NCBI RefSeq assembly: GCF_024661895.1
Contig: NZ_CP102453.1
Span: forward strand, 1,240,001-1,304,000
Length of the DNA stretch: 64,000 nucleotides
Reading direction: 5' to 3'
Source of the DNA: Fundicoccus culcitae
GTDB taxonomy: Bacteria > Bacillota > Bacilli > Lactobacillales > Aerococcaceae
Shown one piece after another: positions 1 to 64,000 of this stretch; within the stretch, counting starts at the first letter, position 1, and each line of letters starts with the position of its first letter. Made by a program: the position numbers and the translations under genes. The notes below the pieces were generated by a model, which did no database searches, was not told the DNA's origin, and was given only the letters and a program-made list of their open reading frames with translations.

Positions 1-384
1 ATACTTTTCAATCATTTCACGAGGGATAGAACGCGTTAACCCATCTTGATAAAATTCCAAAGGCGTCAAACCACCACCAGTCATGTTAAACGCATCCGGT
101 AAATCGTTAGAAGCAACCATGATTGAATTTTGAGTAGAGTCCCAAGTGTCAGTAAATGTATTTTCAATCTTAATATTAAACATTTCTTCTAAACGTGTTT
201 GTACCCAGTTTCCATCAACAGCACGTCCTTTGGTAACCATACCCGACAACTGCATTTCAACCGGTTCAGAAAAATCACCTGGTTCTGGCAGTCCATCTTG
301 AGCAGTAGCTAACACCGGATTAACAAAAACAGAAGCAGCTATCGCACTTGCAGCTAAAAAACGCATTGTTTGACTAAATTTCAT
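1..384 (-). CDS. Extracellular solute-binding protein, N-terminal part (carbohydrate ABC transporter)
   Basis: The gene runs off the left edge, so only the first 128 residues are visible. The start ATG (384-382) follows AAAGGTGAG. The N-terminus is a signal peptide (MKFSQTMRFLAASAIAASVF) with a likely cleavage after ATA. There is no lipobox cysteine, so it may be released or anchored otherwise. The next part (residues about 45-75, LEEMFNIKIENTF then the DTWDS region) resembles the N-lobe of family 1/LplA-type sugar-binding proteins. It lies 29 bp downstream of the acetyl esterase gene on the same strand and is probably co-transcribed under the cre box at 1446. The likely ligand is an acetylated or plant-derived oligosaccharide. 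That is inference from the neighbour. Confidence 0.8.
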   Translation of the reverse strand, partial: MKFSQTMRFLAASAIAASVFVNPVLATAQDGLPEPGDFSEPVEMQLSGMVTKGRAVDGNWVQTRLEEMFNIKIENTFTDTWDSTQNSIMVASNDLPDAFNMTGGGLTPLEFYQDGLTRSIPREMIEKY

Positions 385-413
385 TGTTTCACTCACCTTT
401 TTAATAATGATAT

Positions 414-1385
414 TTATTTAGGGACAATAGTAGCGCCAGTAATCCAATTAAACACATAATCCTTAATTTCATAATGCATCGGTTCATGACCATACTCCGG
501 CATCAAGTAATGTTCTTTGTTGTCAGTTCCCAAATTATTGTAAATCGCATATTGCGTTGACGGTAAACACACATCATCCAACAGACCGGTAATCATCTTC
601 ACTTGCCCTTTAATCCGACTGGCAAAATTCTTAACATCAATATAAGCCAATGTATCCAACACTTTTTCTTCCGTTAAATGCAAGGGATCCCTTAAAAAGA
701 AATAACGAAATAGCTCATTATAGGCTTCGGTATTGTTAACAGTTTCTATCACACGCTTAAAATCTGACAGAAAAGGATAAATGGCGACCGTGAGATTTAT
801 TTTAGGGTTTAAAGCCGCAGCTACCAAAGCCAAAGCACCCCCCTGAGAATCGCCATAAGAACTTAAACGACTCGCATCCACAAAATCCATAGACGCCACA
901 ACTTCAACCAATTGATAAACATCCAAAAAGGCTTTGCGAAAATACAAATGATCGCGACCCTCGTCCAAACCTCGAACAATATGCCCCTTCACCGTACTCC
1001 CCTTGTAAACGCCCAAATCCTCAGACTTACCCGCCTGACCGCGCACATCCAAAGCCACAACACCATGACCCGTCGCCGCATAAGGAAACAAATCCGTCCA
1101 ATCCTTGCTACGTCCATGGTAACCATGAAACATAAAAACGACCGGCACATTCTCCAACTTTTTCGGAAAAACCGCCTTCGCATAGATTTCACTACCATCG
1201 ACAGCCTGAAACCTTAAATCATAACAGCGAACGCCATCCAAAGAAAAATCTTTTTCAACCAGCTGATACCTTGTTTCCTCAGGCACCAAGGCCACTTGCT
1301 GATCCCAAAACACATCAAAATCCGACGGTTTCGCCCAACTCCCCCTGTACACTTCCAATTGATCACGCGACATGCCTTCTGCCAT
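414..1385 (-). CDS. Acetylxylan esterase / cephalosporin-C deacetylase (carbohydrate esterase family 7)
   Basis: The 323-residue length is normal for CE7 enzymes, which remove acetyl groups from short xylo-oligosaccharides inside the cell. Visible family marks are HGYHGR (87-92), the RGQ motif (115-117), nucleophile Ser180 in GDSQGG, the acid at Asp270 or Asp271 in GLLDDV, and His300 in YGHE. There is no signal peptide, as expected for a cytoplasmic CE7 enzyme. The ATG at 1385 follows AAGGGGG at good spacing. It is the first gene before a sugar-binding protein, which suggests import of acetylated oligosaccharides followed by deacetylation. The perfect cre box 60 bp upstream points to carbon catabolite control. 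Confidence 0.93.
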   Translation of the reverse strand: MAEGMSRDQLEVYRGSWAKPSDFDVFWDQQVALVPEETRYQLVEKDFSLDGVRCYDLRFQAVDGSEIYAKAVFPKKLENVPVVFMFHGYHGRSKDWTDLFPYAATGHGVVALDVRGQAGKSEDLGVYKGSTVKGHIVRGLDEGRDHLYFRKAFLDVYQLVEVVASMDFVDASRLSSYGDSQGGALALVAAALNPKINLTVAIYPFLSDFKRVIETVNNTEAYNELFRYFFLRDPLHLTEEKVLDTLAYIDVKNFASRIKGQVKMITGLLDDVCLPSTQYAIYNNLGTDNKEHYLMPEYGHEPMHYEIKDYVFNWITGATIVPK

Positions 1386-1445
1386 GCCAAACCCCCTTCA
1401 CCCCAATAAATATCACTGCAACACGACAACCATAAAATCACGTTT

Positions 1446-1459
1446 TGAAAACGTTAACA
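1446..1459 (-). promoter_or_regulatory. cre box (CcpA site) upstream of the esterase operon
   Basis: TGAAAACGTTAACA matches the cre consensus TGWNANCGNTNWCA at every fixed position. It lies about 60 bp upstream of the esterase start. A second, weaker AACGTT-type element (AGAAAACGTTTGCG) lies near 1524-1537. Confidence 0.75.
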
Positions 1460-1621
1460 TAATAATAACGTTTACTTATACCTTAAAGTTTCAAATTTTT
1501 TAACTAAATTTGTACTATTTTCAAAGAAAACGTTTGCGTTCAATACCGCATGCAAATTAATAGCAAAATTATTATATTTTTAAGATAATAGACTTAGTCA
1601 ATAACTAAGGAGGCTACAATA

Positions 1622-1963
1622 ATGGAAGAAAATTACACCATATTTATTGAAAATGCAGGCGGGATGATGGTGACGCGCTCACTGTTAGAAGGTACATCGA
1701 AGTTAAAATGGATTTTCCGTTCCGAGAGCCAGCACCCTGATGATAACGGCTGGCGTGCCCTAGGTGATACAGATACCGAAGAGTATATTAATGTGGTGGA
1801 AAATAATGTCATCATTGACTTTAATCGCTTAGCCACCATGGAACCAGCCGTCTTATCCATTTATCAACTACCGGTGGGGACCGATCTGGTGTTCCATGAT
1901 GATGAAACCGGCAGATATTTCACCGATATTCGCACGGGAGAACGACTTCGTTTTGAAAAATAA
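1622..1963 (+). CDS. DUF2185 family protein
   Basis: This 113-residue cytoplasmic protein follows an AAGGAGG ribosome site. The central block (GWRALGDTDTEEYINVVEN, about residues 41-60) and the late block (PAVLSIYQLPVGTDLVF) match the DUF2185 pattern. Proteins of this family are small, acidic and often found as possible immunity-type proteins, but the function is not established. It stands alone between divergent genes and ends in its own terminator. The neighbouring ATPase locus on the opposite strand ends against that terminator. Confidence 0.75.
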   Translation: MEENYTIFIENAGGMMVTRSLLEGTSKLKWIFRSESQHPDDNGWRALGDTDTEEYINVVENNVIIDFNRLATMEPAVLSIYQLPVGTDLVFHDDETGRYFTDIRTGERLRFEK

Positions 1964-1976
1964 ATATAACGTAAGA

Positions 1977-2013
1977 AGCAGCCACTGTAGATAAACTTAA
2001 GTGGCTGCTTTTG
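1977..2013 (+). terminator. Rho-independent terminator after DUF2185 gene
   Basis: AGCAGCCACT pairs with AGTGGCTGCT across a 13-nt loop and is followed by TTTT. Confidence 0.85.
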
Positions 2014-2017
2014 GTTA

Positions 2018-2113
2018 CTATATGTGTAGACGATATGGGATATCAGATAAAGTAGGAACAGAATCGTCAAACTCACCTTCTACGATCAACAGAATAATTT
2101 TAACATCATTCAT
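2018..2113 (-). pseudogene. Truncated partner of the AAA ATPase (RloB/TOPRIM-like N-terminus only)
   Basis: The ATG at 2113-2111 overlaps the end of the ATPase gene (ATGAATGA), the usual translational coupling of a two-gene operon. Only 31 residues remain before TAG. They begin MNDVKIILLIVEGEFDD, a beta strand followed by an acidic VEGE turn as at the start of TOPRIM or RloB nucleases. The reading frame then runs directly into the terminator of the opposite-strand DUF2185 gene. The rest of the effector therefore seems deleted. Assignment to RloB, AriB (DUF4435) or another TOPRIM effector cannot be decided from 31 residues. Confidence 0.5.
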
Positions 2114-3503
2114 AATCCGTACCTTCTTCTTGAATGATGCTTGATTTTCTAAAACTTCTTTGTATTTTAGCTATACTAGTAGTGTTATATAATTCATGTT
2201 GCCCCGTCTTGTATTGAATATCTCTGAGGTAGACATTACGCAAATTATTAGACTGTTTAATATTATGCGCCTTAACATAACGATTAGATTGATCCGTTGT
2301 TGTAAAAATAATTTTCCTTTCACTTATAGTTTCTAATGGTCTTAAATTATGTGAAGTAAAAATTATCTGTCCTTTAGCGCCTTCTGATAAAACCGTCAAC
2401 AATTCTCCTAATAAAAATTCATATACACCACTGTCCAACTCATCAATCGCTACAATAGCAAGTCGTGAATTATAACCAGCTATTAACGCACTAAGAATGG
2501 ATACAATTTTCTTTACTCCGTCAGATTCTGCTCTAAAAGGAAATTGTTTGCCGTCTCTATTAGAATTTAGTTCAACACGGTAACCTTTTTCACCTGTTTC
2601 GGTGACCTGTTCACCGTAAACATGCAAAACAAGTTTCATCTTCGGAATAATTTGCGGTAGAACCAAATTAATCTGCTCAATAATCGCAGAAATCACTTTA
2701 TAATGTTGTTGCTCAAGTAAGGAAGACTGTAAAGCATCTAATCCTATTGTTCCAAAATAATACTCACTCTGATTACCTTTCTTATTAACGACCGAAAATA
2801 AAAACGGAATATAAAATTGTGAATAGACTAATCCCGACATCTTATTATCAAAAACAAAAATATTCTTCGCTATTAATTCAATAGCCTCCATACACTCTTT
2901 TAGCTCATCAAGATTCTTATTTTTGGATGCTTCAATCGTTCCTTTAATAACATCTGAAAAAATAACGGATTGCTGATCTTTATCCGATTGTTTAACCGCA
3001 ACATTTAACATCGTTCTATTAGTCTGATTATTTCTAAAGTAAGAAACAGGTTTTAATTCCGGCTTTTTATCTTTATTATTTCTAGAAAACGTTATTAAAT
3101 TTTTAGTCCGCGAGTTGTTCTTTAATTCTTTTGTCTCTAAAGATTCGTATAAAATCGTTATTCTATTTTCATAATTTTTCATTTCATTTAACGTGCTTAC
3201 TTTCTCTAAAATAACGGAATAGGATATCAATCGCTCCTCATTTATTTTAAAAGTTACCGAAACGGTTGACTGAGTGTTATTATTTAACAAATCCACAAAA
3301 TATTCTTCTAATTCCTCGCCTAATAATAAATTTCTACACAGATTTATCGCATCAATAACAGTTGTTTTTCCAGAGCCATTTTGGCCATAAATTCCAACCA
3401 TATTAAGAACCTCGTCATTATAAGTTAAATTGATTTCACCATTATCCACATTCTTTAAATTTTTTAGTTGAATATCTACTAACTTAATACTTTCAATATT
3501 CAT
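2106..3503 (-). CDS. AAA_15-type ATP-binding protein (AbiLi/AriA-like defence ATPase)
   Basis: This 465-residue ABC/SMC-like ATPase has Walker A GIYGQNGSGKTT at 37-48, Walker B with the acidic IDELDS at 353-358, and the switch histidine in TSHNLRP at about 385. The spacing, with a long insert between the motifs, fits the AAA_15 (COG1106) family. These ATPases serve as sensors in anti-phage pairs such as AbiL (with RloB) or PARIS (with the TOPRIM protein AriB). The start at 3503 has a GAGGTG ribosome site. The gene appears intact while the overlapping downstream effector is reduced to 31 codons, so the pair is unlikely to work as a defence system. Confidence 0.8.
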   Translation of the reverse strand: MNIESIKLVDIQLKNLKNVDNGEINLTYNDEVLNMVGIYGQNGSGKTTVIDAINLCRNLLLGEELEEYFVDLLNNNTQSTVSVTFKINEERLISYSVILEKVSTLNEMKNYENRITILYESLETKELKNNSRTKNLITFSRNNKDKKPELKPVSYFRNNQTNRTMLNVAVKQSDKDQQSVIFSDVIKGTIEASKNKNLDELKECMEAIELIAKNIFVFDNKMSGLVYSQFYIPFLFSVVNKKGNQSEYYFGTIGLDALQSSLLEQQHYKVISAIIEQINLVLPQIIPKMKLVLHVYGEQVTETGEKGYRVELNSNRDGKQFPFRAESDGVKKIVSILSALIAGYNSRLAIVAIDELDSGVYEFLLGELLTVLSEGAKGQIIFTSHNLRPLETISERKIIFTTTDQSNRYVKAHNIKQSNNLRNVYLRDIQYKTGQHELYNTTSIAKIQRSFRKSSIIQEEGTDYE

Positions 3504-3640
3504 GAAATCACCTCATTAACGTATTTACTAATATTATACACTATTTTTAACTTATGAGTTAATAAAGTGACTTTTTAGAATAAAAAATACCGAATTAGAT
3601 AGTTATTATGTTTTTTTTAAATAAATATCATTACAAAAAT

Positions 3641-3676
3641 AGTCCACATTTAGTTTTCTAGACTAAATGTAGGACT
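3641..3676 (-). terminator. Terminator after the SDR gene
   Basis: On the minus strand AGTCC(TA)CATTTAGT pairs with ACTAAATG(T)GGACT and is followed by ATTTTTG. It lies in the otherwise empty 297-bp gap between the SDR gene and the ATPase promoter. Confidence 0.65.
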
Positions 3677-3800
3677 CCTTTGATTGCTCTATTTGCTAGT
3701 TTAAATACAAAACATCTAATTTCTTGAACCATTCGACAGTGTATATGAATGGTATAGCTCTTTTCTTCAACTTGCGTTTTCAACGCCATCAATCATCACA

Positions 3801-4481
3801 TTAATGATTCCGAATCACAAGCTCCGACACATTAATATTCCGCCGTTCTTCCATGCTGTTCACGATAATTTCAGCAACATCATCCGCCGCCATCATACCA
3901 CCCATATTATCCTCGTCAATCACACCATCCCAAAACGGCGTTGCCATCCCGCCCATGTAAATACCACTCACTCGAATGCCCGTCTCCGCCAATTCCTTTT
4001 GCAAACTCTCGGTAAACCCCTTCACTCCAAACTTGCTGGCACAATAAACCGACTCCGTCACTTTCCCTTCAAGTCCCGCCGTCGAGACAATATTAATAAT
4101 TTGTCCCGCACCAGCTGCCTTCATGGCCGGTAACACTTGCTGCGTACAAAAAATCGTCCCCTTCAAATTAATGTCGATCATCGCGTCGACCTGCTCAACC
4201 GATAAGGCTTCAGCCAACTCAAAATACCCGACACCAGCGTTATTTATTAAAAGATCCACCGAACGAATATCCCTGAATACGGTAGTGACTGCTGTATAAG
4301 AAGACACATCAAGGACATGAATGGAATAATCAGAGGTCCCCAAACTGGCAGCAACTTTTTGTAATTTATCGCTATTTCGACCCATCAAGGTCACATGATA
4401 CCCTTTGTCAGCATAAAGATGCGCTAAAGAAGCACCAAGACCACTGCCTGCACCAGTAATTACAACATGTTTTTTGTTCAT
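3801..4481 (-). CDS. SDR-family oxidoreductase
   Basis: This classical short-chain dehydrogenase has 226 residues. The cofactor motif TGAGSGLG is at 9-16 and NNAG at 80-83. The catalytic residues are Ser133, Tyr146 and Lys150 (YCASK). An Arg after the second strand (GRNSDK, about 35) suggests NADP(H). The C-terminus is short compared with 240-260-residue relatives. The ATG at 4481 follows AAAAGGAG. The substrate cannot be told, and the gene is monocistronic with its own terminator. Confidence 0.9.
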   Translation of the reverse strand: MNKKHVVITGAGSGLGASLAHLYADKGYHVTLMGRNSDKLQKVAASLGTSDYSIHVLDVSSYTAVTTVFRDIRSVDLLINNAGVGYFELAEALSVEQVDAMIDINLKGTIFCTQQVLPAMKAAGAGQIINIVSTAGLEGKVTESVYCASKFGVKGFTESLQKELAETGIRVSGIYMGGMATPFWDGVIDEDNMGGMMAADDVAEIIVNSMEERRNINVSELVIRNH

Positions 4482-4529
4482 TGAAAGACTCCTTTTACAT
4501 TTTAATTAAAAAATGGACAAATAGATGAT

Positions 4530-5275
4530 TTAACCTAAAAGTTCATTTAACACTGTAACTATTTCATCCCTACTTAATAGTATATCATTATTTTGTGGTA
4601 TCGTACTTTTATTATTCTCTAATTGATGTAAAAATATTGTCATATCTTTTTGAATCGATTCTTCTAAAATAAATTTATCACTATTCATTAAAGAACCCGC
4701 CAAGCGAGAAATATCATTCAAATGTTTCTTTACATCCCTTCCATCTACTGATTTATCATCTTGTTCTTTTCTGCTTTTTAAATCTAACCAAGCTTTAGCC
4801 TTTAAGACAATTAGAGTTTTATCATTCAAAATTGAATAACCATTAAGCACCTGTTTACCTGATGATAATTAATTCATAATAATTATCATCAAGCAATAAA
4901 GCAGATAAACTCATATTTTCATAAAAAAGAAAGAGGTGTTTTCCTTCCTTTACTGAACAGTTCAAAAGGTTTTTTAGCAAACAATTCAATTATTTTTGGA
5001 TACTCAGGATTATTTGTCATAAAGCGAAATAATTAGTTTCCTATTTCAACTTCGGGTACATAAGATCCTGCTTCCAAAAAATTCTTTAAAGCAATATAAA
5101 ATAATTTTTCAGGATTAGTAATAACCATATCATAATCTTTTGTAGTCCGACTAGTAAATCCTCTATCATCCAAAATAAATGAAGTAGCAGTACCTCCAAT
5201 TACAACATAATGATTTTCAAAACCTGCAAATGCTTGTCTAAATTTCTCATTATAGTTGACACTCACAAAAATCAT
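4530..5275 (-). pseudogene. Nucleotidyltransferase toxin gene (AbiEii-like), frameshifted and broken
   Basis: The N-terminal part (5275-5033) encodes YVVIGGTATSFILDD and the KDYDMVI strand, the GG and D-x-D nucleotidyltransferase core of AbiEii-type toxins, then stops at TAA. Related coding potential continues in a new frame (FRFMTNNPEYPK onward, then a stop) and in another frame (YENMSLSALLLDDNYYELII). It resumes in the 106-codon block ending at 4530, which has KAKAWLDLKSRKEQ and VDGRDVKKHLNDISRLAG, the usual C-terminal signature. At least two frameshifts or stops break the gene. It overlaps the antitoxin-like gene by 4 bp, the normal order of a type IV pair. Confidence 0.8.
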
Positions 5276-6249
5276 CCCTCTCTGACACCGCTATTCTGTC
5301 CAACACCCTTCATAGCGAACCCTAAAGCTTCCTCAACCCTTGGATCATCGACGTCTTTCAAAGTTAAATACAGAGAAAGCCTATCTACTAGATTATCATT
5401 GATTATTGGTGTGTATTTCCACAATTGAATTTCAACAAACGATTGATTTACCAATACATTCTCCTCGTAAATAGTTAAATAATTTTTCTTATTTACTAAG
5501 CGAAACTCTGCTTCTGACATTGCCACAATGCTATGTTCTTCACTCAAATCGGTTAATTGGCTCAAAGCTGAAGTACCCGCATACCCCCAATGCACCTCAT
5601 TCTTGACAACCGAGTCAAAAACTTCTTTTTCAAGAAATAGCGTCTTTTTCACTGGATTAAGTAAATACTGCTGTCCCTCTATTAAAATCTCATTCAAATC
5701 CTTCTCAGCTGAATAAGTCCCATGTTGAGACTTCAGCCAACCCAATTGAACAAATTTATTTAAAACCCGATAAACCGTCGCAATTGACACCCGAGTCCTT
5801 TTTTCAACAGTACTTGCTACAATAAGTTCTTTTGATTCTGTAATAAGATAAATAAAGACTAACTGCTCACTAGGAGTAAACGTCTTCTCAACCAATACTT
5901 CGAGGTTTTTATTTAAGATTAGACCTAAACTTGGAACAAAAAGACTCCCTTTATAATCAATAAATGGTATTCTAGCCTTTATTAACAACTGCTTCTCATC
6001 ATCTGATAATCGATTAAAAACCAATATATAGTTCCCATTGTATGGCCGGCTAATAAACTCTGCTTGCTTAACAAATTGTTCTAAACTTCCTCGACGTTTT
6101 TCTTTAATCATCAAAAAGATATCGTCGGTGATTTCAATCGTATTGATAATAAATTTCATCTTATAAGCAATTGGTAGGTTCAAATCAATTTCTTTAATAG
6201 GTGCATCGATATTATATTTTTTAAAAACTTCTTCTACTTTATTCTTCAT
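5272..6249 (-). CDS. AbiEi-like winged-helix antitoxin / regulator
   Basis: I place the start at ATG 6249-6247 because GGAGGTG lies 6 nt upstream. An ATG 33 bp earlier has no ribosome site. The 325-residue protein has an N-terminal region like a degenerate nuclease or DNA-binding fold. A winged helix follows in the middle (VEKRTRVSIATVYRVLNKFVQLGWLK), then a C-terminal domain of about 170 residues. It overlaps by ATGA with a nucleotidyltransferase gene, the standard antitoxin-toxin order of AbiE-like type IV systems. The gene is open while its partner is broken. Family assignment rests on partner and architecture, so a generic transcription regulator remains possible. Confidence 0.65.
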   Translation of the reverse strand: MKNKVEEVFKKYNIDAPIKEIDLNLPIAYKMKFIINTIEITDDIFLMIKEKRRGSLEQFVKQAEFISRPYNGNYILVFNRLSDDEKQLLIKARIPFIDYKGSLFVPSLGLILNKNLEVLVEKTFTPSEQLVFIYLITESKELIVASTVEKRTRVSIATVYRVLNKFVQLGWLKSQHGTYSAEKDLNEILIEGQQYLLNPVKKTLFLEKEVFDSVVKNEVHWGYAGTSALSQLTDLSEEHSIVAMSEAEFRLVNKKNYLTIYEENVLVNQSFVEIQLWKYTPIINDNLVDRLSLYLTLKDVDDPRVEEALGFAMKGVGQNSGVREG

Positions 6250-6394
6250 ATTAAACACCTCCACTTTATCATTTATCTGCATTATATCATTACCTATGAT
6301 AATTTACAATTATACTGATAATATCAGTGGCGTAAAAGCCCCACAATCAAGTGTTTCCACTCAACGGTAGGGCTCAATTTACTTATGCTTAATT

Positions 6395-6586
6395 TTAAAA
6401 CCGATCATCATCTTCAACCACATGTCCATCCACATCATCGATATCCAACTCTTCACGACGAGTCGTTTCGGTAACTGTTTCATGGTCAGTATGACGTGTT
6501 TTTTCAACTTCAAACTCATCCGTCACCACGGTATCTTTCGATAAAACCACTTCTTCTTCAGACACAGGAATCACGATATCTTCCAT
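6395..6586 (-). pseudogene. Duplicated 3' fragment of the ysnF-like gene
   Basis: The 63 codons repeat almost exactly the last 63 residues of the YsnF/AvaK-domain protein encoded at 16672-17622 (IVIPVSEEEVVLSKDTVV through GHVVEDD). Only the final residues differ. No ribosome site precedes the ATG at 6586, and the 5' four fifths of the gene are absent. It is best read as a leftover of a duplication, not a gene. Confidence 0.85.
6408..6584 (-). repeat. Direct repeat copy A (left border of the GH66 module)
   Basis: The segment matches 16685-16861 without gaps, with two mismatches seen over 177 bp. The offset is 10277 bp and the orientation is the same. Confidence 0.9.
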
Positions 6587-6684
6587 GTCATTAATATTAT
6601 CACTATAAGTTAATTAAATCATCACCATTTGTCGCAACATATTAATAATTTAACCTCAAATCTCAAAAAACAAATCTTTTGTAA

Positions 6685-8979
6685 TCACAAATCGCCCAAT
6701 TTTTCAATTTTTATACTATCTACCTCTAGCATAGCTTGATTATTACTTTCAAATTCAAGTCTTAATCGAAGTCTACCTTCATTAACTTCAACTAATTCTT
6801 CATATTCAACAAATTCATCTCCATATTCAAGTTCAATTACAGATTGATTATTTGTAACAAGAATTAATCTAGACTTGTGTGCTGGTTTACTTGATTGCTT
6901 TGCTATAATACTTACCTTGTATATTCCATCTTCTAATGAAGAAATTGATTGCTCTAAATATTCAATCGCATTCTCACCTTCTATTATCAAATGGTTATTT
7001 TTAACTATAGCAATGCTATTATTACTCATCCAACCTTTTAAACCTGATGTAAAATCTCCATTAACTAATTTATCTATTGAATTATTGTTTACAATTTCTA
7101 TCGACTTAGTAAAATCAATATTTTCAATTTTTATTTCATTTTTATCAAAAAATATCATATCCCAATATTCAATGATGGGAATTTTTATTTCTAGATATTT
7201 TCCATATTCATCTTCAAAATATTCTGGATATAAATTAATAATTTTGGAACTCAATCCAGTATCTGGCGATGTTAAATATGCAGTTTCATATTTCTCATCT
7301 GTGTAGTATTTTAAAGTAAAGTCATTGACAATTCTTGGCTTCATTTTTTCACCATCATTAGATCGCCAAGTGTTATCCATTACATCTAATAAATTTATAA
7401 GATGAATTACTTCATAATTATCATCTTCTTTAGAATAGCCCCAAATTGTATTTGCTTCTCCGTTATTAGAAAAATTCAATGAGTCTATAAGTATCTTTTT
7501 TTCATTATCTTCCAGTCCGTCTCTTAATAAATTTTGATAGGCAACTATGAAATTTTGATAATCTTTTTGCTTTTTTTGATGTACTTCTGTCATATATAAA
7601 TTCCTACTAGGGAAATATTCATTAGATAACATTTGATTGCCATCACCAATTTCAATTCTTGAACCACCAGCAGAATAAACAGCTGCATCCATTAATAGAA
7701 CAGCAGATTCATTAAACGGTAGATTAGAAAGATTCTTAGCGTAATCATAGTGAATATATGCTGGAACTATGAGCGATTTCCCTCCACTTTCTTTTCTCGT
7801 TTGATCTATTTCCATCTTAATAGAGTAATAAGTATCATACTGATTTCCTTCACTATCTCTATCCCACGGCCATATTTCTGCATATAGAACATCAACATTT
7901 GATTGATTGACTAGTTCAATGCCTTGTGCTCCAACAGGATTAAAAACTAAATCATATTGGCTACCTAAACGCTCTTTAACAATATTAAGGAACTCTCTAT
8001 AACTGTCTTTTACATATTTCCCTTTATTCTCATCTCCGATGTCATCATAAGACCACATTTTCCCCCACTCACCAACCGTATCACCATGCCACCCATCAAA
8101 ACCCATAATTTTCATTGCATCTATGTTTTTATCAATAATATAATTTTGCCAATTTGGATTATCAATATCGAAAAAATACAGATTGCTCTGTCCAGTCGGA
8201 CTATACCCCATCGAAAATGTAAATGGGTCTCCTTTCATTTTACCTAATTCACCATGATCCTCCGCATAAAATAATCGCCACTCATCTTCAATACCGAATT
8301 TACGATAATTATTTGTTGCACCATAAACCATATTATAACTTAAACTAGAAATACCTAATCTTTTCGCATCATTAATATATGATTTTACTATATTTCCATC
8401 AACCTTTCTTCCTGCCCAATCCTCCCAAACCATTTCATCATTCGGAGGAATGGGTTGTTGATGCAAATACTTCCAATCATAGAATTCAATAGCATTAAAT
8501 TGCCAATCTTTCATTTGATTAATCACTAATTGAGTATCAATATTTGATTGATAATCTGTTAAATAGCCATATCTAGGAAATTTATGCCAGCTTGATGAAA
8601 CATCTAGTGCAGAAGTTTCCGAATCTATAAATTTTCCGTCTACACTATAGATTTCTACAAACAATAAATAACCTAAATAATCATTACTACCTACAGGAAT
8701 ATTAAAAATTACATTATTATTATTGTTCAAATCAACTATTATGTTACTTTCATCAATTAGTTTATCTAAATGAATTAAGGATAAATTAACTTCTACTTCG
8801 TCATTTAAGTTATCAATAAATGTGACTTCAATTTTCGCAACTTCTCCCGGTATATATCTTGCTTTATCTAAAATAATCCGATCTATCACTTCAAAATGGT
8901 GTTCTGAGGCAATAACTATTCCTGAGTTATTAAAATAAATCATAAATATAAGAGTTAATACACACCACTTAATTTTCAT
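6685..8979 (-). CDS. Glycoside hydrolase family 66 enzyme (dextranase or cycloisomaltooligosaccharide glucanotransferase)
   Basis: This 764-residue secreted enzyme starts at the ATG at 8979. The ATG 12 bp upstream sits directly on the AGGAG ribosome site and is unlikely. A hydrophobic signal segment (MKIKWCVLTLIFMIYF) precedes a beta-sandwich domain. The catalytic TIM barrel follows from WHKFPRYGYLTDY. The GH66 nucleophile is the Asp of GWHGDTVG (about residue 300) and the acid/base is the Glu of YAEIWPW (about 368). After a small beta domain, the last 130 residues (NGDFTSGLKGW) look like a galactose-binding-fold CBM. GH66 enzymes cut or cyclise alpha-1,6-glucan. Its transporter is encoded just upstream in the same operon. 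The long CITase-type internal CBM35 insert is not evident, which favours dextranase. Confidence 0.88.
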   Translation of the reverse strand: MKIKWCVLTLIFMIYFNNSGIVIASEHHFEVIDRIILDKARYIPGEVAKIEVTFIDNLNDEVEVNLSLIHLDKLIDESNIIVDLNNNNNVIFNIPVGSNDYLGYLLFVEIYSVDGKFIDSETSALDVSSSWHKFPRYGYLTDYQSNIDTQLVINQMKDWQFNAIEFYDWKYLHQQPIPPNDEMVWEDWAGRKVDGNIVKSYINDAKRLGISSLSYNMVYGATNNYRKFGIEDEWRLFYAEDHGELGKMKGDPFTFSMGYSPTGQSNLYFFDIDNPNWQNYIIDKNIDAMKIMGFDGWHGDTVGEWGKMWSYDDIGDENKGKYVKDSYREFLNIVKERLGSQYDLVFNPVGAQGIELVNQSNVDVLYAEIWPWDRDSEGNQYDTYYSIKMEIDQTRKESGGKSLIVPAYIHYDYAKNLSNLPFNESAVLLMDAAVYSAGGSRIEIGDGNQMLSNEYFPSRNLYMTEVHQKKQKDYQNFIVAYQNLLRDGLEDNEKKILIDSLNFSNNGEANTIWGYSKEDDNYEVIHLINLLDVMDNTWRSNDGEKMKPRIVNDFTLKYYTDEKYETAYLTSPDTGLSSKIINLYPEYFEDEYGKYLEIKIPIIEYWDMIFFDKNEIKIENIDFTKSIEIVNNNSIDKLVNGDFTSGLKGWMSNNSIAIVKNNHLIIEGENAIEYLEQSISSLEDGIYKVSIIAKQSSKPAHKSRLILVTNNQSVIELEYGDEFVEYEELVEVNEGRLRLRLEFESNNQAMLEVDSIKIEKLGDL

Positions 8980-9006
8980 CAAATATTGCATCTCCTAGAA
9001 TTTTGT

Positions 9007-9633
9007 TCAGTCTCCCTTAAATATTATTTTGTTAAATAGCATCGTTTTTACAACCCCATATATTGCTATTAATACAAAAACACTTAAGAATAGTATCAGA
9101 TAGCGAATGTTACTTGAAAGTAACGATATAAAAATAATTAGTAAATCAATTAATATAGTGAAAGAAAATAATTTTACATTCCAAGTAATTAATTTAAAAG
9201 AGTTCCTTAATAAATCTTTTATTGAATGATATTTTTTATTTATTTGAAAAAATAAAGTTAATTCAAAATAATTTTTAAAGATTAAAATTGATAATAAAAT
9301 TGTTAATCCTAAGACTGATAGTACTTCATCTATCAATGCCAAATAAGTTAAATCGTAAATAAAAATGATAGTGGCAATGAATGCAATACAACTAACTTTT
9401 ATTTTCATTTTGAAGTTTGAAAATGATTCAGATGAAAAATTTGATATCACTGAAAAATCTTCTTTTTTGTAAATTTTATTACAATTAGAATAAAGCCCAC
9501 TGATAGCACTAGGAATTGTGATAATAAAAATACTAAATAAACAAAATAGAAGATTAGTTAATAACAATTTAATGAAATAATCACTTAGAATATAAACATA
9601 CTCAATCATTTTGTTTCTATTATTGAATTCCAT
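9007..9633 (-). CDS. DUF624 (YesL-like) membrane protein
   Basis: About 208 residues with four or five hydrophobic segments. The early ISGLYSNCNKIYK region recalls the DUF624/YesL family. Its members commonly sit in ABC-sugar-uptake operons of Gram-positive bacteria and have no firm function. The ATG at 9633 overlaps the TGA of the permease gene by one base; a GTG three bases earlier is also possible. Its place between the permeases and the GH66 gene fits the family's usual context. Confidence 0.78.
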   Translation of the reverse strand: MEFNNRNKMIEYVYILSDYFIKLLLTNLLFCLFSIFIITIPSAISGLYSNCNKIYKKEDFSVISNFSSESFSNFKMKIKVSCIAFIATIIFIYDLTYLALIDEVLSVLGLTILLSILIFKNYFELTLFFQINKKYHSIKDLLRNSFKLITWNVKLFSFTILIDLLIIFISLLSSNIRYLILFLSVFVLIAIYGVVKTMLFNKIIFKGD

Positions 9634-10520
9634 CACTCTTTCACTGCCCCTACAACAATTCCAGTAACGAAATACTTTTGTAAAAATGGATAAATTGCAA
9701 GTAATGGTAAAACAGCTATAACTATTTTTGCGGCATTTAGGTTTCTATTTGAAACCTCGCTTAAAGTCTGGATATCAGAAGCAGATAAAGTTCCAGTATT
9801 TTGGATTAAATCTGCAAAATTAATTGTCATAGCTTGAATATAAGTCATTAGTGGATAGTTCTCAGTTTTAGTCATATAGATTAACCCACTAAAAAAGTCA
9901 TTCCAACTTCCTACAATACTAAATAATGAAACTGTTGCTAATGATGGTAATGATACTGGTAAGTATACTTTTAACAATGTTTGAAGCGGAGTGGCTCCAT
10001 CTATGTAAGCAGCTTCCTCAAGTGATTTAGGCACCCCTCTGAAAAAGTTCATAATTAATATAACACTTCCAATAGGAACAGCTCCTGGAAGAATTAATGC
10101 CCAAACTGTATTTAAAAGTCCTAAATTTCTAACTAATAAATACGTTGGAATCATACCTCCATTGAATAACATAGCAAAAATCATTATATTCATAAATATT
10201 TTTCTCGTTCTAAATACTTTATTACTCTTTGATAAAGGATATGCCATTGTTACAATTAAAATTAGATTTAAAATCAAGGCTACAACTACTCTAAAAACTG
10301 AAATGCCAAATGATCTCCAAAATTGAGCATCCTCCAAAATTTGTCTGTATGCTCCTAGAGTAAAATTTACTGGGAGTAATGCCACTTGATTAGCTAATAC
10401 AGCGTTACTACTACTAAAAGAAATAGCAACTACATTCCAAAGTGGAACCAAACACGACAGACCTAAAATGATTACAATCAAATATATTATAGTTTTTCTT
10501 ACTTTTCCTTCATCATTCAT
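9633..10520 (-). CDS. Carbohydrate ABC transporter permease (LplC/YtcP type)
   Basis: A 295-residue inner-membrane permease with about six hydrophobic helices. The EAA loop reads EEAAYIDGATPLQTLLKVYLP. The end YFVTGIVVGAVKE is the canonical C-terminus of this permease class. The start at 10520 has AGGAGAATTAAT before ATG. It pairs with the permease encoded just upstream and the binding protein at 11520. No ATPase gene is in the operon, so a shared MsmK-type ATPase elsewhere is expected. Confidence 0.93.
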   Translation of the reverse strand: MNDEGKVRKTIIYLIVIILGLSCLVPLWNVVAISFSSSNAVLANQVALLPVNFTLGAYRQILEDAQFWRSFGISVFRVVVALILNLILIVTMAYPLSKSNKVFRTRKIFMNIMIFAMLFNGGMIPTYLLVRNLGLLNTVWALILPGAVPIGSVILIMNFFRGVPKSLEEAAYIDGATPLQTLLKVYLPVSLPSLATVSLFSIVGSWNDFFSGLIYMTKTENYPLMTYIQAMTINFADLIQNTGTLSASDIQTLSEVSNRNLNAAKIVIAVLPLLAIYPFLQKYFVTGIVVGAVKE

Positions 10521-10534
10521 ATTAATTCTCCTAA

Positions 10535-11458
10535 CTAAAACATTACTCGATTTGTAGTTTTTTCAGCTATCTTATTTGATCCCCAGATAAGTATTAAACC
10601 AACTATAGATTTTACTAAACCAACAGCTGTACCTAAACTATACTCTCTACTTATCAGCCCTATTCTATAAATGTAAGTATCCAAAATATCCCCTCTTTCA
10701 TAAACTACTGGAGAATATAAATTGTAGACTTGATCAAACCCGGCATTTAATATATTTGGTAAATTCAATATAGTTGTTAAAAGAATAAAAGGCATCATTC
10801 CAGGTAATGTTACATTCCAAACTTTTTGAAACCAATTAGCCCCATCCATAGTTGCAGCTTCATATAATCCAGGATCAATAGCAGTTATTGCAGCTAAAAA
10901 TATGACGGAATTATATCCAAATTCTTTCCAAACATCTGTTCCAATCAAAAGATTTGGGAATATTGTATTACTGCCTAAAAAATTTAGTGGGCTTCTTCCT
11001 AAGGAAATTAATATTTGATTGACGGTACCATCAAGGTTAGATAAATTAGAAACAATTGGTGCAAGTACAACCCAAGAAAGAAAATGAGGTAAATACACAA
11101 TAGTTTGTATTGATTTTTTTAACCATCTAATTCTTATTTCATTCAAAAGAATAGCAAAAATAATCGGAATTAATGTATTAAAGAATATTTTCCAAAAAGC
11201 AATATAAATAGTATTATAAGTAACTTTCCTTATATCAGGTAAATTAAACAAATAACGGAAATTATCTAACCCAACAAATTCAGAACCTGTTAATCCTCTG
11301 GCGGGAATATAATCTTGAAAAGCCATTATTAATCCCCCCATAGGTATATAAGCGAAAATCAATAAAAATAGAATGCCAGGGAGAACCATTGCAATATATA
11401 TTAATTCATTTTTAAAATTTATTTTTTTCTTTTTTACTCTTACTGTTGACCCATTCAT
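10535..11458 (-). CDS. Carbohydrate ABC transporter permease (LplB type)
   Basis: A 307-residue permease with the opening region LIYIAMVLPGILFLLIFAYIP and the QDYIPARGLTGSEFVGLDNF loop of LplB proteins. The EAA motif reads YEAATMDGANWFQKVWNVTLP. The C-terminus ends in NRVMF. A GAGGTG ribosome site precedes ATG 11458. It is the first gene after a weak terminator that separates it from the binding-protein gene, so permease expression is probably lower than that of the binding protein. Confidence 0.93.
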   Translation of the reverse strand: MNGSTVRVKKKKINFKNELIYIAMVLPGILFLLIFAYIPMGGLIMAFQDYIPARGLTGSEFVGLDNFRYLFNLPDIRKVTYNTIYIAFWKIFFNTLIPIIFAILLNEIRIRWLKKSIQTIVYLPHFLSWVVLAPIVSNLSNLDGTVNQILISLGRSPLNFLGSNTIFPNLLIGTDVWKEFGYNSVIFLAAITAIDPGLYEAATMDGANWFQKVWNVTLPGMMPFILLTTILNLPNILNAGFDQVYNLYSPVVYERGDILDTYIYRIGLISREYSLGTAVGLVKSIVGLILIWGSNKIAEKTTNRVMF

Positions 11459-11487
11459 ATTTCCACCTCATCAATCTAAAAATAATA

Positions 11488-11508
11488 AGACATTCATTAA
11501 GAATGCCT
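11488..11508 (-). terminator. Internal attenuating terminator between binding-protein and permease genes
   Basis: On the minus strand AGGCATTC pairs with GAATGTCT over a 5-nt loop, with one G-T pair, and is followed by TATTATTTTT. Confidence 0.55.
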
Positions 11509-11519
11509 CATTAATTTTT

Positions 11520-13169
11520 TTAATTATTATCGATATCAGCTTGCATCTCCGCCAAAACATCTGTCCCACCTTGATTGTGCCATGTTTCAACGTAACTATC
11601 AAAATTATCTAGTGATTCTTCACCAGTAATGAATTTGATAAAAGTTTCTTCTTGAAGTTTATCTAATTGTGCTCCATTTCGCTCCATTGCTTTAATATCA
11701 TAAAAACGAGGTGGGAAAATTTCTGTTAATGAATTAGAATCCCTTAAGGAATTCATTAAATTATCTATGGCTTCAACTCTTGAAGCATACTTAGCCCATT
11801 CCACTGGTTCACTATTTGAAGGATCCTCGTAATATGATTTTATCAAACCCACATTTTGAATTGCTTCAATACTTGGTAGTTCTTCAACAGGAATTTCATC
11901 CAAAGCACCTAATGCAGTTGCTCTACCTTCTTCAAGTAAATATTCTGCATGTAACACTTCCATATTAAATGGTCTAGCAGTACCATCTACACCAGTGTTT
12001 AAGTATTCTGCTATTGTTGGGAATTCTTCATTGATATTCATACTATTAGGAATTTCATCATATATTAGATTGATGATCTGTATTGCTAATTCTGGATGTT
12101 CATAATCACTCCTTACCACTACATATTGGTTTGGACCTTTGTTTGATATTGAAGATACATGTCCTTCCTCAGATTGACTTTCAATTGCATATGGAACGAA
12201 AACAGCATTCGAATTGGATTGTCTAGTTTGAATTAAATTCCAGTCAGGTATGTGCCATGGTCCAGCAACAATACCAGTTTCTTCATTGATAATCATCGCA
12301 GTAATGTCATCATTTGTACGGGTACCAAATTGTGGATCAATAATTCCTTCATTAAATAAATCTCTTAAAAATTCAAGCGTTTGTTTCATTTCAGGAGTAT
12401 TTGATCCATAATAAAGTTGATTATTATCATCTAGAAGAAACTCTTTTGGATATGCACCAAATGAATTTGCTATACCAGTAGCTGCGAAAGTAGATCCACC
12501 AGCTGTTGAAGAAGTTAACCAGTAATTAAATGGAATACCAACTGGACGCCCAGTTTCTCCTAAATCAGCTTCCATGAATGCACGCGCCACTTCTACCAAT
12601 TGACTAAGCGAAATGACTCTATCACCATCTGGATCAATGTCCAAACCTAATTCATCTAACCAATCTTGTCTTAACCAGAACATACTCGGTCCTAAATCTA
12701 CACTTGTTCCCGATAAGGCATACATTCTATCATCAAAAGAAATAGCATTTAGTATTGAGTCATCATATGATGAGTAGATTTCTTTTATATAATCGCTTGC
12801 ATATTCTTCATAAATATCTGTTAAATCAGCTATCAATTCATTTTCATATAGTTCTTGAACCACATCTCTATCACCAACAATCATCATATCTGGAAGTTCA
12901 CCAGAAGCAATGGCTAATGATACTTGTCTCTCATAATCTTCACCATTAGCTTCGAATGCACTTTGAATTTGAACATTTAATCTTTCATTAACTAACCTTG
13001 TATAGGCATTATCTTCGTAAGTATCACCATCAGGTAATTTAGGGTTAGTGCTGGTTTGTCGTCCCATATTAATAACAATAGGCTCTTGAGCTTGAACATT
13101 TGCTACGACACCTAATAAATTTACACTTAGTAAACTTGCCGCAAAAATCTTTGATAAATTTCTTAACAT
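11520..13169 (-). CDS. Extracellular carbohydrate-binding protein (LplA/YtcQ type)
   Basis: The start is ATG 13169-13167, preceded by GGGAGG. A longer frame from a TTG has no ribosome site. The 549-residue product has a signal peptide (MLRNLSKIFAASLLSVNLLG) with likely cleavage after VQA and no lipobox cysteine. It continues as a long LplA-like binding protein: YERQVSLAIASGELPDMMI near the start, then ALSGTSVDLGPSMFWLRQDW and ETGIVAGPWHIPDW. It would capture dextran-derived isomalto-oligosaccharides for the two permeases that follow. A cre-like box lies just upstream, and the divergent YesN/YesM genes are its probable regulators. Confidence 0.92.
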   Translation of the reverse strand: MLRNLSKIFAASLLSVNLLGVVANVQAQEPIVINMGRQTSTNPKLPDGDTYEDNAYTRLVNERLNVQIQSAFEANGEDYERQVSLAIASGELPDMMIVGDRDVVQELYENELIADLTDIYEEYASDYIKEIYSSYDDSILNAISFDDRMYALSGTSVDLGPSMFWLRQDWLDELGLDIDPDGDRVISLSQLVEVARAFMEADLGETGRPVGIPFNYWLTSSTAGGSTFAATGIANSFGAYPKEFLLDDNNQLYYGSNTPEMKQTLEFLRDLFNEGIIDPQFGTRTNDDITAMIINEETGIVAGPWHIPDWNLIQTRQSNSNAVFVPYAIESQSEEGHVSSISNKGPNQYVVVRSDYEHPELAIQIINLIYDEIPNSMNINEEFPTIAEYLNTGVDGTARPFNMEVLHAEYLLEEGRATALGALDEIPVEELPSIEAIQNVGLIKSYYEDPSNSEPVEWAKYASRVEAIDNLMNSLRDSNSLTEIFPPRFYDIKAMERNGAQLDKLQEETFIKFITGEESLDNFDSYVETWHNQGGTDVLAEMQADIDNN

Positions 13170-13202
13170 ATATACATTCCTCCCTTGATACTTATAGGAT
13201 AT

Positions 13203-13216
13203 AGCAAACGTTTTCA
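13203..13216 (-). promoter_or_regulatory. cre-like box before the glucan uptake operon
   Basis: Minus strand TGAAAACGTTTGCT fits the cre consensus except at two positions. It lies about 35 bp upstream of the binding-protein start. Confidence 0.5.
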
Positions 13217-13382
13217 AACGACAATAATAGTTTTTCCCTTTTTATTGAATAAAATCCTTTACATTTAGAATATTTAATAAAAGTATAACAAAAAGTAATT
13301 ATTATGATATGATAACACTAATGGAAAGGCTACCAATACTTTAGCTGCTTCTATATTATTTTTAGCAAAGAAGGAAAGATAA

Positions 13383-14891
13383 ATGAGTGATAAAATATTA
13401 CTTGTAGATGATCATATAGATGAATTGAATATGCTATCTTTTATTATTTCTAAACATTTTCCTCAATATCAATTAGTGACAGCTCTAAATGGAAAACAAG
13501 GAATACAACTATATAATACAATGTCTTTTGACTTTATAATTACCGATGTTCAAATGCCGATAATGAATGGGATAGAAATGATTAAAATTATAAGAATCAA
13601 GGAACCTAATATCCCCGTCTTATTTATTAGCGGTTTTGATGAATTTAAATATGTAAAAGAAGCAATCACTCTTCAAGTTATCGAATATTTACTCAAACCT
13701 ATTGAACCAAAGGTATTAGTAAAACAAATTAAAACAATTATACAAAATAAACGAATAAACGAAGGACATTTGAAAGAGATTCAGGAGTTAGAATTAAATA
13801 CTAGTAAACATCTTATAGTAGAATTGATCAATGGAAAACTATATTCTGAATTTAGTTTAGAGGAACAACAATTGATTATTAAATATACTTCTACAAGCTT
13901 TTACATAATACTTATTGAGGTAAATGTATTTAATTCAAGCGGATATAGTTTAATAAAACAATTCTTAGCAAAAATGAATAAATATGATTATATATTAATC
14001 AGTCCTAGAGAAAGTTTATTTATTATACCTGCTAACAAAAAAGCTGATCTAAATGCTATTAAACAAGAATTTATTGAAAAATTAGATAATAATCTAATTA
14101 ATTTAGTTAATTTATATGTTTCTAGAAACATAAGTCATCCAAAAAATACTTTTGAAGAGTTCTCTAATCTAAAAAATAATACACTTAAAAATTTTTATGA
14201 AGTAAATTCTACCGATAATTCTATTGCCAAAAAAGATGAAGATTTTTTTCTTTACCAACAGACTCATTTAGAAAATATAAAACAATTTATCCATGCACAA
14301 AACATCGAATCTCTAGAAACATATTTAAATCAATTGATTGATGATTTAATCCTTGAAACACCTTATTCACCCAATTATATACGTTTTTTCTTCAGCAATA
14401 TATTCGAAAAAATAATTACAAATTTTGATTTGAACATAGCGAATTATGACAAAATATTTAGTCAACTTATTAACTCACAGCATATTTCTGAAATAAAAAA
14501 ATACATCGATCAAATATTTAGAGATCTATATGAAAGAGAAAAAATACTTGACTATAGTGGTGACCTCTATGTTAATGAGACAAAAAAATATATTCTCAAT
14601 CATTATAATCAAAACTTTTCACTGGAAGATATCTCTGACTATATTGGTTTATCTCCAAAATATATTAGTGATATATTTTCTAGAAATGAAGGTGTCGGTA
14701 TTTCAAAATTCACAAATAAAATCAGGATAGATAAAGCAACAGAACTATTGCAAAATACAAATCATAATATTGGACAAATTGGATTACTCGTAGGGTATAG
14801 CAATGATGCTTATTTTATTAGGAAATTCAAAGAGATTATCGGGATGACACCAAATGCATATCGTATTAAATATTATAGGAACGAATTATGA
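13383..14891 (+). CDS. AraC-type response regulator (YesN family)
   Basis: A 502-residue regulator. Residues 1-120 form a receiver domain with the DDH acidic pair (10-12), the phosphoacceptor Asp in ITDVQMP (about 57), and the conserved Lys in LLKP (about 106). A poorly conserved middle region follows. The last 100 residues are a double helix-turn-helix of AraC type (FSLEDISDYIGLSPKYISD, then IGQIGLLVGYSNDAYF and FKEIIGMTPNAYR). The start follows GAAGGAAAG. It is translationally coupled by ATGA to the histidine kinase gene. It is divergent from the GH66 uptake operon, which it probably activates. Confidence 0.93.
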   Translation: MSDKILLVDDHIDELNMLSFIISKHFPQYQLVTALNGKQGIQLYNTMSFDFIITDVQMPIMNGIEMIKIIRIKEPNIPVLFISGFDEFKYVKEAITLQVIEYLLKPIEPKVLVKQIKTIIQNKRINEGHLKEIQELELNTSKHLIVELINGKLYSEFSLEEQQLIIKYTSTSFYIILIEVNVFNSSGYSLIKQFLAKMNKYDYILISPRESLFIIPANKKADLNAIKQEFIEKLDNNLINLVNLYVSRNISHPKNTFEEFSNLKNNTLKNFYEVNSTDNSIAKKDEDFFLYQQTHLENIKQFIHAQNIESLETYLNQLIDDLILETPYSPNYIRFFFSNIFEKIITNFDLNIANYDKIFSQLINSQHISEIKKYIDQIFRDLYEREKILDYSGDLYVNETKKYILNHYNQNFSLEDISDYIGLSPKYISDIFSRNEGVGISKFTNKIRIDKATELLQNTNHNIGQIGLLVGYSNDAYFIRKFKEIIGMTPNAYRIKYYRNEL

Positions 14892-16588
14892 GAACAAAGC
14901 GCATCAAAATAAATAAACCTACTTCAATTAAAAAAAGAATACTGAAAATTACCTTAGCAAGCAGTTTAGTCCCATTATGTATCACTTTGATTGTTGGTAT
15001 TATTAGTATTAGGAATTACATAATTACCACTGAGATTGAAAGTCAACAAGAGTATGCTAGAATCATTACTTATAATCTGAACTCAAAAATCCAATCTTAT
15101 AATGAATCACTCTCATATTTAGTTCATAATGATATTTTACTTGATGTTATTTCAGAAGATCAAACAACTAATTTCGATATGTATGATGCTTATCGAAATT
15201 ATATTAATCCAATCTTTAATACTGTACTAGATCAACATAGTGACATTGAAAGCATTACTTTATACACTAACAAACCCTTGTATGATCATGGTCAATATAT
15301 AAAACATTTATCAGAAGAAGAGATTCACTCTAAATTTGATTTAAATCGTTATAGTATTAATAAATTTAAATTTAACAAAGAAAATAACAAGATAGAAGTT
15401 TATAATCAAATTGTTAGAAACGATATTGATACGTTAAATGTTATATCAATTTCTATTAATTTAAATGCATTTTATGAACCGATATTCCCAATAAGAGCAG
15501 GAACAGAAAATATTATCATACAAAATGCTAACACGAAAGATAGGGTGTTTGAATTTAGTAATCAAAACGAGCCAGACTCTTTCATACAATCGTCTATTCT
15601 TTCAAGATTACTATTTATACCGGAATTCACCTATCAATCATTTGACTTGAATAATAATTGGAGCGGTACAATAAAAAGCAATATTTCATCATTATATGAA
15701 ATAACTAATCTCATAATAATAATAGGATTGATATCAATAATTTTCATTTTTCTTTTAACCTTTTATTTATTAAGATATTTAACAAATACAATAGCAAATC
15801 CCATTAGTAACCTAGTCTATGAAATGAGCCAAATTAATGAAACAAATTTTGAAATTCAGAAAAAATATTACAGTCAAGATGAGATTGGTTCTCTTTATCA
15901 AAGCTTCTCTGATATGTTGAAGCGTATCAATTCTTTAATTAATGATGTTTACAATGCTGAGGTTTTAAAGCAAAAAAGTGAGTTAAAATCCTTACAATCT
16001 CAAATTAATCCACACTTTTTTTATAACTCACTTTCATTAATCAACAATAAAGCAATACTTAGTGAAAATGAAGACATAAGTGAAATGGCTCAACTGCTAT
16101 CAAAATATTTCAGATTGAGCTTGAATCAAGGAAATGAAACCATACCAGTAAAAAATGAAATGGAACTAACAATTTCTTATGCAAAAATTCAACAAAAAAT
16201 GCAAAATAATGCATTTAAAATCGATATTGATATTGATGAATCAATTTATCAATTTGAAATGATAAATTTAATCATACAACCTTTTGTAGAGAATGCTATT
16301 ATTCATGGACTATCTTCAATTGAAGATGATAGAATACCAGTGTTAAATATAACAGCTCGAAATATAGACGACACTCTACAATTCATTATAAAAGACAATG
16401 GTATTGGGATGGAACAAACTCTGGTTGATAGCCTTTTAAGTTATAAAAGTCAACATTACGGAATTAAAAATGTAGAGCAAAGATTAAACTTATATTACGG
16501 TACAAGAGCTACAATTCAAATTAGTTCAGAAAAAGATATCGGAACTATAGTCATTCTTAATATTTCATCAGCATTGAAAATAAGTTAA
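14888..16588 (+). CDS. Sensor histidine kinase (YesM family)
   Basis: This 566-residue membrane kinase has one transmembrane helix near 18-38 and a second near 275-300 (LIIIIGLISIIFIFLLTFYL). The extracellular sensor lies between them. A HAMP linker follows. The His-kinase motif QINPHFFYNSLSLINNK carries the phosphorylated His. The ATPase part has the N box (IIQPFVENAIIHGL) and G box (IKDNGIGM). This is the YesM layout (His_kinase plus HATPase_c). It overlaps the regulator gene by four bases and ends in a strong terminator. The ligand is probably an alpha-glucan oligosaccharide. Confidence 0.93.
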   Translation: MRTKRIKINKPTSIKKRILKITLASSLVPLCITLIVGIISIRNYIITTEIESQQEYARIITYNLNSKIQSYNESLSYLVHNDILLDVISEDQTTNFDMYDAYRNYINPIFNTVLDQHSDIESITLYTNKPLYDHGQYIKHLSEEEIHSKFDLNRYSINKFKFNKENNKIEVYNQIVRNDIDTLNVISISINLNAFYEPIFPIRAGTENIIIQNANTKDRVFEFSNQNEPDSFIQSSILSRLLFIPEFTYQSFDLNNNWSGTIKSNISSLYEITNLIIIIGLISIIFIFLLTFYLLRYLTNTIANPISNLVYEMSQINETNFEIQKKYYSQDEIGSLYQSFSDMLKRINSLINDVYNAEVLKQKSELKSLQSQINPHFFYNSLSLINNKAILSENEDISEMAQLLSKYFRLSLNQGNETIPVKNEMELTISYAKIQQKMQNNAFKIDIDIDESIYQFEMINLIIQPFVENAIIHGLSSIEDDRIPVLNITARNIDDTLQFIIKDNGIGMEQTLVDSLLSYKSQHYGIKNVEQRLNLYYGTRATIQISSEKDIGTIVILNISSALKIS

Positions 16589-16600
16589 CTAATACGTAAA

Positions 16601-16646
16601 AATAATCCTACACCTAGATTTCAAAACTAGTTGTAGGATTATTTCT
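16601..16646. terminator. Bidirectional terminator between yesM-like and ysnF-like genes
   Basis: AATAATCCTACA pairs with TGTAGGATTATT over about 19 nt, with T-rich tails in both directions. It ends the two-component operon and the convergent stress gene. Confidence 0.85.
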
Positions 16647-16671
16647 CTATATACTATAAACCGATTATAAA

Positions 16672-17622
16672 CTAAAACGCCTCGTCATCCTCAACCACAT
16701 GTCCATCCACATCATCGATATCCAGCTCTTCACGACGAGTCGTTTCGGTAACTGTTTCATGGTCAGTATGACGTGTTTTTTCAACTTCAAACTCATCCGT
16801 CACCACGGTATCTTTCGATAAAACCACTTCTTCTTCAGACACAGGAATCACGATATCTTCCTCAACTAACTCTTCATCATCCATACCTTCAGTTGGGGTG
16901 GTACGACGAATATGAATTTCTTCGCGTTCAACAGGCACTTCAATGGTTTCCGTATCTTCAACAATTTCTTTTGAAATATGCACTTCGCCATCCTCTTTAC
17001 GACGCACATCCGCATGAACGCGTTCCTCATGTAGACGAATACGATCCGTGTCAGCATCTAAATCCACTTCTCCAACACCATCATAGTCATCTTCTAAATG
17101 AACATCATCATCAACTGTATAATCCGTATCATATATAAGTGGGTCTTCATCATCCAAACGCATTTCATCATTTAATGAACCATCTGTATAGTCTACTTCA
17201 TCCACATATTGATTGCCATACGCAACATCATCCACGATAACATCATCACTTTGAGAGTCATCAACCGCCGGGTGTTCCGTATTAAATAAAGGAATCCGAT
17301 CTTCATAATCTTGGTCAATTAAAACCAATAAATCACCACGATCCAAAGAATCTCTATACTCATTGAAATCGACATTGACAAACTCATCTGAATTTACATC
17401 ATCATCCCAATTAAATAAACGGGCAAAGAAGCCACGGTTATCTTCTTGATCATCTAATAAATCTCTATAAGCAGTAAATTCAACATCTCCATTATAACCA
17501 TGGTCCGTATCCCCCACAACCGATACACTCGTGCGTGGCACACCTTGATCCAAGATGTAACGAACTGCATCCTCTGTTTCAGTCACTGATTGGTAAACAC
17601 CATAAACATACTTTCTTGCCAT
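16672..17622 (-). CDS. General stress protein with YflT-like and YsnF/AvaK (DUF2382) domains
   Basis: A 316-residue acidic protein. Residues 1-115 resemble the YflT/general-stress-17M domain (YGVYQSVTETEDAVRYILDQG at the start). A long Asp-rich linker follows (about 120-200). The C-terminal YsnF/AvaK domain begins near IRLHEERVHADVRR and ends in GHVVEDDEAF. The start at 17622 has AGAAAGGGTG. Such proteins are sigma-B- or stress-associated in Firmicutes, but their biochemical role is not known. The 3' 177 bp also exist as a direct copy 10.3 kb away. Confidence 0.88.
   Translation of the reverse strand: MARKYVYGVYQSVTETEDAVRYILDQGVPRTSVSVVGDTDHGYNGDVEFTAYRDLLDDQEDNRGFFARLFNWDDDVNSDEFVNVDFNEYRDSLDRGDLLVLIDQDYEDRIPLFNTEHPAVDDSQSDDVIVDDVAYGNQYVDEVDYTDGSLNDEMRLDDEDPLIYDTDYTVDDDVHLEDDYDGVGEVDLDADTDRIRLHEERVHADVRRKEDGEVHISKEIVEDTETIEVPVEREEIHIRRTTPTEGMDDEELVEEDIVIPVSEEEVVLSKDTVVTDEFEVEKTRHTDHETVTETTRREELDIDDVDGHVVEDDEAF
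16685..16861 (-). repeat. Direct repeat copy B (right border of the GH66 module, inside the ysnF-like gene)
   Basis: Counterpart of the copy at 6408-6584, at a constant offset of 10277 bp. Two mismatches are seen over 177 bp. Confidence 0.9.
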
Positions 17623-17825
17623 TACTTAACACCCTTTCTAATATAATTATTAAAGCAATTATATTATATTTTATAAATAAAGTGTTAATAATATGACTCA
17701 ATAAACTTTAAATAAATATCGCTTCGGACTATGTTTAAAGCAACGAATTCCTATCCATACGATTATTTAATTAACTTAATAGGTTTGAACTATAAAATAA
17801 ATATTTTTATTTATTTAACAAAAAA

Positions 17826-17861
17826 ATCTCTCTATTCAACAAATATGCTGACTAGAGAGAT
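17826..17861 (-). terminator. Terminator of the flavoprotein reductase gene
   Basis: ATCTCTCTA pairs with TAGAGAGAT over an 18-nt loop. On the minus strand the stem is followed by TTTTTTTG. Confidence 0.75.
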
Positions 17862-17879
17862 AATTAGTTATAAAATCAC

Positions 17880-19964
17880 TTACTCGATTGGGTCACTATT
17901 CGCGGCATTTTCTCCAGCAATAGTACCAAAGGTAAATACGTCAGAAATAGCATTACCACCTAGACGATTCCCTGCATGAACGCCACCAGTAACTTCTCCA
18001 GCTGCCCATAAACCAGGAATGACATTCCCTTCTGTGTCTAGCACTTCAGTTTTCTCATTAATTTTAATCCCACCCATAGTATGATGCAAGGAAGCTTTAC
18101 GAGGTGAAATAACAATACCATACCCTTCAGTATTATCAATGAAATCTAAATCAATCGCTCCAGAAATTACTTCTTTTCCAAAGTCAGGATCATGTTGCTC
18201 AGCAGCATAAGAATTGTATTGTTCAATTGTTGCACGTAATTGTTCTTCAGTAAATGCTGGTATTTGTCCAGCAGCTGCTTCCTGAGTCGCTTCTGCTAGT
18301 TCTGCCAAAGTTTCACCATACCAAATATGTCCAGTATTCAACATATTTTCAACTGTATTTCCAAATAATGAATCTTCTAAAGTTGAACCTTTAAGTAGTT
18401 CACCACTACCGTCAGGAACACCTGCATAAATTATGTAGAAAATACCATTTTCTTGTTCTAATGAAGCTTGAGCTAAAACATCACGTTCAGCGTACTCATT
18501 TACGAAACGCTCACCATCTGCATTAATCCAAATTTGTGCTCCAGCATCTGCCCAAATACCATCAGTCATAGTACCTTTAACAGGCGAAGAAGAAGGCATT
18601 AATTGAGCAATTCCCATATCTACAACATCTGCACCAACTGCTTGTGCCATAACAATACCATCACCTTCATTTGTTCCAACGTTGGTTGATAATGTTCTAT
18701 CGGTTAAGTCATCGCCCCAATATTCATCGTATTCTTTAACCATGGCTGGATTAGCAGAATAACCTCCTGAAGCAATAATAACACCATGAATTGTATTGAA
18801 AGTAATTTGACTACCATCTGCTTGAACTGCCTTTACGCCAATTACAGCACCATCGTCGTTTGTAATTAATTCTGTCCCACGAGTTTCTTTATAAACCTCA
18901 ACCCCAGCACTTAAAGCGGCATCTTCTAAAATATCAATTCGCTCTTCACCAGCAATAAAAGTATGTGTTCTTGGCCACATGGCACCTAGAACTGTATATA
19001 GACCTTTTTGGCCATTTCCAGCTTCAGCATTTTCACCATAAGAAGGCTCTAAACCAACTTCATCCATCCATTCAACGGCGCCAAAGGCTCCTTCAGCGAG
19101 AGTTTTAGCTAATTCATAATCTGGAGCAACCCATGTACCATCATTTAACTCTCTTAATCCACCTGTATAAGTATGCCACATATGTAAAGCGACCGAGTCA
19201 AAACCAGGCATATCAACCCCCGCTTCAGTTCCTTCATTATCTTCATAATATTTCGTGATATCTGCTTGCAATTGTTCTAAAACAGCTTGCCATTCAGGGA
19301 ATTCTTCAAATTTCAAATTTTCATCATCACTAGTTAATGCTAAATAACTATCTAACGTGTCTTTTTGAGCTTCTGATAATATCATAATTTTTTGGGCTTC
19401 AGGATCCACAGCGTTAATCGCATCTCCCGCCATTAGAGTATTGCCACCTAAAAAAGAACTTTTCTCAATTAAAATGACATTTTTACCTTCTTGTGCTGCA
19501 GTAATTGCCGCAGAAAATCCAGCTCCACCTCCACCAATAACTAATATATCAGTACTAATCTCTTGATTTTCCGAAGGTGTTAAAACAACTTCATTGGCTT
19601 TCATCGCGTCTACATCCAGACCTGCTTCTTCAGCCGCAGCTGTTACGGCTCTTATTATTGCATTACTAGAAAGAGTTGCACCAGTAACAACATCCATCGA
19701 TAAACTCTGATACTCTATAATTTGCTGTGGAATTCGTTCAAAAGCAACCCGAGCAACTGAAACAGTCTCACTATTTACCGGGAAAGTAATATCTGTAATC
19801 TGATTATTTTCTACAGTAATCTCTGCTGTAATTGGTCCTTGCATCCCACTACTACTACCTTGGAAAACACCATCTACTGCTGTCGCATGATCTAAGTTAA
19901 TCCCTCCAATTGCCAATAACATAACTAAGAAAACAACTAGCCATTTCCCAATTTTCTTAACCAT
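17880..19964 (-). CDS. Extracellular FMN/FAD flavoprotein reductase (fumarate/urocanate reductase type)
   Basis: The start is ATG 19964-19962, because GGAGG lies 8 nt before it; an upstream TTG is less likely. A signal segment (residues 5-30) precedes an FMN-binding domain. In it the flavinylation motif DVVTGAT carries the Thr that ApbE-type transferase would load with FMN. The fumarate-reductase flavoprotein fold follows from TDILVIGGGGAGFSAA (FAD dinucleotide site) to GGVHAGNRLGGNAISDVFTFGTIAGE at the C-terminus. The domain order is that of extracellular reductases that receive electrons from a flavin-based extracellular electron transfer chain (known from Listeria FrdA and urocanate reductases). 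No haem motifs occur. The actual electron acceptor cannot be told. Confidence 0.9.
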   Translation of the reverse strand: MVKKIGKWLVVFLVMLLAIGGINLDHATAVDGVFQGSSSGMQGPITAEITVENNQITDITFPVNSETVSVARVAFERIPQQIIEYQSLSMDVVTGATLSSNAIIRAVTAAAEEAGLDVDAMKANEVVLTPSENQEISTDILVIGGGGAGFSAAITAAQEGKNVILIEKSSFLGGNTLMAGDAINAVDPEAQKIMILSEAQKDTLDSYLALTSDDENLKFEEFPEWQAVLEQLQADITKYYEDNEGTEAGVDMPGFDSVALHMWHTYTGGLRELNDGTWVAPDYELAKTLAEGAFGAVEWMDEVGLEPSYGENAEAGNGQKGLYTVLGAMWPRTHTFIAGEERIDILEDAALSAGVEVYKETRGTELITNDDGAVIGVKAVQADGSQITFNTIHGVIIASGGYSANPAMVKEYDEYWGDDLTDRTLSTNVGTNEGDGIVMAQAVGADVVDMGIAQLMPSSSPVKGTMTDGIWADAGAQIWINADGERFVNEYAERDVLAQASLEQENGIFYIIYAGVPDGSGELLKGSTLEDSLFGNTVENMLNTGHIWYGETLAELAEATQEAAAGQIPAFTEEQLRATIEQYNSYAAEQHDPDFGKEVISGAIDLDFIDNTEGYGIVISPRKASLHHTMGGIKINEKTEVLDTEGNVIPGLWAAGEVTGGVHAGNRLGGNAISDVFTFGTIAGENAANSDPIE

Positions 19965-20420
19965 CAAATCAACCTCCTATGTTATAGTCTTCACATAATC
20001 TATGAATTAAGTATAACTTTCTCAATCTTTATCGTCAAGATAACAATAAGTTTTAAATATATATAATAGCGAATTAATATATTTATAAAAGCGTTTTACC
20101 GGTTGACCTAATCCGATTTATATAAAAATATTTCATTGAACTCGTCATGCCAATCCAAAGAAATATTCACTATTCAATAATTTGTGCAAAAGTTAACGAA
20201 CATGAACACCCATTCAATTATTATTTCTTTTTTCATCACATTTCCTCTTGCGCTAGTAAACTCAAGAATCATTTACCCTTAACATCAAAAAGAACCAAGA
20301 TTTTTTAAATAATTGCCTCAATAACGCACTGGCCTACTCGACTCAGGACGAATTCACAATTTTCTAAAAATACTCGGTTCTTAAAACGCTTATTCATATT
20401 TAACTAATCACAGTTACTAC
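19965..20420. other. 456-bp intergenic region, no gene seen
   Basis: It carries the flavoprotein promoter and ribosome site. A 16-nt imperfect inverted repeat is also visible: AAGAACCAAGATTTTTT near 20290 against AAAAATACTCGGTTCTT near 20369-20385, about 65 bp apart. No ORF with a ribosome site was found. Confidence 0.5.
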
Positions 20421-21395
20421 CTACAAATTCTCCACATACCAATCAATCGCTTCCTGAATCCCGCGCTCAAAACTATACTCTGGATCATACCCCAACAATT
20501 CACGCGCCTTACTCACATCCGCATTACTATGCTTAATATCCCCCGGACGGTCCGGTCCAAACACCGGCTCCACATCCTTACCTAAAGCCTGCGCCAAAGC
20601 ATAGTACACATCAATCAAATACTCACGCCCGCCATAAGCAATATTAAACGCTTGCCCAGCCACCTCACTCGATGCCAAACACGCCTTCAAATTCGCCTCA
20701 ATGACATTTTCAATATAAGTAAAATCCCGACTCTGCTTACCATCGCCATTAATCACCGGCACTTCATCATTCAACAACATCTTAATGAACTTCGGAATGA
20801 CCGCCGCATAAGCCCCGTCCGGATCCTGGCGTCGCCCAAACACATTGAAATACCGCATCCCATAAGTATCCAAACCATACAACGTCTTGTACAACTTGCC
20901 ATACTCTTCATTGGTCTTCTTGGTCAAGGCATAAGGCGACAACAAATTCCCCTCGCGCCCTTCCTGCTTCGGTAAATTCGGCTCGTCCCCATACACCGAC
21001 GAACTCGACGCGTAAACAAACTTCTTCACACCCTTTTGCACCGACGCCTCCATCATATTCAGCGTCCCCTGCACATTCACCTTTTCATAATGCTGAGGCA
21101 TCTCAATCGACCGCGGCACACTGCCCCACGCCGCCTGATGCAAGACATAATCAATCCCATCCGCCGCCTCTAAGCACGTATCGAAATCCACAATGTCCCC
21201 TTCGATAAATTCACACTGCGCATTACCCAAAAACGGCTCAATATTTTCAATATGCCCATTAGACAAATCATCCAAAATCCGCACAAAATAGCCTTTATCC
21301 AGCAACACTTCCACTAAATTCGACCCAATAAAACCAGCCCCGCCAGTCACCAAAAACCGACTGCCGTCCGGAAACGCAACATCTTGATAACCCAC
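20421..21395 (-). CDS. UDP-N-acetylglucosamine (UDP-GlcNAcA) C4-epimerase, WbpP/TviC type
   Basis: A 324-residue extended SDR. The start is GTG 21395, with AAGGGGG 7 nt upstream. Rossmann motif VTGGAGFIGSNL lies at about 16-27. The HQAAWGSVPRSI segment is typical of WbpP/TviC epimerases rather than GalE. The catalytic residues are Ser (SSSSVYGDE) and YALTK (Tyr-x-x-x-Lys). It is 12 bp downstream of the UDP-HexNAc dehydrogenase gene. Together they would convert UDP-GlcNAc to UDP-GalNAcA for capsule or wall polysaccharide. Confidence 0.9.
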   Translation of the reverse strand: MGYQDVAFPDGSRFLVTGGAGFIGSNLVEVLLDKGYFVRILDDLSNGHIENIEPFLGNAQCEFIEGDIVDFDTCLEAADGIDYVLHQAAWGSVPRSIEMPQHYEKVNVQGTLNMMEASVQKGVKKFVYASSSSVYGDEPNLPKQEGREGNLLSPYALTKKTNEEYGKLYKTLYGLDTYGMRYFNVFGRRQDPDGAYAAVIPKFIKMLLNDEVPVINGDGKQSRDFTYIENVIEANLKACLASSEVAGQAFNIAYGGREYLIDVYYALAQALGKDVEPVFGPDRPGDIKHSNADVSKARELLGYDPEYSFERGIQEAIDWYVENL

Positions 21396-21407
21396 CCAAG
21401 GACCCCC

Positions 21408-22721
21408 TTATAACTTCCAATAAATATAATTGCTATTCTCGAAGTCCGCACGCTCATACATGGACTTCACATCAATTAACACCTTCGGACCATTATCCGC
21501 ATACAATGTATCAAAGTCTTCCACCGTCAACGTCTTATATTCATCATGACTCACGGCTACAATCACCGCATCCATGTCACGAATATCATCCATAGCCACA
21601 AAGTCCAAACCATATTCATGCTTAGCTTCTTTCGCATCTGCTACCGCATCCGTAATCAATGGTGTAATCCCGTACTCTTCCAACTCATGCACAATATCAA
21701 TCACCCGTGTATTTCGCGTATCAGGGGTATTTTCTTTAAAAGTAAAGCCAACTATCGCCACCTTAGCATGTTTGACTGGACGATCCGCTTCAATCAATTT
21801 CTTAATCACATTTTCCACAATATATTTACCCATATCATCATTAATCCGACGACCGGATAGAATAATTTGGGAATGATAGCCCTCTTGTTCCGCTTTATAG
21901 GTCAAATAATAAGGATCCACCCCAATACAGTGACCGCCAACAAGCCCCGGCGTAAACTTCAAAAAGTTCCACTTTGTCCCCGCAGCCCGCAAGACCGCAT
22001 TCGTATCAATATCCATCTTATTAAAGATCATCGCTAATTCATTCATAAAAGCAATATTGATATCCCGTTGCGAATTTTCAATCACCTTAGCCGCTTCCGC
22101 CACTTTAATCGACTCCGCTTTATGGACCCCAGCTTCCACCACGATTTCATACACTTTGGCAATCACATCGAGTGATTCTTCGTCCATCCCAGAAACCACT
22201 TTAACGATATTTTCTAAACGGTGCTCTTTATCACCCGGATTTATCCGTTCCGGCGAATAGCCCACTTTAAAGTCGACACCCGCCTTCAAACCAGATTCCT
22301 CTTCCAAAATCGGAATACAAATCTCTTCCGTCACTCCCGGATAAACCGTCGATTCAAAGACCACATAGGAACCCTTGGTTAAATTTTGCCCCAAAGTCTT
22401 AGTCGCCGACCGCACAGGACGCAAATCTGGCACCTTATCCTCTGTTATCGGCGTCGGCACCGCTACAATATGAAACTTAGCTTCCTTCAAGCGACTCGCA
22501 TCCGCCGTAAAATCCACTGATGTCGCCTTAATCGCCTCATCACCGACTTCATTCGTCGGATCAAAGCCTTGTAAATACAAGTCTACTTTTTCCGCATTGT
22601 AGTCGTAACCCAACACATCCACATGTTTGGCAAAAGACACCGCAATCGGCATTCCCACATAACCTAAGCCCACCAGTGATATTTTTTCTTGGCGGTTCAT
22701 TATTTTTTCATATAAATCCAT
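21408..22721 (-). CDS. UDP-N-acetyl-D-hexosamine dehydrogenase (WbpO/TviB/WecC type)
   Basis: A 437-residue nucleotide-sugar dehydrogenase. The N-terminal NAD site reads SLVGLGYVGMPIAVSFAKH. The catalytic Cys is in GLVGGHCIGVDPYYLTYKAE, where the PYYLT pattern marks the HexNAc (WbpO/TviB) branch rather than UDP-glucose dehydrogenases. The C-terminal domain includes VAIVGFTFKENTPDTRNTR. The ATG at 22721 follows AGAGGG. It oxidises UDP-GlcNAc or UDP-GalNAc to the uronic acid and is co-transcribed with the epimerase gene. Confidence 0.92.
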   Translation of the reverse strand: MDLYEKIMNRQEKISLVGLGYVGMPIAVSFAKHVDVLGYDYNAEKVDLYLQGFDPTNEVGDEAIKATSVDFTADASRLKEAKFHIVAVPTPITEDKVPDLRPVRSATKTLGQNLTKGSYVVFESTVYPGVTEEICIPILEEESGLKAGVDFKVGYSPERINPGDKEHRLENIVKVVSGMDEESLDVIAKVYEIVVEAGVHKAESIKVAEAAKVIENSQRDINIAFMNELAMIFNKMDIDTNAVLRAAGTKWNFLKFTPGLVGGHCIGVDPYYLTYKAEQEGYHSQIILSGRRINDDMGKYIVENVIKKLIEADRPVKHAKVAIVGFTFKENTPDTRNTRVIDIVHELEEYGITPLITDAVADAKEAKHEYGLDFVAMDDIRDMDAVIVAVSHDEYKTLTVEDFDTLYADNGPKVLIDVKSMYERADFENSNYIYWKL

Positions 22722-22865
22722 GTCATCCCTCTTATCTTTTAATAAATATTCCTTTTTATTATACTACAATTTTCTTCTAAGCATATAGATTTTGTGATTC
22801 ACTTTACAATTTCCTTACATTATATGATAAACTGAGTGATACGAATTATAGTTATACAGTGAAAA

Positions 22866-22892
22866 GTATAATTATATATTGTATAATTATAC
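22866..22892 (+). promoter_or_regulatory. Operator of the MazE-Doc module (perfect 11-bp inverted repeat)
   Basis: GTATAATTATA and TATAATTATAC are separated by TATTG, giving a 27-bp palindrome. It sits just before the AGAGGTG ribosome site of the antitoxin gene and overlaps its likely -10 region. An AbrB/MazE-type antitoxin dimer would bind here for autoregulation (inference). Confidence 0.75.
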
Positions 22893-22904
22893 AGAGGTGA
22901 TATT

Positions 22905-23144
22905 ATGGACAAAACCAAGGAAACAGTCGAGCTAAGAAAATGGGGAAATAGCAATGCCATCTTGATTCCAAACAGCTTAATCAAAAAATATAACCTAAAA
23001 GCTGGAGACTCTCTAGATATTATTGAAGAGGAGTCAACACTTATGATAAAAACGGAAAAAAGACCTGATACGACCCATATCGACATCGCTGAACGAATAA
23101 TCAATAAAAACTTAGATGTCTTTCTACGTTTAAAAGATAAATAA
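22905..23144 (+). CDS. AbrB/MazE-type antitoxin
   Basis: A 79-residue protein. The N-terminal swapped-hairpin DNA-binding signature is RKWGNSNAILIPNSLIKKYNLKAGD (residues about 11-35). An acidic, Doc-binding-like C-terminal tail follows. AGAGGTGATATT lies before the ATG. The doc gene starts 4 bp after the stop. MazE-like antitoxins are usually paired with MazF, but pairing with Doc/Fic proteins is also common in Firmicutes. Confidence 0.9.
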   Translation: MDKTKETVELRKWGNSNAILIPNSLIKKYNLKAGDSLDIIEEESTLMIKTEKRPDTTHIDIAERIINKNLDVFLRLKDK

Positions 23145-23148
23145 GATA

Positions 23149-23538
23149 ATGATCTATTTAACAACTATACAGGTTATCGAGATACATGACACTGTCATTA
23201 GACTTTCAGGTGGATTTCCAGGGGTTAAAAACAATGGCCAATTAGATAGTGTATTGAATAATATACAAAACGATGATTCGTATCCTAGCCTGTCAGATAA
23301 AATGGCTCATTTAATGTTTTCAATCATAAAAAGTCACTTATTTTTCGATGGCAACAAGCGAACAGCAATTGCCACGACTTCAGTCCTTTTAGAGCTAAAT
23401 GGGTATCCATTAGCCGCTGAAACATTACCCGTAATTTTTGAAGACATCGTTGTAGGCATCGCCGAAAATCTAATCAAAAAAGAAGACATAAAAAAATTAA
23501 TCGAAGATATAATAAACGAGACCACATTACTATCATAG
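23149..23538 (+). CDS. doc: Doc (death-on-curing) family toxin, Fic fold
   Basis: A 129-residue protein of normal Doc length. The Fic/Doc motif reads HLFFDGNKR (63-71), with the catalytic His and the GNKR anion hole intact. Doc proteins phosphorylate elongation factor Tu and arrest translation. The N-terminal IEIHDTVIRLSGGFPGVKNNG also fits. No strong ribosome site precedes it, so it probably depends on coupling to the antitoxin gene. A terminator overlaps its stop codon. This is the one toxin-antitoxin pair here that appears complete. Confidence 0.92.
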   Translation: MIYLTTIQVIEIHDTVIRLSGGFPGVKNNGQLDSVLNNIQNDDSYPSLSDKMAHLMFSIIKSHLFFDGNKRTAIATTSVLLELNGYPLAAETLPVIFEDIVVGIAENLIKKEDIKKLIEDIINETTLLS

Positions 23539-23549
23539 GTCTCGTTTTT
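23515..23549 (+). terminator. Terminator of the mazE-doc operon
   Basis: AACGAGACC pairs with GGTCTCGTT and is followed by TTT. It overlaps the doc stop codon and faces the O-antigen-ligase-like gene. Confidence 0.85.
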
Positions 23550-23554
23550 CACTA

Positions 23555-24847
23555 TCAACTCACAAACCGCGCCTCCAACCATTCACTCACACGGTTCAAC
23601 CGCTCTTTCAACCCAAAATCCAAATCCACTTGCTTACCCTCATACCGCACATCCCCGGCACGATATTCAAACCATACAAACACAAAATTATGAATCAACC
23701 AAAACCACAAAAAATTAAACAAGGTATTCGGAATAAAACCAGCGACAATAAAAGCCAACAACCAAGTCGCCACAAATTTCCCAATCCCACTCTTATACAC
23801 AACACTCCAATAAAAAGCCGTCAAAAAGACCCGCACATGATACAAAGCATACACAATAAAATACGGCACCCCATACTCAACCAGCATCCCCATCCACCAA
23901 TTGTGCATCACATTATAGCCCGCCGTGTAATGATAATTAAAATGCGCCATATAATATTCCGTATTCCCGGCCCCAACACCCAAATAATTACTCGCCTTCA
24001 AATGCTGCCAACCATTCCGAATCAAATTCAAACGCACCACAAACGACCCATCACTCCACAACGCATCCATAATCTCAGAATACATCAGCACAACCGTCAT
24101 CAAAGCCGCCAGCAAAATCAAACCCAAAGTAATCCGCCGCAGCCAACCTTGCCGAATCTGCAAAATAAAATAAAAAATAATAGCATAAAACGCCGCAAAC
24201 AAAATCCCTCGCGAATGCACAAAATAGATCATCAACAAACTACTTAAAATAAATATCCCCTTAAACCCCACCAGTAACCCTTTCTTAACACGGGAAACAA
24301 CCTCACCTTCAAAAGGCTGCCAACTCAATACAAAAATCAACCCAAACAAACTCAGTAAAGCAAAATCATTCACATTACCAAAAAACGTCATTCCCCCCGA
24401 TAATTGAAAGGTCTCAATTAATTCAGCGATATTTATTGTTAAAGACCCCATGTAACGGTACAAATCATACCAAGCAACCAAGTTGTGAACAACCACAATC
24501 CCCACCAAAAACCAACTCAACTGCTTGCGAAACCCATCCAAAGGCAATAAATAACATAGCGCAAACGCAAAAACCACCGTCACAAACAAAATACCGTTCG
24601 CCGTAATCCAACTAGCCCGGTCAACCACCCAAAAAATCGACAGCAACGACCACAATAACAAGATCGCCATCAATACCGTGTAAGGATTCAACACCTGCCT
24701 AAACCGAATCCGCCCCTGCGCCAACCCCCAAACCAAAGACAGCAGAATAACCGCCGCAACGCCCACCTGCATATAAACACTGGTATCAAAAGGAAAAAAC
24801 GCTAAAAGAATCGCCAAATAAATAAGCCCAATAAGCCATTTTTGCAC
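23555..24847 (-). CDS. O-antigen ligase / Wzy-like polysaccharide polymerase
   Basis: The reading frame is open further upstream, but that part lies in repeat array 1 and is spurious. The best start is GTG 24847-24845, with GAGGTG 7 nt before it; ATG 24862 lies on the ribosome site itself. The 430-residue product has 10-12 hydrophobic helices. The Wzy_C signature loop is NYLGVGAGNTEYYMAHF and HNWWMGMLVEYGVPYF. HSRGILFAAFYA matches the ligase-type arginine loop. Such proteins polymerise or attach surface polysaccharide repeat units. It may belong with the UDP-GalNAcA genes in surface-polysaccharide synthesis. Confidence 0.85.
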   Translation of the reverse strand: MQKWLIGLIYLAILLAFFPFDTSVYMQVGVAAVILLSLVWGLAQGRIRFRQVLNPYTVLMAILLLWSLLSIFWVVDRASWITANGILFVTVVFAFALCYLLPLDGFRKQLSWFLVGIVVVHNLVAWYDLYRYMGSLTINIAELIETFQLSGGMTFFGNVNDFALLSLFGLIFVLSWQPFEGEVVSRVKKGLLVGFKGIFILSSLLMIYFVHSRGILFAAFYAIIFYFILQIRQGWLRRITLGLILLAALMTVVLMYSEIMDALWSDGSFVVRLNLIRNGWQHLKASNYLGVGAGNTEYYMAHFNYHYTAGYNVMHNWWMGMLVEYGVPYFIVYALYHVRVFLTAFYWSVVYKSGIGKFVATWLLAFIVAGFIPNTLFNFLWFWLIHNFVFVWFEYRAGDVRYEGKQVDLDFGLKERLNRVSEWLEARFVS

Positions 24848-24891
24848 ACCGAAACACCTCATTTCAAAGAAAACTACATGGCATGCGTTTA

Positions 24892-24921
24892 TTATCACAT
24901 GTTTGCCAGTCAAATGACAAC
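24892..24921 (-). promoter_or_regulatory. Likely sigma-A promoter of the ligase-like gene
   Basis: On the minus strand TTGTCA (24921-24916) and TGATAA (24897-24892) are 18 bp apart. They lie between the ribosome site and the first repeat of array 1. Confidence 0.5.
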
Positions 24922-24943
24922 GAAAAACAATCCCCCACTCCAC

Positions 24944-25791
24944 TTGCCGGATGTCATTTCTCATCGACGTCCGCCAAACCCACTTGCCGGTCTTCACGCG
25001 AAATCGACGTCCGCCTTTTCTTCTTTTCCCCTCCATCTCTTCAACTTGCCGGATGTCATTTCCCATCGACGTCCGCCAAACCCACTTGTCGGTCTTCCCG
25101 CGAAATCGACGTCCGGCATTCCACTTTTTCTTCTCATCCCCACCAACTTGCCGGATGTCATTTCCCATCGACGTCCGCCAAACCTACTTGCCGGTCTTCA
25201 CGCAAAATCGACGTCCGCCATTCCAACATTTTCTCTCCATCTCATCCACTTGCCGGATGTCATTTCTCTTCGACGTCCGCCAAACCTACTTGCTGGTCTT
25301 CCCGCGAAATCGACGTCCGGCATTCCACTTTTTCTTCGCATCCCCACCAACTTGCCGGATGTCATTTCTCTTCGACGTCCGGCATTCCTATTTGCCGGTC
25401 TTCACGCGAAATCGACGTCCGCCTTTTCCAGATTTCCCCTCCACCTCACCAACTTGTCGGATGTCATTCCTAATCGACGTCCGCCATTCCAACTTGCCGG
25501 ATGTCCCGCGAAATCGACGTCCGCCTTTTCTTCTTTTCCTCTCCAAAACACCAACTTGCCGGATGTCATTTATCATCGACGTCCGCCAAACCTATTTGCC
25601 GGTCTTCACGCGAAATCGACGTCCGCCTTTTCTTTTTTTCCCCTCCATCTCTTCAACTTGCCGGATGTCATTTCCCATCGACGTCCGCCAAACCTACTTG
25701 CCGGTTTTCACGTGAAATCGACGTCCGCCATTCCAACATTTTCTCTCCATCTCATCCACTTGCCGGACTTCCCGCTCAATCGACGTCCGCC
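24944..25791. repeat. Repeat array 1: about eight 102-bp double-hairpin units
   Basis: The period is about 102 bp. Each unit contains two related 30-bp elements: CTTGCCGGATGTCATTTC...CGACGTCCGCC, then CTTGCCGGTCTTC...CGACGTCCGSC, followed by a pyrimidine-rich spacer. Every element ends with CGACGTCC. In the best-conserved elements GCCGGAC and GTCCGGC form a 7-bp stem. The period is a multiple of three and lacks stops, so all forward frames stay open. These frames are not genes: no ribosome site, no codon bias, and the same DNA is conserved in all frames. Confidence 0.93.
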
Positions 25792-25794
25792 TTT

Positions 25795-25848
25795 TCCCCA
25801 AATCCCCAAATCCCCCAAATCCCCAAATCCCCCAAATCCCCACCCTCC
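25795..25848. repeat. Short tandem CCCCAAAT / CCCCCAAAT tract
   Basis: Five or so copies of an 8-9-bp C-rich unit (CCCCAAAT, with and without an extra C) follow array 1 directly. Confidence 0.85.
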
Positions 25849-25889
25849 TACTTCCCCAAACCCCCCCTTATCGAAGTCCAACAAAAAAC

Positions 25890-25923
25890 ATGACGGCTCT
25901 CAACCGAAATCGAAAGCCGTCAT
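25890..25923 (-). terminator. Terminator of the DUF4430 operon
   Basis: ATGACGGCT pairs with AGCCGTCAT over 16 nt. On the minus strand it is followed by GTTTTTTG. Confidence 0.8.
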
Positions 25924-25968
25924 TCTTCAGTGTTTCATTTTCCCCAAACAATTACACCCCAAATAACC

Positions 25969-26784
25969 TTACTCTTCCTCAAACTCCACATACCCCAAAG
26001 AATAATCGCCATAAACATACTCAACAAGATCGTCCTCATCCACTTCCAACACTGCCATTCCCACCTCGGCAGGCTCGCCATTGACATAAATCATCCAGAA
26101 ATTTGGGTTTTCGCTGATTAAGTCTTCGATACCTTCAAGAAACATATTTTCATCGTCACCATTCACCGCTAACTCCAAATCTTGAGCCTCAGCAGCCGCC
26201 ACCAATGCCTGGTAAGCCGTTGGCGCATCATCAATAATTAACACCTCATCATTAAATAACACTTCGTTTTCCGTTGTGCGTACCAACAACTGTACCCGTG
26301 TCTCAGTGTCACCTTCACCTTGATAGACCACTGCTTGTCGAGGCACTTCCACATAACCTTGCTCCACATCCCCGTAAATCAACTCCACCAAATCGCCGTC
26401 GCTAATTTCTTGTCGAGCTACATTCGTTTCCGTTGCCTCACCATTAATAAATGCCATCCAAAAATAAGGGTCGTCTGAAGCCAAACCTTCTATTTCACCC
26501 CGATAAATATTGTCGTCACCCTCAGCATCGCCACTTGGAAAATAATCAAGTTCAGCAAAATCAATCGCAGCCGATAAAGCATCCAAAACCGTCGGCGTGT
26601 CGTCAATCAGTAGAACCTCATCCTCAAAAAATACCTCGCCCTCAACCGTCACAATTCTAAAATCAACCTGTGTCTCCGTCGTTCCTTCGCCTTCAAAAGT
26701 GGCCATATCCTCTTCAGCCATAACCGTCACATTAAAAAATGACACCATCAATAAAGTCACCATCATTTGCACTAATTTTTTCAC
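25969..26784 (-). CDS. Secreted protein with two DUF4430 domains
   Basis: The start is GTG 26784, with GGAGG upstream. The 271-residue product has a signal peptide (KKLVQMMVTLLMVSFFNVTVMAEE). Two tandem copies of a 110-residue DUF4430/SLBB-like domain follow. Each carries a VEGEVFFEDEVLLIDDTPTV-type strand pair and ends in an FWM-NGE-GDLVELIYGD motif (first FWMAFINGEA, second FWMIYVNGEP). DUF4430 domains resemble the C-terminal part of cobalamin carriers and often occur in secreted or surface proteins. It is 12 bp behind the PHP metallohydrolase gene, so the two are co-expressed. The ligand is unknown. Confidence 0.85.
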   Translation of the reverse strand: MKKLVQMMVTLLMVSFFNVTVMAEEDMATFEGEGTTETQVDFRIVTVEGEVFFEDEVLLIDDTPTVLDALSAAIDFAELDYFPSGDAEGDDNIYRGEIEGLASDDPYFWMAFINGEATETNVARQEISDGDLVELIYGDVEQGYVEVPRQAVVYQGEGDTETRVQLLVRTTENEVLFNDEVLIIDDAPTAYQALVAAAEAQDLELAVNGDDENMFLEGIEDLISENPNFWMIYVNGEPAEVGMAVLEVDEDDLVEYVYGDYSLGYVEFEEE

Positions 26785-26795
26785 AAAAATGCCTC

Positions 26796-28109
26796 CTATT
26801 TAATAAATACTGGATTAGTCAACGCATAATCTCCACTAGCACCTAAAACTTCCAAAACCACCCAATCGCCTGCCTCTAAATCCATTAAGAACACCTGCTG
26901 AAATTCCAATACCTCCACAGCCTGCCTTTCAACCACTTCCCCATTCAAATACAACCGCATCTCCTCAAGCTCACGATTTGATTGCATGTCAACCTCCACC
27001 GTTAACTCACCCGCCTCGACCGTTTCACCCACCATCGCACCTTCCACCGATAAATATATCAACGGATTATTGGTCACAAACGAGTGCCCTTCTTCCAAAC
27101 CCTCCAAAACGTCTTCTTGCCCCTTATCCTCCGCATAAACAACCGTTCGCGGCGACCCACTATACATCCGCCGATTGAAAAAATACTCCGCCTCCGTTTG
27201 CTCACCTTCATCCGTCAAAAACATCCGATTCCCCTGAATATCATGATTATCCGAACCAGCGGTCATTGGAATAAATATCCCCTCATTCAACAAGTCAAAC
27301 CAATACAATTTTGTTTGTTCATTGGAATCACCTTCAACATAAGGCGGCAAGGCTTTGCCATTCCACACCTCAATTAAATCAAAGCGTTCAATCATTTCCA
27401 TATCTTCAAACTTAAAATTATCCCGCAGAGGATGGTTAACCTGCAACAAAGCCGCATCATCGGATTGAATTTGATTAAACATCGGCTCTAAATCCGCCTC
27501 ACCATTCGGCACATCAAAATCGAGATATTTATTAAAATTTAAGGCATTAAAATGACCAAGGTCGGTCGTTACTTCAGTGCCAGCAAAAGCAAGGAAATCC
27601 TCAAACGGCTGCGCGGTAAATTCAGCATTCGCCCGCATATCATTATGATCCGTCACAAAACCAAAATCTAAGCCAACCGCCAAATTCGACAACAAAACGT
27701 TCGCCGGCGAATCTGACCCATCGAAACTGGAAAGCGTATGCTGATGCAAATCCCCCGACAACCAGTCCGTTTCATATAATTGTTTCAACACAACGGGTTC
27801 GATATATTTAGCACGTCTATCTTCTACACTCACCGTAACATCTTTTATCTCATACTCGGACCCTTTGCTAACTTCCATCGTATAGTCCCCCAGCGGCAAC
27901 TTCGTCGAATAGCGTCCCAACAAATCCGTGTTCAGCCGCATCAAAGACGCATCATTATAAAAAACCACTTGCGCAATCAGCGCCTGCCCAGCCTCATCCA
28001 CAATCGTCCCCGCCACCGTCGCCTCTTTGACCTCCTCCGCCTTCACACTTGGCAAAACCCCTATAATAAATATCCCCATCAAAACCACCAGCTTTTTCAT
28101 CCAACGCAT
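26796..28109 (-). CDS. CehA/McbA-family PHP metallohydrolase, exported
   Basis: The start is ATG 28109, where GAGGTG lies 7 nt upstream; the frame is open for seven more codons. The 437-residue product has a signal peptide (MRWMKKLVVLMGIFIIGVLP). A carboxypeptidase-regulatory-like beta domain follows (VAGTIVDEAGQALIAQVVFY). The PHP domain has metal ligands in GDLHQHTLSSFDG, TDHND and AGSDNHDI. The family contains phosphoesterases and amidohydrolases acting outside the cell. Operon pairing with a DUF4430 protein is noteworthy. The substrate is unknown. Confidence 0.88.
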   Translation of the reverse strand: MRWMKKLVVLMGIFIIGVLPSVKAEEVKEATVAGTIVDEAGQALIAQVVFYNDASLMRLNTDLLGRYSTKLPLGDYTMEVSKGSEYEIKDVTVSVEDRRAKYIEPVVLKQLYETDWLSGDLHQHTLSSFDGSDSPANVLLSNLAVGLDFGFVTDHNDMRANAEFTAQPFEDFLAFAGTEVTTDLGHFNALNFNKYLDFDVPNGEADLEPMFNQIQSDDAALLQVNHPLRDNFKFEDMEMIERFDLIEVWNGKALPPYVEGDSNEQTKLYWFDLLNEGIFIPMTAGSDNHDIQGNRMFLTDEGEQTEAEYFFNRRMYSGSPRTVVYAEDKGQEDVLEGLEEGHSFVTNNPLIYLSVEGAMVGETVEAGELTVEVDMQSNRELEEMRLYLNGEVVERQAVEVLEFQQVFLMDLEAGDWVVLEVLGASGDYALTNPVFIK

Positions 28110-28253
28110 AATGAACACCTCATCTGACAAAGTAACTTTTTAGCCGTCAATATAATAACATATCACTGTTAATTTACTGTAAATTTATTGTAAAAAGTTC
28201 TGCTTTTTTATGGTAAAATAAATATGAAAAAAGAAAGGAAAGGGGATATTTAT

Positions 28254-29261
28254 TTGAAAACGAGAAAAATTGGACGTTTAGACGTTTCGCCGGTTGGCAT
28301 GGGATGTATGGGGTTTTCGCACGGTTATGGGCAAGTGCCTTCGGAAGAATATAGTATCGACGCCATTCGCAAGGCTTATGACTTTGGCTGTAACTTTTTT
28401 GACACGGCGGAATCTTATGGTAAAGAAATGTTTTATCCGGGTCACAATGAACAACTAGTTGGAAAAGCTGTCGAGCCTTTTAGAGAAAAAATTGTTTTAG
28501 CCACCAAATTTCACCTTGATGAAAATGAAATCACGGACGAGGTGGATTTATATGCAGCGATTCGCAAACACTTGGAGGCTTCACTACAAAATTTGCGGAC
28601 CGATTACGGAGACCTTTATTATTTGCATCGTGTAAATGAATTGATTCCGTTGGAAGATATTGCGGAGGTTATGGGGCAGTTGATCAACGAAGGTTTGATT
28701 AAAGAATGGGGTTTATCGCAAGTTTCCGTTGAACAACTGGCTAACGCCCACGAAGAAACCCCGGTGGCCGCCGTTCAAAACCTCTACTCCATGGTCGAAA
28801 GAGATGCCGAAAAAGACATTTTTCCCTACTGCCTAGCCAACGGTATCACCGTCGTGCCATTTTCCCCGATTGCTAGCGGACTGCTATCCGGCAAAGTCAC
28901 TACCGAAACCAAATTCGAAGGCGACGATGTCAGAAAATTTGTCCCACAGTTATCTAAGGAAAATCTGACCGCCAATCAACCCATCATTGATTTGATCACG
29001 CAATTTGCTTCAGCTAAAGGCGCAACCAACGCCCAAATTTCTTTAGCTTGGATGCTTCATAAATATCCAAACGTCGTCCCCATTCCCGGTTCAAAAAACC
29101 AAGAACGTATCATCGAAAATCTGAGTGCATGGAACGTTGAACTGACCGATGAAGAATTCAACGCATTAGAAACCGCATTGGACAAGCTCCCCGTCCACGG
29201 CCATCGCGGCCATGTCGAAAGCCAACAAAAATCCTTTGGAAGCCAATGGCGGAAGAAGTAG
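28254..29261 (+). CDS. Aldo/keto reductase
   Basis: I choose TTG 28254 because AAGGGG lies 7 nt upstream. The ATG 30 bp earlier has no ribosome site and falls on the likely -10 region. The 335-residue TIM barrel has the catalytic set Asp and Tyr in FFDTAESYG, Lys in LATKF and His in YYLHRV. The end VPIPGSKNQERIIENL holds the NADPH phosphate-binding signature. It resembles the YhdN/IolS type. The substrate is unknown. Array 2 begins 33 bp after its stop codon and may act as its terminator. Confidence 0.93.
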   Translation: MKTRKIGRLDVSPVGMGCMGFSHGYGQVPSEEYSIDAIRKAYDFGCNFFDTAESYGKEMFYPGHNEQLVGKAVEPFREKIVLATKFHLDENEITDEVDLYAAIRKHLEASLQNLRTDYGDLYYLHRVNELIPLEDIAEVMGQLINEGLIKEWGLSQVSVEQLANAHEETPVAAVQNLYSMVERDAEKDIFPYCLANGITVVPFSPIASGLLSGKVTTETKFEGDDVRKFVPQLSKENLTANQPIIDLITQFASAKGATNAQISLAWMLHKYPNVVPIPGSKNQERIIENLSAWNVELTDEEFNALETALDKLPVHGHRGHVESQQKSFGSQWRKK

Positions 29262-29293
29262 GTTTGAGGGGTTGAGAGAGGCGTAACCAACTA

Positions 29294-30290
29294 ACTTGCC
29301 GGACTTCTTTTCGTAACGACGTCCGCCAAACTCAATTGCCGGACTTCCCGCTCAATCGACGTCCGGCTTTTCTACATTTCCCCGCCATCTCATCAATTTG
29401 CCGGATCTCATTTCTCATCGACGTCCGCCAAACCCAATTGCCGGACTTCCCGCTCAATCGACGTCCGGCTTTTCTACATTTTCCCGCCATCTCATCAATT
29501 TGCCGGATCTCATTTCATATCGACGTCCGCCAAACCCACTTGCCGGACTTCCCGCTCAATCGACGTCCGGCTTTTCTACATTTTCCCGCCATCTCATCAA
29601 TTTGCCGGATCTCATTTCACATCGACGTCCGCCTAACCCACTTACCGGATGTCACGCGAAATCGACGTCCGGCTTTTCTACATTTCCCCGCCATCTCATC
29701 AACTTGCCGGATTTCATTTCACAACGACGTCCGCCAAACCCAATTGCCGGACTTCCCGCTCAATCGACGTCCGGCTTTTCTACATTTTCCCGCCATCTCA
29801 TCAATTTGCCGGATCTCATTTCATATCGACGTCCGCCAAACCCACTTGCCGGACTTCCCGCTCAATCGACGTCCGGCTTTTCTACATTTTCCCGCCATCT
29901 CATCAATTTGCCGGATCTCATTTCACATCGACGTCCGCCTAACCCACTTACCGGATGTCACGCGAAATCGACGTCCGGCTTTTCTACATTTCCCCGCCAT
30001 CTCATCAACTTGCCGGATTTCATTTCACAACGACGTCCGCCAAACCTAATTGCCGGACTTCCCACGAAATCGACGTCTGGCTTTTCTACATTTTCCCTCA
30101 TCACCATCAACTTGCCGGATCTCATTTCACATCGACGTCCGCCAAACCTAATTGCCGGATGTCACGCGAAATTGACGTCCGGCTTTTCTACATTTTCCCG
30201 CCATCTCATCAACTTGCCGGATTTCATTTCACATCGACGTCCGCCAAACCTAATTGCCGGATGTCACGCGAAATTGACGTCCGGCTTTTC
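29294..30290. repeat. Repeat array 2: nearly ten 102-bp double-hairpin units
   Basis: This array has the same unit and orientation as array 1, with more regular palindromes. GCCGGACTTCCCGCTCAATC followed by GACGTCCGGC makes a 7-bp stem with a short T tail (TTTTC). A three-unit block of 306 bp is itself duplicated in tandem: the unit with CATTTCATATCGACG near 29516 recurs near 29822. All forward frames stay open and give long proline/arginine-rich false ORFs. Confidence 0.93.
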
Positions 30291-30437
30291 TACATACCCC
30301 GCCAACTCGCCAACTCTCACTCAAAATCTACACCCATCATTTCCACACTTTCCCCTCCACACCGGCCTTCCTCCACCATTCCTACCCACGAAAACCGCCA
30401 AACCACCTCTCCCAAAAAATCTTAACAAAAATTTAAG

Positions 30438-30451
30438 CACTTTAAAAAGTG
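30438..30451 (+). promoter_or_regulatory. Palindrome upstream of the NERD gene, conserved at the second NERD locus
   Basis: CACTTTAAAAAGTG within TTAACAAAAATTTAAGCACT has a counterpart, CCATTTTAAAAAGTGG, at 61476-61491 in the same context. It probably belongs to the promoter or operator region. Confidence 0.55.
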
Positions 30452-30499
30452 TAATCGGCGATTTTTTGTGTATTTATTATAAAGGAGGAATTTTATAAT

Positions 30500-31411
30500 A
30501 TGCAAAAGAACAATGAATTACTGTCACTAGAGTTTATGAAAAATCGCCAAATCACACTGACTTATGACCAAAGACAAAGATTCGAATACTTATCCAAAGG
30601 ATACGCAGGAGAACTCGAATTTAAAAATTGGTTTGACAAATACTGTCGCACAAGCTGGGACCTAATAGAAGACTACTGGTTCAAAAAAGGATTTGCCAAG
30701 CAAGCAGACTTTGTCTTACTTTCAAACTTTCACTGGATAGTAGTCGACGTCAAAAACTACCTTGGCCTCTACGAATATAACAACGGTGAAAGTAGACTAA
30801 ATGGAAAAAGCATGGATGGCGACAATTTCCTTTCCATGAAAACACGCACCAACCGCATCCAGAAAATCGCCAATGAAATTAATAATAACATCCAAGTCAC
30901 ATCGGCAATGATATTTATTAATGAGCATTCAAAAACAAACATCAACACCATTTTTCCGGTTGAAATCATTCATCGGAACGAACTGAAGCTTTATATCGAA
31001 ACATTGAACCCTGTTGAACCCATGTCCGACGGCCTTCTTAGCGTTATCCACAATAAATTCGATCGCTACCGAACCGAATACCCATTTGACTACGACACGC
31101 TACTCCCAAATGCATTCAATCAACTTCAGCACGGCATCTACTGCAAAAAATGTCTGAATTACCAACTGAATATTCACCGCTACCACATCCACTGCCCGCA
31201 CTGCGGCACCACCGAATCCAAACAAAGCGCTATTTTTCGCCACGCGACCGAACTCAAGCTTCTCTTCCATAAACACCCCGAAATGCTCAAAACTAAATAT
31301 CTCTGCGACCTGATGGGGAATGAAATCTCATCACGCACCATTCGCAAACATATGAACACTCGCTTCACCCAAGTCAATCAAAGCAAACAAACCTACTACA
31401 AAATAAATTAA
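30500..31411 (+). CDS. NERD-domain protein with C-terminal zinc ribbon
   Basis: A 303-residue protein starting at ATG 30500 after AAAGGAGG. Residues 30-150 are a nuclease-related (NERD) domain: GYAGELEF (34-41, catalytic Glu), Asp70 in QADFVLL, and VDVKNY (82-87). This is the D/E-x-K core of restriction-like nucleases. A zinc ribbon follows (C215, C218, C232, C235 in YCKKC and CPHC) and a basic helical tail. NERD proteins are candidate nucleases or DNA-processing enzymes. It lies between repeat arrays 2 and 3 and ends in its own terminator. A second, broken copy lies at the right end of the window. Confidence 0.85.
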   Translation: MQKNNELLSLEFMKNRQITLTYDQRQRFEYLSKGYAGELEFKNWFDKYCRTSWDLIEDYWFKKGFAKQADFVLLSNFHWIVVDVKNYLGLYEYNNGESRLNGKSMDGDNFLSMKTRTNRIQKIANEINNNIQVTSAMIFINEHSKTNINTIFPVEIIHRNELKLYIETLNPVEPMSDGLLSVIHNKFDRYRTEYPFDYDTLLPNAFNQLQHGIYCKKCLNYQLNIHRYHIHCPHCGTTESKQSAIFRHATELKLLFHKHPEMLKTKYLCDLMGNEISSRTIRKHMNTRFTQVNQSKQTYYKIN

Positions 31412-31435
31412 CCCATATCTTTACAATTCCAAATA

Positions 31436-31471
31436 AATGCCGGCTTTATTTTCACAAAGAGAGCCGGCATT
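31436..31471 (+). terminator. Terminator of the NERD gene
   Basis: AATGCCGGCT pairs perfectly with AGCCGGCATT. A second hairpin of the same style follows at 31479-31508 (GGCGGCTCTCGAT with ATCGAAAGCCGCC). Confidence 0.7.
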
Positions 31472-31536
31472 TGCGTTTGGCGGCTCTCGATGAATATCGA
31501 AAGCCGCCTTATTTGTCATTATGGACCTTCCGTCCA

Positions 31537-32373
31537 ACTTGCCGGATTTCATCTCCCATCGACGTCCGCCAAATCAACTTGCCGGATGTCCTGCGAAATC
31601 GACGTCCGGCATTACCTAATTTTCCTGCCATCTCGTCAACTTGCCGGATCTCATTTCACATCGACGTCCACCAAACCAACTTGCCGGCTGTCACGCTCAA
31701 TCGACGTCCGGCTTTTCCACTTTTTCTTCGCATCTCACCCACTTGCCGGATCTCATTTCACAACGACGTCCACCAAACCAATTTGCCTGATGTTCCACGA
31801 AATCGACGTCCGGCATTCCCACTTTTTCTTCGCATCTCACCACTTGCCGGATTTCATTCTGCAACGACGTCCGCCAAATCAACTTTCGGATGTCCCGCGA
31901 AATTGACGTCCGGCGTTTCCACTTTTTCTTCGCATCCCACCCACTTGCCGGCTTTCTTTTTACAACGACGTCCGCCATCCCAACTTGCCGGACTTCCCAC
32001 GAAATCGACGTCCGGCATTACCTAATTTTCCTGCCATCTCGTCAACTTGCCGGATCTCATTTCACATCGACGTCCACCAAACCAACTTGCCGGACTTCCC
32101 ACGAAATCGACGTCCGGCATTACCTAATTTTCCTGCCATCTCGTCAACTTGCCGGATCTCATTTCACATCGACGTCCACCAAACCAACTTGCCGGCTGTC
32201 ACGCTCAATCGACGTCCGGCTTTTCCTCTTCCACATCAACTTGTCGGATCTCATTTCACAACGACGTCCGCCAAATCAACTTTCGGACTTCCCACAAAAT
32301 CGACGTCCGCCATTCTACTTTTTCTTCGCACCCCAACTAACTTCCCGGAGCTCATTTCCCATCGACGTCCGGC
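31537..32373. repeat. Repeat array 3: about eight 102-bp double-hairpin units
   Basis: Same unit and orientation as arrays 1 and 2, but more degenerate. Typical variants are CGACGTCCACCAAACCAACT and a CTTTCGGA start in place of CTTGCCGGA. Two neighbouring units near 31985-32190 are almost identical (CCGGCATTACCTAATTTTCC recurs at 102-bp spacing), which shows recent tandem copying. No gene is supported inside. Confidence 0.92.
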
Positions 32374-32482
32374 ATTCCGCCATCCCTCCACACCACCACC
32401 TTAACCTACCCATCCCAACACCTTACTTAAACCTCCCCCTCTTCACCCCATCTCGATAATCACCTTTCCGATCTATTACCTA

Positions 32483-32869
32483 TCAACTATCCGATCCAGA
32501 TTCTTCCAACATCCCATCAATATCAAGTTTAAATTCAATTCCGTGTGATGTATTCCTAAATATCGTATGTATAAAATAATCTAACTCAATAAAACAAAGT
32601 CTAATCATGTTTCGATATTCTTCATTATTTTTGGAGATAACTTGATAATCCTCCAGTAAATAAAAATAAATATATAATTCGACGGACAGAATGACGTTAG
32701 TTTCATTGGTTATTTCAATAGAAGTAAGCATCCTCATATCCCTTCTATCCTCGGTAAATTCTGGTAATGTTGAAACATTGTAATTAGAAATGTTAAAATC
32801 TTCTGGTTCATAAAACTCGATTTTTTTCAAAATAGTTCTCCCGATTTTAAAAGTTTTGGCTGTTTCCAT
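32483..32869 (-). CDS. Hypothetical protein, 128 residues (possibly SecB-like fold)
   Basis: The start is ATG 32869, with AAAGGGG 10 nt upstream; the TTG 9 bp earlier is too close to the ribosome site. I do not recognise a defined family. The product is acidic and cytoplasmic. Alternating strands such as VILSVELYIYFYLLED are followed by a helix and a C-terminal TSHGIEFKLDIDGM. This layout loosely recalls small SecB-type chaperone proteins, but no signature is decisive. Confidence 0.6.
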   Translation of the reverse strand: METAKTFKIGRTILKKIEFYEPEDFNISNYNVSTLPEFTEDRRDMRMLTSIEITNETNVILSVELYIYFYLLEDYQVISKNNEEYRNMIRLCFIELDYFIHTIFRNTSHGIEFKLDIDGMLEESGSDS

Positions 32870-33064
32870 TGATGACAAACCCCTTTCTTTACTTCAAACT
32901 CGCAACAAATCAACGATAATCATCCTCAACGTCTAAAACACGACTCATATACCCAAATTCTACCACACACTTTTCTAATCTACACACCCCAATCCCCACA
33001 TCCCCCTCAGAATATGCTACAATAACCCTATACAAACTCAACAGATTGGAGCTACCTGACACCT

Positions 33065-34231
33065 ATGAAAATAACCGTTGCTGGAACAGGCTACGTCGGC
33101 TTATCAAATGCCGTCCTCCTCGCCCAAAATAACCAAGTCACCGCTCTCGACATCCTTGAAGAAAAAGTCGAGATGATCAACAACCGCATCTCACCCATTC
33201 AAGATACCGAAATCGAAGACTACCTAAAGAACCACCAACTTGACCTAACCGCCACAACCGACCCAGAAATAGCCCATAAAGATGCCGATTACATCATCAT
33301 TTCCACCCCAACCAACTACGACCCCGATGAAAACTACTTTGACACCTCAAGTGTCGAAAAAGTCATCGAAGACGTTATCCGCATCAACCCGAACGCTGTA
33401 ATGGTCATCAAATCAACCGTACCCGTTGGCTACACTAAAACCATCCGAGAAAAATATCACACCGACAACATTATCTTTTCACCCGAATTTTTACGCGAAG
33501 GCCGTGCCCTCTATGACAACCTTCACCCATCAAGAATTGTCGTCGGCGAAAAATCAGAACGCGCCGAAGTCTTCGCCAACCTCTTAGTTGAAGGGGCTTT
33601 AGACGAAGACATCCCGGTCCTTTTCACCGACTCAACCGAAGCCGAAGCCATTAAACTCTTTGCCAACACCTATCTAGCACTACGCGTGGCTTACTTTAAT
33701 GAACTCGACTCCTACGCCGAAGTCAGAGGCCTCAACACCAAAGACATCATCGAAGGCGTTGGCCTTGATCCAAGAATTGGGACACATTACAACAACCCAT
33801 CCTTTGGTTACGGCGGCTACTGCCTACCAAAAGATACCAAACAATTACTGGCTAACTACGAAGACGTGCCACAAAACATCATGACCGCCGTTGTTGACGC
33901 CAACAGAACCCGTAAAGATCACATTGCCGATATGATTCTCAAACGGAACCCAACCATTGTGGGCATTTACCGCCTCACCATGAAAGACGGTTCGGACAAC
34001 TTTAGACAATCCGCCATCCAAGGCGTTATGAAACGCATCAAAGCTAAAGGCATCGAGGTTGTGGTTTACGAACCAACCCTCGACGCTGACAACTTTTACA
34101 ATTCCCGCGTCATCAAAGACTTTGATGAATTCAAAGAAATTTCAGACGTTATCGTCGCCAACCGCATGTCCAAAGAATTGAAGGACGTCGAAGAAAAAGT
34201 CTACACCCGCGACGTCTTCAACCGCGATTAA
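33065..34231 (+). CDS. UDP-glucose 6-dehydrogenase
   Basis: A 388-residue dehydrogenase of the streptococcal HasB/Cps3D type. The NAD site reads [19 protein letters not shown] at the N-terminus. Substrate loops are [19 protein letters not shown] and the [25 protein letters not shown] region. The catalytic Cys is in [14 protein letters not shown]. It makes UDP-glucuronate for surface polysaccharide. The gene is monocistronic with a strong terminator. It forms a second uronic-acid donor route beside the UDP-HexNAc uronate pair at 20.4-22.7 kb. Confidence 0.95.
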
Positions 34232-34260
34232 ACCCCTTCAAATAAATACCCCCTAAAAAA

Positions 34261-34295
34261 AGCAGGCTAATTCACCTCGAATTAGCCTGCTTTTT
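34261..34295 (+). terminator. Terminator of the UDP-glucose dehydrogenase gene
   Basis: AGCAGGCTAATTC pairs perfectly with GAATTAGCCTGCT over 4 nt, with A and T tails on both sides. Confidence 0.95.
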
Positions 34296-34417
34296 CAAAA
34301 TCTTTTCTCACCACCACTAACAATGACAATCTTCACCCACAAATATGACATCCGTCAATTCCGCCACACCAGAAAATATCTTACAATATAACTATAAAAC
34401 ATTAATGAGGTGATAAA

Positions 34418-35506
34418 ATGAGCCCCACCTTTTGGCTAGTCCTATTAATCGTTACCATCCTTCTCTTTTTCATAACCTTATTCAAAAAAATCAGACCACG
34501 ATGGAAAAAATTTGCCCTCCTATTGACCACCCTTATAGCAAGCCTTGTTCTAACCTTTAAATACCTGTTCCCATTAAGCCCAGCTCTTCGACCAAGCGGA
34601 AACGAAACGGTCAACGTCAGCACCATTTACTTAACACACCCAACCGCTATCCCAGGCATGGAAACAAACGGCGACAACAGAGAAATCCCCATCAAAATAT
34701 GGGCACCTGAAAATCAAGAAAACAAGCAGCACCCAATCCTTATCTTCTCACATGGATCATTTGGTGTCGCTGATTCGAACGAAACCCTTTTCTTAGAATT
34801 AGCCTCTCAATCTTATATCGTTGTTAGCCTTTCTCATCCTCATCACTCGTTCTTTGCAGACATGTCTGATGGGTCAACCATTTTTGTCAACCCAACCTTT
34901 TTCAATGAAGTCATGCAATCACAAGGAGCAAACGACTTAGAAGCAACAATAGAAAGCGCACAGAATTGGATGAGCATCCGCCTAGAAGACCTCAACTATG
35001 TCATAGATTCTATCCTTAACCAAACCTTCGACCATGAAATCACCCAAGCCATAGATCCCAATCAAATCATTTTGGCAGGACATTCCCTAGGCGGCTCAGC
35101 TGCCTTAGCAATCGGTCGCTCACGCCCAGAAACGATACAAGCCGTAATTTCATTGGAAGCACCTTTCTTCGCCGATATTACCGGCATCGAAGGCGATGAG
35201 TACGTATTTACCCATGAAAAATATCCCGTACCCATACTCCATATTTATTCGGATGCACTCTGGGGTCGCCTTGATGACATTACCACCTATGAAATGAACC
35301 AGCGCCTCATCAACCTAGATTCACCAGAATTTGTTAACCACCATGTCGAGGGATCCGGCCATATAGGCCTGACTGATATGTCGTTGGTCTCCCCCATCAT
35401 AACCAACCTACTTGACAGCGGTCTAAACACTAAACCCGCTGAAGACAAACTACTTGAAATCAACCACCAAGTCTTAGATTTTTTAAATAAATATCTCAGC
35501 AACTAA
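34418..35506 (+). CDS. Membrane-anchored alpha/beta hydrolase (PAF-acetylhydrolase-like)
   Basis: A 362-residue protein starting after GAGGTGATAAA. Two N-terminal hydrophobic helices (5-25 and about 32-55) anchor it, so the catalytic domain is probably outside. Hydrolase marks are FSHGSFG (oxyanion region), nucleophile Ser in AGHSLGGSAA, a likely Asp in HIYSDALWG and the His in GSGHIGLTD. The pattern resembles platelet-activating-factor acetylhydrolase and dienelactone-hydrolase relatives. The substrate is unknown. Confidence 0.82.
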   Translation: MSPTFWLVLLIVTILLFFITLFKKIRPRWKKFALLLTTLIASLVLTFKYLFPLSPALRPSGNETVNVSTIYLTHPTAIPGMETNGDNREIPIKIWAPENQENKQHPILIFSHGSFGVADSNETLFLELASQSYIVVSLSHPHHSFFADMSDGSTIFVNPTFFNEVMQSQGANDLEATIESAQNWMSIRLEDLNYVIDSILNQTFDHEITQAIDPNQIILAGHSLGGSAALAIGRSRPETIQAVISLEAPFFADITGIEGDEYVFTHEKYPVPILHIYSDALWGRLDDITTYEMNQRLINLDSPEFVNHHVEGSGHIGLTDMSLVSPIITNLLDSGLNTKPAEDKLLEINHQVLDFLNKYLSN

Positions 35507-35572
35507 TTATTTCAATTAATATTATATTATAGTATAATTAAATTGAAATATTATTGTTAGAAGGTGGAATCA

Positions 35573-35722
35573 ATGAAAATAAACGGTAAAAAAATAAGAA
35601 ATTTCATTTTATTTTTCCTAATATATCTAATGGGTTATAATTTATTTGAATGGATATCCTATCAACTATTTAATACAACCCTTTCAGATGTTGTAAAGAA
35701 TTTAATAGAAAACTACGTTTAG
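35573..35722 (+). CDS. Small membrane protein, 49 residues
   Basis: ATG 35573 follows GAAGGTGG. The product has a basic N-terminus (MKINGKKIRNF), one transmembrane helix (ILFFLIYLMGYNLF) and an amphipathic tail. Its stop lies 14 bp before the next membrane-protein gene, so they form a two-gene operon. I do not recognise the family. Confidence 0.6.
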   Translation: MKINGKKIRNFILFFLIYLMGYNLFEWISYQLFNTTLSDVVKNLIENYV

Positions 35723-35736
35723 AGAAAGGTGAGAAA

Positions 35737-36108
35737 ATGCTGCAAAAACTTACCCATAATTTGCTTAAAGTGGGGCTTATCACAGGACTTATTTGTCTTC
35801 TGTTCTTTTTAATCGATTTTTTTTCATCGACTGAACTCACTTGGGATAATATAAACCTTTATTTCTTCTTACCTCTTTGTGCTGTTGTCGGTCAATTTCT
35901 TGTCAATAGTTATAAAATATCCAAAAAATCTAACCAAATAAAAACTAGCGATGACATCGCAATGATTCTAATCGCTTCTATTCCATTTATTCTTTACGGT
36001 TTAAGTCAAGGCAACCAACTGATGGATGCATTCATTAAAGTTGCGCCCGTCTACCTTGGAACAATCATTGGCGGTTTCCTTCATAGAGAAGCAATCACAA
36101 TTCGATAA
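35737..36108 (+). CDS. Hypothetical four-helix membrane protein
   Basis: A 123-residue product starting after GAGAAAGGTGAG. Four predicted helices lie near 10-28, 40-58, 72-88 and 98-115, joined by a basic loop (NSYKISKKSNQIK). No family signature is seen. The preceding 49-residue membrane protein is probably its partner. Confidence 0.65.
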   Translation: MLQKLTHNLLKVGLITGLICLLFFLIDFFSSTELTWDNINLYFFLPLCAVVGQFLVNSYKISKKSNQIKTSDDIAMILIASIPFILYGLSQGNQLMDAFIKVAPVYLGTIIGGFLHREAITIR

Positions 36109-36160
36109 GAATATTGGTTTCAAAATAATCGCATCACTATAAGCAAAGATATTTATTAGG

Positions 36161-36256
36161 ATGATTTTCTTTACTTTGGTACTGTTCATTCTCATTCCAA
36201 CTATGACTCACGCTGATGAACCTTCTTACAAGCCAACCATTCTCAACACAAAATGA
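36161..36256 (+). pseudogene. Possible remnant of a secreted protein (31 residues)
   Basis: ATG 36161 starts a signal-peptide-like segment (MIFFTLVLFILIPTMTHADE) that stops 11 residues after the apparent cleavage site. TTAGG lies just before it. It could be the truncated 5' end of an exported-protein gene or chance. Confidence 0.3.
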
Positions 36257-36357
36257 TATGATATAAATTTGAACAGGATTGGCATCAATATACCTGAGAA
36301 AAATCTAACGGTTTATGGTGATCGGTTACCCAGAAGGAACCAGGAGCAGATTAAATT

Positions 36358-36396
36358 AAGAAAACAGGAAAAATGGTTTATTTTTCCTGTTTTCTT
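36358..36396. terminator. Strong bidirectional hairpin
   Basis: AAGAAAACAGGAAAAA pairs perfectly (16 bp) with TTTTTCCTGTTTTCTT over 7 nt. It lies downstream of the plus-strand genes and just behind the minus-strand small ORF at 36400-36498. Confidence 0.8.
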
Positions 36397-36399
36397 TAT

Positions 36400-36498
36400 T
36401 TAGGTAATGCTACTCAAAATAAGCCCACAAATAAAACCAATTATAAAAATGACTACTTTCCTTCTATGTCTCCTAAAAAAATCAGCTATTTTTTTCAT
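36400..36498 (-). CDS. Small basic membrane peptide, 32 residues
   Basis: ATG 36498-36496 lies 11 nt after AAGGGG. The product has an amphipathic basic head (KKIADFFRRHRRK) and one transmembrane helix (VVIFIIGFICGLILSSI), then stops just before a perfect terminator hairpin. The size and shape fit small membrane peptides, including type I toxin-like peptides. No family can be assigned. Confidence 0.4.
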   Translation of the reverse strand: MKKIADFFRRHRRKVVIFIIGFICGLILSSIT

Positions 36499-36799
36499 AA
36501 TCGTGACAACCCCTTATTATTTTTTCAGACATATGATGTGTGGGTAAATAGCAAAAACAATCTATAGAAATTTTGGTTTTCAATAAAAAACGAAAGTATC
36601 ACGAGAGTAACAAATACCCTTCCTATATTCTGAAAAACTCTCACTTAAAGCTTTTTCAACTTATTTATCCCCACAATATCCTTCTTCCCAATAAATTAAA
36701 TCGATTAGTCTTTCAACTTTATTACATATATTGTAATTATATTATACATTTTATGATGTTAGAAAAACAAGTTTTTATGTATTTCTGAAGAAAGCAAAA
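36499..36799. other. About 300-bp AT-rich region, no gene supported
   Basis: Two open frames here on the plus strand lack ribosome sites and recognisable composition. I regard them as chance. Confidence 0.5.
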
Positions 36800-36826
36800 G
36801 GAAACTCCTTTTGAAATGGAGCTTCC
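36800..36826 (-). terminator. Terminator of the ietAS-like operon
   Basis: On the minus strand GGAAGCTCC pairs with GGAGTTTCC (one G-T pair) over 9 nt, followed by TTTTGCTTTC. Confidence 0.65.
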
Positions 36827-36875
36827 TATCGTCTTATCACTTTTATGTCACTTTCAATGTCAAATACAAATTAAT

Positions 36876-37235
36876 TTACTCAACATCAATATGAATATCC
36901 GTCCTAATCGGACTATGAATATAGTTTAGTTGATTTAATTTAGAAATAGTATCATGATATACATTCTTTTCTTTATCTGGGTCTTCTATGGATATAATCA
37001 ATGAATATTTAGTCTCTGGTAGTAAACTCTTTTCTTCAAGTTCTTTAATAACAAAATTTCTATATTGGTTGTCCAAATATAAATACCAGCTTCGACTACC
37101 TAACATATATTTCTTTTTATTACTATCCGTTAGCGTTGATAAATCAATCGAGTAATGTTTTATCAGAACCACAACTTGGTGGCCTAGCATTATCATTATC
37201 CCTTTGTAGAAATTTTATTACGGATTATTTGGCAT
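36876..37235 (-). pseudogene. ietS-like subtilisin-family protease gene, internally deleted and frameshifted
   Basis: ATG 37235 overlaps the end of the ATPase gene by 11 bp. It encodes MPNNP and then hits TAA in frame. With one base missing, the reading continues as VIKFLQRDNDNARPPSC, a natural N-terminal leader. The frame then joins a 106-codon stretch that ends DTISKLNQLNYIHSPIRTDI plus a few residues, which looks like the C-terminal end of an S8-type protease partner. The whole catalytic domain (the Asp, His and Ser motifs) is absent. A large internal deletion plus a frameshift therefore inactivated the gene. Identity rests on the partner ATPase and position. Confidence 0.6.
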
Positions 37236-38352
37236 TATTAATCTCCTCCTTTAATACATTTCGGACCTGTCTCACAGAAATATCTAAGGTTTCCGAAATA
37301 TCCTTTTGTGTAACACCATAGTTTCTTAAATATAAAACTGAATTCGAATATTCTAAATGAGAACCATATTTGTGAATGAGACATTCATACAAAATATCAG
37401 TAAACAAAACACTGTTCTTATTATGTATAATACATTTTTTAATGGCAGAAACAATTATATTCTGAATATTAGCAGGTGTTTCACCTTCAAAAATATCACA
37501 TAAAATATCCATCTGTTTATCATTACTAATAATGTTATTAGAAAAATCACTTAAATATTCTCTTACTAATTCTTTTCGTATCATTCTGTCTGGGAGTTTT
37601 AATTCAATTTTTGTATCAAATCTTCGCCATACGGCATTATCTAACAAAGATGGAGTATTAGTTGCAGCTATCAAGATGCTACTGTTGCTAAAAGAATCAA
37701 TATTTTGTAACAAACTATTGACCACTCTTTTTAGTTCACCTAATTCATGAGAGTCATCTCGATTCTTTGCTAACACATCAAACTCATCTAAAAAAAGTAT
37801 ACAAGGTTGAGAATCCGCATATTCAAATAATTTCCGGATATTTTTAGCGGTACTTCCAAGTAAAGATGAAACTATACTATCTAATTTGGCAGTAATTAAT
37901 GGCAAGTTTGTTTTATTACTTATGTAAGTAGCTAAAGATGTCTTTCCGGAACCTGGAGGACCATATAATAGCAAATTATTATTAAAATAAATATTTTGAT
38001 CCATTAATTTATTTCGCAAACGATAACTTTGGATAAAATCCTCAACTTCCTCCTCTACAGATTGAGAAAAATACAAGTTTTTGTTGTCATTAAATAATGT
38101 AGGAATTTTTACATCAACAATATCTAAATGACTATCTTTATCAAACGGTTTTACCTTTAAACTATCTAGAGAAACGGTATTTAAATTACTCTCATCAAGT
38201 AATTTATCAATTTTTTGACTAAATCTCTGATTTCCATTGTCTTTATAATACGCACTTAGCCGTTTTGAGTAGTTTATTACTTTCTGAGGATTTTTATTAA
38301 TCCCTGCACTAATTATTTGTAATATTTCATTATTCATATCTTTCAACACCAT
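37225..38352 (-). CDS. AAA+ ATPase, IetA-like (partner of a subtilisin-type protease)
   Basis: A 375-residue protein with an N-terminal helical region, then an AAA+ domain. It has Walker A GPPGSGKTS (131-139), Walker B ILFLDE (185-190), sensor AATNTP and an arginine-finger-like DNAVWRRFD. The C-terminal end holds a helix-turn-helix (VTQKDISETLDISVRQVRNVL). This architecture and the overlapping downstream gene match IetA of the IetA-IetS (ATPase plus subtilisin-like protease) systems known from plasmid incompatibility and anti-phage defence. The ATPase gene is intact while the protease is destroyed. A M6 start is also possible. Confidence 0.75.
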   Translation of the reverse strand: MVLKDMNNEILQIISAGINKNPQKVINYSKRLSAYYKDNGNQRFSQKIDKLLDESNLNTVSLDSLKVKPFDKDSHLDIVDVKIPTLFNDNKNLYFSQSVEEEVEDFIQSYRLRNKLMDQNIYFNNNLLLYGPPGSGKTSLATYISNKTNLPLITAKLDSIVSSLLGSTAKNIRKLFEYADSQPCILFLDEFDVLAKNRDDSHELGELKRVVNSLLQNIDSFSNSSILIAATNTPSLLDNAVWRRFDTKIELKLPDRMIRKELVREYLSDFSNNIISNDKQMDILCDIFEGETPANIQNIIVSAIKKCIIHNKNSVLFTDILYECLIHKYGSHLEYSNSVLYLRNYGVTQKDISETLDISVRQVRNVLKEEINNAK

Positions 38353-38802
38353 TTCTTCAACTACATTCTTTTACTCTATAATATACGAAATTCGAAATAA
38401 AATCACACAAAAATGCATTTTAAATGTATTTTTCGTAATTTTAAAGGTAAATCCGTATTTTTACTAATGTTTTTAAAAAATACTAAATACCCCCAACCTA
38501 ATTTACTACCGCACCTGTCTTTACTATTTCCCATTTTTATTTAGTCTCAATTTCATATCAGATAAGTGGACTCCAATAAAATAAATACTTCTTTTTTATA
38601 AAATTTAATCATAACTCCCAACGGATATATCACTAAAATGCTACACCATATATTATAATTATTTATCCAAAAACCCACCTATACCAAAACCAAAACACAT
38701 AACACTTTATTTATTAAAATATTTTTGTTATCCTTCAAGTGGCAAGGATAATTATATTATCTTTCCACAAATTAATTACAGAAACAATGGAGGATGAATT
38801 AA
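38353..38802. other. 450-bp AT-rich intergenic region between divergent genes
   Basis: It holds the promoter of the IetA-like gene (TATTAT-type -10 near 38378) and that of the serine hydrolase gene. Repeated TTCGAAAT and TTTCGTAA motifs near 38385-38440 could be operator half-sites. No ORF with a ribosome site was found. Confidence 0.5.
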
Positions 38803-39975
38803 TTGGAACATTTAATAAAAAAATCACTAATGAGCTTTTTCGTTTTAACCGCCTTGAGCCCCATCCAAATCCCCAGCATTGTCCTAGCAAACGCAGAAAC
38901 AACGGCCGAAAGTAGCTCCATAGAGTCCACAGCCGATACCTCAACCACTGAAAGTCAAACAACACAAGAAGAAAACGTCGAATATGATTTTGACACTTTA
39001 ATGGAAGTTGGTTTACAAGTCGAAGGCACAGTCATAACAATCGGTCAAATCGTGGACGGCCAAGCAAGTTATACCGTATATACCGCTGAAGGCGCAGAAG
39101 ACTTCGGTAACGCTTATGAATACGAATTAGGTTCCATCACCAAAACATTTACCGGCACACTGATCGCTAAAGCCGTTGATGAAGGGTTAATTAGTTTAGA
39201 TGAACCTATCAGCACCTATATCAACTTCAACAGCGAAGAGACTTTCCCAACCGTCCTCCAACTACTAACCCATACATCCGGCTATCCAACCCTCTTTGAG
39301 AATGACACCATGGCCGAAAATATTGAAGCAGGCGCCAATCCTTTCATGGGCATTAGCAAAGATACCCTGATAGCTGAAGCGGCTGAAAACCTCCCTGACA
39401 TGACCCAAGCACACCCATATGAATACTCAAATTTCAACGCAGCCCTTCTAGGCCTACTCTTAGAAGCCGTTTATGGCACAAATTATTATGATTTAGCCAA
39501 TACTTTTGTAGCTGACCAACTCCAATTACCAAACACTTATTTATTTGAAAATGAATTGGAACTCGGCAACAATTGGATTTGGTCACCCGAAGATGCTTAC
39601 GCCCCAGCCGGCGCTATGGTCTCTAATATCGAAGACATGTTGTTATACTTAGACATGCAAATGAACCCCGAAGTGAACGTGCCTGCTCGTCCTTGGATTG
39701 ATCAATCACACCAAAGTCTAGCCACGGTCGACGCCACCACCGAAGAAAATAACGCCTTGAACATCCGTCATGATGAAATGGCTTATCTATGGATCTTAGA
39801 TACGGAAAACAACATTATTTACCACGACGGATCCACTGAAGGCTACACTTCCTATATTGGATTTAATCCCGAGGAGCAAATCGGCGTCGTTGTCTTGGCC
39901 AACTTGCCACTGGAATCCGGCGTTCCCGGAGCCGCCCTTGGCGCGCAACTGTTAACCGATTTGTTAAATAATTAA
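38803..39975 (+). CDS. Secreted serine hydrolase, class C beta-lactamase / penicillin-binding-protein-like
   Basis: The start is TTG 38803, with GGAGG 8 nt upstream. The 390-residue product has a signal peptide (to about residue 30) and a Ser/Thr/Glu-rich linker. The catalytic domain has SITK (Ser-x-x-Lys, in ELGSITKTF), YSN in PYEYSNFNAALLG and HDGSTEG as the HxG-type motif. The family includes beta-lactamases, D-Ala-D-Ala carboxypeptidases and esterases. Context does not say which. It is monocistronic. Confidence 0.9.
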   Translation: MEHLIKKSLMSFFVLTALSPIQIPSIVLANAETTAESSSIESTADTSTTESQTTQEENVEYDFDTLMEVGLQVEGTVITIGQIVDGQASYTVYTAEGAEDFGNAYEYELGSITKTFTGTLIAKAVDEGLISLDEPISTYINFNSEETFPTVLQLLTHTSGYPTLFENDTMAENIEAGANPFMGISKDTLIAEAAENLPDMTQAHPYEYSNFNAALLGLLLEAVYGTNYYDLANTFVADQLQLPNTYLFENELELGNNWIWSPEDAYAPAGAMVSNIEDMLLYLDMQMNPEVNVPARPWIDQSHQSLATVDATTEENNALNIRHDEMAYLWILDTENNIIYHDGSTEGYTSYIGFNPEEQIGVVVLANLPLESGVPGAALGAQLLTDLLNN

Positions 39976-39983
39976 ACAACAAA

Positions 39984-40031
39984 AACCGACCATTTTCACC
40001 CGCTAACGGTAAATGGTCGGTTTCCTTTTTT
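39984..40031 (+). terminator. Terminator of the serine hydrolase gene
   Basis: AACCGACCATTT pairs with AAATGGTCGGTT and is followed by TCCTTTTTTT. Confidence 0.9.
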
Positions 40032-40091
40032 TAATAAATATCGCTTGCTATCAGTAACGATTAATTCTTCCTGTTTATTTCATATAAACGC

Positions 40092-40457
40092 CTACTCCAA
40101 ACTTGTTTGCTGATACAAGACTAACTGGATTTGATCGCCAACCATCGCATAAACCGATGAATTAATCATCCTAACGACAACTTCATCGCGCCGGGCTTCA
40201 GTTTGATAGACTATTATAGCTGACTTTTCATTAACCTGAATAACTCTAGGATCCTTTATCGAATAACTTGCCCAAGGATCCGATTGTTCTAAGGACATCA
40301 CCGTTGCTTCCTTGTCTAAAACCATCCCATTCATCAATACAAACACCGAATCAGCCGCTAGGATATTGCTGTAAAATTCTGCTCCCTTTGATTCACATAA
40401 CGACTTCCACCCTGCATTTTCAATCCGCAACAAGGTGTCACGGTCCAATACTTGCAT
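40092..40457 (-). CDS. DUF4440/SnoaL-like (NTF2-fold) protein
   Basis: A 121-residue cytoplasmic protein with the NTF2-like pattern of helices then a curved sheet (NAGWKSLCESKGAEFYSNIL, VLMNGMVLDKEATVMSL, VVVRMINSSVYAMVGDQIQL). DUF4440 proteins bind small ligands or act in polyketide-type chemistry, but no role can be assigned here. It is a single gene with a likely promoter at about 40485. Confidence 0.8.
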   Translation of the reverse strand: MQVLDRDTLLRIENAGWKSLCESKGAEFYSNILAADSVFVLMNGMVLDKEATVMSLEQSDPWASYSIKDPRVIQVNEKSAIIVYQTEARRDEVVVRMINSSVYAMVGDQIQLVLYQQTSLE

Positions 40458-40589
40458 ACATTGATTCCTCCATTTATACTAAAGTAAATTCTACAATAAA
40501 TTATAATTAATTTGTCACAATTTAACAACTAAATAACACTGATTTCTTTTACAGTTAAAGGCGAAAAATAGCCCTAAATCCTTGATACT

Positions 40590-40751
40590 TCAAGATTTCA
40601 GAGCTGTATTAAATGATAAATTATTGTGTGGATAAGGACTACCCATTCTTAAATTACTATTCTTTACCTCTAAAGATAAAACTGCAAAACCATACACTTT
40701 AGCGGTGGCAATAATCGATGGATCAGCTACATTCATCTCAGCCCAAGTCAT
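40590..40751 (-). pseudogene. DUF4411 PIN-toxin remnant (C-terminal fragment)
   Basis: The fragment encodes 53 residues from MTWAEMNVADPSIIATAKVY and ends at TGA. ADPSIIATAKVYGFAVLS matches the conserved DPWIIAxAK strand-helix of DUF4411 PIN-domain toxins. The N-terminal two thirds, with the first catalytic Asp residues, are missing, and the normal end is replaced. It overlaps the last codons of the ImmA/IrrE gene, the standard antitoxin-toxin arrangement. Confidence 0.65.
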
Positions 40752-41916
40752 TTTTATTTGATAAAAATTCAAACCCTTTAGAACCAATATTTAATAGATT
40801 AAGAGCTTCAATATATTGAATATTTCCTTCATAATAGCTACTTTTTACTGAATCAAAAAGGATTGGATCAACTTTACTTTGAATCGTATTATAGTAATCT
40901 ATTCCATTATTATCTTGTTCCTTGGCTATCGCTTGATATTTGTTATATTCCTCAACGTTTCTTTTTGCGATAAAATTATAATCTTCTATTTTTATTAACT
41001 TATTATCTAAAGCTTTTCGAGCAATGACAGTTTTACTCACTTTAAACTTTTTTGCTAAATCAGTTACATATTCATACAGTTCTACATCGCTAGGTATATT
41101 CCATGATTCAACAAAAATAATATTGGGTATTAGTAGTTCACTCGCTATTTTATTACATATTCTTTCCAGTTGATTGACATCTGTATTCATTGTTAAATCA
41201 ACATTATAAACTTCACTTTCACCTAATAAAATATGACCAAATTCATGTAACAAAGAAAAAAGTTGTCCATTTTTAGTATCATTGGTGTTAATAAAAACAA
41301 ATGGTGCATATTCGTCAATGCTAACAAAGGCTCTAAATTCACTGATATCTAATTTACGATGCGTATTTTGCCTCACTATACCATTACTTTGAATAACCAC
41401 ACCTATATCATTTAATTTCTTTTTAAAATACTTAAGAGGATAAAGTCTACCCAAATCCTTTTGCCATTCTTCTCCTATACCAAGAATTTTTCTAGCATAT
41501 TGAACAATAATGTTCCAATCATCATCTATGGTATACTTAGCAACATAATCTAAAGGCATAAAACCATTATCTTTTCTGTAGTCTAAAAGAAACTCTTGCT
41601 GGTTCTTTACAATCTTAATTGTCTCGATTAAATTTCTCGAAATATGATCCATATCTTTAGAATCAATCGTCCTATAATTTAATATTTGAGGTGTATCATC
41701 AACTGGTTTTTTAACAACTAAATAACCTAATGGAACTTGCAATTTTTTAGAGAGTTTCATTAGTTGATTAAATGTTGGGTTTTTACTCCCATCTAGCCAG
41801 TAATTTAAATTTTTCAAATCTTTCTCTTTAGTAAATTCCATCACATCAAATTCGGATTTATCAACATAATATTTAATAACAGACGGTTCTGTTTCAACGT
41901 AAACTGCTTTTCCCAT
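40738..41916 (-). CDS. ImmA/IrrE-type metallopeptidase with N-terminal helix-turn-helix (antitoxin-like)
   Basis: A 392-residue protein. Residues 20-70 contain an XRE-like helix-turn-helix (LNYWLDGSKNPTFNQLMKLSKKLQVPLGYL). Zinc-peptidase motif HEFGH lies at 224-228, with the third ligand Glu233. A helical C-terminal region follows. This is the COG2856 form that pairs with DUF4411 PIN toxins as an antitoxin. AGGAGGTGTG precedes the ATG. The partner gene overlaps its end but is only a fragment. Confidence 0.85.
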   Translation of the reverse strand: MGKAVYVETEPSVIKYYVDKSEFDVMEFTKEKDLKNLNYWLDGSKNPTFNQLMKLSKKLQVPLGYLVVKKPVDDTPQILNYRTIDSKDMDHISRNLIETIKIVKNQQEFLLDYRKDNGFMPLDYVAKYTIDDDWNIIVQYARKILGIGEEWQKDLGRLYPLKYFKKKLNDIGVVIQSNGIVRQNTHRKLDISEFRAFVSIDEYAPFVFINTNDTKNGQLFSLLHEFGHILLGESEVYNVDLTMNTDVNQLERICNKIASELLIPNIIFVESWNIPSDVELYEYVTDLAKKFKVSKTVIARKALDNKLIKIEDYNFIAKRNVEEYNKYQAIAKEQDNNGIDYYNTIQSKVDPILFDSVKSSYYEGNIQYIEALNLLNIGSKGFEFLSNKNDLG

Positions 41917-42337
41917 TTATACACACCTCCTCGTTATATTATTTAATAACACTATAACACGAATAGACCAATCAGCACCTTTTTTGAATCCTATCCTTAA
42001 AAAACATTAAAGCGCTTACATTAATGTCCTTTACATTCTAGAGCTGCTATTTCAAAACAATAAAAATAAATGACCTATAAAAATTGTTGCACATATCTCG
42101 GATACTTAGTGAAGGAAATCTTGCATGTTTAATCCACAACGCAATTATTTGAATTGATTTCATATCCAGCTCAGATTTGAGAAATAATAACATTTAATAA
42201 ACCTGATTGGTTTTAAAAATTTTCCTTTTAACATCACTTCACATTGGATTTCCCAGTTTAATTCTACATAATAATTTTAATCCATTGCAAATAAAAGAAC
42301 TTCAATTTAATTATAACCTATATATTTTTATATATAT
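41917..42337. other. 421-bp AT-rich gap; one cre-like sequence
   Basis: Minus strand TGTAAGCGCTTTAA (42007-42020) fits the cre consensus except at one position, but it is not near an obvious sugar gene start. No gene is seen. Confidence 0.45.
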
Positions 42338-43897
42338 CTAAAATTTTTCATTACTCTTACTTCGTGATATTTCATAAATAACGTTTAGTAATCCCTTAAA
42401 ATCATTGTGAAAGTCGTTTGAATCAATCGAAACTAAAGGCCATGAATAATCATAGTATAAAGCATCTATATCCTCCAAAACATACAAATCTATTTCTTCA
42501 GCAGAAAAATTTCTTCCTTCATATAGCTCTATTGGATATATATTTCCTAATATATCTGGATTTAGAAAATTAACAAGCATTTGTTCGATGTTCTCAGCAG
42601 AGAGAATTCCATGATTACTTGATACTAAAATATTAACAGTAATAGATTTTTGAAAAAGATCATACTTATTAAGAAGAATAAGAAAATTTTTATTGAGTTT
42701 TTTTAGAAGAACATCTGGTACTTTCGTATTATAATCATCATACATTATTTTTTTGAAAATATTCGACATAAAAGTGGCAGTTTCTTTATATTTTTCATTA
42801 TTCATAAAATACAATTTACTTTTTTCTCCAAAATTCAAATTTATATTAAATTTAAGTTGAACAACTATTGGTAATAAACTACATAATAATTGTTCATATA
42901 GTTGATTATTGATGTCATTATCAATTTTAATTGTATTTGATAAAACAGATAATAATTTAGAAACAATATCAACAATACTATTCCATATGAATGAATACTC
43001 TTTGCTAAAATCTATATCCGTTGTTAAATCGCGATGGGTAAGTAAAAGTATTGCAAATGCATAGACTTCTTCATCATCAAATACATGTTCATAATAATGA
43101 GAAAGTTTTTTAAAAATAATTGTAGAAATAGAAACAACAGTCTTAAATTCCTTAATATTGCTTATCGTTTTTTCATCTAGTGATAAATTATACCCAGCTA
43201 GTTTTCTATTTTTTTGAAGAATTAAATAGCGTGATAATATTTGAGTTACAAAATCGTTAACTGAAAAATTATTATTGCGAAGTGTAGCTAATAGTATATA
43301 TCTTGTATTCTTAATTTCAGTTATATCGTTTTCAAAATAATTATAAAATTCTTTAATATTACGTGTATACTCTACTTTATGGAAGTGGATTTGAAACAAA
43401 TATAACATAACCAATCGAATAGAAAACTCACTTCCAACAATTTTCGAACCACAATTAGGCTTGGAAATTAATTTTAATTGGTACAAATCTAACAAATCTC
43501 GATAATAATTAATTGCCTCATTGACAACTTTCTTAGATATATAAAATTTATCGCTAATATCTTCAATCTTAAAATAATCTTTTTGAGTAATTAAATATTG
43601 CATTATTTTAATATGTTCTGTTTTCAATATTTCATTATTTGTATGTAATAAAGATTCTCGAATTACTAGCTGATAAAGTGTTTTATTAAAAATATCAATG
43701 TCATTTACTTCAATCCAATAACCTACTCCTCTTTTAGATTTAAGAACTCCACCATTTTCTTGGACTAGTAAAGCTACCTTCTTCATGTCATATTTGATAG
43801 TTCGGACACTTCTTTCTAATATCTTTGCTAAGTATTTAGTTGTTAATGGTCTATTACTATCAGCTAACAAGTAAAATATCAACTCTTCTCTATTCAT
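42338..43897 (-). CDS. PRD-domain transcription regulator (BglG/MtlR-like activator)
   Basis: I start at ATG 43897, which AAAGGAAG precedes; six extra upstream codons lie on the ribosome site. The 519-residue product has an N-terminal HTH_11 domain (REELIFYLLADSNRPLTTKYLAKILERSVRTIKYDMKKVA) and a second winged-helix region. Two PRD-type helical regions follow, and the C-terminal part resembles an EIIB-like segment. Such regulators sense PTS phosphorylation. It is divergent from the deacetylase/PTS operon, which it probably activates. The palindrome at 43927-43946 lies in the shared promoter region. Confidence 0.82.
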   Translation of the reverse strand: MNREELIFYLLADSNRPLTTKYLAKILERSVRTIKYDMKKVALLVQENGGVLKSKRGVGYWIEVNDIDIFNKTLYQLVIRESLLHTNNEILKTEHIKIMQYLITQKDYFKIEDISDKFYISKKVVNEAINYYRDLLDLYQLKLISKPNCGSKIVGSEFSIRLVMLYLFQIHFHKVEYTRNIKEFYNYFENDITEIKNTRYILLATLRNNNFSVNDFVTQILSRYLILQKNRKLAGYNLSLDEKTISNIKEFKTVVSISTIIFKKLSHYYEHVFDDEEVYAFAILLLTHRDLTTDIDFSKEYSFIWNSIVDIVSKLLSVLSNTIKIDNDINNQLYEQLLCSLLPIVVQLKFNINLNFGEKSKLYFMNNEKYKETATFMSNIFKKIMYDDYNTKVPDVLLKKLNKNFLILLNKYDLFQKSITVNILVSSNHGILSAENIEQMLVNFLNPDILGNIYPIELYEGRNFSAEEIDLYVLEDIDALYYDYSWPLVSIDSNDFHNDFKGLLNVIYEISRSKSNEKF

Positions 43898-43926
43898 AAT
43901 AGCACTTCCTTTCAATTATTATATCC

Positions 43927-43946
43927 TTGCACTTTATCAAGTGCAA
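43927..43946. promoter_or_regulatory. 8-bp inverted repeat in the divergent promoter region
   Basis: TTGCACTT and AAGTGCAA are separated by TATC, between the PRD regulator and chbG-like genes. It is a candidate regulator site. Confidence 0.5.
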
Positions 43947-43989
43947 ATCTTAATCTTGATTAATCACTATTTTAGCTCTATCATCAAAT

Positions 43990-44003
43990 TGTAAACGTTT
44001 ACT
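43990..44003 (+). promoter_or_regulatory. cre box before the deacetylase-PTS-nagA operon
   Basis: TGTAAACGTTTACT matches the cre consensus except at the last base. It lies 32 bp before the start of the chbG-like gene. Confidence 0.65.
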
Positions 44004-44034
44004 AAAATTGTTTTAAATTAAAAGGGGAGATTAT

Positions 44035-44832
44035 ATGGATTTATTATTTCAATCGGATGATTTTGGTATAACAGAAGCAGTAACACTTGGTATTGTTAAG
44101 GGGATAGAAGAGGGACTTATTAGAAATACAGGACTATTTGTAAACATGAAGTCATCAAAATTTGCTGCATCATTTATTCCAAAATATCCTGAATGTTGCT
44201 TTGGTTTAGATATAAATTTGGTAGCTGGCAAGCCCATTAGTGATCCAATTAAAATACCTAGTTTAGTTAATGACGATGGTCTATTCATAAGCTCTATTGA
44301 AAGGTTTAAAAATGAATATAAAAGTATTGACAATGATTTATCAATTGAATTCAAAAATGAACCATATAAGTATGAAGAAGTTTTGATTGAAATGGAAGCA
44401 CAAATACAGGAATTTATAAACTTAGTCGGAAGGAAACCAGAGTATATTCATCCCCATTCATTAGTTACTCCTACTACAATAAAGGCGTTTAAAACATTAT
44501 CAAAAAAATATAATATTATTTTTACTATGGATTTTCTAAAAGAAATAAACATCACATTTTTACCAACAGATTGGAATATTAAACCAGTTTTTAAATTAGA
44601 AGATCAATTTCAAACAGATGTTACAAAGCGTGTTTTAAAACAATTAGAAATAACAAAAGATAAAGATAAAATCGCATTGATATGCCACTGCGGATATATT
44701 GATTCAGATTTATTAAAAGTATCTTCATATTCAATAATAAGAGCGAAAGATTTAGAAATGGCATTATCAATTGAAATGATTGATTATATTTCAGAAAATA
44801 AAATTAGGTTGGTAACTTATAGAAATATTTAA
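44035..44832 (+). CDS. ChbG/YdjC-family carbohydrate deacetylase
   Basis: A 265-residue protein of the YdjC-like family, which removes an N-acetyl group from phosphorylated chito-oligosaccharides. Visible marks are the N-terminal QSDDFG (metal-binding Asp), GLDINLV in place of the usual GLH, and HPHS (about 143). AAAAGGGGAG precedes the ATG. It is the first gene of a five-PTS/deacetylase operon. The missing His in the GL-x motif (GLDINL) is odd and may alter metal binding. Confidence 0.85.
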   Translation: MDLLFQSDDFGITEAVTLGIVKGIEEGLIRNTGLFVNMKSSKFAASFIPKYPECCFGLDINLVAGKPISDPIKIPSLVNDDGLFISSIERFKNEYKSIDNDLSIEFKNEPYKYEEVLIEMEAQIQEFINLVGRKPEYIHPHSLVTPTTIKAFKTLSKKYNIIFTMDFLKEINITFLPTDWNIKPVFKLEDQFQTDVTKRVLKQLEITKDKDKIALICHCGYIDSDLLKVSSYSIIRAKDLEMALSIEMIDYISENKIRLVTYRNI

Positions 44833-44864
44833 TTTTTATCAGATTAGTTTAGGGTGGTGATTTT

Positions 44865-45278
44865 ATGCTGAAGTTATTTTTAGCATCACATGGTAGATTA
44901 GCAAGCGGAATGGAAAGTTCAGTAAATGTCTTATTAGGAGGGGTTTCAAATTTAACTATTTTTGACGCATATTTAGATGAAAAAAATATTCATGAAGTAT
45001 TGAATAGTTTTTTTGAAAATATAAATGAAGAAGATCAAGTCATAATGCTATCTGATTTATTAGGTGGAAGCGTTAATCAAGTGATGTATACCTATTTAAA
45101 CAAAAAAAATACTAAATTGATATCCGGAATTAACTTAGCTATTCTATTAGAATTGTGTATGTATGAAAATCCAATTGATGATGAAAAAATTCTATCAATT
45201 ATTAATGAGGGTAAAAATTCAATACAACTGATTAATAATAGTACAGAATTTAGTGAAATAGAAGATGATTTTTTTTGA
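44865..45278 (+). CDS. PTS mannose-family EIIA component
   Basis: A 137-residue EIIA of the man/gut family. The phosphorylated His is His9 in FLASHGRLASGM, and the fold signature DLLGGSVNQVM is present. It is a stand-alone domain encoded just before EIIB. It receives phosphate from HPr and passes it to EIIB. Confidence 0.93.
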   Translation: MLKLFLASHGRLASGMESSVNVLLGGVSNLTIFDAYLDEKNIHEVLNSFFENINEEDQVIMLSDLLGGSVNQVMYTYLNKKNTKLISGINLAILLELCMYENPIDDEKILSIINEGKNSIQLINNSTEFSEIEDDFF

Positions 45279-45293
45279 TAAAGGAGTGTTAGA

Positions 45294-45788
45294 ATGATTA
45301 AACATTTAAGATTAGATGAAAGACTTATTCATGGTCAAATTGCAATAAAATGGTCAAGAAACTTAGATATAAACCGTATTATTGTTGCTAATGATGAAGC
45401 AGGAACAAACAAAACAATTGAAAGATCCTTAATGATGGCAGCACCTCAAAATTTAAAAGTAGCAATTCAAACTATTGATAAAAGTATTGAAATATTAAAA
45501 GATCCAAGAGCTAAGGATCTTAAAATTTTATTAATTGTTGCTACTCCTCAAGATGTATTAAAAATTATAAATCAAATAAAAGATGTAGATGTGATTAATG
45601 TTGGAAACTATGGACGTATTGCTAAAAAGAAAGAAGGTGAGTCTCGTAAATCTTATGGAAGTAATTTATATGCATATGACGAGGAGGTAGATATATTTAA
45701 GGAAATAATTGCATCAGGAATTAAATGCATTTATCAAACTACTCCAGAAGACAATCCAGAACCTCTTGATAAAGCCTTAAAAATATAG
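45294..45788 (+). CDS. PTS mannose/fructose/sorbose-family EIIB component
   Basis: A 164-residue EIIB. The conserved LRLDERLIHGQI motif carries the phosphorylated His13, and GNYGRI is a family mark. AAAGGAG precedes the ATG. It phosphorylates the sugar entering through EIIC/EIID. Confidence 0.95.
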   Translation: MIKHLRLDERLIHGQIAIKWSRNLDINRIIVANDEAGTNKTIERSLMMAAPQNLKVAIQTIDKSIEILKDPRAKDLKILLIVATPQDVLKIINQIKDVDVINVGNYGRIAKKKEGESRKSYGSNLYAYDEEVDIFKEIIASGIKCIYQTTPEDNPEPLDKALKI

Positions 45789-45800
45789 GAGGATTAAAAA

Positions 45801-46607
45801 ATGACTACAGAAGCGTTATTAGTTAGTATTTTATATTTCATAATCTCATACTTAGATCCCATCTTACTATCATGGCAAGCTGTTAATAGACCAATAGTAG
45901 TAGCACCTTTAGTTGGTTTGGTATTAGGTGATTTTCATACAGGTATATTAATGGGTGCTTCCCTTGAAGCAATATTTATGGGGATTTCAGCTATTGGTGG
46001 TAGTATACCAGCAGATGCAACCATTGCAAGTGTTATATCCGTTTCGTATACAATATTAACAGGTGCAGATATAGAAGCAGGTTTAGCTATAGCAATGCCT
46101 ATAGGAACCGTAATGGCACAAATTTCAGCAGCACTTACTCCAATTTGGAGTTCATTTGCAGTTTATTGGGAAAAATTAGCTGTTAATGGGACTCCTAAAC
46201 AATTTTTAGGACAAAATATTGTATTCTCAATGTTAACTACTCCTCTAATAAATTCTATAATGCTGTTCTTTTCGATTGCTTATGGTGTAGATGGGTTAAA
46301 TAATTTATTAGCCCAATTACCGGCATGGGTCATGAATGGTTTAGTTGCTTCATCAAGTATGATGATAGCGGTAGGTCTAGCTATTTTAACATCGATGATT
46401 TGGGATAATAAGTTAGGTATTTTTTTCTTCGTAGGTTATATATTAGCTGCACGTTTAGGACTTGATGCATTATCAATCGCAATTATAGGACTAGCTATTG
46501 CTATCACAATGTTCTTTACAGATAAAAGTATTATTGACTTAAAAAATTCATTATCAAATATAAATACTAACACAAGTGCAGTTGAGGGGGATGATTTCTT
46601 TGAATAA
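45801..46607 (+). CDS. PTS mannose-family EIIC component
   Basis: A 268-residue membrane permease subunit with about seven helices. The GASLEAIFMGISAIGGSIPADATIAS region is typical of EIIC-Man. AGGAGG precedes the ATG. It forms the channel complex with EIID, whose gene overlaps its 3' end by eight bases. Confidence 0.94.
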   Translation: MTTEALLVSILYFIISYLDPILLSWQAVNRPIVVAPLVGLVLGDFHTGILMGASLEAIFMGISAIGGSIPADATIASVISVSYTILTGADIEAGLAIAMPIGTVMAQISAALTPIWSSFAVYWEKLAVNGTPKQFLGQNIVFSMLTTPLINSIMLFFSIAYGVDGLNNLLAQLPAWVMNGLVASSSMMIAVGLAILTSMIWDNKLGIFFFVGYILAARLGLDALSIAIIGLAIAITMFFTDKSIIDLKNSLSNINTNTSAVEGDDFFE

Positions 46608-47421
46608 TGCAAATAAATTATCAAAAGAAGAAAATAAGATATTAAGACAAATGTTCATTAGATCACATTTAGTTTTTATGTCATTTAATATGGTTAAAAT
46701 GGAAGCAAATGCATTTACAATAACTATGTCTCCCGCTATTGAATCCATCTACGGAGATAATGAAGAAGATAAAAAAGATGCTTATTTGCGATCACAAAAC
46801 TTCTTCAATACACATGCTGTACCATTTAATTTTATTGCAGGGTTAACTTATGCGTTAGAGAAACAAAGAAAAGAAAAAGGTAACATTGATACAGCTACCA
46901 TTGAAAGTATCAAAACTTCATTAATGGGACCAACCGCAGGTATGTTCGATTCTTTATTTTTTAATGGTTTAAGAATAATTGCAGCAGGGATAGCAATTGG
47001 ACTTGCATCACAAGGTAATATTTTAGGAGCTATATTATTTATCCTGTTATATGGCGTCCCTCAATCTATTGCTAAGTGGTTTTTATTAAAATGGGGATAT
47101 GTATATGGCACACCCTTTATAGATTCTGTTTATGAATCTGGTTTAATGAATGCGCTGACAAAAGCTGCGGGAGTTTTAGGGTTAACTATGGTAGGTTCCA
47201 CAGTAGCACAACTAGTCCACTTCCCATTAAATTGGACTATTTCAATAGGTGAAACAGAATTAGTAGTACAAGATGTTTTTAATTCAATATTTCCAGGTCT
47301 TTTAAGTATTATTTTAGTGTTTGTTTTAGTTTATTTGATTAAAAAAGGTTATCGTCCAACTACACTAATAATTGGAATCATTGCCTTAGCAATGATTGGA
47401 GCTCTTTTAGGGATTTTCTAA
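46600..47421 (+). CDS. PTS mannose-family EIID component
   Basis: The start is most likely TTG 46600, since AGGGGG lies 9 nt upstream and the ATG at 46591 is too close. The 273-residue product has the family opening RSHLVFMSFNMVKMEANAF, the SLMGPTAGMFDSLF region, and C-terminal helices. It is the second membrane subunit of the transporter. Confidence 0.93.
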   Translation: MNNANKLSKEENKILRQMFIRSHLVFMSFNMVKMEANAFTITMSPAIESIYGDNEEDKKDAYLRSQNFFNTHAVPFNFIAGLTYALEKQRKEKGNIDTATIESIKTSLMGPTAGMFDSLFFNGLRIIAAGIAIGLASQGNILGAILFILLYGVPQSIAKWFLLKWGYVYGTPFIDSVYESGLMNALTKAAGVLGLTMVGSTVAQLVHFPLNWTISIGETELVVQDVFNSIFPGLLSIILVFVLVYLIKKGYRPTTLIIGIIALAMIGALLGIF

Positions 47422-47469
47422 ATTTAATCGCTCTATTTTTAATAAACTTATAATCAGAGGTGAGGTATT

Positions 47470-48639
47470 GTGTATATTAAATCAGATAAGATATATACTG
47501 AATCTGGTGTAGTGAAAGGTTATTTGAATATTGAAGATGGTAAAATAAAAAATATATTAAGTTCAGATGAGAAAGTTGATGATTTCCATGATTTCTCAAC
47601 ATATCGAATTATACCTGGTATTTTTGATACTCACATACATGGTGTTATGGGATATAATCTCATGAATAAAACCCCTGATGTGATATCAGAAATAAAGGGG
47701 TTTTTAAAAGGTATATCTGCTCATGGAGTTACCTCAGTATTACCAACTGCAAATCCTGAGATTTTTAAAGATCTTGTTGCTGTGTCTCGGATGAGTATTG
47801 ATGGTGCAAAAATTATAGGGATTCATTCAGAAGGACCATATCTAAATAGAGTTGGTGAAAAGGGGATTGATGAGGGTCACCCAGATATTAGTCTAGACTA
47901 TATACAAGAAATGATTAGTAATTGTGAAGGTATGTTAAAATTAGTTGGAATGGCTCCTGAACTTCCAAACAGTAAACAAGCAACAGAGTATTTATTAAAT
48001 CATGGGGTAAGAGTTGCTTTCACTCATAGTAATGCAAATTTTGAAGAAGCAATGAATGCATTTAAAAACGGAGTGAGTATTTCCACACATACTGCTAATG
48101 TAATGACTGGTATACATCATAGGGATGTTGGAGGTTTAGGAGCAAGTTTACTAGCACCTAATGTGGAGTGCGAAATAATTTGTGATGGTCTTCATGTTTC
48201 TTTTGAAATGTTAGAAATAATGTTTAGAATAAAGTCTTATGATAGATTTATAATGATTTCTGACAGTACTCACCTGGCTGGTGCTCCTATAGGTCAATAT
48301 GAATCAATGGGTTTAACTATAAATATAACTGATGATGGTTTTGCTAAAACGGATACCGGAAGACTAGTTGGTTCTACTAAATCTATTATGTATGGTATTA
48401 AAAATCTGGTAGAGAAAATGAACATACCTTTAGAAATAGTTCTCAATATGGCTTGTCTGAATCCAGCACGAACATATGGTGTTGATCGAAAAAAAGGATC
48501 ACTAGTCGTTGGTAAAGATGCTGACTTTGTTATTATTGATGATGAATATAGTGTAGTTTATACTTTTTCTGAAGGTGAAGTTATATATGACGCTTCAACT
48601 GATAAAGATTTATTCAATACAAAAATGTTAGTAAAATAA
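47470..48639 (+). CDS. nagA: N-acetylglucosamine-6-phosphate deacetylase
   Basis: The start is GTG 47470 with GAGGTGAGG upstream. The 389-residue amidohydrolase has the metal motif FDTHIHG, Glu in HSEGPYLN, substrate/metal His residues in FTHSNA and HTANVMTGIHHRD, and the catalytic Asp in MISDSTHLAG. It makes glucosamine-6-phosphate and acetate from GlcNAc-6-phosphate. As last gene of the PTS operon it shows that the imported sugar, and MurNAc products of the neighbouring operon, feed into GlcNAc-6-P. The ligand HSEGP is complete. Confidence 0.94.
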   Translation: MYIKSDKIYTESGVVKGYLNIEDGKIKNILSSDEKVDDFHDFSTYRIIPGIFDTHIHGVMGYNLMNKTPDVISEIKGFLKGISAHGVTSVLPTANPEIFKDLVAVSRMSIDGAKIIGIHSEGPYLNRVGEKGIDEGHPDISLDYIQEMISNCEGMLKLVGMAPELPNSKQATEYLLNHGVRVAFTHSNANFEEAMNAFKNGVSISTHTANVMTGIHHRDVGGLGASLLAPNVECEIICDGLHVSFEMLEIMFRIKSYDRFIMISDSTHLAGAPIGQYESMGLTINITDDGFAKTDTGRLVGSTKSIMYGIKNLVEKMNIPLEIVLNMACLNPARTYGVDRKKGSLVVGKDADFVIIDDEYSVVYTFSEGEVIYDASTDKDLFNTKMLVK

Positions 48640-48846
48640 ATTATATTAAGATTTATACATAAAAACATAGACTTGTATTACATAAATAATAATCCGCTAC
48701 AAATAATTTTTCGTTGGCAATAATTTTCAAAGAAAATGCCAAGGATAAATACTATTTTTATTAAAAATGTTATTAGCTAATTCCTGACTGTTCAAGTTTT
48801 ATTTTATTAATATATCAAATAAATATCGAGGCTTTAATTTAAATTC

Positions 48847-48888
48847 AAAATCATAAGAATCTCTTTTTTCGGAGATTCTTATGATTTT
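48847..48888. terminator. Bidirectional terminator between nagA and anmK
   Basis: AAAATCATAAGAATCTC pairs perfectly (17 bp) with GAGATTCTTATGATTTT over 8 nt. Confidence 0.92.
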
Positions 48889-48932
48889 CAAATGAATACA
48901 AATTGAAAAAATTCCATTTAACCAATCAGCAC

Positions 48933-50072
48933 CTAATTAGGTCTTGTAACATTCCCCAACACAACCTTCTCTTTAGCCCCTGTTGCCCCAGGCACATTCG
49001 AAGGCTTCCGATGCAATGTCTCATTACCCAAAATCACAAAAGCCACCGCTTCTTTTGAATCAGAAGAGAATCCTTTTTCTTCTTGAGTAAATACGTCAAT
49101 TTCAGGAATTAATTCTTTAATATATTCCACCAAAGTTAAATTATGAACCCCACCACCAGCTAAAATGATCTCATTCAAATTATACTTAGGAATAATAAAC
49201 TCACGGTAACTATAGACAATTGAATAGGCAGTAAACCATGTTAAGGTGGCAATTATATCTTCTGGAGCATAGTTATTATACGTTTCTATTAATTGCTTAG
49301 TATACTCAATTCCAAAGACTTCTCTACCCGTCGATTTAGGCGGAACCATCTTCAAATAGGGGTGATCCCTTAACTCATCAACCAACTCAATAATCAAATC
49401 GCCACTCGCAGCGACAGCTCCACCTTTATCAAAACTCTCATCATACAAAATTTCCATAGCCGCATTGATCATCATATTTCCCGGACCCGTATCGAATGCA
49501 ACAACATCTTCAATCTCGCCACCTGCTGGAATAACCGTAACATTCCCAATCCCACCAATATTTTGCAAAGCGATCGTTTTTACAGCCGATTGATACAAAA
49601 CATATTCACTATATGGAACCAAAGGAGCGCCCTCACCGCCAGCAGCCATATCCATTGTCCGAAAATTACTCACAACCGGACAACCGCATTGGTACGCAAT
49701 CACAGCACTTTCACCTAATTGGAGCGTACTTGCAACTAACCCATCTCGTTCATGTGGAATATGATAAACCGTTTGCCCATGACTCGCTACAAAACCTAAT
49801 TCTTCCGAAGCTATCCCATAATTCTTGCAAATATTTATAACAGCATCAGCATACCATTTGCCCAATTCAAAATTTAATGAGCAAACCTCAGCAATACTTA
49901 CTGGTCTGTTTTCAGCTACTTTCTTAACTAAATCTCGTAACTTCATAGGATATTCAAATGTTTCGAAGGCTAACTCTTTAATTTCTGTATCCACACCAGT
50001 TCCTTTAACTTCACACAACACGGCATCTAACCCATCCAATGATGTTCCGGACATTAGCCCAACAGCTAACAT
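48933..50072 (-). CDS. anmK: Anhydro-N-acetylmuramic acid kinase
   Basis: A 379-residue protein. The AnmK/ASKHA ATP motif GLMSGTSLDGLDAV is at residues 5-18, HGQTVYH is in the middle, and FDTGPGNMMINA carries the catalytic Asp. AAAGGAGG precedes the ATG. It phosphorylates and opens 1,6-anhydro-MurNAc to MurNAc-6-phosphate, the substrate of MurQ. Its place in the MurNAc operon supports peptidoglycan recycling or scavenging. Confidence 0.95.
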   Translation of the reverse strand: MLAVGLMSGTSLDGLDAVLCEVKGTGVDTEIKELAFETFEYPMKLRDLVKKVAENRPVSIAEVCSLNFELGKWYADAVINICKNYGIASEELGFVASHGQTVYHIPHERDGLVASTLQLGESAVIAYQCGCPVVSNFRTMDMAAGGEGAPLVPYSEYVLYQSAVKTIALQNIGGIGNVTVIPAGGEIEDVVAFDTGPGNMMINAAMEILYDESFDKGGAVAASGDLIIELVDELRDHPYLKMVPPKSTGREVFGIEYTKQLIETYNNYAPEDIIATLTWFTAYSIVYSYREFIIPKYNLNEIILAGGGVHNLTLVEYIKELIPEIDVFTQEEKGFSSDSKEAVAFVILGNETLHRKPSNVPGATGAKEKVVLGNVTRPN

Positions 50073-50105
50073 AAGGACATCCTCCTTTCAATTCTTAAAT
50101 AAATA

Positions 50106-50957
50106 TCACTGCTTTAAATTATCAATAATTTTTCGAGAGGCGACTAAACTTTGAAGCGTATCATCAAAATTATCCTTAGCAACGCCATAATATAGTAGAT
50201 CAGTAATAACAAATGTTGCATTTCTCGAAGAAATAGTACCAAGACGTAAGTTAGTTTCTTCAACAGGAATATATAAATTAAAATCGGCAATTTGCGACAA
50301 TGATGTTTTAACATCGTACTTAGTGATGGCAATGACCGGTGTGCCAACTTCTTTGGCTTTCTCTGCTGCGTATAAAACGACATCCGTTTTACCAGAGTAA
50401 CTAACTGCAATTACAATATCATCAGGGGTTAAATTGGCTAATTGAGCTAATAAAATATGCGAATCATCATGAAAAAAGACCGTACGCCCAATCCTTGATA
50501 ATTTTTGCATTAAGTCATTGCACATAATGGCGCTCCCACCAATACCAATAATAAAGATTCGATTACTTTTATTAATCGCATCGACCGCTTCTGACATTAA
50601 TTTAATATTTAATAAATTGTATGTTTTTTCCATAATTGACATGGAAATATATTGTACTTTTTTTGTTAACACTTCAAAGGAATCTCCCGCATCAATAAAT
50701 ACATTCATCAATTGATTTTCTTCCGGTTTTTCAACCGTATCAGAAGCTAGATCAACTTTTAAAGCAGTAAAGCCTTTATAACCTAATTTCTTTGAAAACC
50801 TCACCCATGAACTAGCAGATGTTTTAGTCAAATCTGCTAGTTCATGAGTAGATGAGTCCAAAACTGATTCACGATTATCTAAAATGAAGTCGGCAATTTT
50901 CAATTCAGTCTCGCTAAAAGAATCATACAATTCTCTAATCCTTGTGGTACAACTCAT
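50106..50957 (-). CDS. MurR/RpiR-family regulator
   Basis: A 283-residue protein. The N-terminal HTH_6 domain (SETELKIADFILDNRESVLDSSTHELADLTKTSASSWVRFSKKLGY) is followed by a SIS domain (IFIIGIGGSAIMCNDLMQKLSRIG and AVSYSGKTDVVLYAAEKA). Such regulators repress MurNAc operons and respond to MurNAc-6-phosphate. It is encoded between mupG and anmK. The long inverted repeat directly upstream is a candidate autoregulatory site. Confidence 0.9.
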   Translation of the reverse strand: MSCTTRIRELYDSFSETELKIADFILDNRESVLDSSTHELADLTKTSASSWVRFSKKLGYKGFTALKVDLASDTVEKPEENQLMNVFIDAGDSFEVLTKKVQYISMSIMEKTYNLLNIKLMSEAVDAINKSNRIFIIGIGGSAIMCNDLMQKLSRIGRTVFFHDDSHILLAQLANLTPDDIVIAVSYSGKTDVVLYAAEKAKEVGTPVIAITKYDVKTSLSQIADFNLYIPVEETNLRLGTISSRNATFVITDLLYYGVAKDNFDDTLQSLVASRKIIDNLKQ

Positions 50958-50971
50958 GATATCACCTCATC

Positions 50972-51044
50972 ATTTAATTTTGTATTTAACCAACACAACC
51001 TACTCAATCCTTTTATCTAATTGTACATAAATACAAAATTAAAT
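50972..51044. promoter_or_regulatory. 16-bp inverted repeat upstream of the MurR-like gene
   Basis: ATTTAATTTTGTATTT (50972-50987) is repeated inverted at 51029-51044, 41 bp apart. It may be a pair of operator half-sites or form a long hairpin. Confidence 0.5.
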
Positions 51045-51058
51045 TCAAAACGTGGATA

Positions 51059-52144
51059 TTATTTTAATCTAAATTTTTGCCAAGGTTTTATTTCATCGAG
51101 AATAAATACCTCTGCTTCTTTAATACGTCCTACAACATTACTATTACCACTATTTTTCATATCATTTAATGCAATTTGTAATTCACCGGCATAATGTCCG
51201 TAGTAACTAGATTCAATAACAATATCGCCTCTATGAATGGTATCGGGTGTGTTGAAACGTTCAAAATGATGACCTTTGTATTTAACTCTACTTTGAGTCG
51301 AACGAATAATATTTTCACTTTGATCCCCACGATTAACATGTAATTCTTCAAACAAAATTTTTCGTTCTGTTTCAGGTAAACCATCAACGACTTCGACATC
51401 AAATGTGACTAAACTTAAATCCAAATTGCTTAAACTAGCTAGTTCAGCATCAGTCGGATAACAATTTGAAATGATAATATCATCTACTAGGTTCATCGCT
51501 AAGTAATGTTTAACCTGTACATCTAAAGGTAAGTGGCGATGCATCTCTAAAGTAGGTAACCCTTCAGTAACCGGCCAAGGCCCAAAAGTAGAATCATTTT
51601 GACTAGTTACAAAAGCTGCAGTCCGCAAACCATATTGTTTAAACCGCTTCGTACTTTTTTCAAAGTAGTCTAATCCTAATCCACTATAGTTATGAGGATA
51701 AAAATTATGACACGCGATTAAATTATAAACATTAGGTTGATAATCCATAATCGTATCAATCGTATGAACATTGTTACTCATGTTGATCTCAATAGATAAA
51801 TCATATGGGTTGTATGTCATTAAAGCTTCTTCAGCTCCAGTAAATCCTACATCAAGCCTAAGTCCATCTGCTTGAATCTCTTTAAAGAATCCTAATTCTT
51901 TATAACTGATATCTAACGCTTCAAAAATCCGTGGTGCCACATCAACAATGACTTCAAAGCCTTTACTTTTTGCATAACTATTAACTAATTTAAATTCTTC
52001 TTTTACTTCCTCTTTGTCTTTTTCAACTGACAACAGGCATGAAAAAACACGAGTAAAACCAGCTTCAGCCGCCTTATCAATATAAGCAAATAAATCTGCT
52101 TGATTTGACTTCTCTGGATAAATTGAAATTCCTAATTTACGCAT
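51059..52144 (-). CDS. mupG: MupG-family 6-phospho-N-acetylmuramidase (DUF871)
   Basis: A 361-residue protein with the DUF871 TIM-barrel opening MRKLGISIYPEKSNQADLF and the NNVHTIDTIMDYQPN segment. A C-terminal cyclophilin-like domain (about 245-361) follows. In Staphylococcus aureus MupG cleaves MurNAc-6P-GlcNAc to MurNAc-6P and GlcNAc. Here it is encoded after a lactose-family PTS and before MurR and AnmK genes. A hairpin terminator precedes it, so its expression is probably lower than that of the PTS genes. Confidence 0.88.
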   Translation of the reverse strand: MRKLGISIYPEKSNQADLFAYIDKAAEAGFTRVFSCLLSVEKDKEEVKEEFKLVNSYAKSKGFEVIVDVAPRIFEALDISYKELGFFKEIQADGLRLDVGFTGAEEALMTYNPYDLSIEINMSNNVHTIDTIMDYQPNVYNLIACHNFYPHNYSGLGLDYFEKSTKRFKQYGLRTAAFVTSQNDSTFGPWPVTEGLPTLEMHRHLPLDVQVKHYLAMNLVDDIIISNCYPTDAELASLSNLDLSLVTFDVEVVDGLPETERKILFEELHVNRGDQSENIIRSTQSRVKYKGHHFERFNTPDTIHRGDIVIESSYYGHYAGELQIALNDMKNSGNSNVVGRIKEAEVFILDEIKPWQKFRLK

Positions 52145-52178
52145 TATTTTATTTCACTCCTAGATTGTATTTTTAAAA

Positions 52179-52198
52179 AGCCCTGTAAATACAGGGCT
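52179..52198 (-). terminator. Internal terminator between celB-like and mupG genes
   Basis: AGCCCTGT pairs perfectly with ACAGGGCT over 4 nt. On the minus strand it is followed by TTTTTAAAA. Confidence 0.75.
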
Positions 52199-52207
52199 CT
52201 CACTAAT

Positions 52208-53566
52208 TTAAGTTGTTTCAACAGTTTCAGGTTCAACCTGTTCTTCTGCTAATAATTGATTATCATAAATTCTAAAGAATGGATAATACAAAGCAATTGA
52301 AAGGATAATTAGTAACACATTTAGTACTATAGCCCGCCAATCATTTCCTGTAGCTAAAAATGCACCAATTGGTCCAGGCAAAGTCCACGGAGCATTCGCT
52401 ACCACTGGATTTACCCATCCCCATGAAGTCGCAAACCAAGCAATAATACCATTAAATAATGGAATAACAACAAACGGAATCATCAACACAGGGTTTAATA
52501 CGATTGGAACACCAAAGATCATAGGCTCATTGATATTAAATATCGCTGGAATAAGTGATGTTTTACCTAAAGTGCTTCCATAAGATGATTTAGAGCGCCA
52601 TGCAAGTAGAATGGCTAAACCTAAAGTTGCACCGGAACCACCAATCCACACAAACCATTGATAGAATGGTTCAGCAGCTATATTTTGAATAGCTTCACCT
52701 GCAACATATGCAGTCGTATTTTCCTCCAATAAAACTAACCAAAGAGGACGCGCTAACGATCCAACAATTGAAGCACCGTGAATACCAAATACCCAGAAAA
52801 AGCCTGTTAAAAAGATGATTAATAAAACCGAAGGTAGCGTATCTGATGCAGAGATTAATGGTGATACAATTATAGCAACAATGCCATGAACATCAATTTC
52901 TAAGAAATATGTGATTGTAGCAACTAATAATAATACAATGGCAGTTGGTGTCAAAGATTCAAATGAACGAGCAACAGAAGCGGGTACTTGTGATGGCATT
53001 GAAATTTTAAAGCCACTTTTATCTGTAAACCGATATATCTCAACCGCTAAGAAAGCTGATAAAATACCTATAAACATCCCACCTGATCCTAGGTTAGCCA
53101 TTGGTAAATGAAAACCAGTAGGTACAGCAGCAATATATTCAGCTAATTCTACATTATTTGCAGCCAATTGTTGGATTGACTCTGAAGCTGCTGGGATTGA
53201 CGTTGGTACGATAGTTAATAAAAAGGCTAGTTCAGATAATATCGCACCAGACAAACCATCTAAATCATACGATTTTGCTAATGAATAACCAATTCCAAAA
53301 ACAGCATACAATGTCATAATGTACATTGAAACACGGTATGGTAATAAGATTTTAGTTTGATGTTGCAGGATCCATTGAGTAAAGGCCCAATCAGATGGTA
53401 GTGAATTTGGTAAGAATGCGATTACCATAAACATTGAAGCGACAATAATAATCGGCAAAGTTGAAATAATCCCGTCACGAATCGCACGTAAATGGCGTTG
53501 CTCAGCTAATTTTGCCATAGGTGTTGATAGTTTTTCATCTAAAAATGTTGCTATTTTATCAAACAA
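52208..53566 (-). CDS. PTS lactose/cellobiose-family EIIC component
   Basis: The start is TTG 53566, with GGAGG about 9 nt upstream. The 452-residue product has about ten hydrophobic helices. The family motifs INEPMIFGVPIVLNPVLMIPF and GIHGASIVGS are visible. It is the membrane permease of a PTS whose EIIA and EIIB are separately encoded in the same operon. From the operon the substrate is probably a MurNAc-containing disaccharide or MurNAc, rather than cellobiose. Confidence 0.93.
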   Translation of the reverse strand: MFDKIATFLDEKLSTPMAKLAEQRHLRAIRDGIISTLPIIIVASMFMVIAFLPNSLPSDWAFTQWILQHQTKILLPYRVSMYIMTLYAVFGIGYSLAKSYDLDGLSGAILSELAFLLTIVPTSIPAASESIQQLAANNVELAEYIAAVPTGFHLPMANLGSGGMFIGILSAFLAVEIYRFTDKSGFKISMPSQVPASVARSFESLTPTAIVLLLVATITYFLEIDVHGIVAIIVSPLISASDTLPSVLLIIFLTGFFWVFGIHGASIVGSLARPLWLVLLEENTTAYVAGEAIQNIAAEPFYQWFVWIGGSGATLGLAILLAWRSKSSYGSTLGKTSLIPAIFNINEPMIFGVPIVLNPVLMIPFVVIPLFNGIIAWFATSWGWVNPVVANAPWTLPGPIGAFLATGNDWRAIVLNVLLIILSIALYYPFFRIYDNQLLAEEQVEPETVETT

Positions 53567-53618
53567 TTATTTTTTCCTCCTAACTTTTTAAAACGACAAT
53601 GAACATCCATTAATATAA

Positions 53619-53936
53619 CTATTCGAAAATCTCACCTGCTTCTTTTTGAATTTGTTGTAATAAAAATTTACCACCTATTGGAGAATAACCTTTTGGATTA
53701 ATTAACAAACATGGCACACCAACAGCATCTGCTTGCCCTTTTAAAACATCAAATCGATGACGTATTTGTGGAGCCACTAATCCTAAAGCATAACCTTTCT
53801 TTATTTCATCTTCAAAAGCTTGAGAACTAACTTCTTGAACAGTCATATCAATTCCAGCATCCTTTGCGGCATCACTTAATGATTTTGCTGCAATCGCGCT
53901 AGACATCCCAGCTGAACACGCTAATAGTACTTTCAT
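53619..53936 (-). CDS. PTS lactose/cellobiose-family EIIB component
   Basis: I start at ATG 53936, with GGAGG upstream; five extra upstream codons overlap the ribosome site. The 105-residue product has the phosphorylated Cys7 in LLACSAGMSS and the ALGLVAPQIR strand. It phosphorylates the sugar at EIIC. Confidence 0.92.
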   Translation of the reverse strand: MKVLLACSAGMSSAIAAKSLSDAAKDAGIDMTVQEVSSQAFEDEIKKGYALGLVAPQIRHRFDVLKGQADAVGVPCLLINPKGYSPIGGKFLLQQIQKEAGEIFE

Positions 53937-53956
53937 TTTCCATACCTCCAAATTTT

Positions 53957-54265
53957 TTATAAATAAATACCTAAGCCAAACAAAAAGAACTCAATGATAA
54001 AAATAAACAACGAACTGATACCTAACAGCACCCAAAAACTTGAACCAATTCTTTTTTCTGTTTCAATAAAACAACAAGCATACGCAATCGTGGCGCCAAT
54101 TAATAATGAACTTAAAATCAATACCAACCATTGTATCCCTGGTGAAAAGCGTTCTAAGAGAAAAGGAACGGCAAATAATACGATAAAAGTAACCCCTAAT
54201 ATTAAGAACGAGCTTTTAAAGCCAATTTTTGGCATATTCGTATCGTTTTTCATTTTTTCTTCCAT
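53957..54265 (-). CDS. Small three-helix membrane protein in the MurNAc operon
   Basis: A 102-residue protein (start ATG 54265, or ATG 54253 after GGAAG) with three predicted helices (about 18-37, 44-64 and 78-100) and a cytosolic-looking CCFIETEKR loop. No family is recognised. It lies between EIIB and EIIA genes, so it is probably linked to the transporter. Such an extra membrane protein inside a lactose-type PTS operon is unusual. Confidence 0.7.
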   Translation of the reverse strand: MEEKMKNDTNMPKIGFKSSFLILGVTFIVLFAVPFLLERFSPGIQWLVLILSSLLIGATIAYACCFIETEKRIGSSFWVLLGISSLFIFIIEFFLFGLGIYL

Positions 54266-54278
54266 CAGTTAATCGACC

Positions 54279-54602
54279 TTACTTATTTTCTAGTTCATTC
54301 ACACGTTTATTTAATTTGATAAAATAATCTGCTAATGAACGAACTTCCATAGATGTCATCAAATGATCTTGCGCATGCACAAAGAGAACAGTCACATCAT
54401 GATTTTTACCCGCAGCTTCTTCTTGAATTAAATTAGTTTGAACTTGATGAGCTGTTTTCAAATATGCATCAGCTTCCACCAACAATTCGTCTGCTTTTTC
54501 GTAATTACCTTTTTCAGCTTCCATTATCGCTTCGTATGCCAAACCTTTTGCATTTCCGCCATTACTAATAATTTCAAAAATAATCTGTTCCATTTCTTCC
54601 AT
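54279..54602 (-). CDS. PTS lactose/cellobiose-family EIIA component
   Basis: I start at ATG 54602, after AAAGAG; a GTG 9 bp earlier is possible. The 107-residue helical bundle has the phosphorylated His near 76 in FVHAQDHLMTS and the usual SGG/NAK start (ISNGGNAKGLAYEA). It donates phosphate to the EIIB encoded two genes downstream. Confidence 0.93.
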   Translation of the reverse strand: MEEMEQIIFEIISNGGNAKGLAYEAIMEAEKGNYEKADELLVEADAYLKTAHQVQTNLIQEEAAGKNHDVTVLFVHAQDHLMTSMEVRSLADYFIKLNKRVNELENK

Positions 54603-54638
54603 GTTTATCACTCTTTCTCTGTTATTTCATTTATTTCA

Positions 54639-55421
54639 TTAACTATTTTCAACTGCACGACTAATGAATCCTTTTGCTGTTACTAATTTAGTTTTAGCCT
54701 CCTCCATACTTTCACCTGTAAGAATCATGACAATAGCAAGTTTTACATCTTTATTTGCAATTTCAAGATATTCATCTGCTACTTCTTCACTACAATCCGT
54801 TGCATCCATAATAATTCTCTTTGAACGGGCAACTAATTTTTCATTCGTTGCTTGCACATCGACCATTAAATTCTGATATGTCTTACCAATTCCAATCATA
54901 GATGCAGTTGATAACATATTTAAAATTAATTTTTGTGCTGTTCCAGCTTTTAATCTAGTTGATCCAGTTAATACTTCAGGTCCACAATCAACTTCTATAG
55001 CAATCTGACTATATGAGCTAATAAGTGAATTTATATTACATGCCAATGAGACTGTGTTTGCTCCAACTTCATTAGCATACATTAACCCTCCAACAACATA
55101 AGGCGTCCTACCACTCGCAGCAATCCCTACCACCGTATCATTTGCTTTTAAATCAAGGGCTTCCAAATCAGCTTTCCCTAATTCTTTCGAATCTTCTGCA
55201 CCTTCCACAGCTAATTTAATTGCTGAATCACCACCCGCAATCAATCCTACGACCATTTCAGGTGGCACCCCAAATGTAGGAACACATTCCGCTGCATCTA
55301 AAACACCCAGTCTTCCACTTGTTCCTGCACCCATATAAATTAATCTTCCATTACTATTAAATGACTCAATAATTTTATTCACAGCTTGTTCAATCACAGG
55401 AAGCACCTTTTCTACTATCAT
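54639..55421 (-). CDS. murQ: N-acetylmuramic acid 6-phosphate etherase, N-terminally truncated
   Basis: A 260-residue SIS-fold protein. It begins at [19 protein letters not shown], a position that is about 40-45 residues into other MurQ proteins, which are about 300 residues. Remaining motifs are intact: [31 protein letters not shown] and [19 protein letters not shown]. No in-frame ATG, GTG or TTG exists upstream before a stop, and no ribosome site precedes ATG 55421. MurQ cleaves the lactyl ether of MurNAc-6P to GlcNAc-6P. The gene heads the MurNAc operon. It may be a functional short form or a 5'-truncated gene. Confidence 0.85.
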
Positions 55422-55451
55422 TTTTATGTTTAAATATATATGAATTTTCGA

Positions 55452-55465
55452 TGTAATCGCTTGCT
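55452..55465 (+). promoter_or_regulatory. cre-like sequence near the murQ start
   Basis: TGTAATCGCTTGCT fits the cre consensus except at two positions. It lies about 35 bp before the murQ start. Confidence 0.35.
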
Positions 55466-55488
55466 CACTAAATTGATTATAGCAGAAA

Positions 55489-55534
55489 GAAATATTATTT
55501 CAACTAATTTCTATTTTTTATAGAATATTATTTC
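55489..55534. promoter_or_regulatory. Two dyad sites before murQ (candidate RpiR/MurR operators)
   Basis: GAAATATTATTTC (55489-55501) and GAATATTATTTC (55523-55534) are 34 bp apart in the murQ promoter region. They have the TTTC/GAAA symmetry common for RpiR-family sites. Confidence 0.5.
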
Positions 55535-55640
55535 ATTTTTTAAAGCGTATACATATGTTGTGATATTTGAGTCCTTATTTGTTGGACTTTAAGTCTCCTG
55601 GTATTTAGAGAATCCTGAAAGAAATATTAGAATAAAAAAC

Positions 55641-55671
55641 ACCCGTCCTTATTTATTGAATAAGAAAGGGT
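55641..55671 (-). terminator. Terminator of the GH1 operon
   Basis: On the minus strand ACCCTTTCTTATT pairs with AATAAGGACGGGT and is followed by GTTTTTT. Confidence 0.8.
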
Positions 55672-55733
55672 ATTTTTATATTAACTACCTATATATTTTC
55701 TATGCAAATATCTAGTAAAGAATCATTTTTACG

Positions 55734-58617
<2,884 letters not shown>

Positions 58618-58722
58618 TTTTTATCCCCCAATTAAAATAAATAATAAATTAATATATTGCGCGCATAATATATTAAGGTTATTAAAATGTTGAATGATAT
58701 AATCGAACATTCCTATTACATC
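58618..58722. other. 105-bp spacer between licT-like and EIIBC genes
   Basis: It contains a 10-bp perfect stem (TTAATATATT with AATATATTAA around GCGCGCAT). I see no T run after it and no clear antiterminator site. Confidence 0.4.
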
Positions 58723-59559
58723 TTAGTTTTTATATCCTTGTCTAGTACATAAACGATTAATATGTAACATCAGATATAACAATTCTTCCTCTTCTAAATA
58801 CCAGTTAAATGATTTAAGCAAATAATCTCTAATTTCAAGCGAACAATTATAAGCTCTTGGATAATTCTCTGCTATTGATTGAAACATATCAAAATTCTTC
58901 GTTGTTATCATTTCGTTTTTTACGATTCTTTCAAATAAATACTCTAAGTGAGAAGCAAATCTAGAAAAATTAAATGAAGCTTTATCGATTTCTAATCCCA
59001 TGTAATTTTCAATTATCTCAACTATTTGATCTACAATTTTTTCACTAGATACTTGTTTCTCTTCGGTTTGTTCGTTTATTTCTGAATTTATAATATGCAT
59101 GGCTATTCCATATACTTCATCTTCGGGAAGCTTTATTTTTAGTTTTTTTTCGATGAGTTTTACAGCATACTCTCCAACTTCAACTTCTTTAGGATTAAAA
59201 TGTTTTAAATCATATTGCGATGAAAACTTTAATAACATTCCACTATTATTTCTTTGAATAGCAAATTGAATATGATCTGCTAAAGTGAATACTAAATTCG
59301 GATTTAAATACGAATCAACGATTATTTGAGTATATGTAACAATTACTCCAGTAATCTCAAAAATTTCTTCTGAGATAACATTTAACAGACCAAAATACCG
59401 CTGATCTATATTATAATATGTTTTGGTGATTTTATTTAAATCCGTTAATACATAAGGAGGTGTTTTAAATCCAATACCCTTTCCGAATGCAACTACTTCA
59501 TTACCATCGTTATCAATACAAATAGCAACATTATTATTTATATTTTTAATTACTTTCAT
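58723..59559 (-). CDS. BglG/LicT-family transcription antiterminator
   Basis: A 278-residue protein. The N-terminal RNA-binding CAT domain (MKVIKNINNNVAICIDNDG and ALVF/VVAFGKGIGFK-like segment, residues 1-55) is followed by two PRD domains with their regulatory His residues (for example TLADHIQFAI and ELLYLMLHINRL). It would bind a RAT hairpin in the leader of its own operon and prevent early termination. GTTAGGAG precedes the ATG. The ISL3 element ends about 50 bp upstream, inside what looks like the leader. Confidence 0.93.
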   Translation of the reverse strand: MKVIKNINNNVAICIDNDGNEVVAFGKGIGFKTPPYVLTDLNKITKTYYNIDQRYFGLLNVISEEIFEITGVIVTYTQIIVDSYLNPNLVFTLADHIQFAIQRNNSGMLLKFSSQYDLKHFNPKEVEVGEYAVKLIEKKLKIKLPEDEVYGIAMHIINSEINEQTEEKQVSSEKIVDQIVEIIENYMGLEIDKASFNFSRFASHLEYLFERIVKNEMITTKNFDMFQSIAENYPRAYNCSLEIRDYLLKSFNWYLEEEELLYLMLHINRLCTRQGYKN

Positions 59560-59764
59560 TATGCTAACTCCTAACTATGCATAACAGTTTACGGCTTATA
59601 AGCAAAAAAACTCTTCGGTGGGCACACTAAATAAATGGCTCAAGAATTTTTGGTGTTGGTGAGAGAAATCTCACTGACACCTTTTTATATGTAAATATAT
59701 GAAAAAGCCAGTGAATTCCTATATAATTAAGTCACTACTCAAAATCATAGATAGGAGAATTCAC

Positions 59765-61108
59765 TTGGCTAACACTCATTATATCGCAAATTTACTTAAT
59801 ATTACAGACGAAAGAATCGAATTTTCTGATACAATCACCCAAGAAATGAAACGGAATGTCTGTTGTAAAGTGATTGAAGGTCGATTGTCATATCCATTAA
59901 AAGCTTGTTTAAATTGTGGTGCTATCAACCAATCCACAGATGATATGATTAAATATGGGTTTGATACATCAACCATTACCTTAACTCATATTAATTTCCA
60001 ACCGTTACTCCTTAGACTAAAGAAACAACGCTATCGCTGTAAACATTGCTTAACAACATCCACTGTAACAACTTCCTTGGTGGATAAAGGTTGCTTTATT
60101 TCAAACGATATTAAGCGTACAATCGCCATGGAATTAACTCAAGTACAATCTATGAAATTAATAGCCCAACATCTATTTGTCTCACGACATACTGTGTCTA
60201 CTCAACTGAAACGAGCTGGGAGTTCACTCGCTGCTCAAAAACATTATCTACCAGAGCACCTAGGAATCGATGAGTTCAAATCAGTGAATAGTGTTACCCA
60301 ATCCATGAGCTGTATCTTAATGGACACCCATTCTCATACTTTATTGGATATTCTACCGGATCGAACGCAAAATGCCTTACGGGATTACTTTATGCGTTTC
60401 TCATACGAAAGTCGACAAAAGGTAAAGACGGTCACAATGGACATGTATGCGCCATATTATCAATTCTTACAACAGATTTTTCCGAAAGCGAAGATTATCA
60501 TCGATCGATTCCATTTGGTTCAATTACTCAATCGAACACTAAATAGAGAACGCGTACGAGTGATGAATGAGCTAAGGTATAGTAGACCCAGAGACTATAC
60601 GAAGCTTAAACAACAATGGAAACTCATTCTAATGAATCGAGAGGATTTAGATTTCACCGCCTACCAAACCCATCGGTTATATGATGGACTAGTCACTGAA
60701 AAAAGCATGGTAAACTATTTACTCAGTCTTGATAAACGATTTGAACAAGTTTATCATTTAATGAACGACCTTAAGTCAGACATTGCACAACATAATTACA
60801 CGGCATTTGAACATGATTTATATGAAACACGAAAGTATCAATTACCTCGAAAGGTAAGAACAACGATTCAAACCTTACATCGTTATTTACCAGCAATTAA
60901 AAACAGTTTAAATTATACGTTATCTAATGGTATTATCGAAGGGACTAATAATAAGATAAAAAATATTAAACGAAGTGGTTATGGCTATCGTAATTTTTCA
61001 AACTTAAGATATCGTATATTAATCACACAAAATCTCATCAAAAAGGACAAAGAAATCCGGCCATTATTATTTAAAGATGAAATAAGTAATAAAAAAAGAA
61101 TTGCTTAA
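59765..61108 (+). CDS. ISL3-family transposase
   Basis: I start at TTG 59765 because AGGAG lies 6 nt upstream and the text MANTHYIANLL is the family start; the open frame begins 66 bp earlier. The 447-residue protein has zinc-finger motifs CLNCG and CKHC, a helix-turn-helix region (SMKLIAQHLFVSRHTVSTQLKR) and the DDE catalytic domain. Visible acidic motifs are GIDEFKS, TMDMYAPYY and NGIIEGTNNKIKNIKR. It is complete and uninterrupted. Confidence 0.92.
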   Translation: MANTHYIANLLNITDERIEFSDTITQEMKRNVCCKVIEGRLSYPLKACLNCGAINQSTDDMIKYGFDTSTITLTHINFQPLLLRLKKQRYRCKHCLTTSTVTTSLVDKGCFISNDIKRTIAMELTQVQSMKLIAQHLFVSRHTVSTQLKRAGSSLAAQKHYLPEHLGIDEFKSVNSVTQSMSCILMDTHSHTLLDILPDRTQNALRDYFMRFSYESRQKVKTVTMDMYAPYYQFLQQIFPKAKIIIDRFHLVQLLNRTLNRERVRVMNELRYSRPRDYTKLKQQWKLILMNREDLDFTAYQTHRLYDGLVTEKSMVNYLLSLDKRFEQVYHLMNDLKSDIAQHNYTAFEHDLYETRKYQLPRKVRTTIQTLHRYLPAIKNSLNYTLSNGIIEGTNNKIKNIKRSGYGYRNFSNLRYRILITQNLIKKDKEIRPLLFKDEISNKKRIA

Positions 61109-61172
61109 AAAAATTGTGACTAAAAAAAACGGCCAGGCGTGACTGCGTCACGCTGGCCTACAACTTACCAAC
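61108..61172. other. Hairpin inside the right end of the ISL3 element
   Basis: GGCCAG-CGTGAC pairs with GTCACG-CTGGCC around TGC at about 61131-61157. It is probably the transposase terminator or part of the end structure. Confidence 0.6.
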
Positions 61173-61232
61173 ACTAAAAAATCAAGAACCAAATAAATGC
61201 TTACAGCACTATTTAGATTAAGCCTCCCGAAG

Positions 61233-61243
61233 AGTTACAATCC
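61233..61243 (-). promoter_or_regulatory. Remnant of a ribonucleic antiterminator (RAT) site for LicT
   Basis: On the minus strand GGATTGTAACT directly abuts the ISL3 end. RAT sites of LicT/BglG systems begin GGATTGTTACT. The rest of the RAT is not found on this side, and the licT gene lies beyond the element. Confidence 0.5.
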
Positions 61244-61524
61244 TATTACTTTTTCTTATGTTGAATACATGATATCACTTACAAATAAAATGTCAATCAT
61301 TTTTTTCAAAGACTTTATTAACAATATTGAATGACACTTATTTAGAAATTGCATTAAAGATAAGTTATGGACTTATAAATTTCTAGATTAATTTACAATT
61401 ATCACATCAGCCATGCTTTATCACCTCATTCGATAAACCACAAATTCAATGATACCCCCCTTAACAAAAACTTAACCATTTTAAAAAGTGGAAATCCCTA
61501 TATTTTTACGTATTTATAGAGTAA
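61237..61524. other. About 290-bp intergenic remainder
   Basis: This includes the part of the licT leader cut off by the ISL3 element and the upstream element of the second NERD gene. No gene is seen. Confidence 0.5.
61476..61491 (+). promoter_or_regulatory. Conserved palindrome of the second NERD locus, cut off from its gene
   Basis: CCATTTTAAAAAGTGG has the same flanks (TTAACAAAAA, TTAA) as the palindrome before the intact NERD gene. An insertion element now separates it from the NERD coding region by 1.9 kb. Confidence 0.55.
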
Positions 61525-63342
61525 CCTCAGAAACTAAGACTAAATTTTTTTAAACTTGTTCGTTGATAACTGAATTTGTCACTTTCCTCACTACTATATC
61601 CTAATTAAACCGTCTTAAATGATTGAAGTGCATGACAAATAAACCTATGATATATTCGTTTTTTCGAATATAGTTAGGTGAATGAAAGCTTTTAGCGAGC
61701 TGTAAATGCGACTTGTGCTTTGAGATGGATGAGAACAAAACTGGCAAAAATATGCCAATAAATGCGTGACTGACTCCGCAGACGAGTCGTTTCCAATGCG
61801 TCATCAATCATTAAGGTTTTATTGATTCGTTCAACCGCTGGTCGTTGAGAGTATAACCGGGTCCACGAATTACTTTGACGGGCGACCTTGGGGTATAACC
61901 GAAGGTCATCGTGACACTTGGTATAAACCACTCTCCCGTAAGGCGAATCTGAACAGTAATGGTTAGGGTTCTCAAGGCGGCGTTTCTTGGAATAACAGAT
62001 GGCACAGCGCCACTTATGCCGACAGCGATTGTTTGAATAGCCGTTGTAAACCATGGGTTCACCTAAACAAATCGGTGTTCCATCTGGTGCATAGGTGATT
62101 TCTACTTTCCCTAGCTCTCGTCTCCCTTTCTTCTTTTGGTTTAGCTTAATGATTGGCAGAATATCTTTGGTATCTAACCATTGATAAAAAGCATAGTTAT
62201 CATGAGCGGAATCACCTAGAAAGTGGGTTAATGAGGTGTGAGGGCTTAGATAGTTGAATTCGTGCAAAGCGATGACGGCACTCACAGAATCATGGCGTTG
62301 CGCTTCAACTAGACGGAAATAAAGGGGTAAGTCACACTTGACGTCTGCTTGATAGGTGGCTTAAAAGTAGCCTGTATAACCATAGAAATAGGTGCCTTTT
62401 GAACTATCGTAACCCCATCGTGCATTTGGATCGGTTAATATACCTTCATGGGGACATGATTTTTTGTTCGGATTTGAGCAATGACACGACTTACGAACGT
62501 ATGGTGTCGCATGAGAAGGAATACACGTCCCATCGCCTGAGGCGATGAGTTGATTTGCGAGTAAACCAATCGCTTTGGATTGTTGAACAGCGAGGATATC
62601 GAACAGACGCTGTAAGGTTTTCTCAGGACCTGATACAAAGTGTGGTTTATCTGAATGCCGTTTAAGATGGTCGATGACCTGTTGAGTCGCTTGTTTTTTG
62701 CGAGAGGGAAGCTTCTTATCTGTCCCCAGTTTAACGTTTAATTTTTTGGGCGGTGAGACGATGACCTTTGATTCTTTCACTGGACAGTAACGCTGCATTA
62801 GATGATAGAAAGAACCGAGACTCGGGACACTTGAGGCATCTGGAAAGCCGGCAATCGTCCAGAACGGTCGATGCAGTTTGAGTTGTTGAGAAAGTTGTGG
62901 GAATGGAATTTTCAAAGAGACAGATAGAATTAAGGCACGCAGTGATTCGATTTGATACAGGGCTGGTCGACCAGTAGTGGCATACAAGGGTTGAATGAGC
63001 GAATGGATGGGATCGAAATTGAGGTATTGGAATAGGTCAAACGTTGTCTGATAAGGTCTTTGGAAATCTATGGGGATAGCTTTCCAAGCGGCTTGAGAGA
63101 GCTGAACATATTCCGCGTGTGTTTGTAAGTGACTTAACATAATGAACAAATCCTTTCTGAACCATAAATTGGGGTGGTTCTTGCGGATTATAAGGTCATT
63201 TTTGAAAAGTCAAGCAAATTGTCTCGAAAAGAGAAGGGAAACTCCAACTATTTTGTAGCAACATGATACAAAAAGTTGGAGGGAAGTGATAAATTCAGTT
63301 GTCAACGAATGTGTTTAGAATACACAGAAAGAGTTTCTGAGG
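61525..63342 (-). mobile_element. IS1182/IS5-like insertion sequence, about 1.8 kb
   Basis: CCTCAGAAACT at the left and AGTTTCTGAGG at the right are perfect inverted ends. Similarity extends about 60 nt inward, including TTCGTTGA.AACTGAATTT.TCACTT. One transposase frame is present on the minus strand. No target duplication is evident. The family label is inferred from the DDE protein and the element length. Confidence 0.8.
61692..63140 (-). pseudogene. DDE transposase of the IS1182/IS5-like element, interrupted by a stop codon
   Basis: The frame begins at ATG 63140 after GAAAGGA and would give about 482 residues. An in-frame TAA at 62361-62363 follows GTYFYGYTGYF, splitting it. The second half continues in the same frame to 61692, so a single nonsense change explains it. 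Catalytic motifs lie on both sides: SGDGT in the first half, FLGDSAHD and VERINKTL in the second. A Cys-rich knuckle (SCHCSNPNKKSCPH) precedes the break. Mobility would need suppression or another copy. Confidence 0.85.
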
Positions 63343-63374
63343 AAGCTCAATTTATATATAAAGGAGGCATTTCC

Positions 63375-64000
63375 ATGCAAAATAATCACGAACTCACTGC
63401 TCTGAATCTTATGAACACCCGCCAAGCCATCACCCCCGCCCAACTCCAGCGCCTTTACTACCTAAAAAGCCGTTTTTAAGGCGAAAAGACCTTCAAATCC
63501 TTTTTCAATAAATACCTCAACTCCTACTGGTGCCTTGTAGAAGACTATTGGTTTAGAGCCGGTGCTACTATGAATGCGGAATTTATTCTAATTTCAGCCG
63601 ATCATTGGATTGTCATCGCTATCAAAAATTACCCAGGTCACTACGAGCATGATCAAGGTATTACAAGTAAGTTAGATGGAAAAGAATTTTTTGATAGTAG
63701 TTTTTATTACATGTATAACCGCACTTACAAAATTGATTACATCACACATCTAATTAACCCAGATATCAAAGTCACTTCTTTAATGATATTTATTAATGAA
63801 CATAGTTTTACTGATATTAATACAAGCTACGATATCGAAATCATTCAACGGAATGGTGTAAAACATTTCATTGAAAATCTAGCGCCCGTAACTCCACTAT
63901 CAGAAGATTTATTAGCCATCTTTACTGACAAATTAAACAAGTACCATGTCGAAAATCCAGAAAAATTCGAATCGCTACAGCCAAGTGACTTTGATTCCTT
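63375..64000 (+). pseudogene. Second NERD-domain gene, broken by an in-frame stop (runs off the window)
   Basis: ATG 63375 follows AAAGGAGG. The reading frame MQNNHELTALNLMNTRQAIT parallels the start of the gene at 30500. After KSRF comes TAA (63477-63479), exactly where the intact copy has the glycine/glutamate stretch GYAGELEF. The frame then continues to the window end with clear homology (EDYWFRAG, WIVIAIKNYPGHYE, VTSLMIFINEHSFTDINT). The catalytic VDVKNY is changed to VIAIKNY, losing an acidic residue. Both point to loss of function. Confidence 0.85.

Follow-up and report, generated by a model that had tools for sequence, protein, structure and literature searches.

In Gram-positive bacteria, recycling of peptidoglycan through the PTS is known mainly from MurP and MupG, which act on MurNAc-first disaccharides. 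The window analyzed here, a 64-kb stretch of the Fundicoccus culcitae chromosome, harbors an operon in which MurQ and AnmK accompany a PTS of the lactose/chitobiose family, raising the question of which sugar this operon takes up and how that sugar is broken down.

An eight-gene operon in a muramic acid context

The operon comprises EIIA, EIIB, EIIC, a small three-helix membrane protein (SMP), a GH170 (DUF871) hydrolase, an RpiR-type regulator, AnmK, and MurQ, all encoded on the minus strand. Seven of the eight genes matched family models (Pfam, NCBIfam), and the three subunits of a lactose/chitobiose-family PTS were all present (PF02255, PF02302, and TIGR00410), confirming a sequence-only reading that had described a lactose-family PTS in a muramic acid operon with AnmK, MurQ, and an RpiR/MurR-like regulator. 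The features are as follows.

55476..55503, minus strand: promoter-like site TTGAAA-16-TATAAT with TG before the -10, ending 55 bases upstream of the murQ frame
54639..55421, minus strand: murQ (MurNAc-6P etherase), the operon's first gene, with a truncated N terminus (TIGR00274, 355.8 bits, cut-off 302)
54279..54611, minus strand: EIIA, lactose/chitobiose family (PF02255, 1.6e-34, 118 bits; an alternative start at ~54602 is possible)
53957..54265, minus strand: SMP, 102 aa, three helices in the predicted structure
53619..53951, minus strand: EIIB, lactose/chitobiose family (PF02302, 8.9e-11; listed start TTG, ATG at ~53936 more likely)
52208..53566, minus strand: EIIC, lactose/chitobiose family (TIGR00410, 366.8 bits, cut-off 236)
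51059..52144, minus strand: GH170/DUF871 6-phospho-glycosidase, on the ChbE/BBB07 side and outside the MupG clade in trees (PF19200, 308 bits; PF05913, 131 bits)
50106..50957, minus strand: RpiR/MurR-like regulator (PF01418 and PF01380)
48933..50072, minus strand: anmK, anhydroMurNAc kinase, full length (NF007142, 549.7 bits, cut-off 435)
47470..48639, plus strand: nagA (GlcNAc-6P deacetylase), convergent neighbor outside the operon (TIGR00221, 239.6 bits, cut-off 225.65)

The operon had been drawn as far as 55540 and the truncation of murQ missed; the murQ frame starts at 55421. The promoter-like site scored 11/12, one of two sharing the top score, and since the scan returned 39 sites versus 35.8 expected, it counts as a consensus match only. 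The regulator falls within the RpiR/SIS family and scored 146 bits against the MurR equivalog, under the cut-off of 408. For EIIC, the sole PDB relative found was 3qnq (1.5e-74), deposited as a cellobiose-specific EIIC. A genome search gave a single AnmK match, the one in the operon. The neighboring nagA sits behind a mannose-type PTS. An upstream GH1 gene (55734-57194) was rejected as an operon member; its companions are a BglG-type antiterminator and a bgl-type EIIBC. Neither Rfam at gathering cut-offs nor a tRNA scan gave any match in the 64-kb window.

The extra membrane protein noticed earlier was confirmed by an AlphaFold model (mean pLDDT 88.8) with helices at residues 16-40, 45-68, and 75-97, and it is conserved among relatives. 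The window protein itself had no Pfam or NCBIfam match; among its relatives, the commonest Pfam match was DUF1129 (8/51 members, best E 0.0016), and matches to NCBIfam were scattered. Foldseek found no PDB match with E under 4 (best E 4.6), and a sequence profile search of the PDB gave no usable match.

A second system in addition to a complete MupG-MurP operon

The same chromosome also carries, near 1.067-1.072 Mb, a complete mupG-murQ-murP-rpiR operon. The lactose-type operon is therefore a second system and not, as had been proposed, one in which this PTS takes the place of MurP.

Alignment of the window MurQ to MurQ models begins at model position 36-48 (36 for TIGR00274). At 260 aa, it is the shortest of the 115 MurQ proteins compared, the next having 295, and its nearest relative among them is the MurP-linked MurQ of the same genome. 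It lacks all eight N-terminal positions kept in at least 90% of these proteins (L6, T8, E9, N12, D19, N31, E33, and D34, numbered as in the genome's other MurQ), and the missing N terminus was found neither upstream in any frame nor elsewhere in the genome. Glu is present at both positions corresponding to E83 and E114, which we take to be the catalytic glutamates of MurQ. Given this truncation, the last step is probably carried out by the intact MurQ encoded with MupG and MurP.

A search with PF01869 (BadF) gave six matches in the genome, of which two lie within one 1444-aa frame, presumably of the activator type, and a partial one lies in a 317-aa frame (33.4 bits, cut-off 31.5); no clear MurK was found. 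With a damaged murQ and a cluster that carries no BadF kinase, this copy of the operon may not be fully working.

The hydrolase lies outside the MupG clade

The window GH170 carries MupG_N and MupG_C domains and had been taken for MupG. Nevertheless, it is only 27% identical to the genome's own MupG, and more broadly 22-29% identical to MupG, 41-42% to ChbE, and 42% to BBB07. Trees were built after removal of identical proteins, as was also done for the MurQ comparison. In IQ-TREE, a branch supported at 100/100 set all 17 MurP-linked MupG proteins apart, leaving the window protein outside their clade. FastTree likewise placed the window GH170, ChbE orthologues, and BBB07 together in a set of 137/184 (branch 1.06, support 100). 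Across the trees, the 44 sampled MurP-linked MupG proteins were all separated from the window GH170 by a deep branch. Of 23 positions conserved differently (at least 85%) between the MupG and lactose-type sets, the window GH170 has the lactose-type residue at all 23, while ChbE sides with MupG at 5. For instance, two residues near-invariant in MurP-linked MupG, Arg159 and Arg316 in the genome's own copy, are His in the window protein. Asp93, His151, His317, and Asn227 of GH170 mark positions at which MupG, ChbE, and the window's clade differ. Judged by its sequence, then, the window hydrolase is not of the MupG type.

The chb operon of Lacticaseibacillus paracasei (ChbABC, ChbD, ChbE) also pairs a lactose-type PTS with a GH170 from the window protein's side of the family, and both ChbE and this PTS were needed for growth on diacetylchitobiose (PMC12791066, in excerpt). 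Because this substrate is diacetylchitobiose, the phosphorylated end can only be GlcNAc. The chb layout (lactose-type IIC-DUF3284-GH170 with divergent IIB-IIA) differs from that of the window, where one strand is used throughout and no DUF3284 match was found; ChbD, a DUF3284 protein, stands in place of SMP. This exact layout was not found in the first ChbE family examined (22 genomes) and was found in the next family. Similarly, on Borrelia burgdorferi cp26, the BBB07 gene immediately follows IIA and IIB of the lactose-type chb PTS, but the 8.3-kb stretch has no MurQ, AnmK, or SMP, and BBB07 is annotated as an integrin-binding protein.

Kinases and SMP recur in related loci

Gene neighborhoods were searched within 9 kb using models built from the window and its relatives, with bit cut-offs of 150 for AnmK and MurQ, 100 for BadF, 290 for MurP, and 15 for SMP; the cut-off for EIIC was 150 in the gene-content survey and 300 in the kinase/SMP-neighbor count. 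The named loci are the best 80 of 211, and only 57 of these 80 stretches exceed 20 kb. For Lactobacillales, 40 MupG and 40 lactose-type loci were picked from longer, capped lists of matches, the former from the top of the score list and the latter spread over 44-70% identity.

All 11 Lactobacillales loci sampled with the lactose-type PTS and MurQ had AnmK or a BadF-type kinase nearby (AnmK in 8, BadF in 10), versus 0/40 for either kinase at MupG-MurP loci, where SMP was absent as well. For AnmK, this gives a Fisher p of 2.6e-7, which overstates the significance because the loci are related. In the named-locus sample (best 80 of 211), AnmK or a BadF kinase was found in 50/54. Among the best 80 of 211 loci of the window hydrolase type, mostly Bacillota with some Actinomycetota, AnmK lies within 9 kb in 44, so the suggestion that it is unusual for Gram-positives in such an operon does not hold. 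Priestia megaterium is one carrier of a locus of this type. In the same 80, AnmK is absent from 18/56 loci with MurQ and present in 6/24 without it. SMP homologues occur in 55 of the 80, and SMP recurs near AnmK at 57/70 AnmK loci.

The two gene sets are not apart everywhere: 6 of the best 80 of 211 loci have MurP within 9 kb. At L051, a MurP-linked MupG has AnmK 4-5 kb away, in the neighboring lactose-type operon. At L043 and L063, a MupG-side GH170 adjoins MurQ, AnmK, and a second EIIC of low score, and the same gene run includes a window-like GH170.

GHL10 or SpoIID proteins, which cleave glycans, adjoin 7/65 AnmK loci versus 0/111 others, a count made after removing eight named loci from the same assemblies as loci in other samples; such repeats were kept in the SMP-neighbor count and the chb-layout comparison. 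DigH is presumably a GHL10 protein. In B. subtilis, SpoIID acts as a lytic transglycosylase (PMC6635528, in excerpt), and DigH degrades denuded glycans and can release anhydro ends (PMC12288456, in excerpt). In the genome studied here, GHL10 gave two partial matches (38.2 and 31.9 bits), neither near the operon.

Proposed route and alternative explanations

We propose that the operon encodes a second salvage system for peptidoglycan sugars, working in the reverse register to MurP/MupG, with the PTS, GH170, kinase, and MurQ steps given here; we put the probability of this reading at about 0.56. The lactose-type PTS would take up GlcNAc-1,6-anhydroMurNAc, together with GlcNAc-MurNAc, and would phosphorylate C6 of the nonreducing GlcNAc; in anhydroMurNAc, the C6 hydroxyl is not free, which bars the PTS from phosphorylating that position. 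GH170 would split the phosphorylated disaccharide into GlcNAc-6P and anhydroMurNAc (or MurNAc). AnmK would yield MurNAc-6P, a step for which most relatives also have a BadF-type MurNAc/GlcNAc kinase (MurK), and MurQ would convert it to GlcNAc-6P, with NagA following; the nearby nagA product is a plausible next enzyme. SMP may serve as an accessory subunit of the lactose-type EII complex. The outcome, GlcNAc-6P, agrees with the sequence-only reading, but a MurNAc-first disaccharide as its source is not supported. AnmK makes most sense if the imported disaccharides are GlcNAc-first and end in anhydroMurNAc.

Could the PTS instead import MurNAc or MurNAc-GlcNAc and phosphorylate MurNAc, with GH170 as a true MupG and AnmK as a separate convenience? 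The Pfam label of the hydrolase, the MurQ within the operon, and the pairing of a MupG-side GH170 with MurQ, AnmK, and an EIIC of the same superfamily at L043 and L063 speak for this, as does MurNAc-GlcNAc being the proven substrate of MupG in S. aureus (PMC6262408, in excerpt). The MupG-MurQ-MurP-MurR system described there likewise combines PTS uptake of a peptidoglycan disaccharide with a GH170 phospho-hydrolase, MurQ, and an RpiR-type regulator; however, its PTS is the glucose-type EIIBC MurP, its GH170 belongs to another clade, and the predicted register is opposite. The tree position and the two Arg-to-His differences, the MurP and MupG already in the genome, and a kinase linkage left unexplained within one order make this explanation unlikely. 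Similarly improbable is a chitobiose or cellobiose PTS with a GH170 phospho-hydrolase, beside which MurQ and AnmK serve shared amino-sugar catabolism. It draws on the kinship of the hydrolase to ChbE and BBB07, on 3qnq, and on a GH170 operon of Bacillus coagulans CELO2 that conferred cellobiose uptake on E. coli (PMC6271610, in excerpt), but across phyla the lactose-type PTS is repeatedly accompanied by MurQ and one or more MurNAc-type kinases, and all five loci with the exact chb layout have no MurQ or MurNAc-type kinase, AnmK included, in the stretches examined.

A broad importer of N-acetylated disaccharides (chitobiose, GlcNAc-MurNAc, and GlcNAc-anhydroMurNAc), whose products are sorted by extra kinases and GH1/GH4 enzymes, seems more doubtful still. 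The GH1/GH4/BadF content does vary among clusters, and PTS^Chb of L. paracasei handles a trisaccharide too (PMC12791066, in excerpt); nothing decisive stands against it, and sequence cannot separate it from the GlcNAc-first reading. Within the latter, AnmK could serve anhydroMurNAc from another route, and the GH1 or GH4 glycosidase present in some clusters could be the true hydrolase.

The GlcNAc-first route parallels the Gram-negative AmpG-NagZ-AnmK-MurQ pathway, in which GlcNAc-anhydroMurNAc is split before AnmK and MurQ act (PMC5061867, in excerpt), and differs in its predicted uptake by a PTS with phosphorylation and in its phospho-hydrolase. More tentatively, a lineage-wide pathway of Bacillota and Coriobacteriia might import GlcNAc-anhydroMurNAc, the lytic transglycosylase product, by phosphorylating GlcNAc. 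A GH170 6-phospho-N-acetylglucosaminidase would then replace NagZ, a PTS would replace AmpG, and the three-helix protein, which matches no family model, would be the fourth EII subunit; organisms with both systems, such as F. culcitae, would salvage both registers. The route looks widespread in Gram-positives, yet undescribed in the open-licence literature. If true, it would be a second common operon, serving GlcNAc-first disaccharides released by muramidases and lytic transglycosylases, the anhydro form included. AnmK would then have a role in these bacteria, GH170 proteins now often annotated as MupG would include a second specificity, and SMP would be a new PTS accessory protein.

Gene content of the operon and its surroundings

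The operon lies in a 3.22-Mb genome assembled as a single contig, which also holds a second MurNAc system:

window 55421 to 48933, minus strand: eight genes in the order murQ, EIIA, small membrane protein (SMP, 53957-54265), EIIB, EIIC, GH170/DUF871 hydrolase (51059-52144), RpiR-type regulator, anmK
about 1.067-1.072 Mb, same genome: MupG, full-length MurQ, MurP (EIIBC), RpiR regulator

All genes but the SMP gene (7/8) have family matches, and the gene set named in the sequence-only reading is present, with two corrections: its murQ is truncated and its hydrolase is not MupG. The lactose-family (lac-type) PTS had also been read as taking the place of MurP; however, the genome has its own MurP, together with MupG and a full-length MurQ. 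The genome encodes four GH170 proteins and one AnmK, that of the window. A promoter-like site (TTGAAA-16-TATAAT), one of the two with the top score in the window, has its end 55 bases upstream of the murQ frame; the window has no more such sites than shuffled sequence. On the plus strand, 44035-48639 holds a YdjC/ChbG-like deacetylase, a mannose-family PTS (IIA, IIB, IIC, IID) and NagA, with an Mga-type regulator at 42338-43915; this run is probably a further N-acetyl sugar system.

With 260 aa, the MurQ of the window is the shortest among 115 MurQ proteins (the second shortest has 295), and its alignment to MurQ models begins only at model position 36-48. All 8 columns of the first 34 residues that reach 90% conservation or more across the 115 proteins are missing, and both glutamates that we take to be catalytic are retained. 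The missing segment was not found in any frame of the 1.7 kb searched upstream, nor elsewhere in the genome. In the MurQ tree, the nearest neighbour of the window protein is the genome's MurP-linked MurQ (71%), within a supported set of 56 rows, 41 of them MurP-linked and 13 lac-linked. Since the N-terminal segment is absent, the etherase encoded in the operon may have little or no activity, in which case the intact MurQ at 1.07 Mb may serve instead. Upstream, a bgl-type operon (GH1, EIIBC, BglG antiterminator; 55734-59559) adjoins the truncated murQ, followed by an ISL3 transposase (59699-61108); a rearrangement near these genes could have removed the murQ start.

The hydrolase groups with ChbE and BBB07

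As judged from sequence comparison, the hydrolase is not the MupG it had been taken for. It is only 27% identical to the MupG of the genome, and its closest solved structure is 1x7f (2e-108), 2p0o being weaker (3e-29). In a tree of 184 GH170 proteins, a single deep branch with support 100 and a length of 1.06 changes per site splits 47 proteins (44 MurP-linked, two from L043 and L063, which are mixed loci, and one from locus L058) from 137 that include the window hydrolase, the ChbE orthologues and Borrelia BBB07. The same split was obtained with IQ-TREE under a mixture model (66 rows, support 100/100), the rows of L051, L156, L043 and L063 (MupG side) having been omitted beforehand. At the 23 positions conserved differently between the two sets, the five ChbE orthologues all agree with the window type at 10 and with MupG at 5. 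The window protein has histidines in place of the MupG-specific arginines 159 and 316 (numbered by the MupG of the genome), and position 93 is Asp in the window, Thr in most MupG and Trp in ChbE and BBB07. These differences are leads to the acceptor and lactyl sites, though not proof. Distant DUF871 paralogues were expected to differ in function in the MupG paper (PMC6262408). The two remaining paralogues of the genome (L033 8901-10004 and L034 7695-8882) stand in other contexts, on the ChbE side, with 41-42% identity to the window hydrolase.

In Lacticaseibacillus paracasei, mutants of chbC (lac-type IIC) or chbE (GH170) are reported not to grow on diacetylchitobiose (PMC12791066). Five Lactobacillales loci have the published layout (IIC-DUF3284-GH170, divergent IIB-IIA; in one, L238, the IIC is split over two frames), so their GH170s were taken as ChbE orthologues. 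In Borrelia, the chb PTS genes for IIA and IIB are immediately followed by BBB07. We infer that ChbE and BBB07 act on the GlcNAc-6P end. BBB07 is presumably BB_RS05510 of Borreliella burgdorferi cp26 (L199 3601-4698), which is 42% identical to the window hydrolase, is annotated as 'alpha3-beta1 integrin-binding protein' and may be the missing phospho-chitobiose hydrolase. As counter-evidence, the Bacillus coagulans CELO2 genes, a DUF871 gene included, are reported to have conferred cellobiose uptake on E. coli (PMC6271610).

Distribution of the operon and linkage to kinases

Window-type operons occur widely. Scanning with the GH170 alignment yielded 211 loci; the best 80, which belong to Aerococcaceae, Clostridium, Erysipelotrichaceae, Coriobacteriia (Olsenella, Collinsella, Atopobium), Leptotrichia and others, carry lac-type IIC (75), a BadF-type kinase (63), MurQ (56), SMP (55), AnmK (44) and MurP (6) no more than 9 kb from GH170. 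AnmK occurs in 38 of the 56 loci with MurQ, being missing from 18, and in 6 of the 24 without. A kinase was found in 50 of the 54 loci among them with both IIC (at least 300 bits) and MurQ; the exceptions are L053, where a BadF gene is split into two weak fragments, L085, which lies at a contig edge, and L095 and L097, both with MurP nearby. As a control from the order of the window genome, 40 loci around close homologues of the genome's MupG were examined over the same 9-kb distance: MurQ and MurP were present in every locus, and AnmK, BadF kinase, lac-type IIC and SMP in no locus. Among 40 loci of this order around window-like GH170s, the 11 with lac-type IIC and MurQ carry AnmK in 8, BadF kinase in 10 and either kinase in all 11, and the 29 without MurQ carry AnmK in 8. 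This last count, like that of the 18 MurQ loci lacking AnmK, speaks against a sharp separation of the two systems. The AnmK difference (8/11 versus 0/40) gives a Fisher p of 2.6e-7, which is overstated since the loci are related. In Enterococcus cecorum, a lichenan-type IIC is reported in 84/113 and 14/33 genomes and AnmK in 85/113 and 14/33 (PMC13391275), a near-equal prevalence compatible with one linked locus. On an Enterococcus gallinarum plasmid, anmK adjoins a IIC.

The SMP, of 102 aa, has no family match in Pfam or NCBIfam. It had been described as a three-helix protein, and the predicted structure agrees (pLDDT 88.8), with no fold match in PDB. Homologues, which share a motif like TDYxIPxFxYKSA ... 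FIExKxGxxKxFW, occur in 57/70 AnmK loci versus 17/53 lac loci without AnmK. In 30 of 73 copies, EIIA and EIIB both lie within 250 bases, and EIIB, EIIC or AnmK is near most others. DUF3284, which is the accessory protein in chb operons, is found in 1/70 AnmK loci versus 7/53 others, so SMP and DUF3284 may substitute for each other as PTS helpers. In L164 (11806-12108), L168 (12638-12940) and L179 (10591-10950), loci in which SMP was not found, another small membrane protein, also of about 100 aa, stands beside EIIC; the L164 copy has no Pfam match.

Otherwise unmatched neighbours of AnmK loci were grouped by clustering, and their domains were checked with Pfam, which confirmed a GHL10 protein in six loci (in two frames in L069) and a SpoIID domain in two. 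Such neighbours occur in 7/65 AnmK loci versus 0/111 others (p = 0.0008, ignoring relatedness, repeated assemblies removed); the window operon has none. In Fonticella (L110 12310-16518) both domains are joined in one 1402-aa protein; the other AnmK-linked lac-PTS loci with either or both are L066, L069, L108, L170, L173 and L197. By eye, the protein starts resemble signal peptides where visible. E. coli has a GHL10 match, which we take to be DigH. SpoIID of B. subtilis is reported to be a lytic transglycosylase (PMC6635528), and DigH to degrade denuded glycans and to be able to release anhydro ends (PMC12288456).

Mixed loci and the proposed pathway

Also against a sharp separation, some loci combine both kinds of system. 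In L051, a MurQ-MurP-MupG set adjoins a complete lac-AnmK operon, and in L078, L095, L097 and L197 a MurP-type gene adjoins lac-type genes. L043 (2215-11997) and L063 (1792-12007) are single gene runs with a MupG-side GH170 (344 aa) next to a window-like one, two EIICs (the second at 214 bits), MurQ, AnmK and BadF kinase, with no MurP above the cut-off; they possibly hold both disaccharide registers, MurNAc-first and GlcNAc-first, in one operon. These loci show that AnmK linkage by itself does not prove register, and they fit one cell salvaging both.

The substrate of AnmK is anhydroMurNAc, a sugar that lacks a free C6 hydroxyl and invariably forms the reducing-end terminus. If imported by a PTS, an anhydroMurNAc disaccharide would therefore carry the phosphate on its GlcNAc side; the lac-type PTS would import and phosphorylate it there, and the GH170 would split the product into GlcNAc-6P and anhydroMurNAc. 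By the same logic, GlcNAc-MurNAc would need a MurNAc kinase. Known kinases include a BadF-family MurNAc kinase (Tannerella) and a MurNAc/GlcNAc kinase (Clostridium acetobutylicum) (PMC5790795). Kinase linkage fits this proposal, kinases being found near lac-type MurQ loci and absent near the 40 MupG-MurP loci, in which the MurNAc-6P end is produced by the PTS itself. No description of a window-type operon was found in the accessible portions of the open-licence literature on MupG/MurQ, AnmK, GH170/DUF871 and PTS. Overall, the evidence best supports uptake of a GlcNAc-first cell-wall disaccharide as the putative function of the operon, the anhydro form of which would account for the presence of AnmK.
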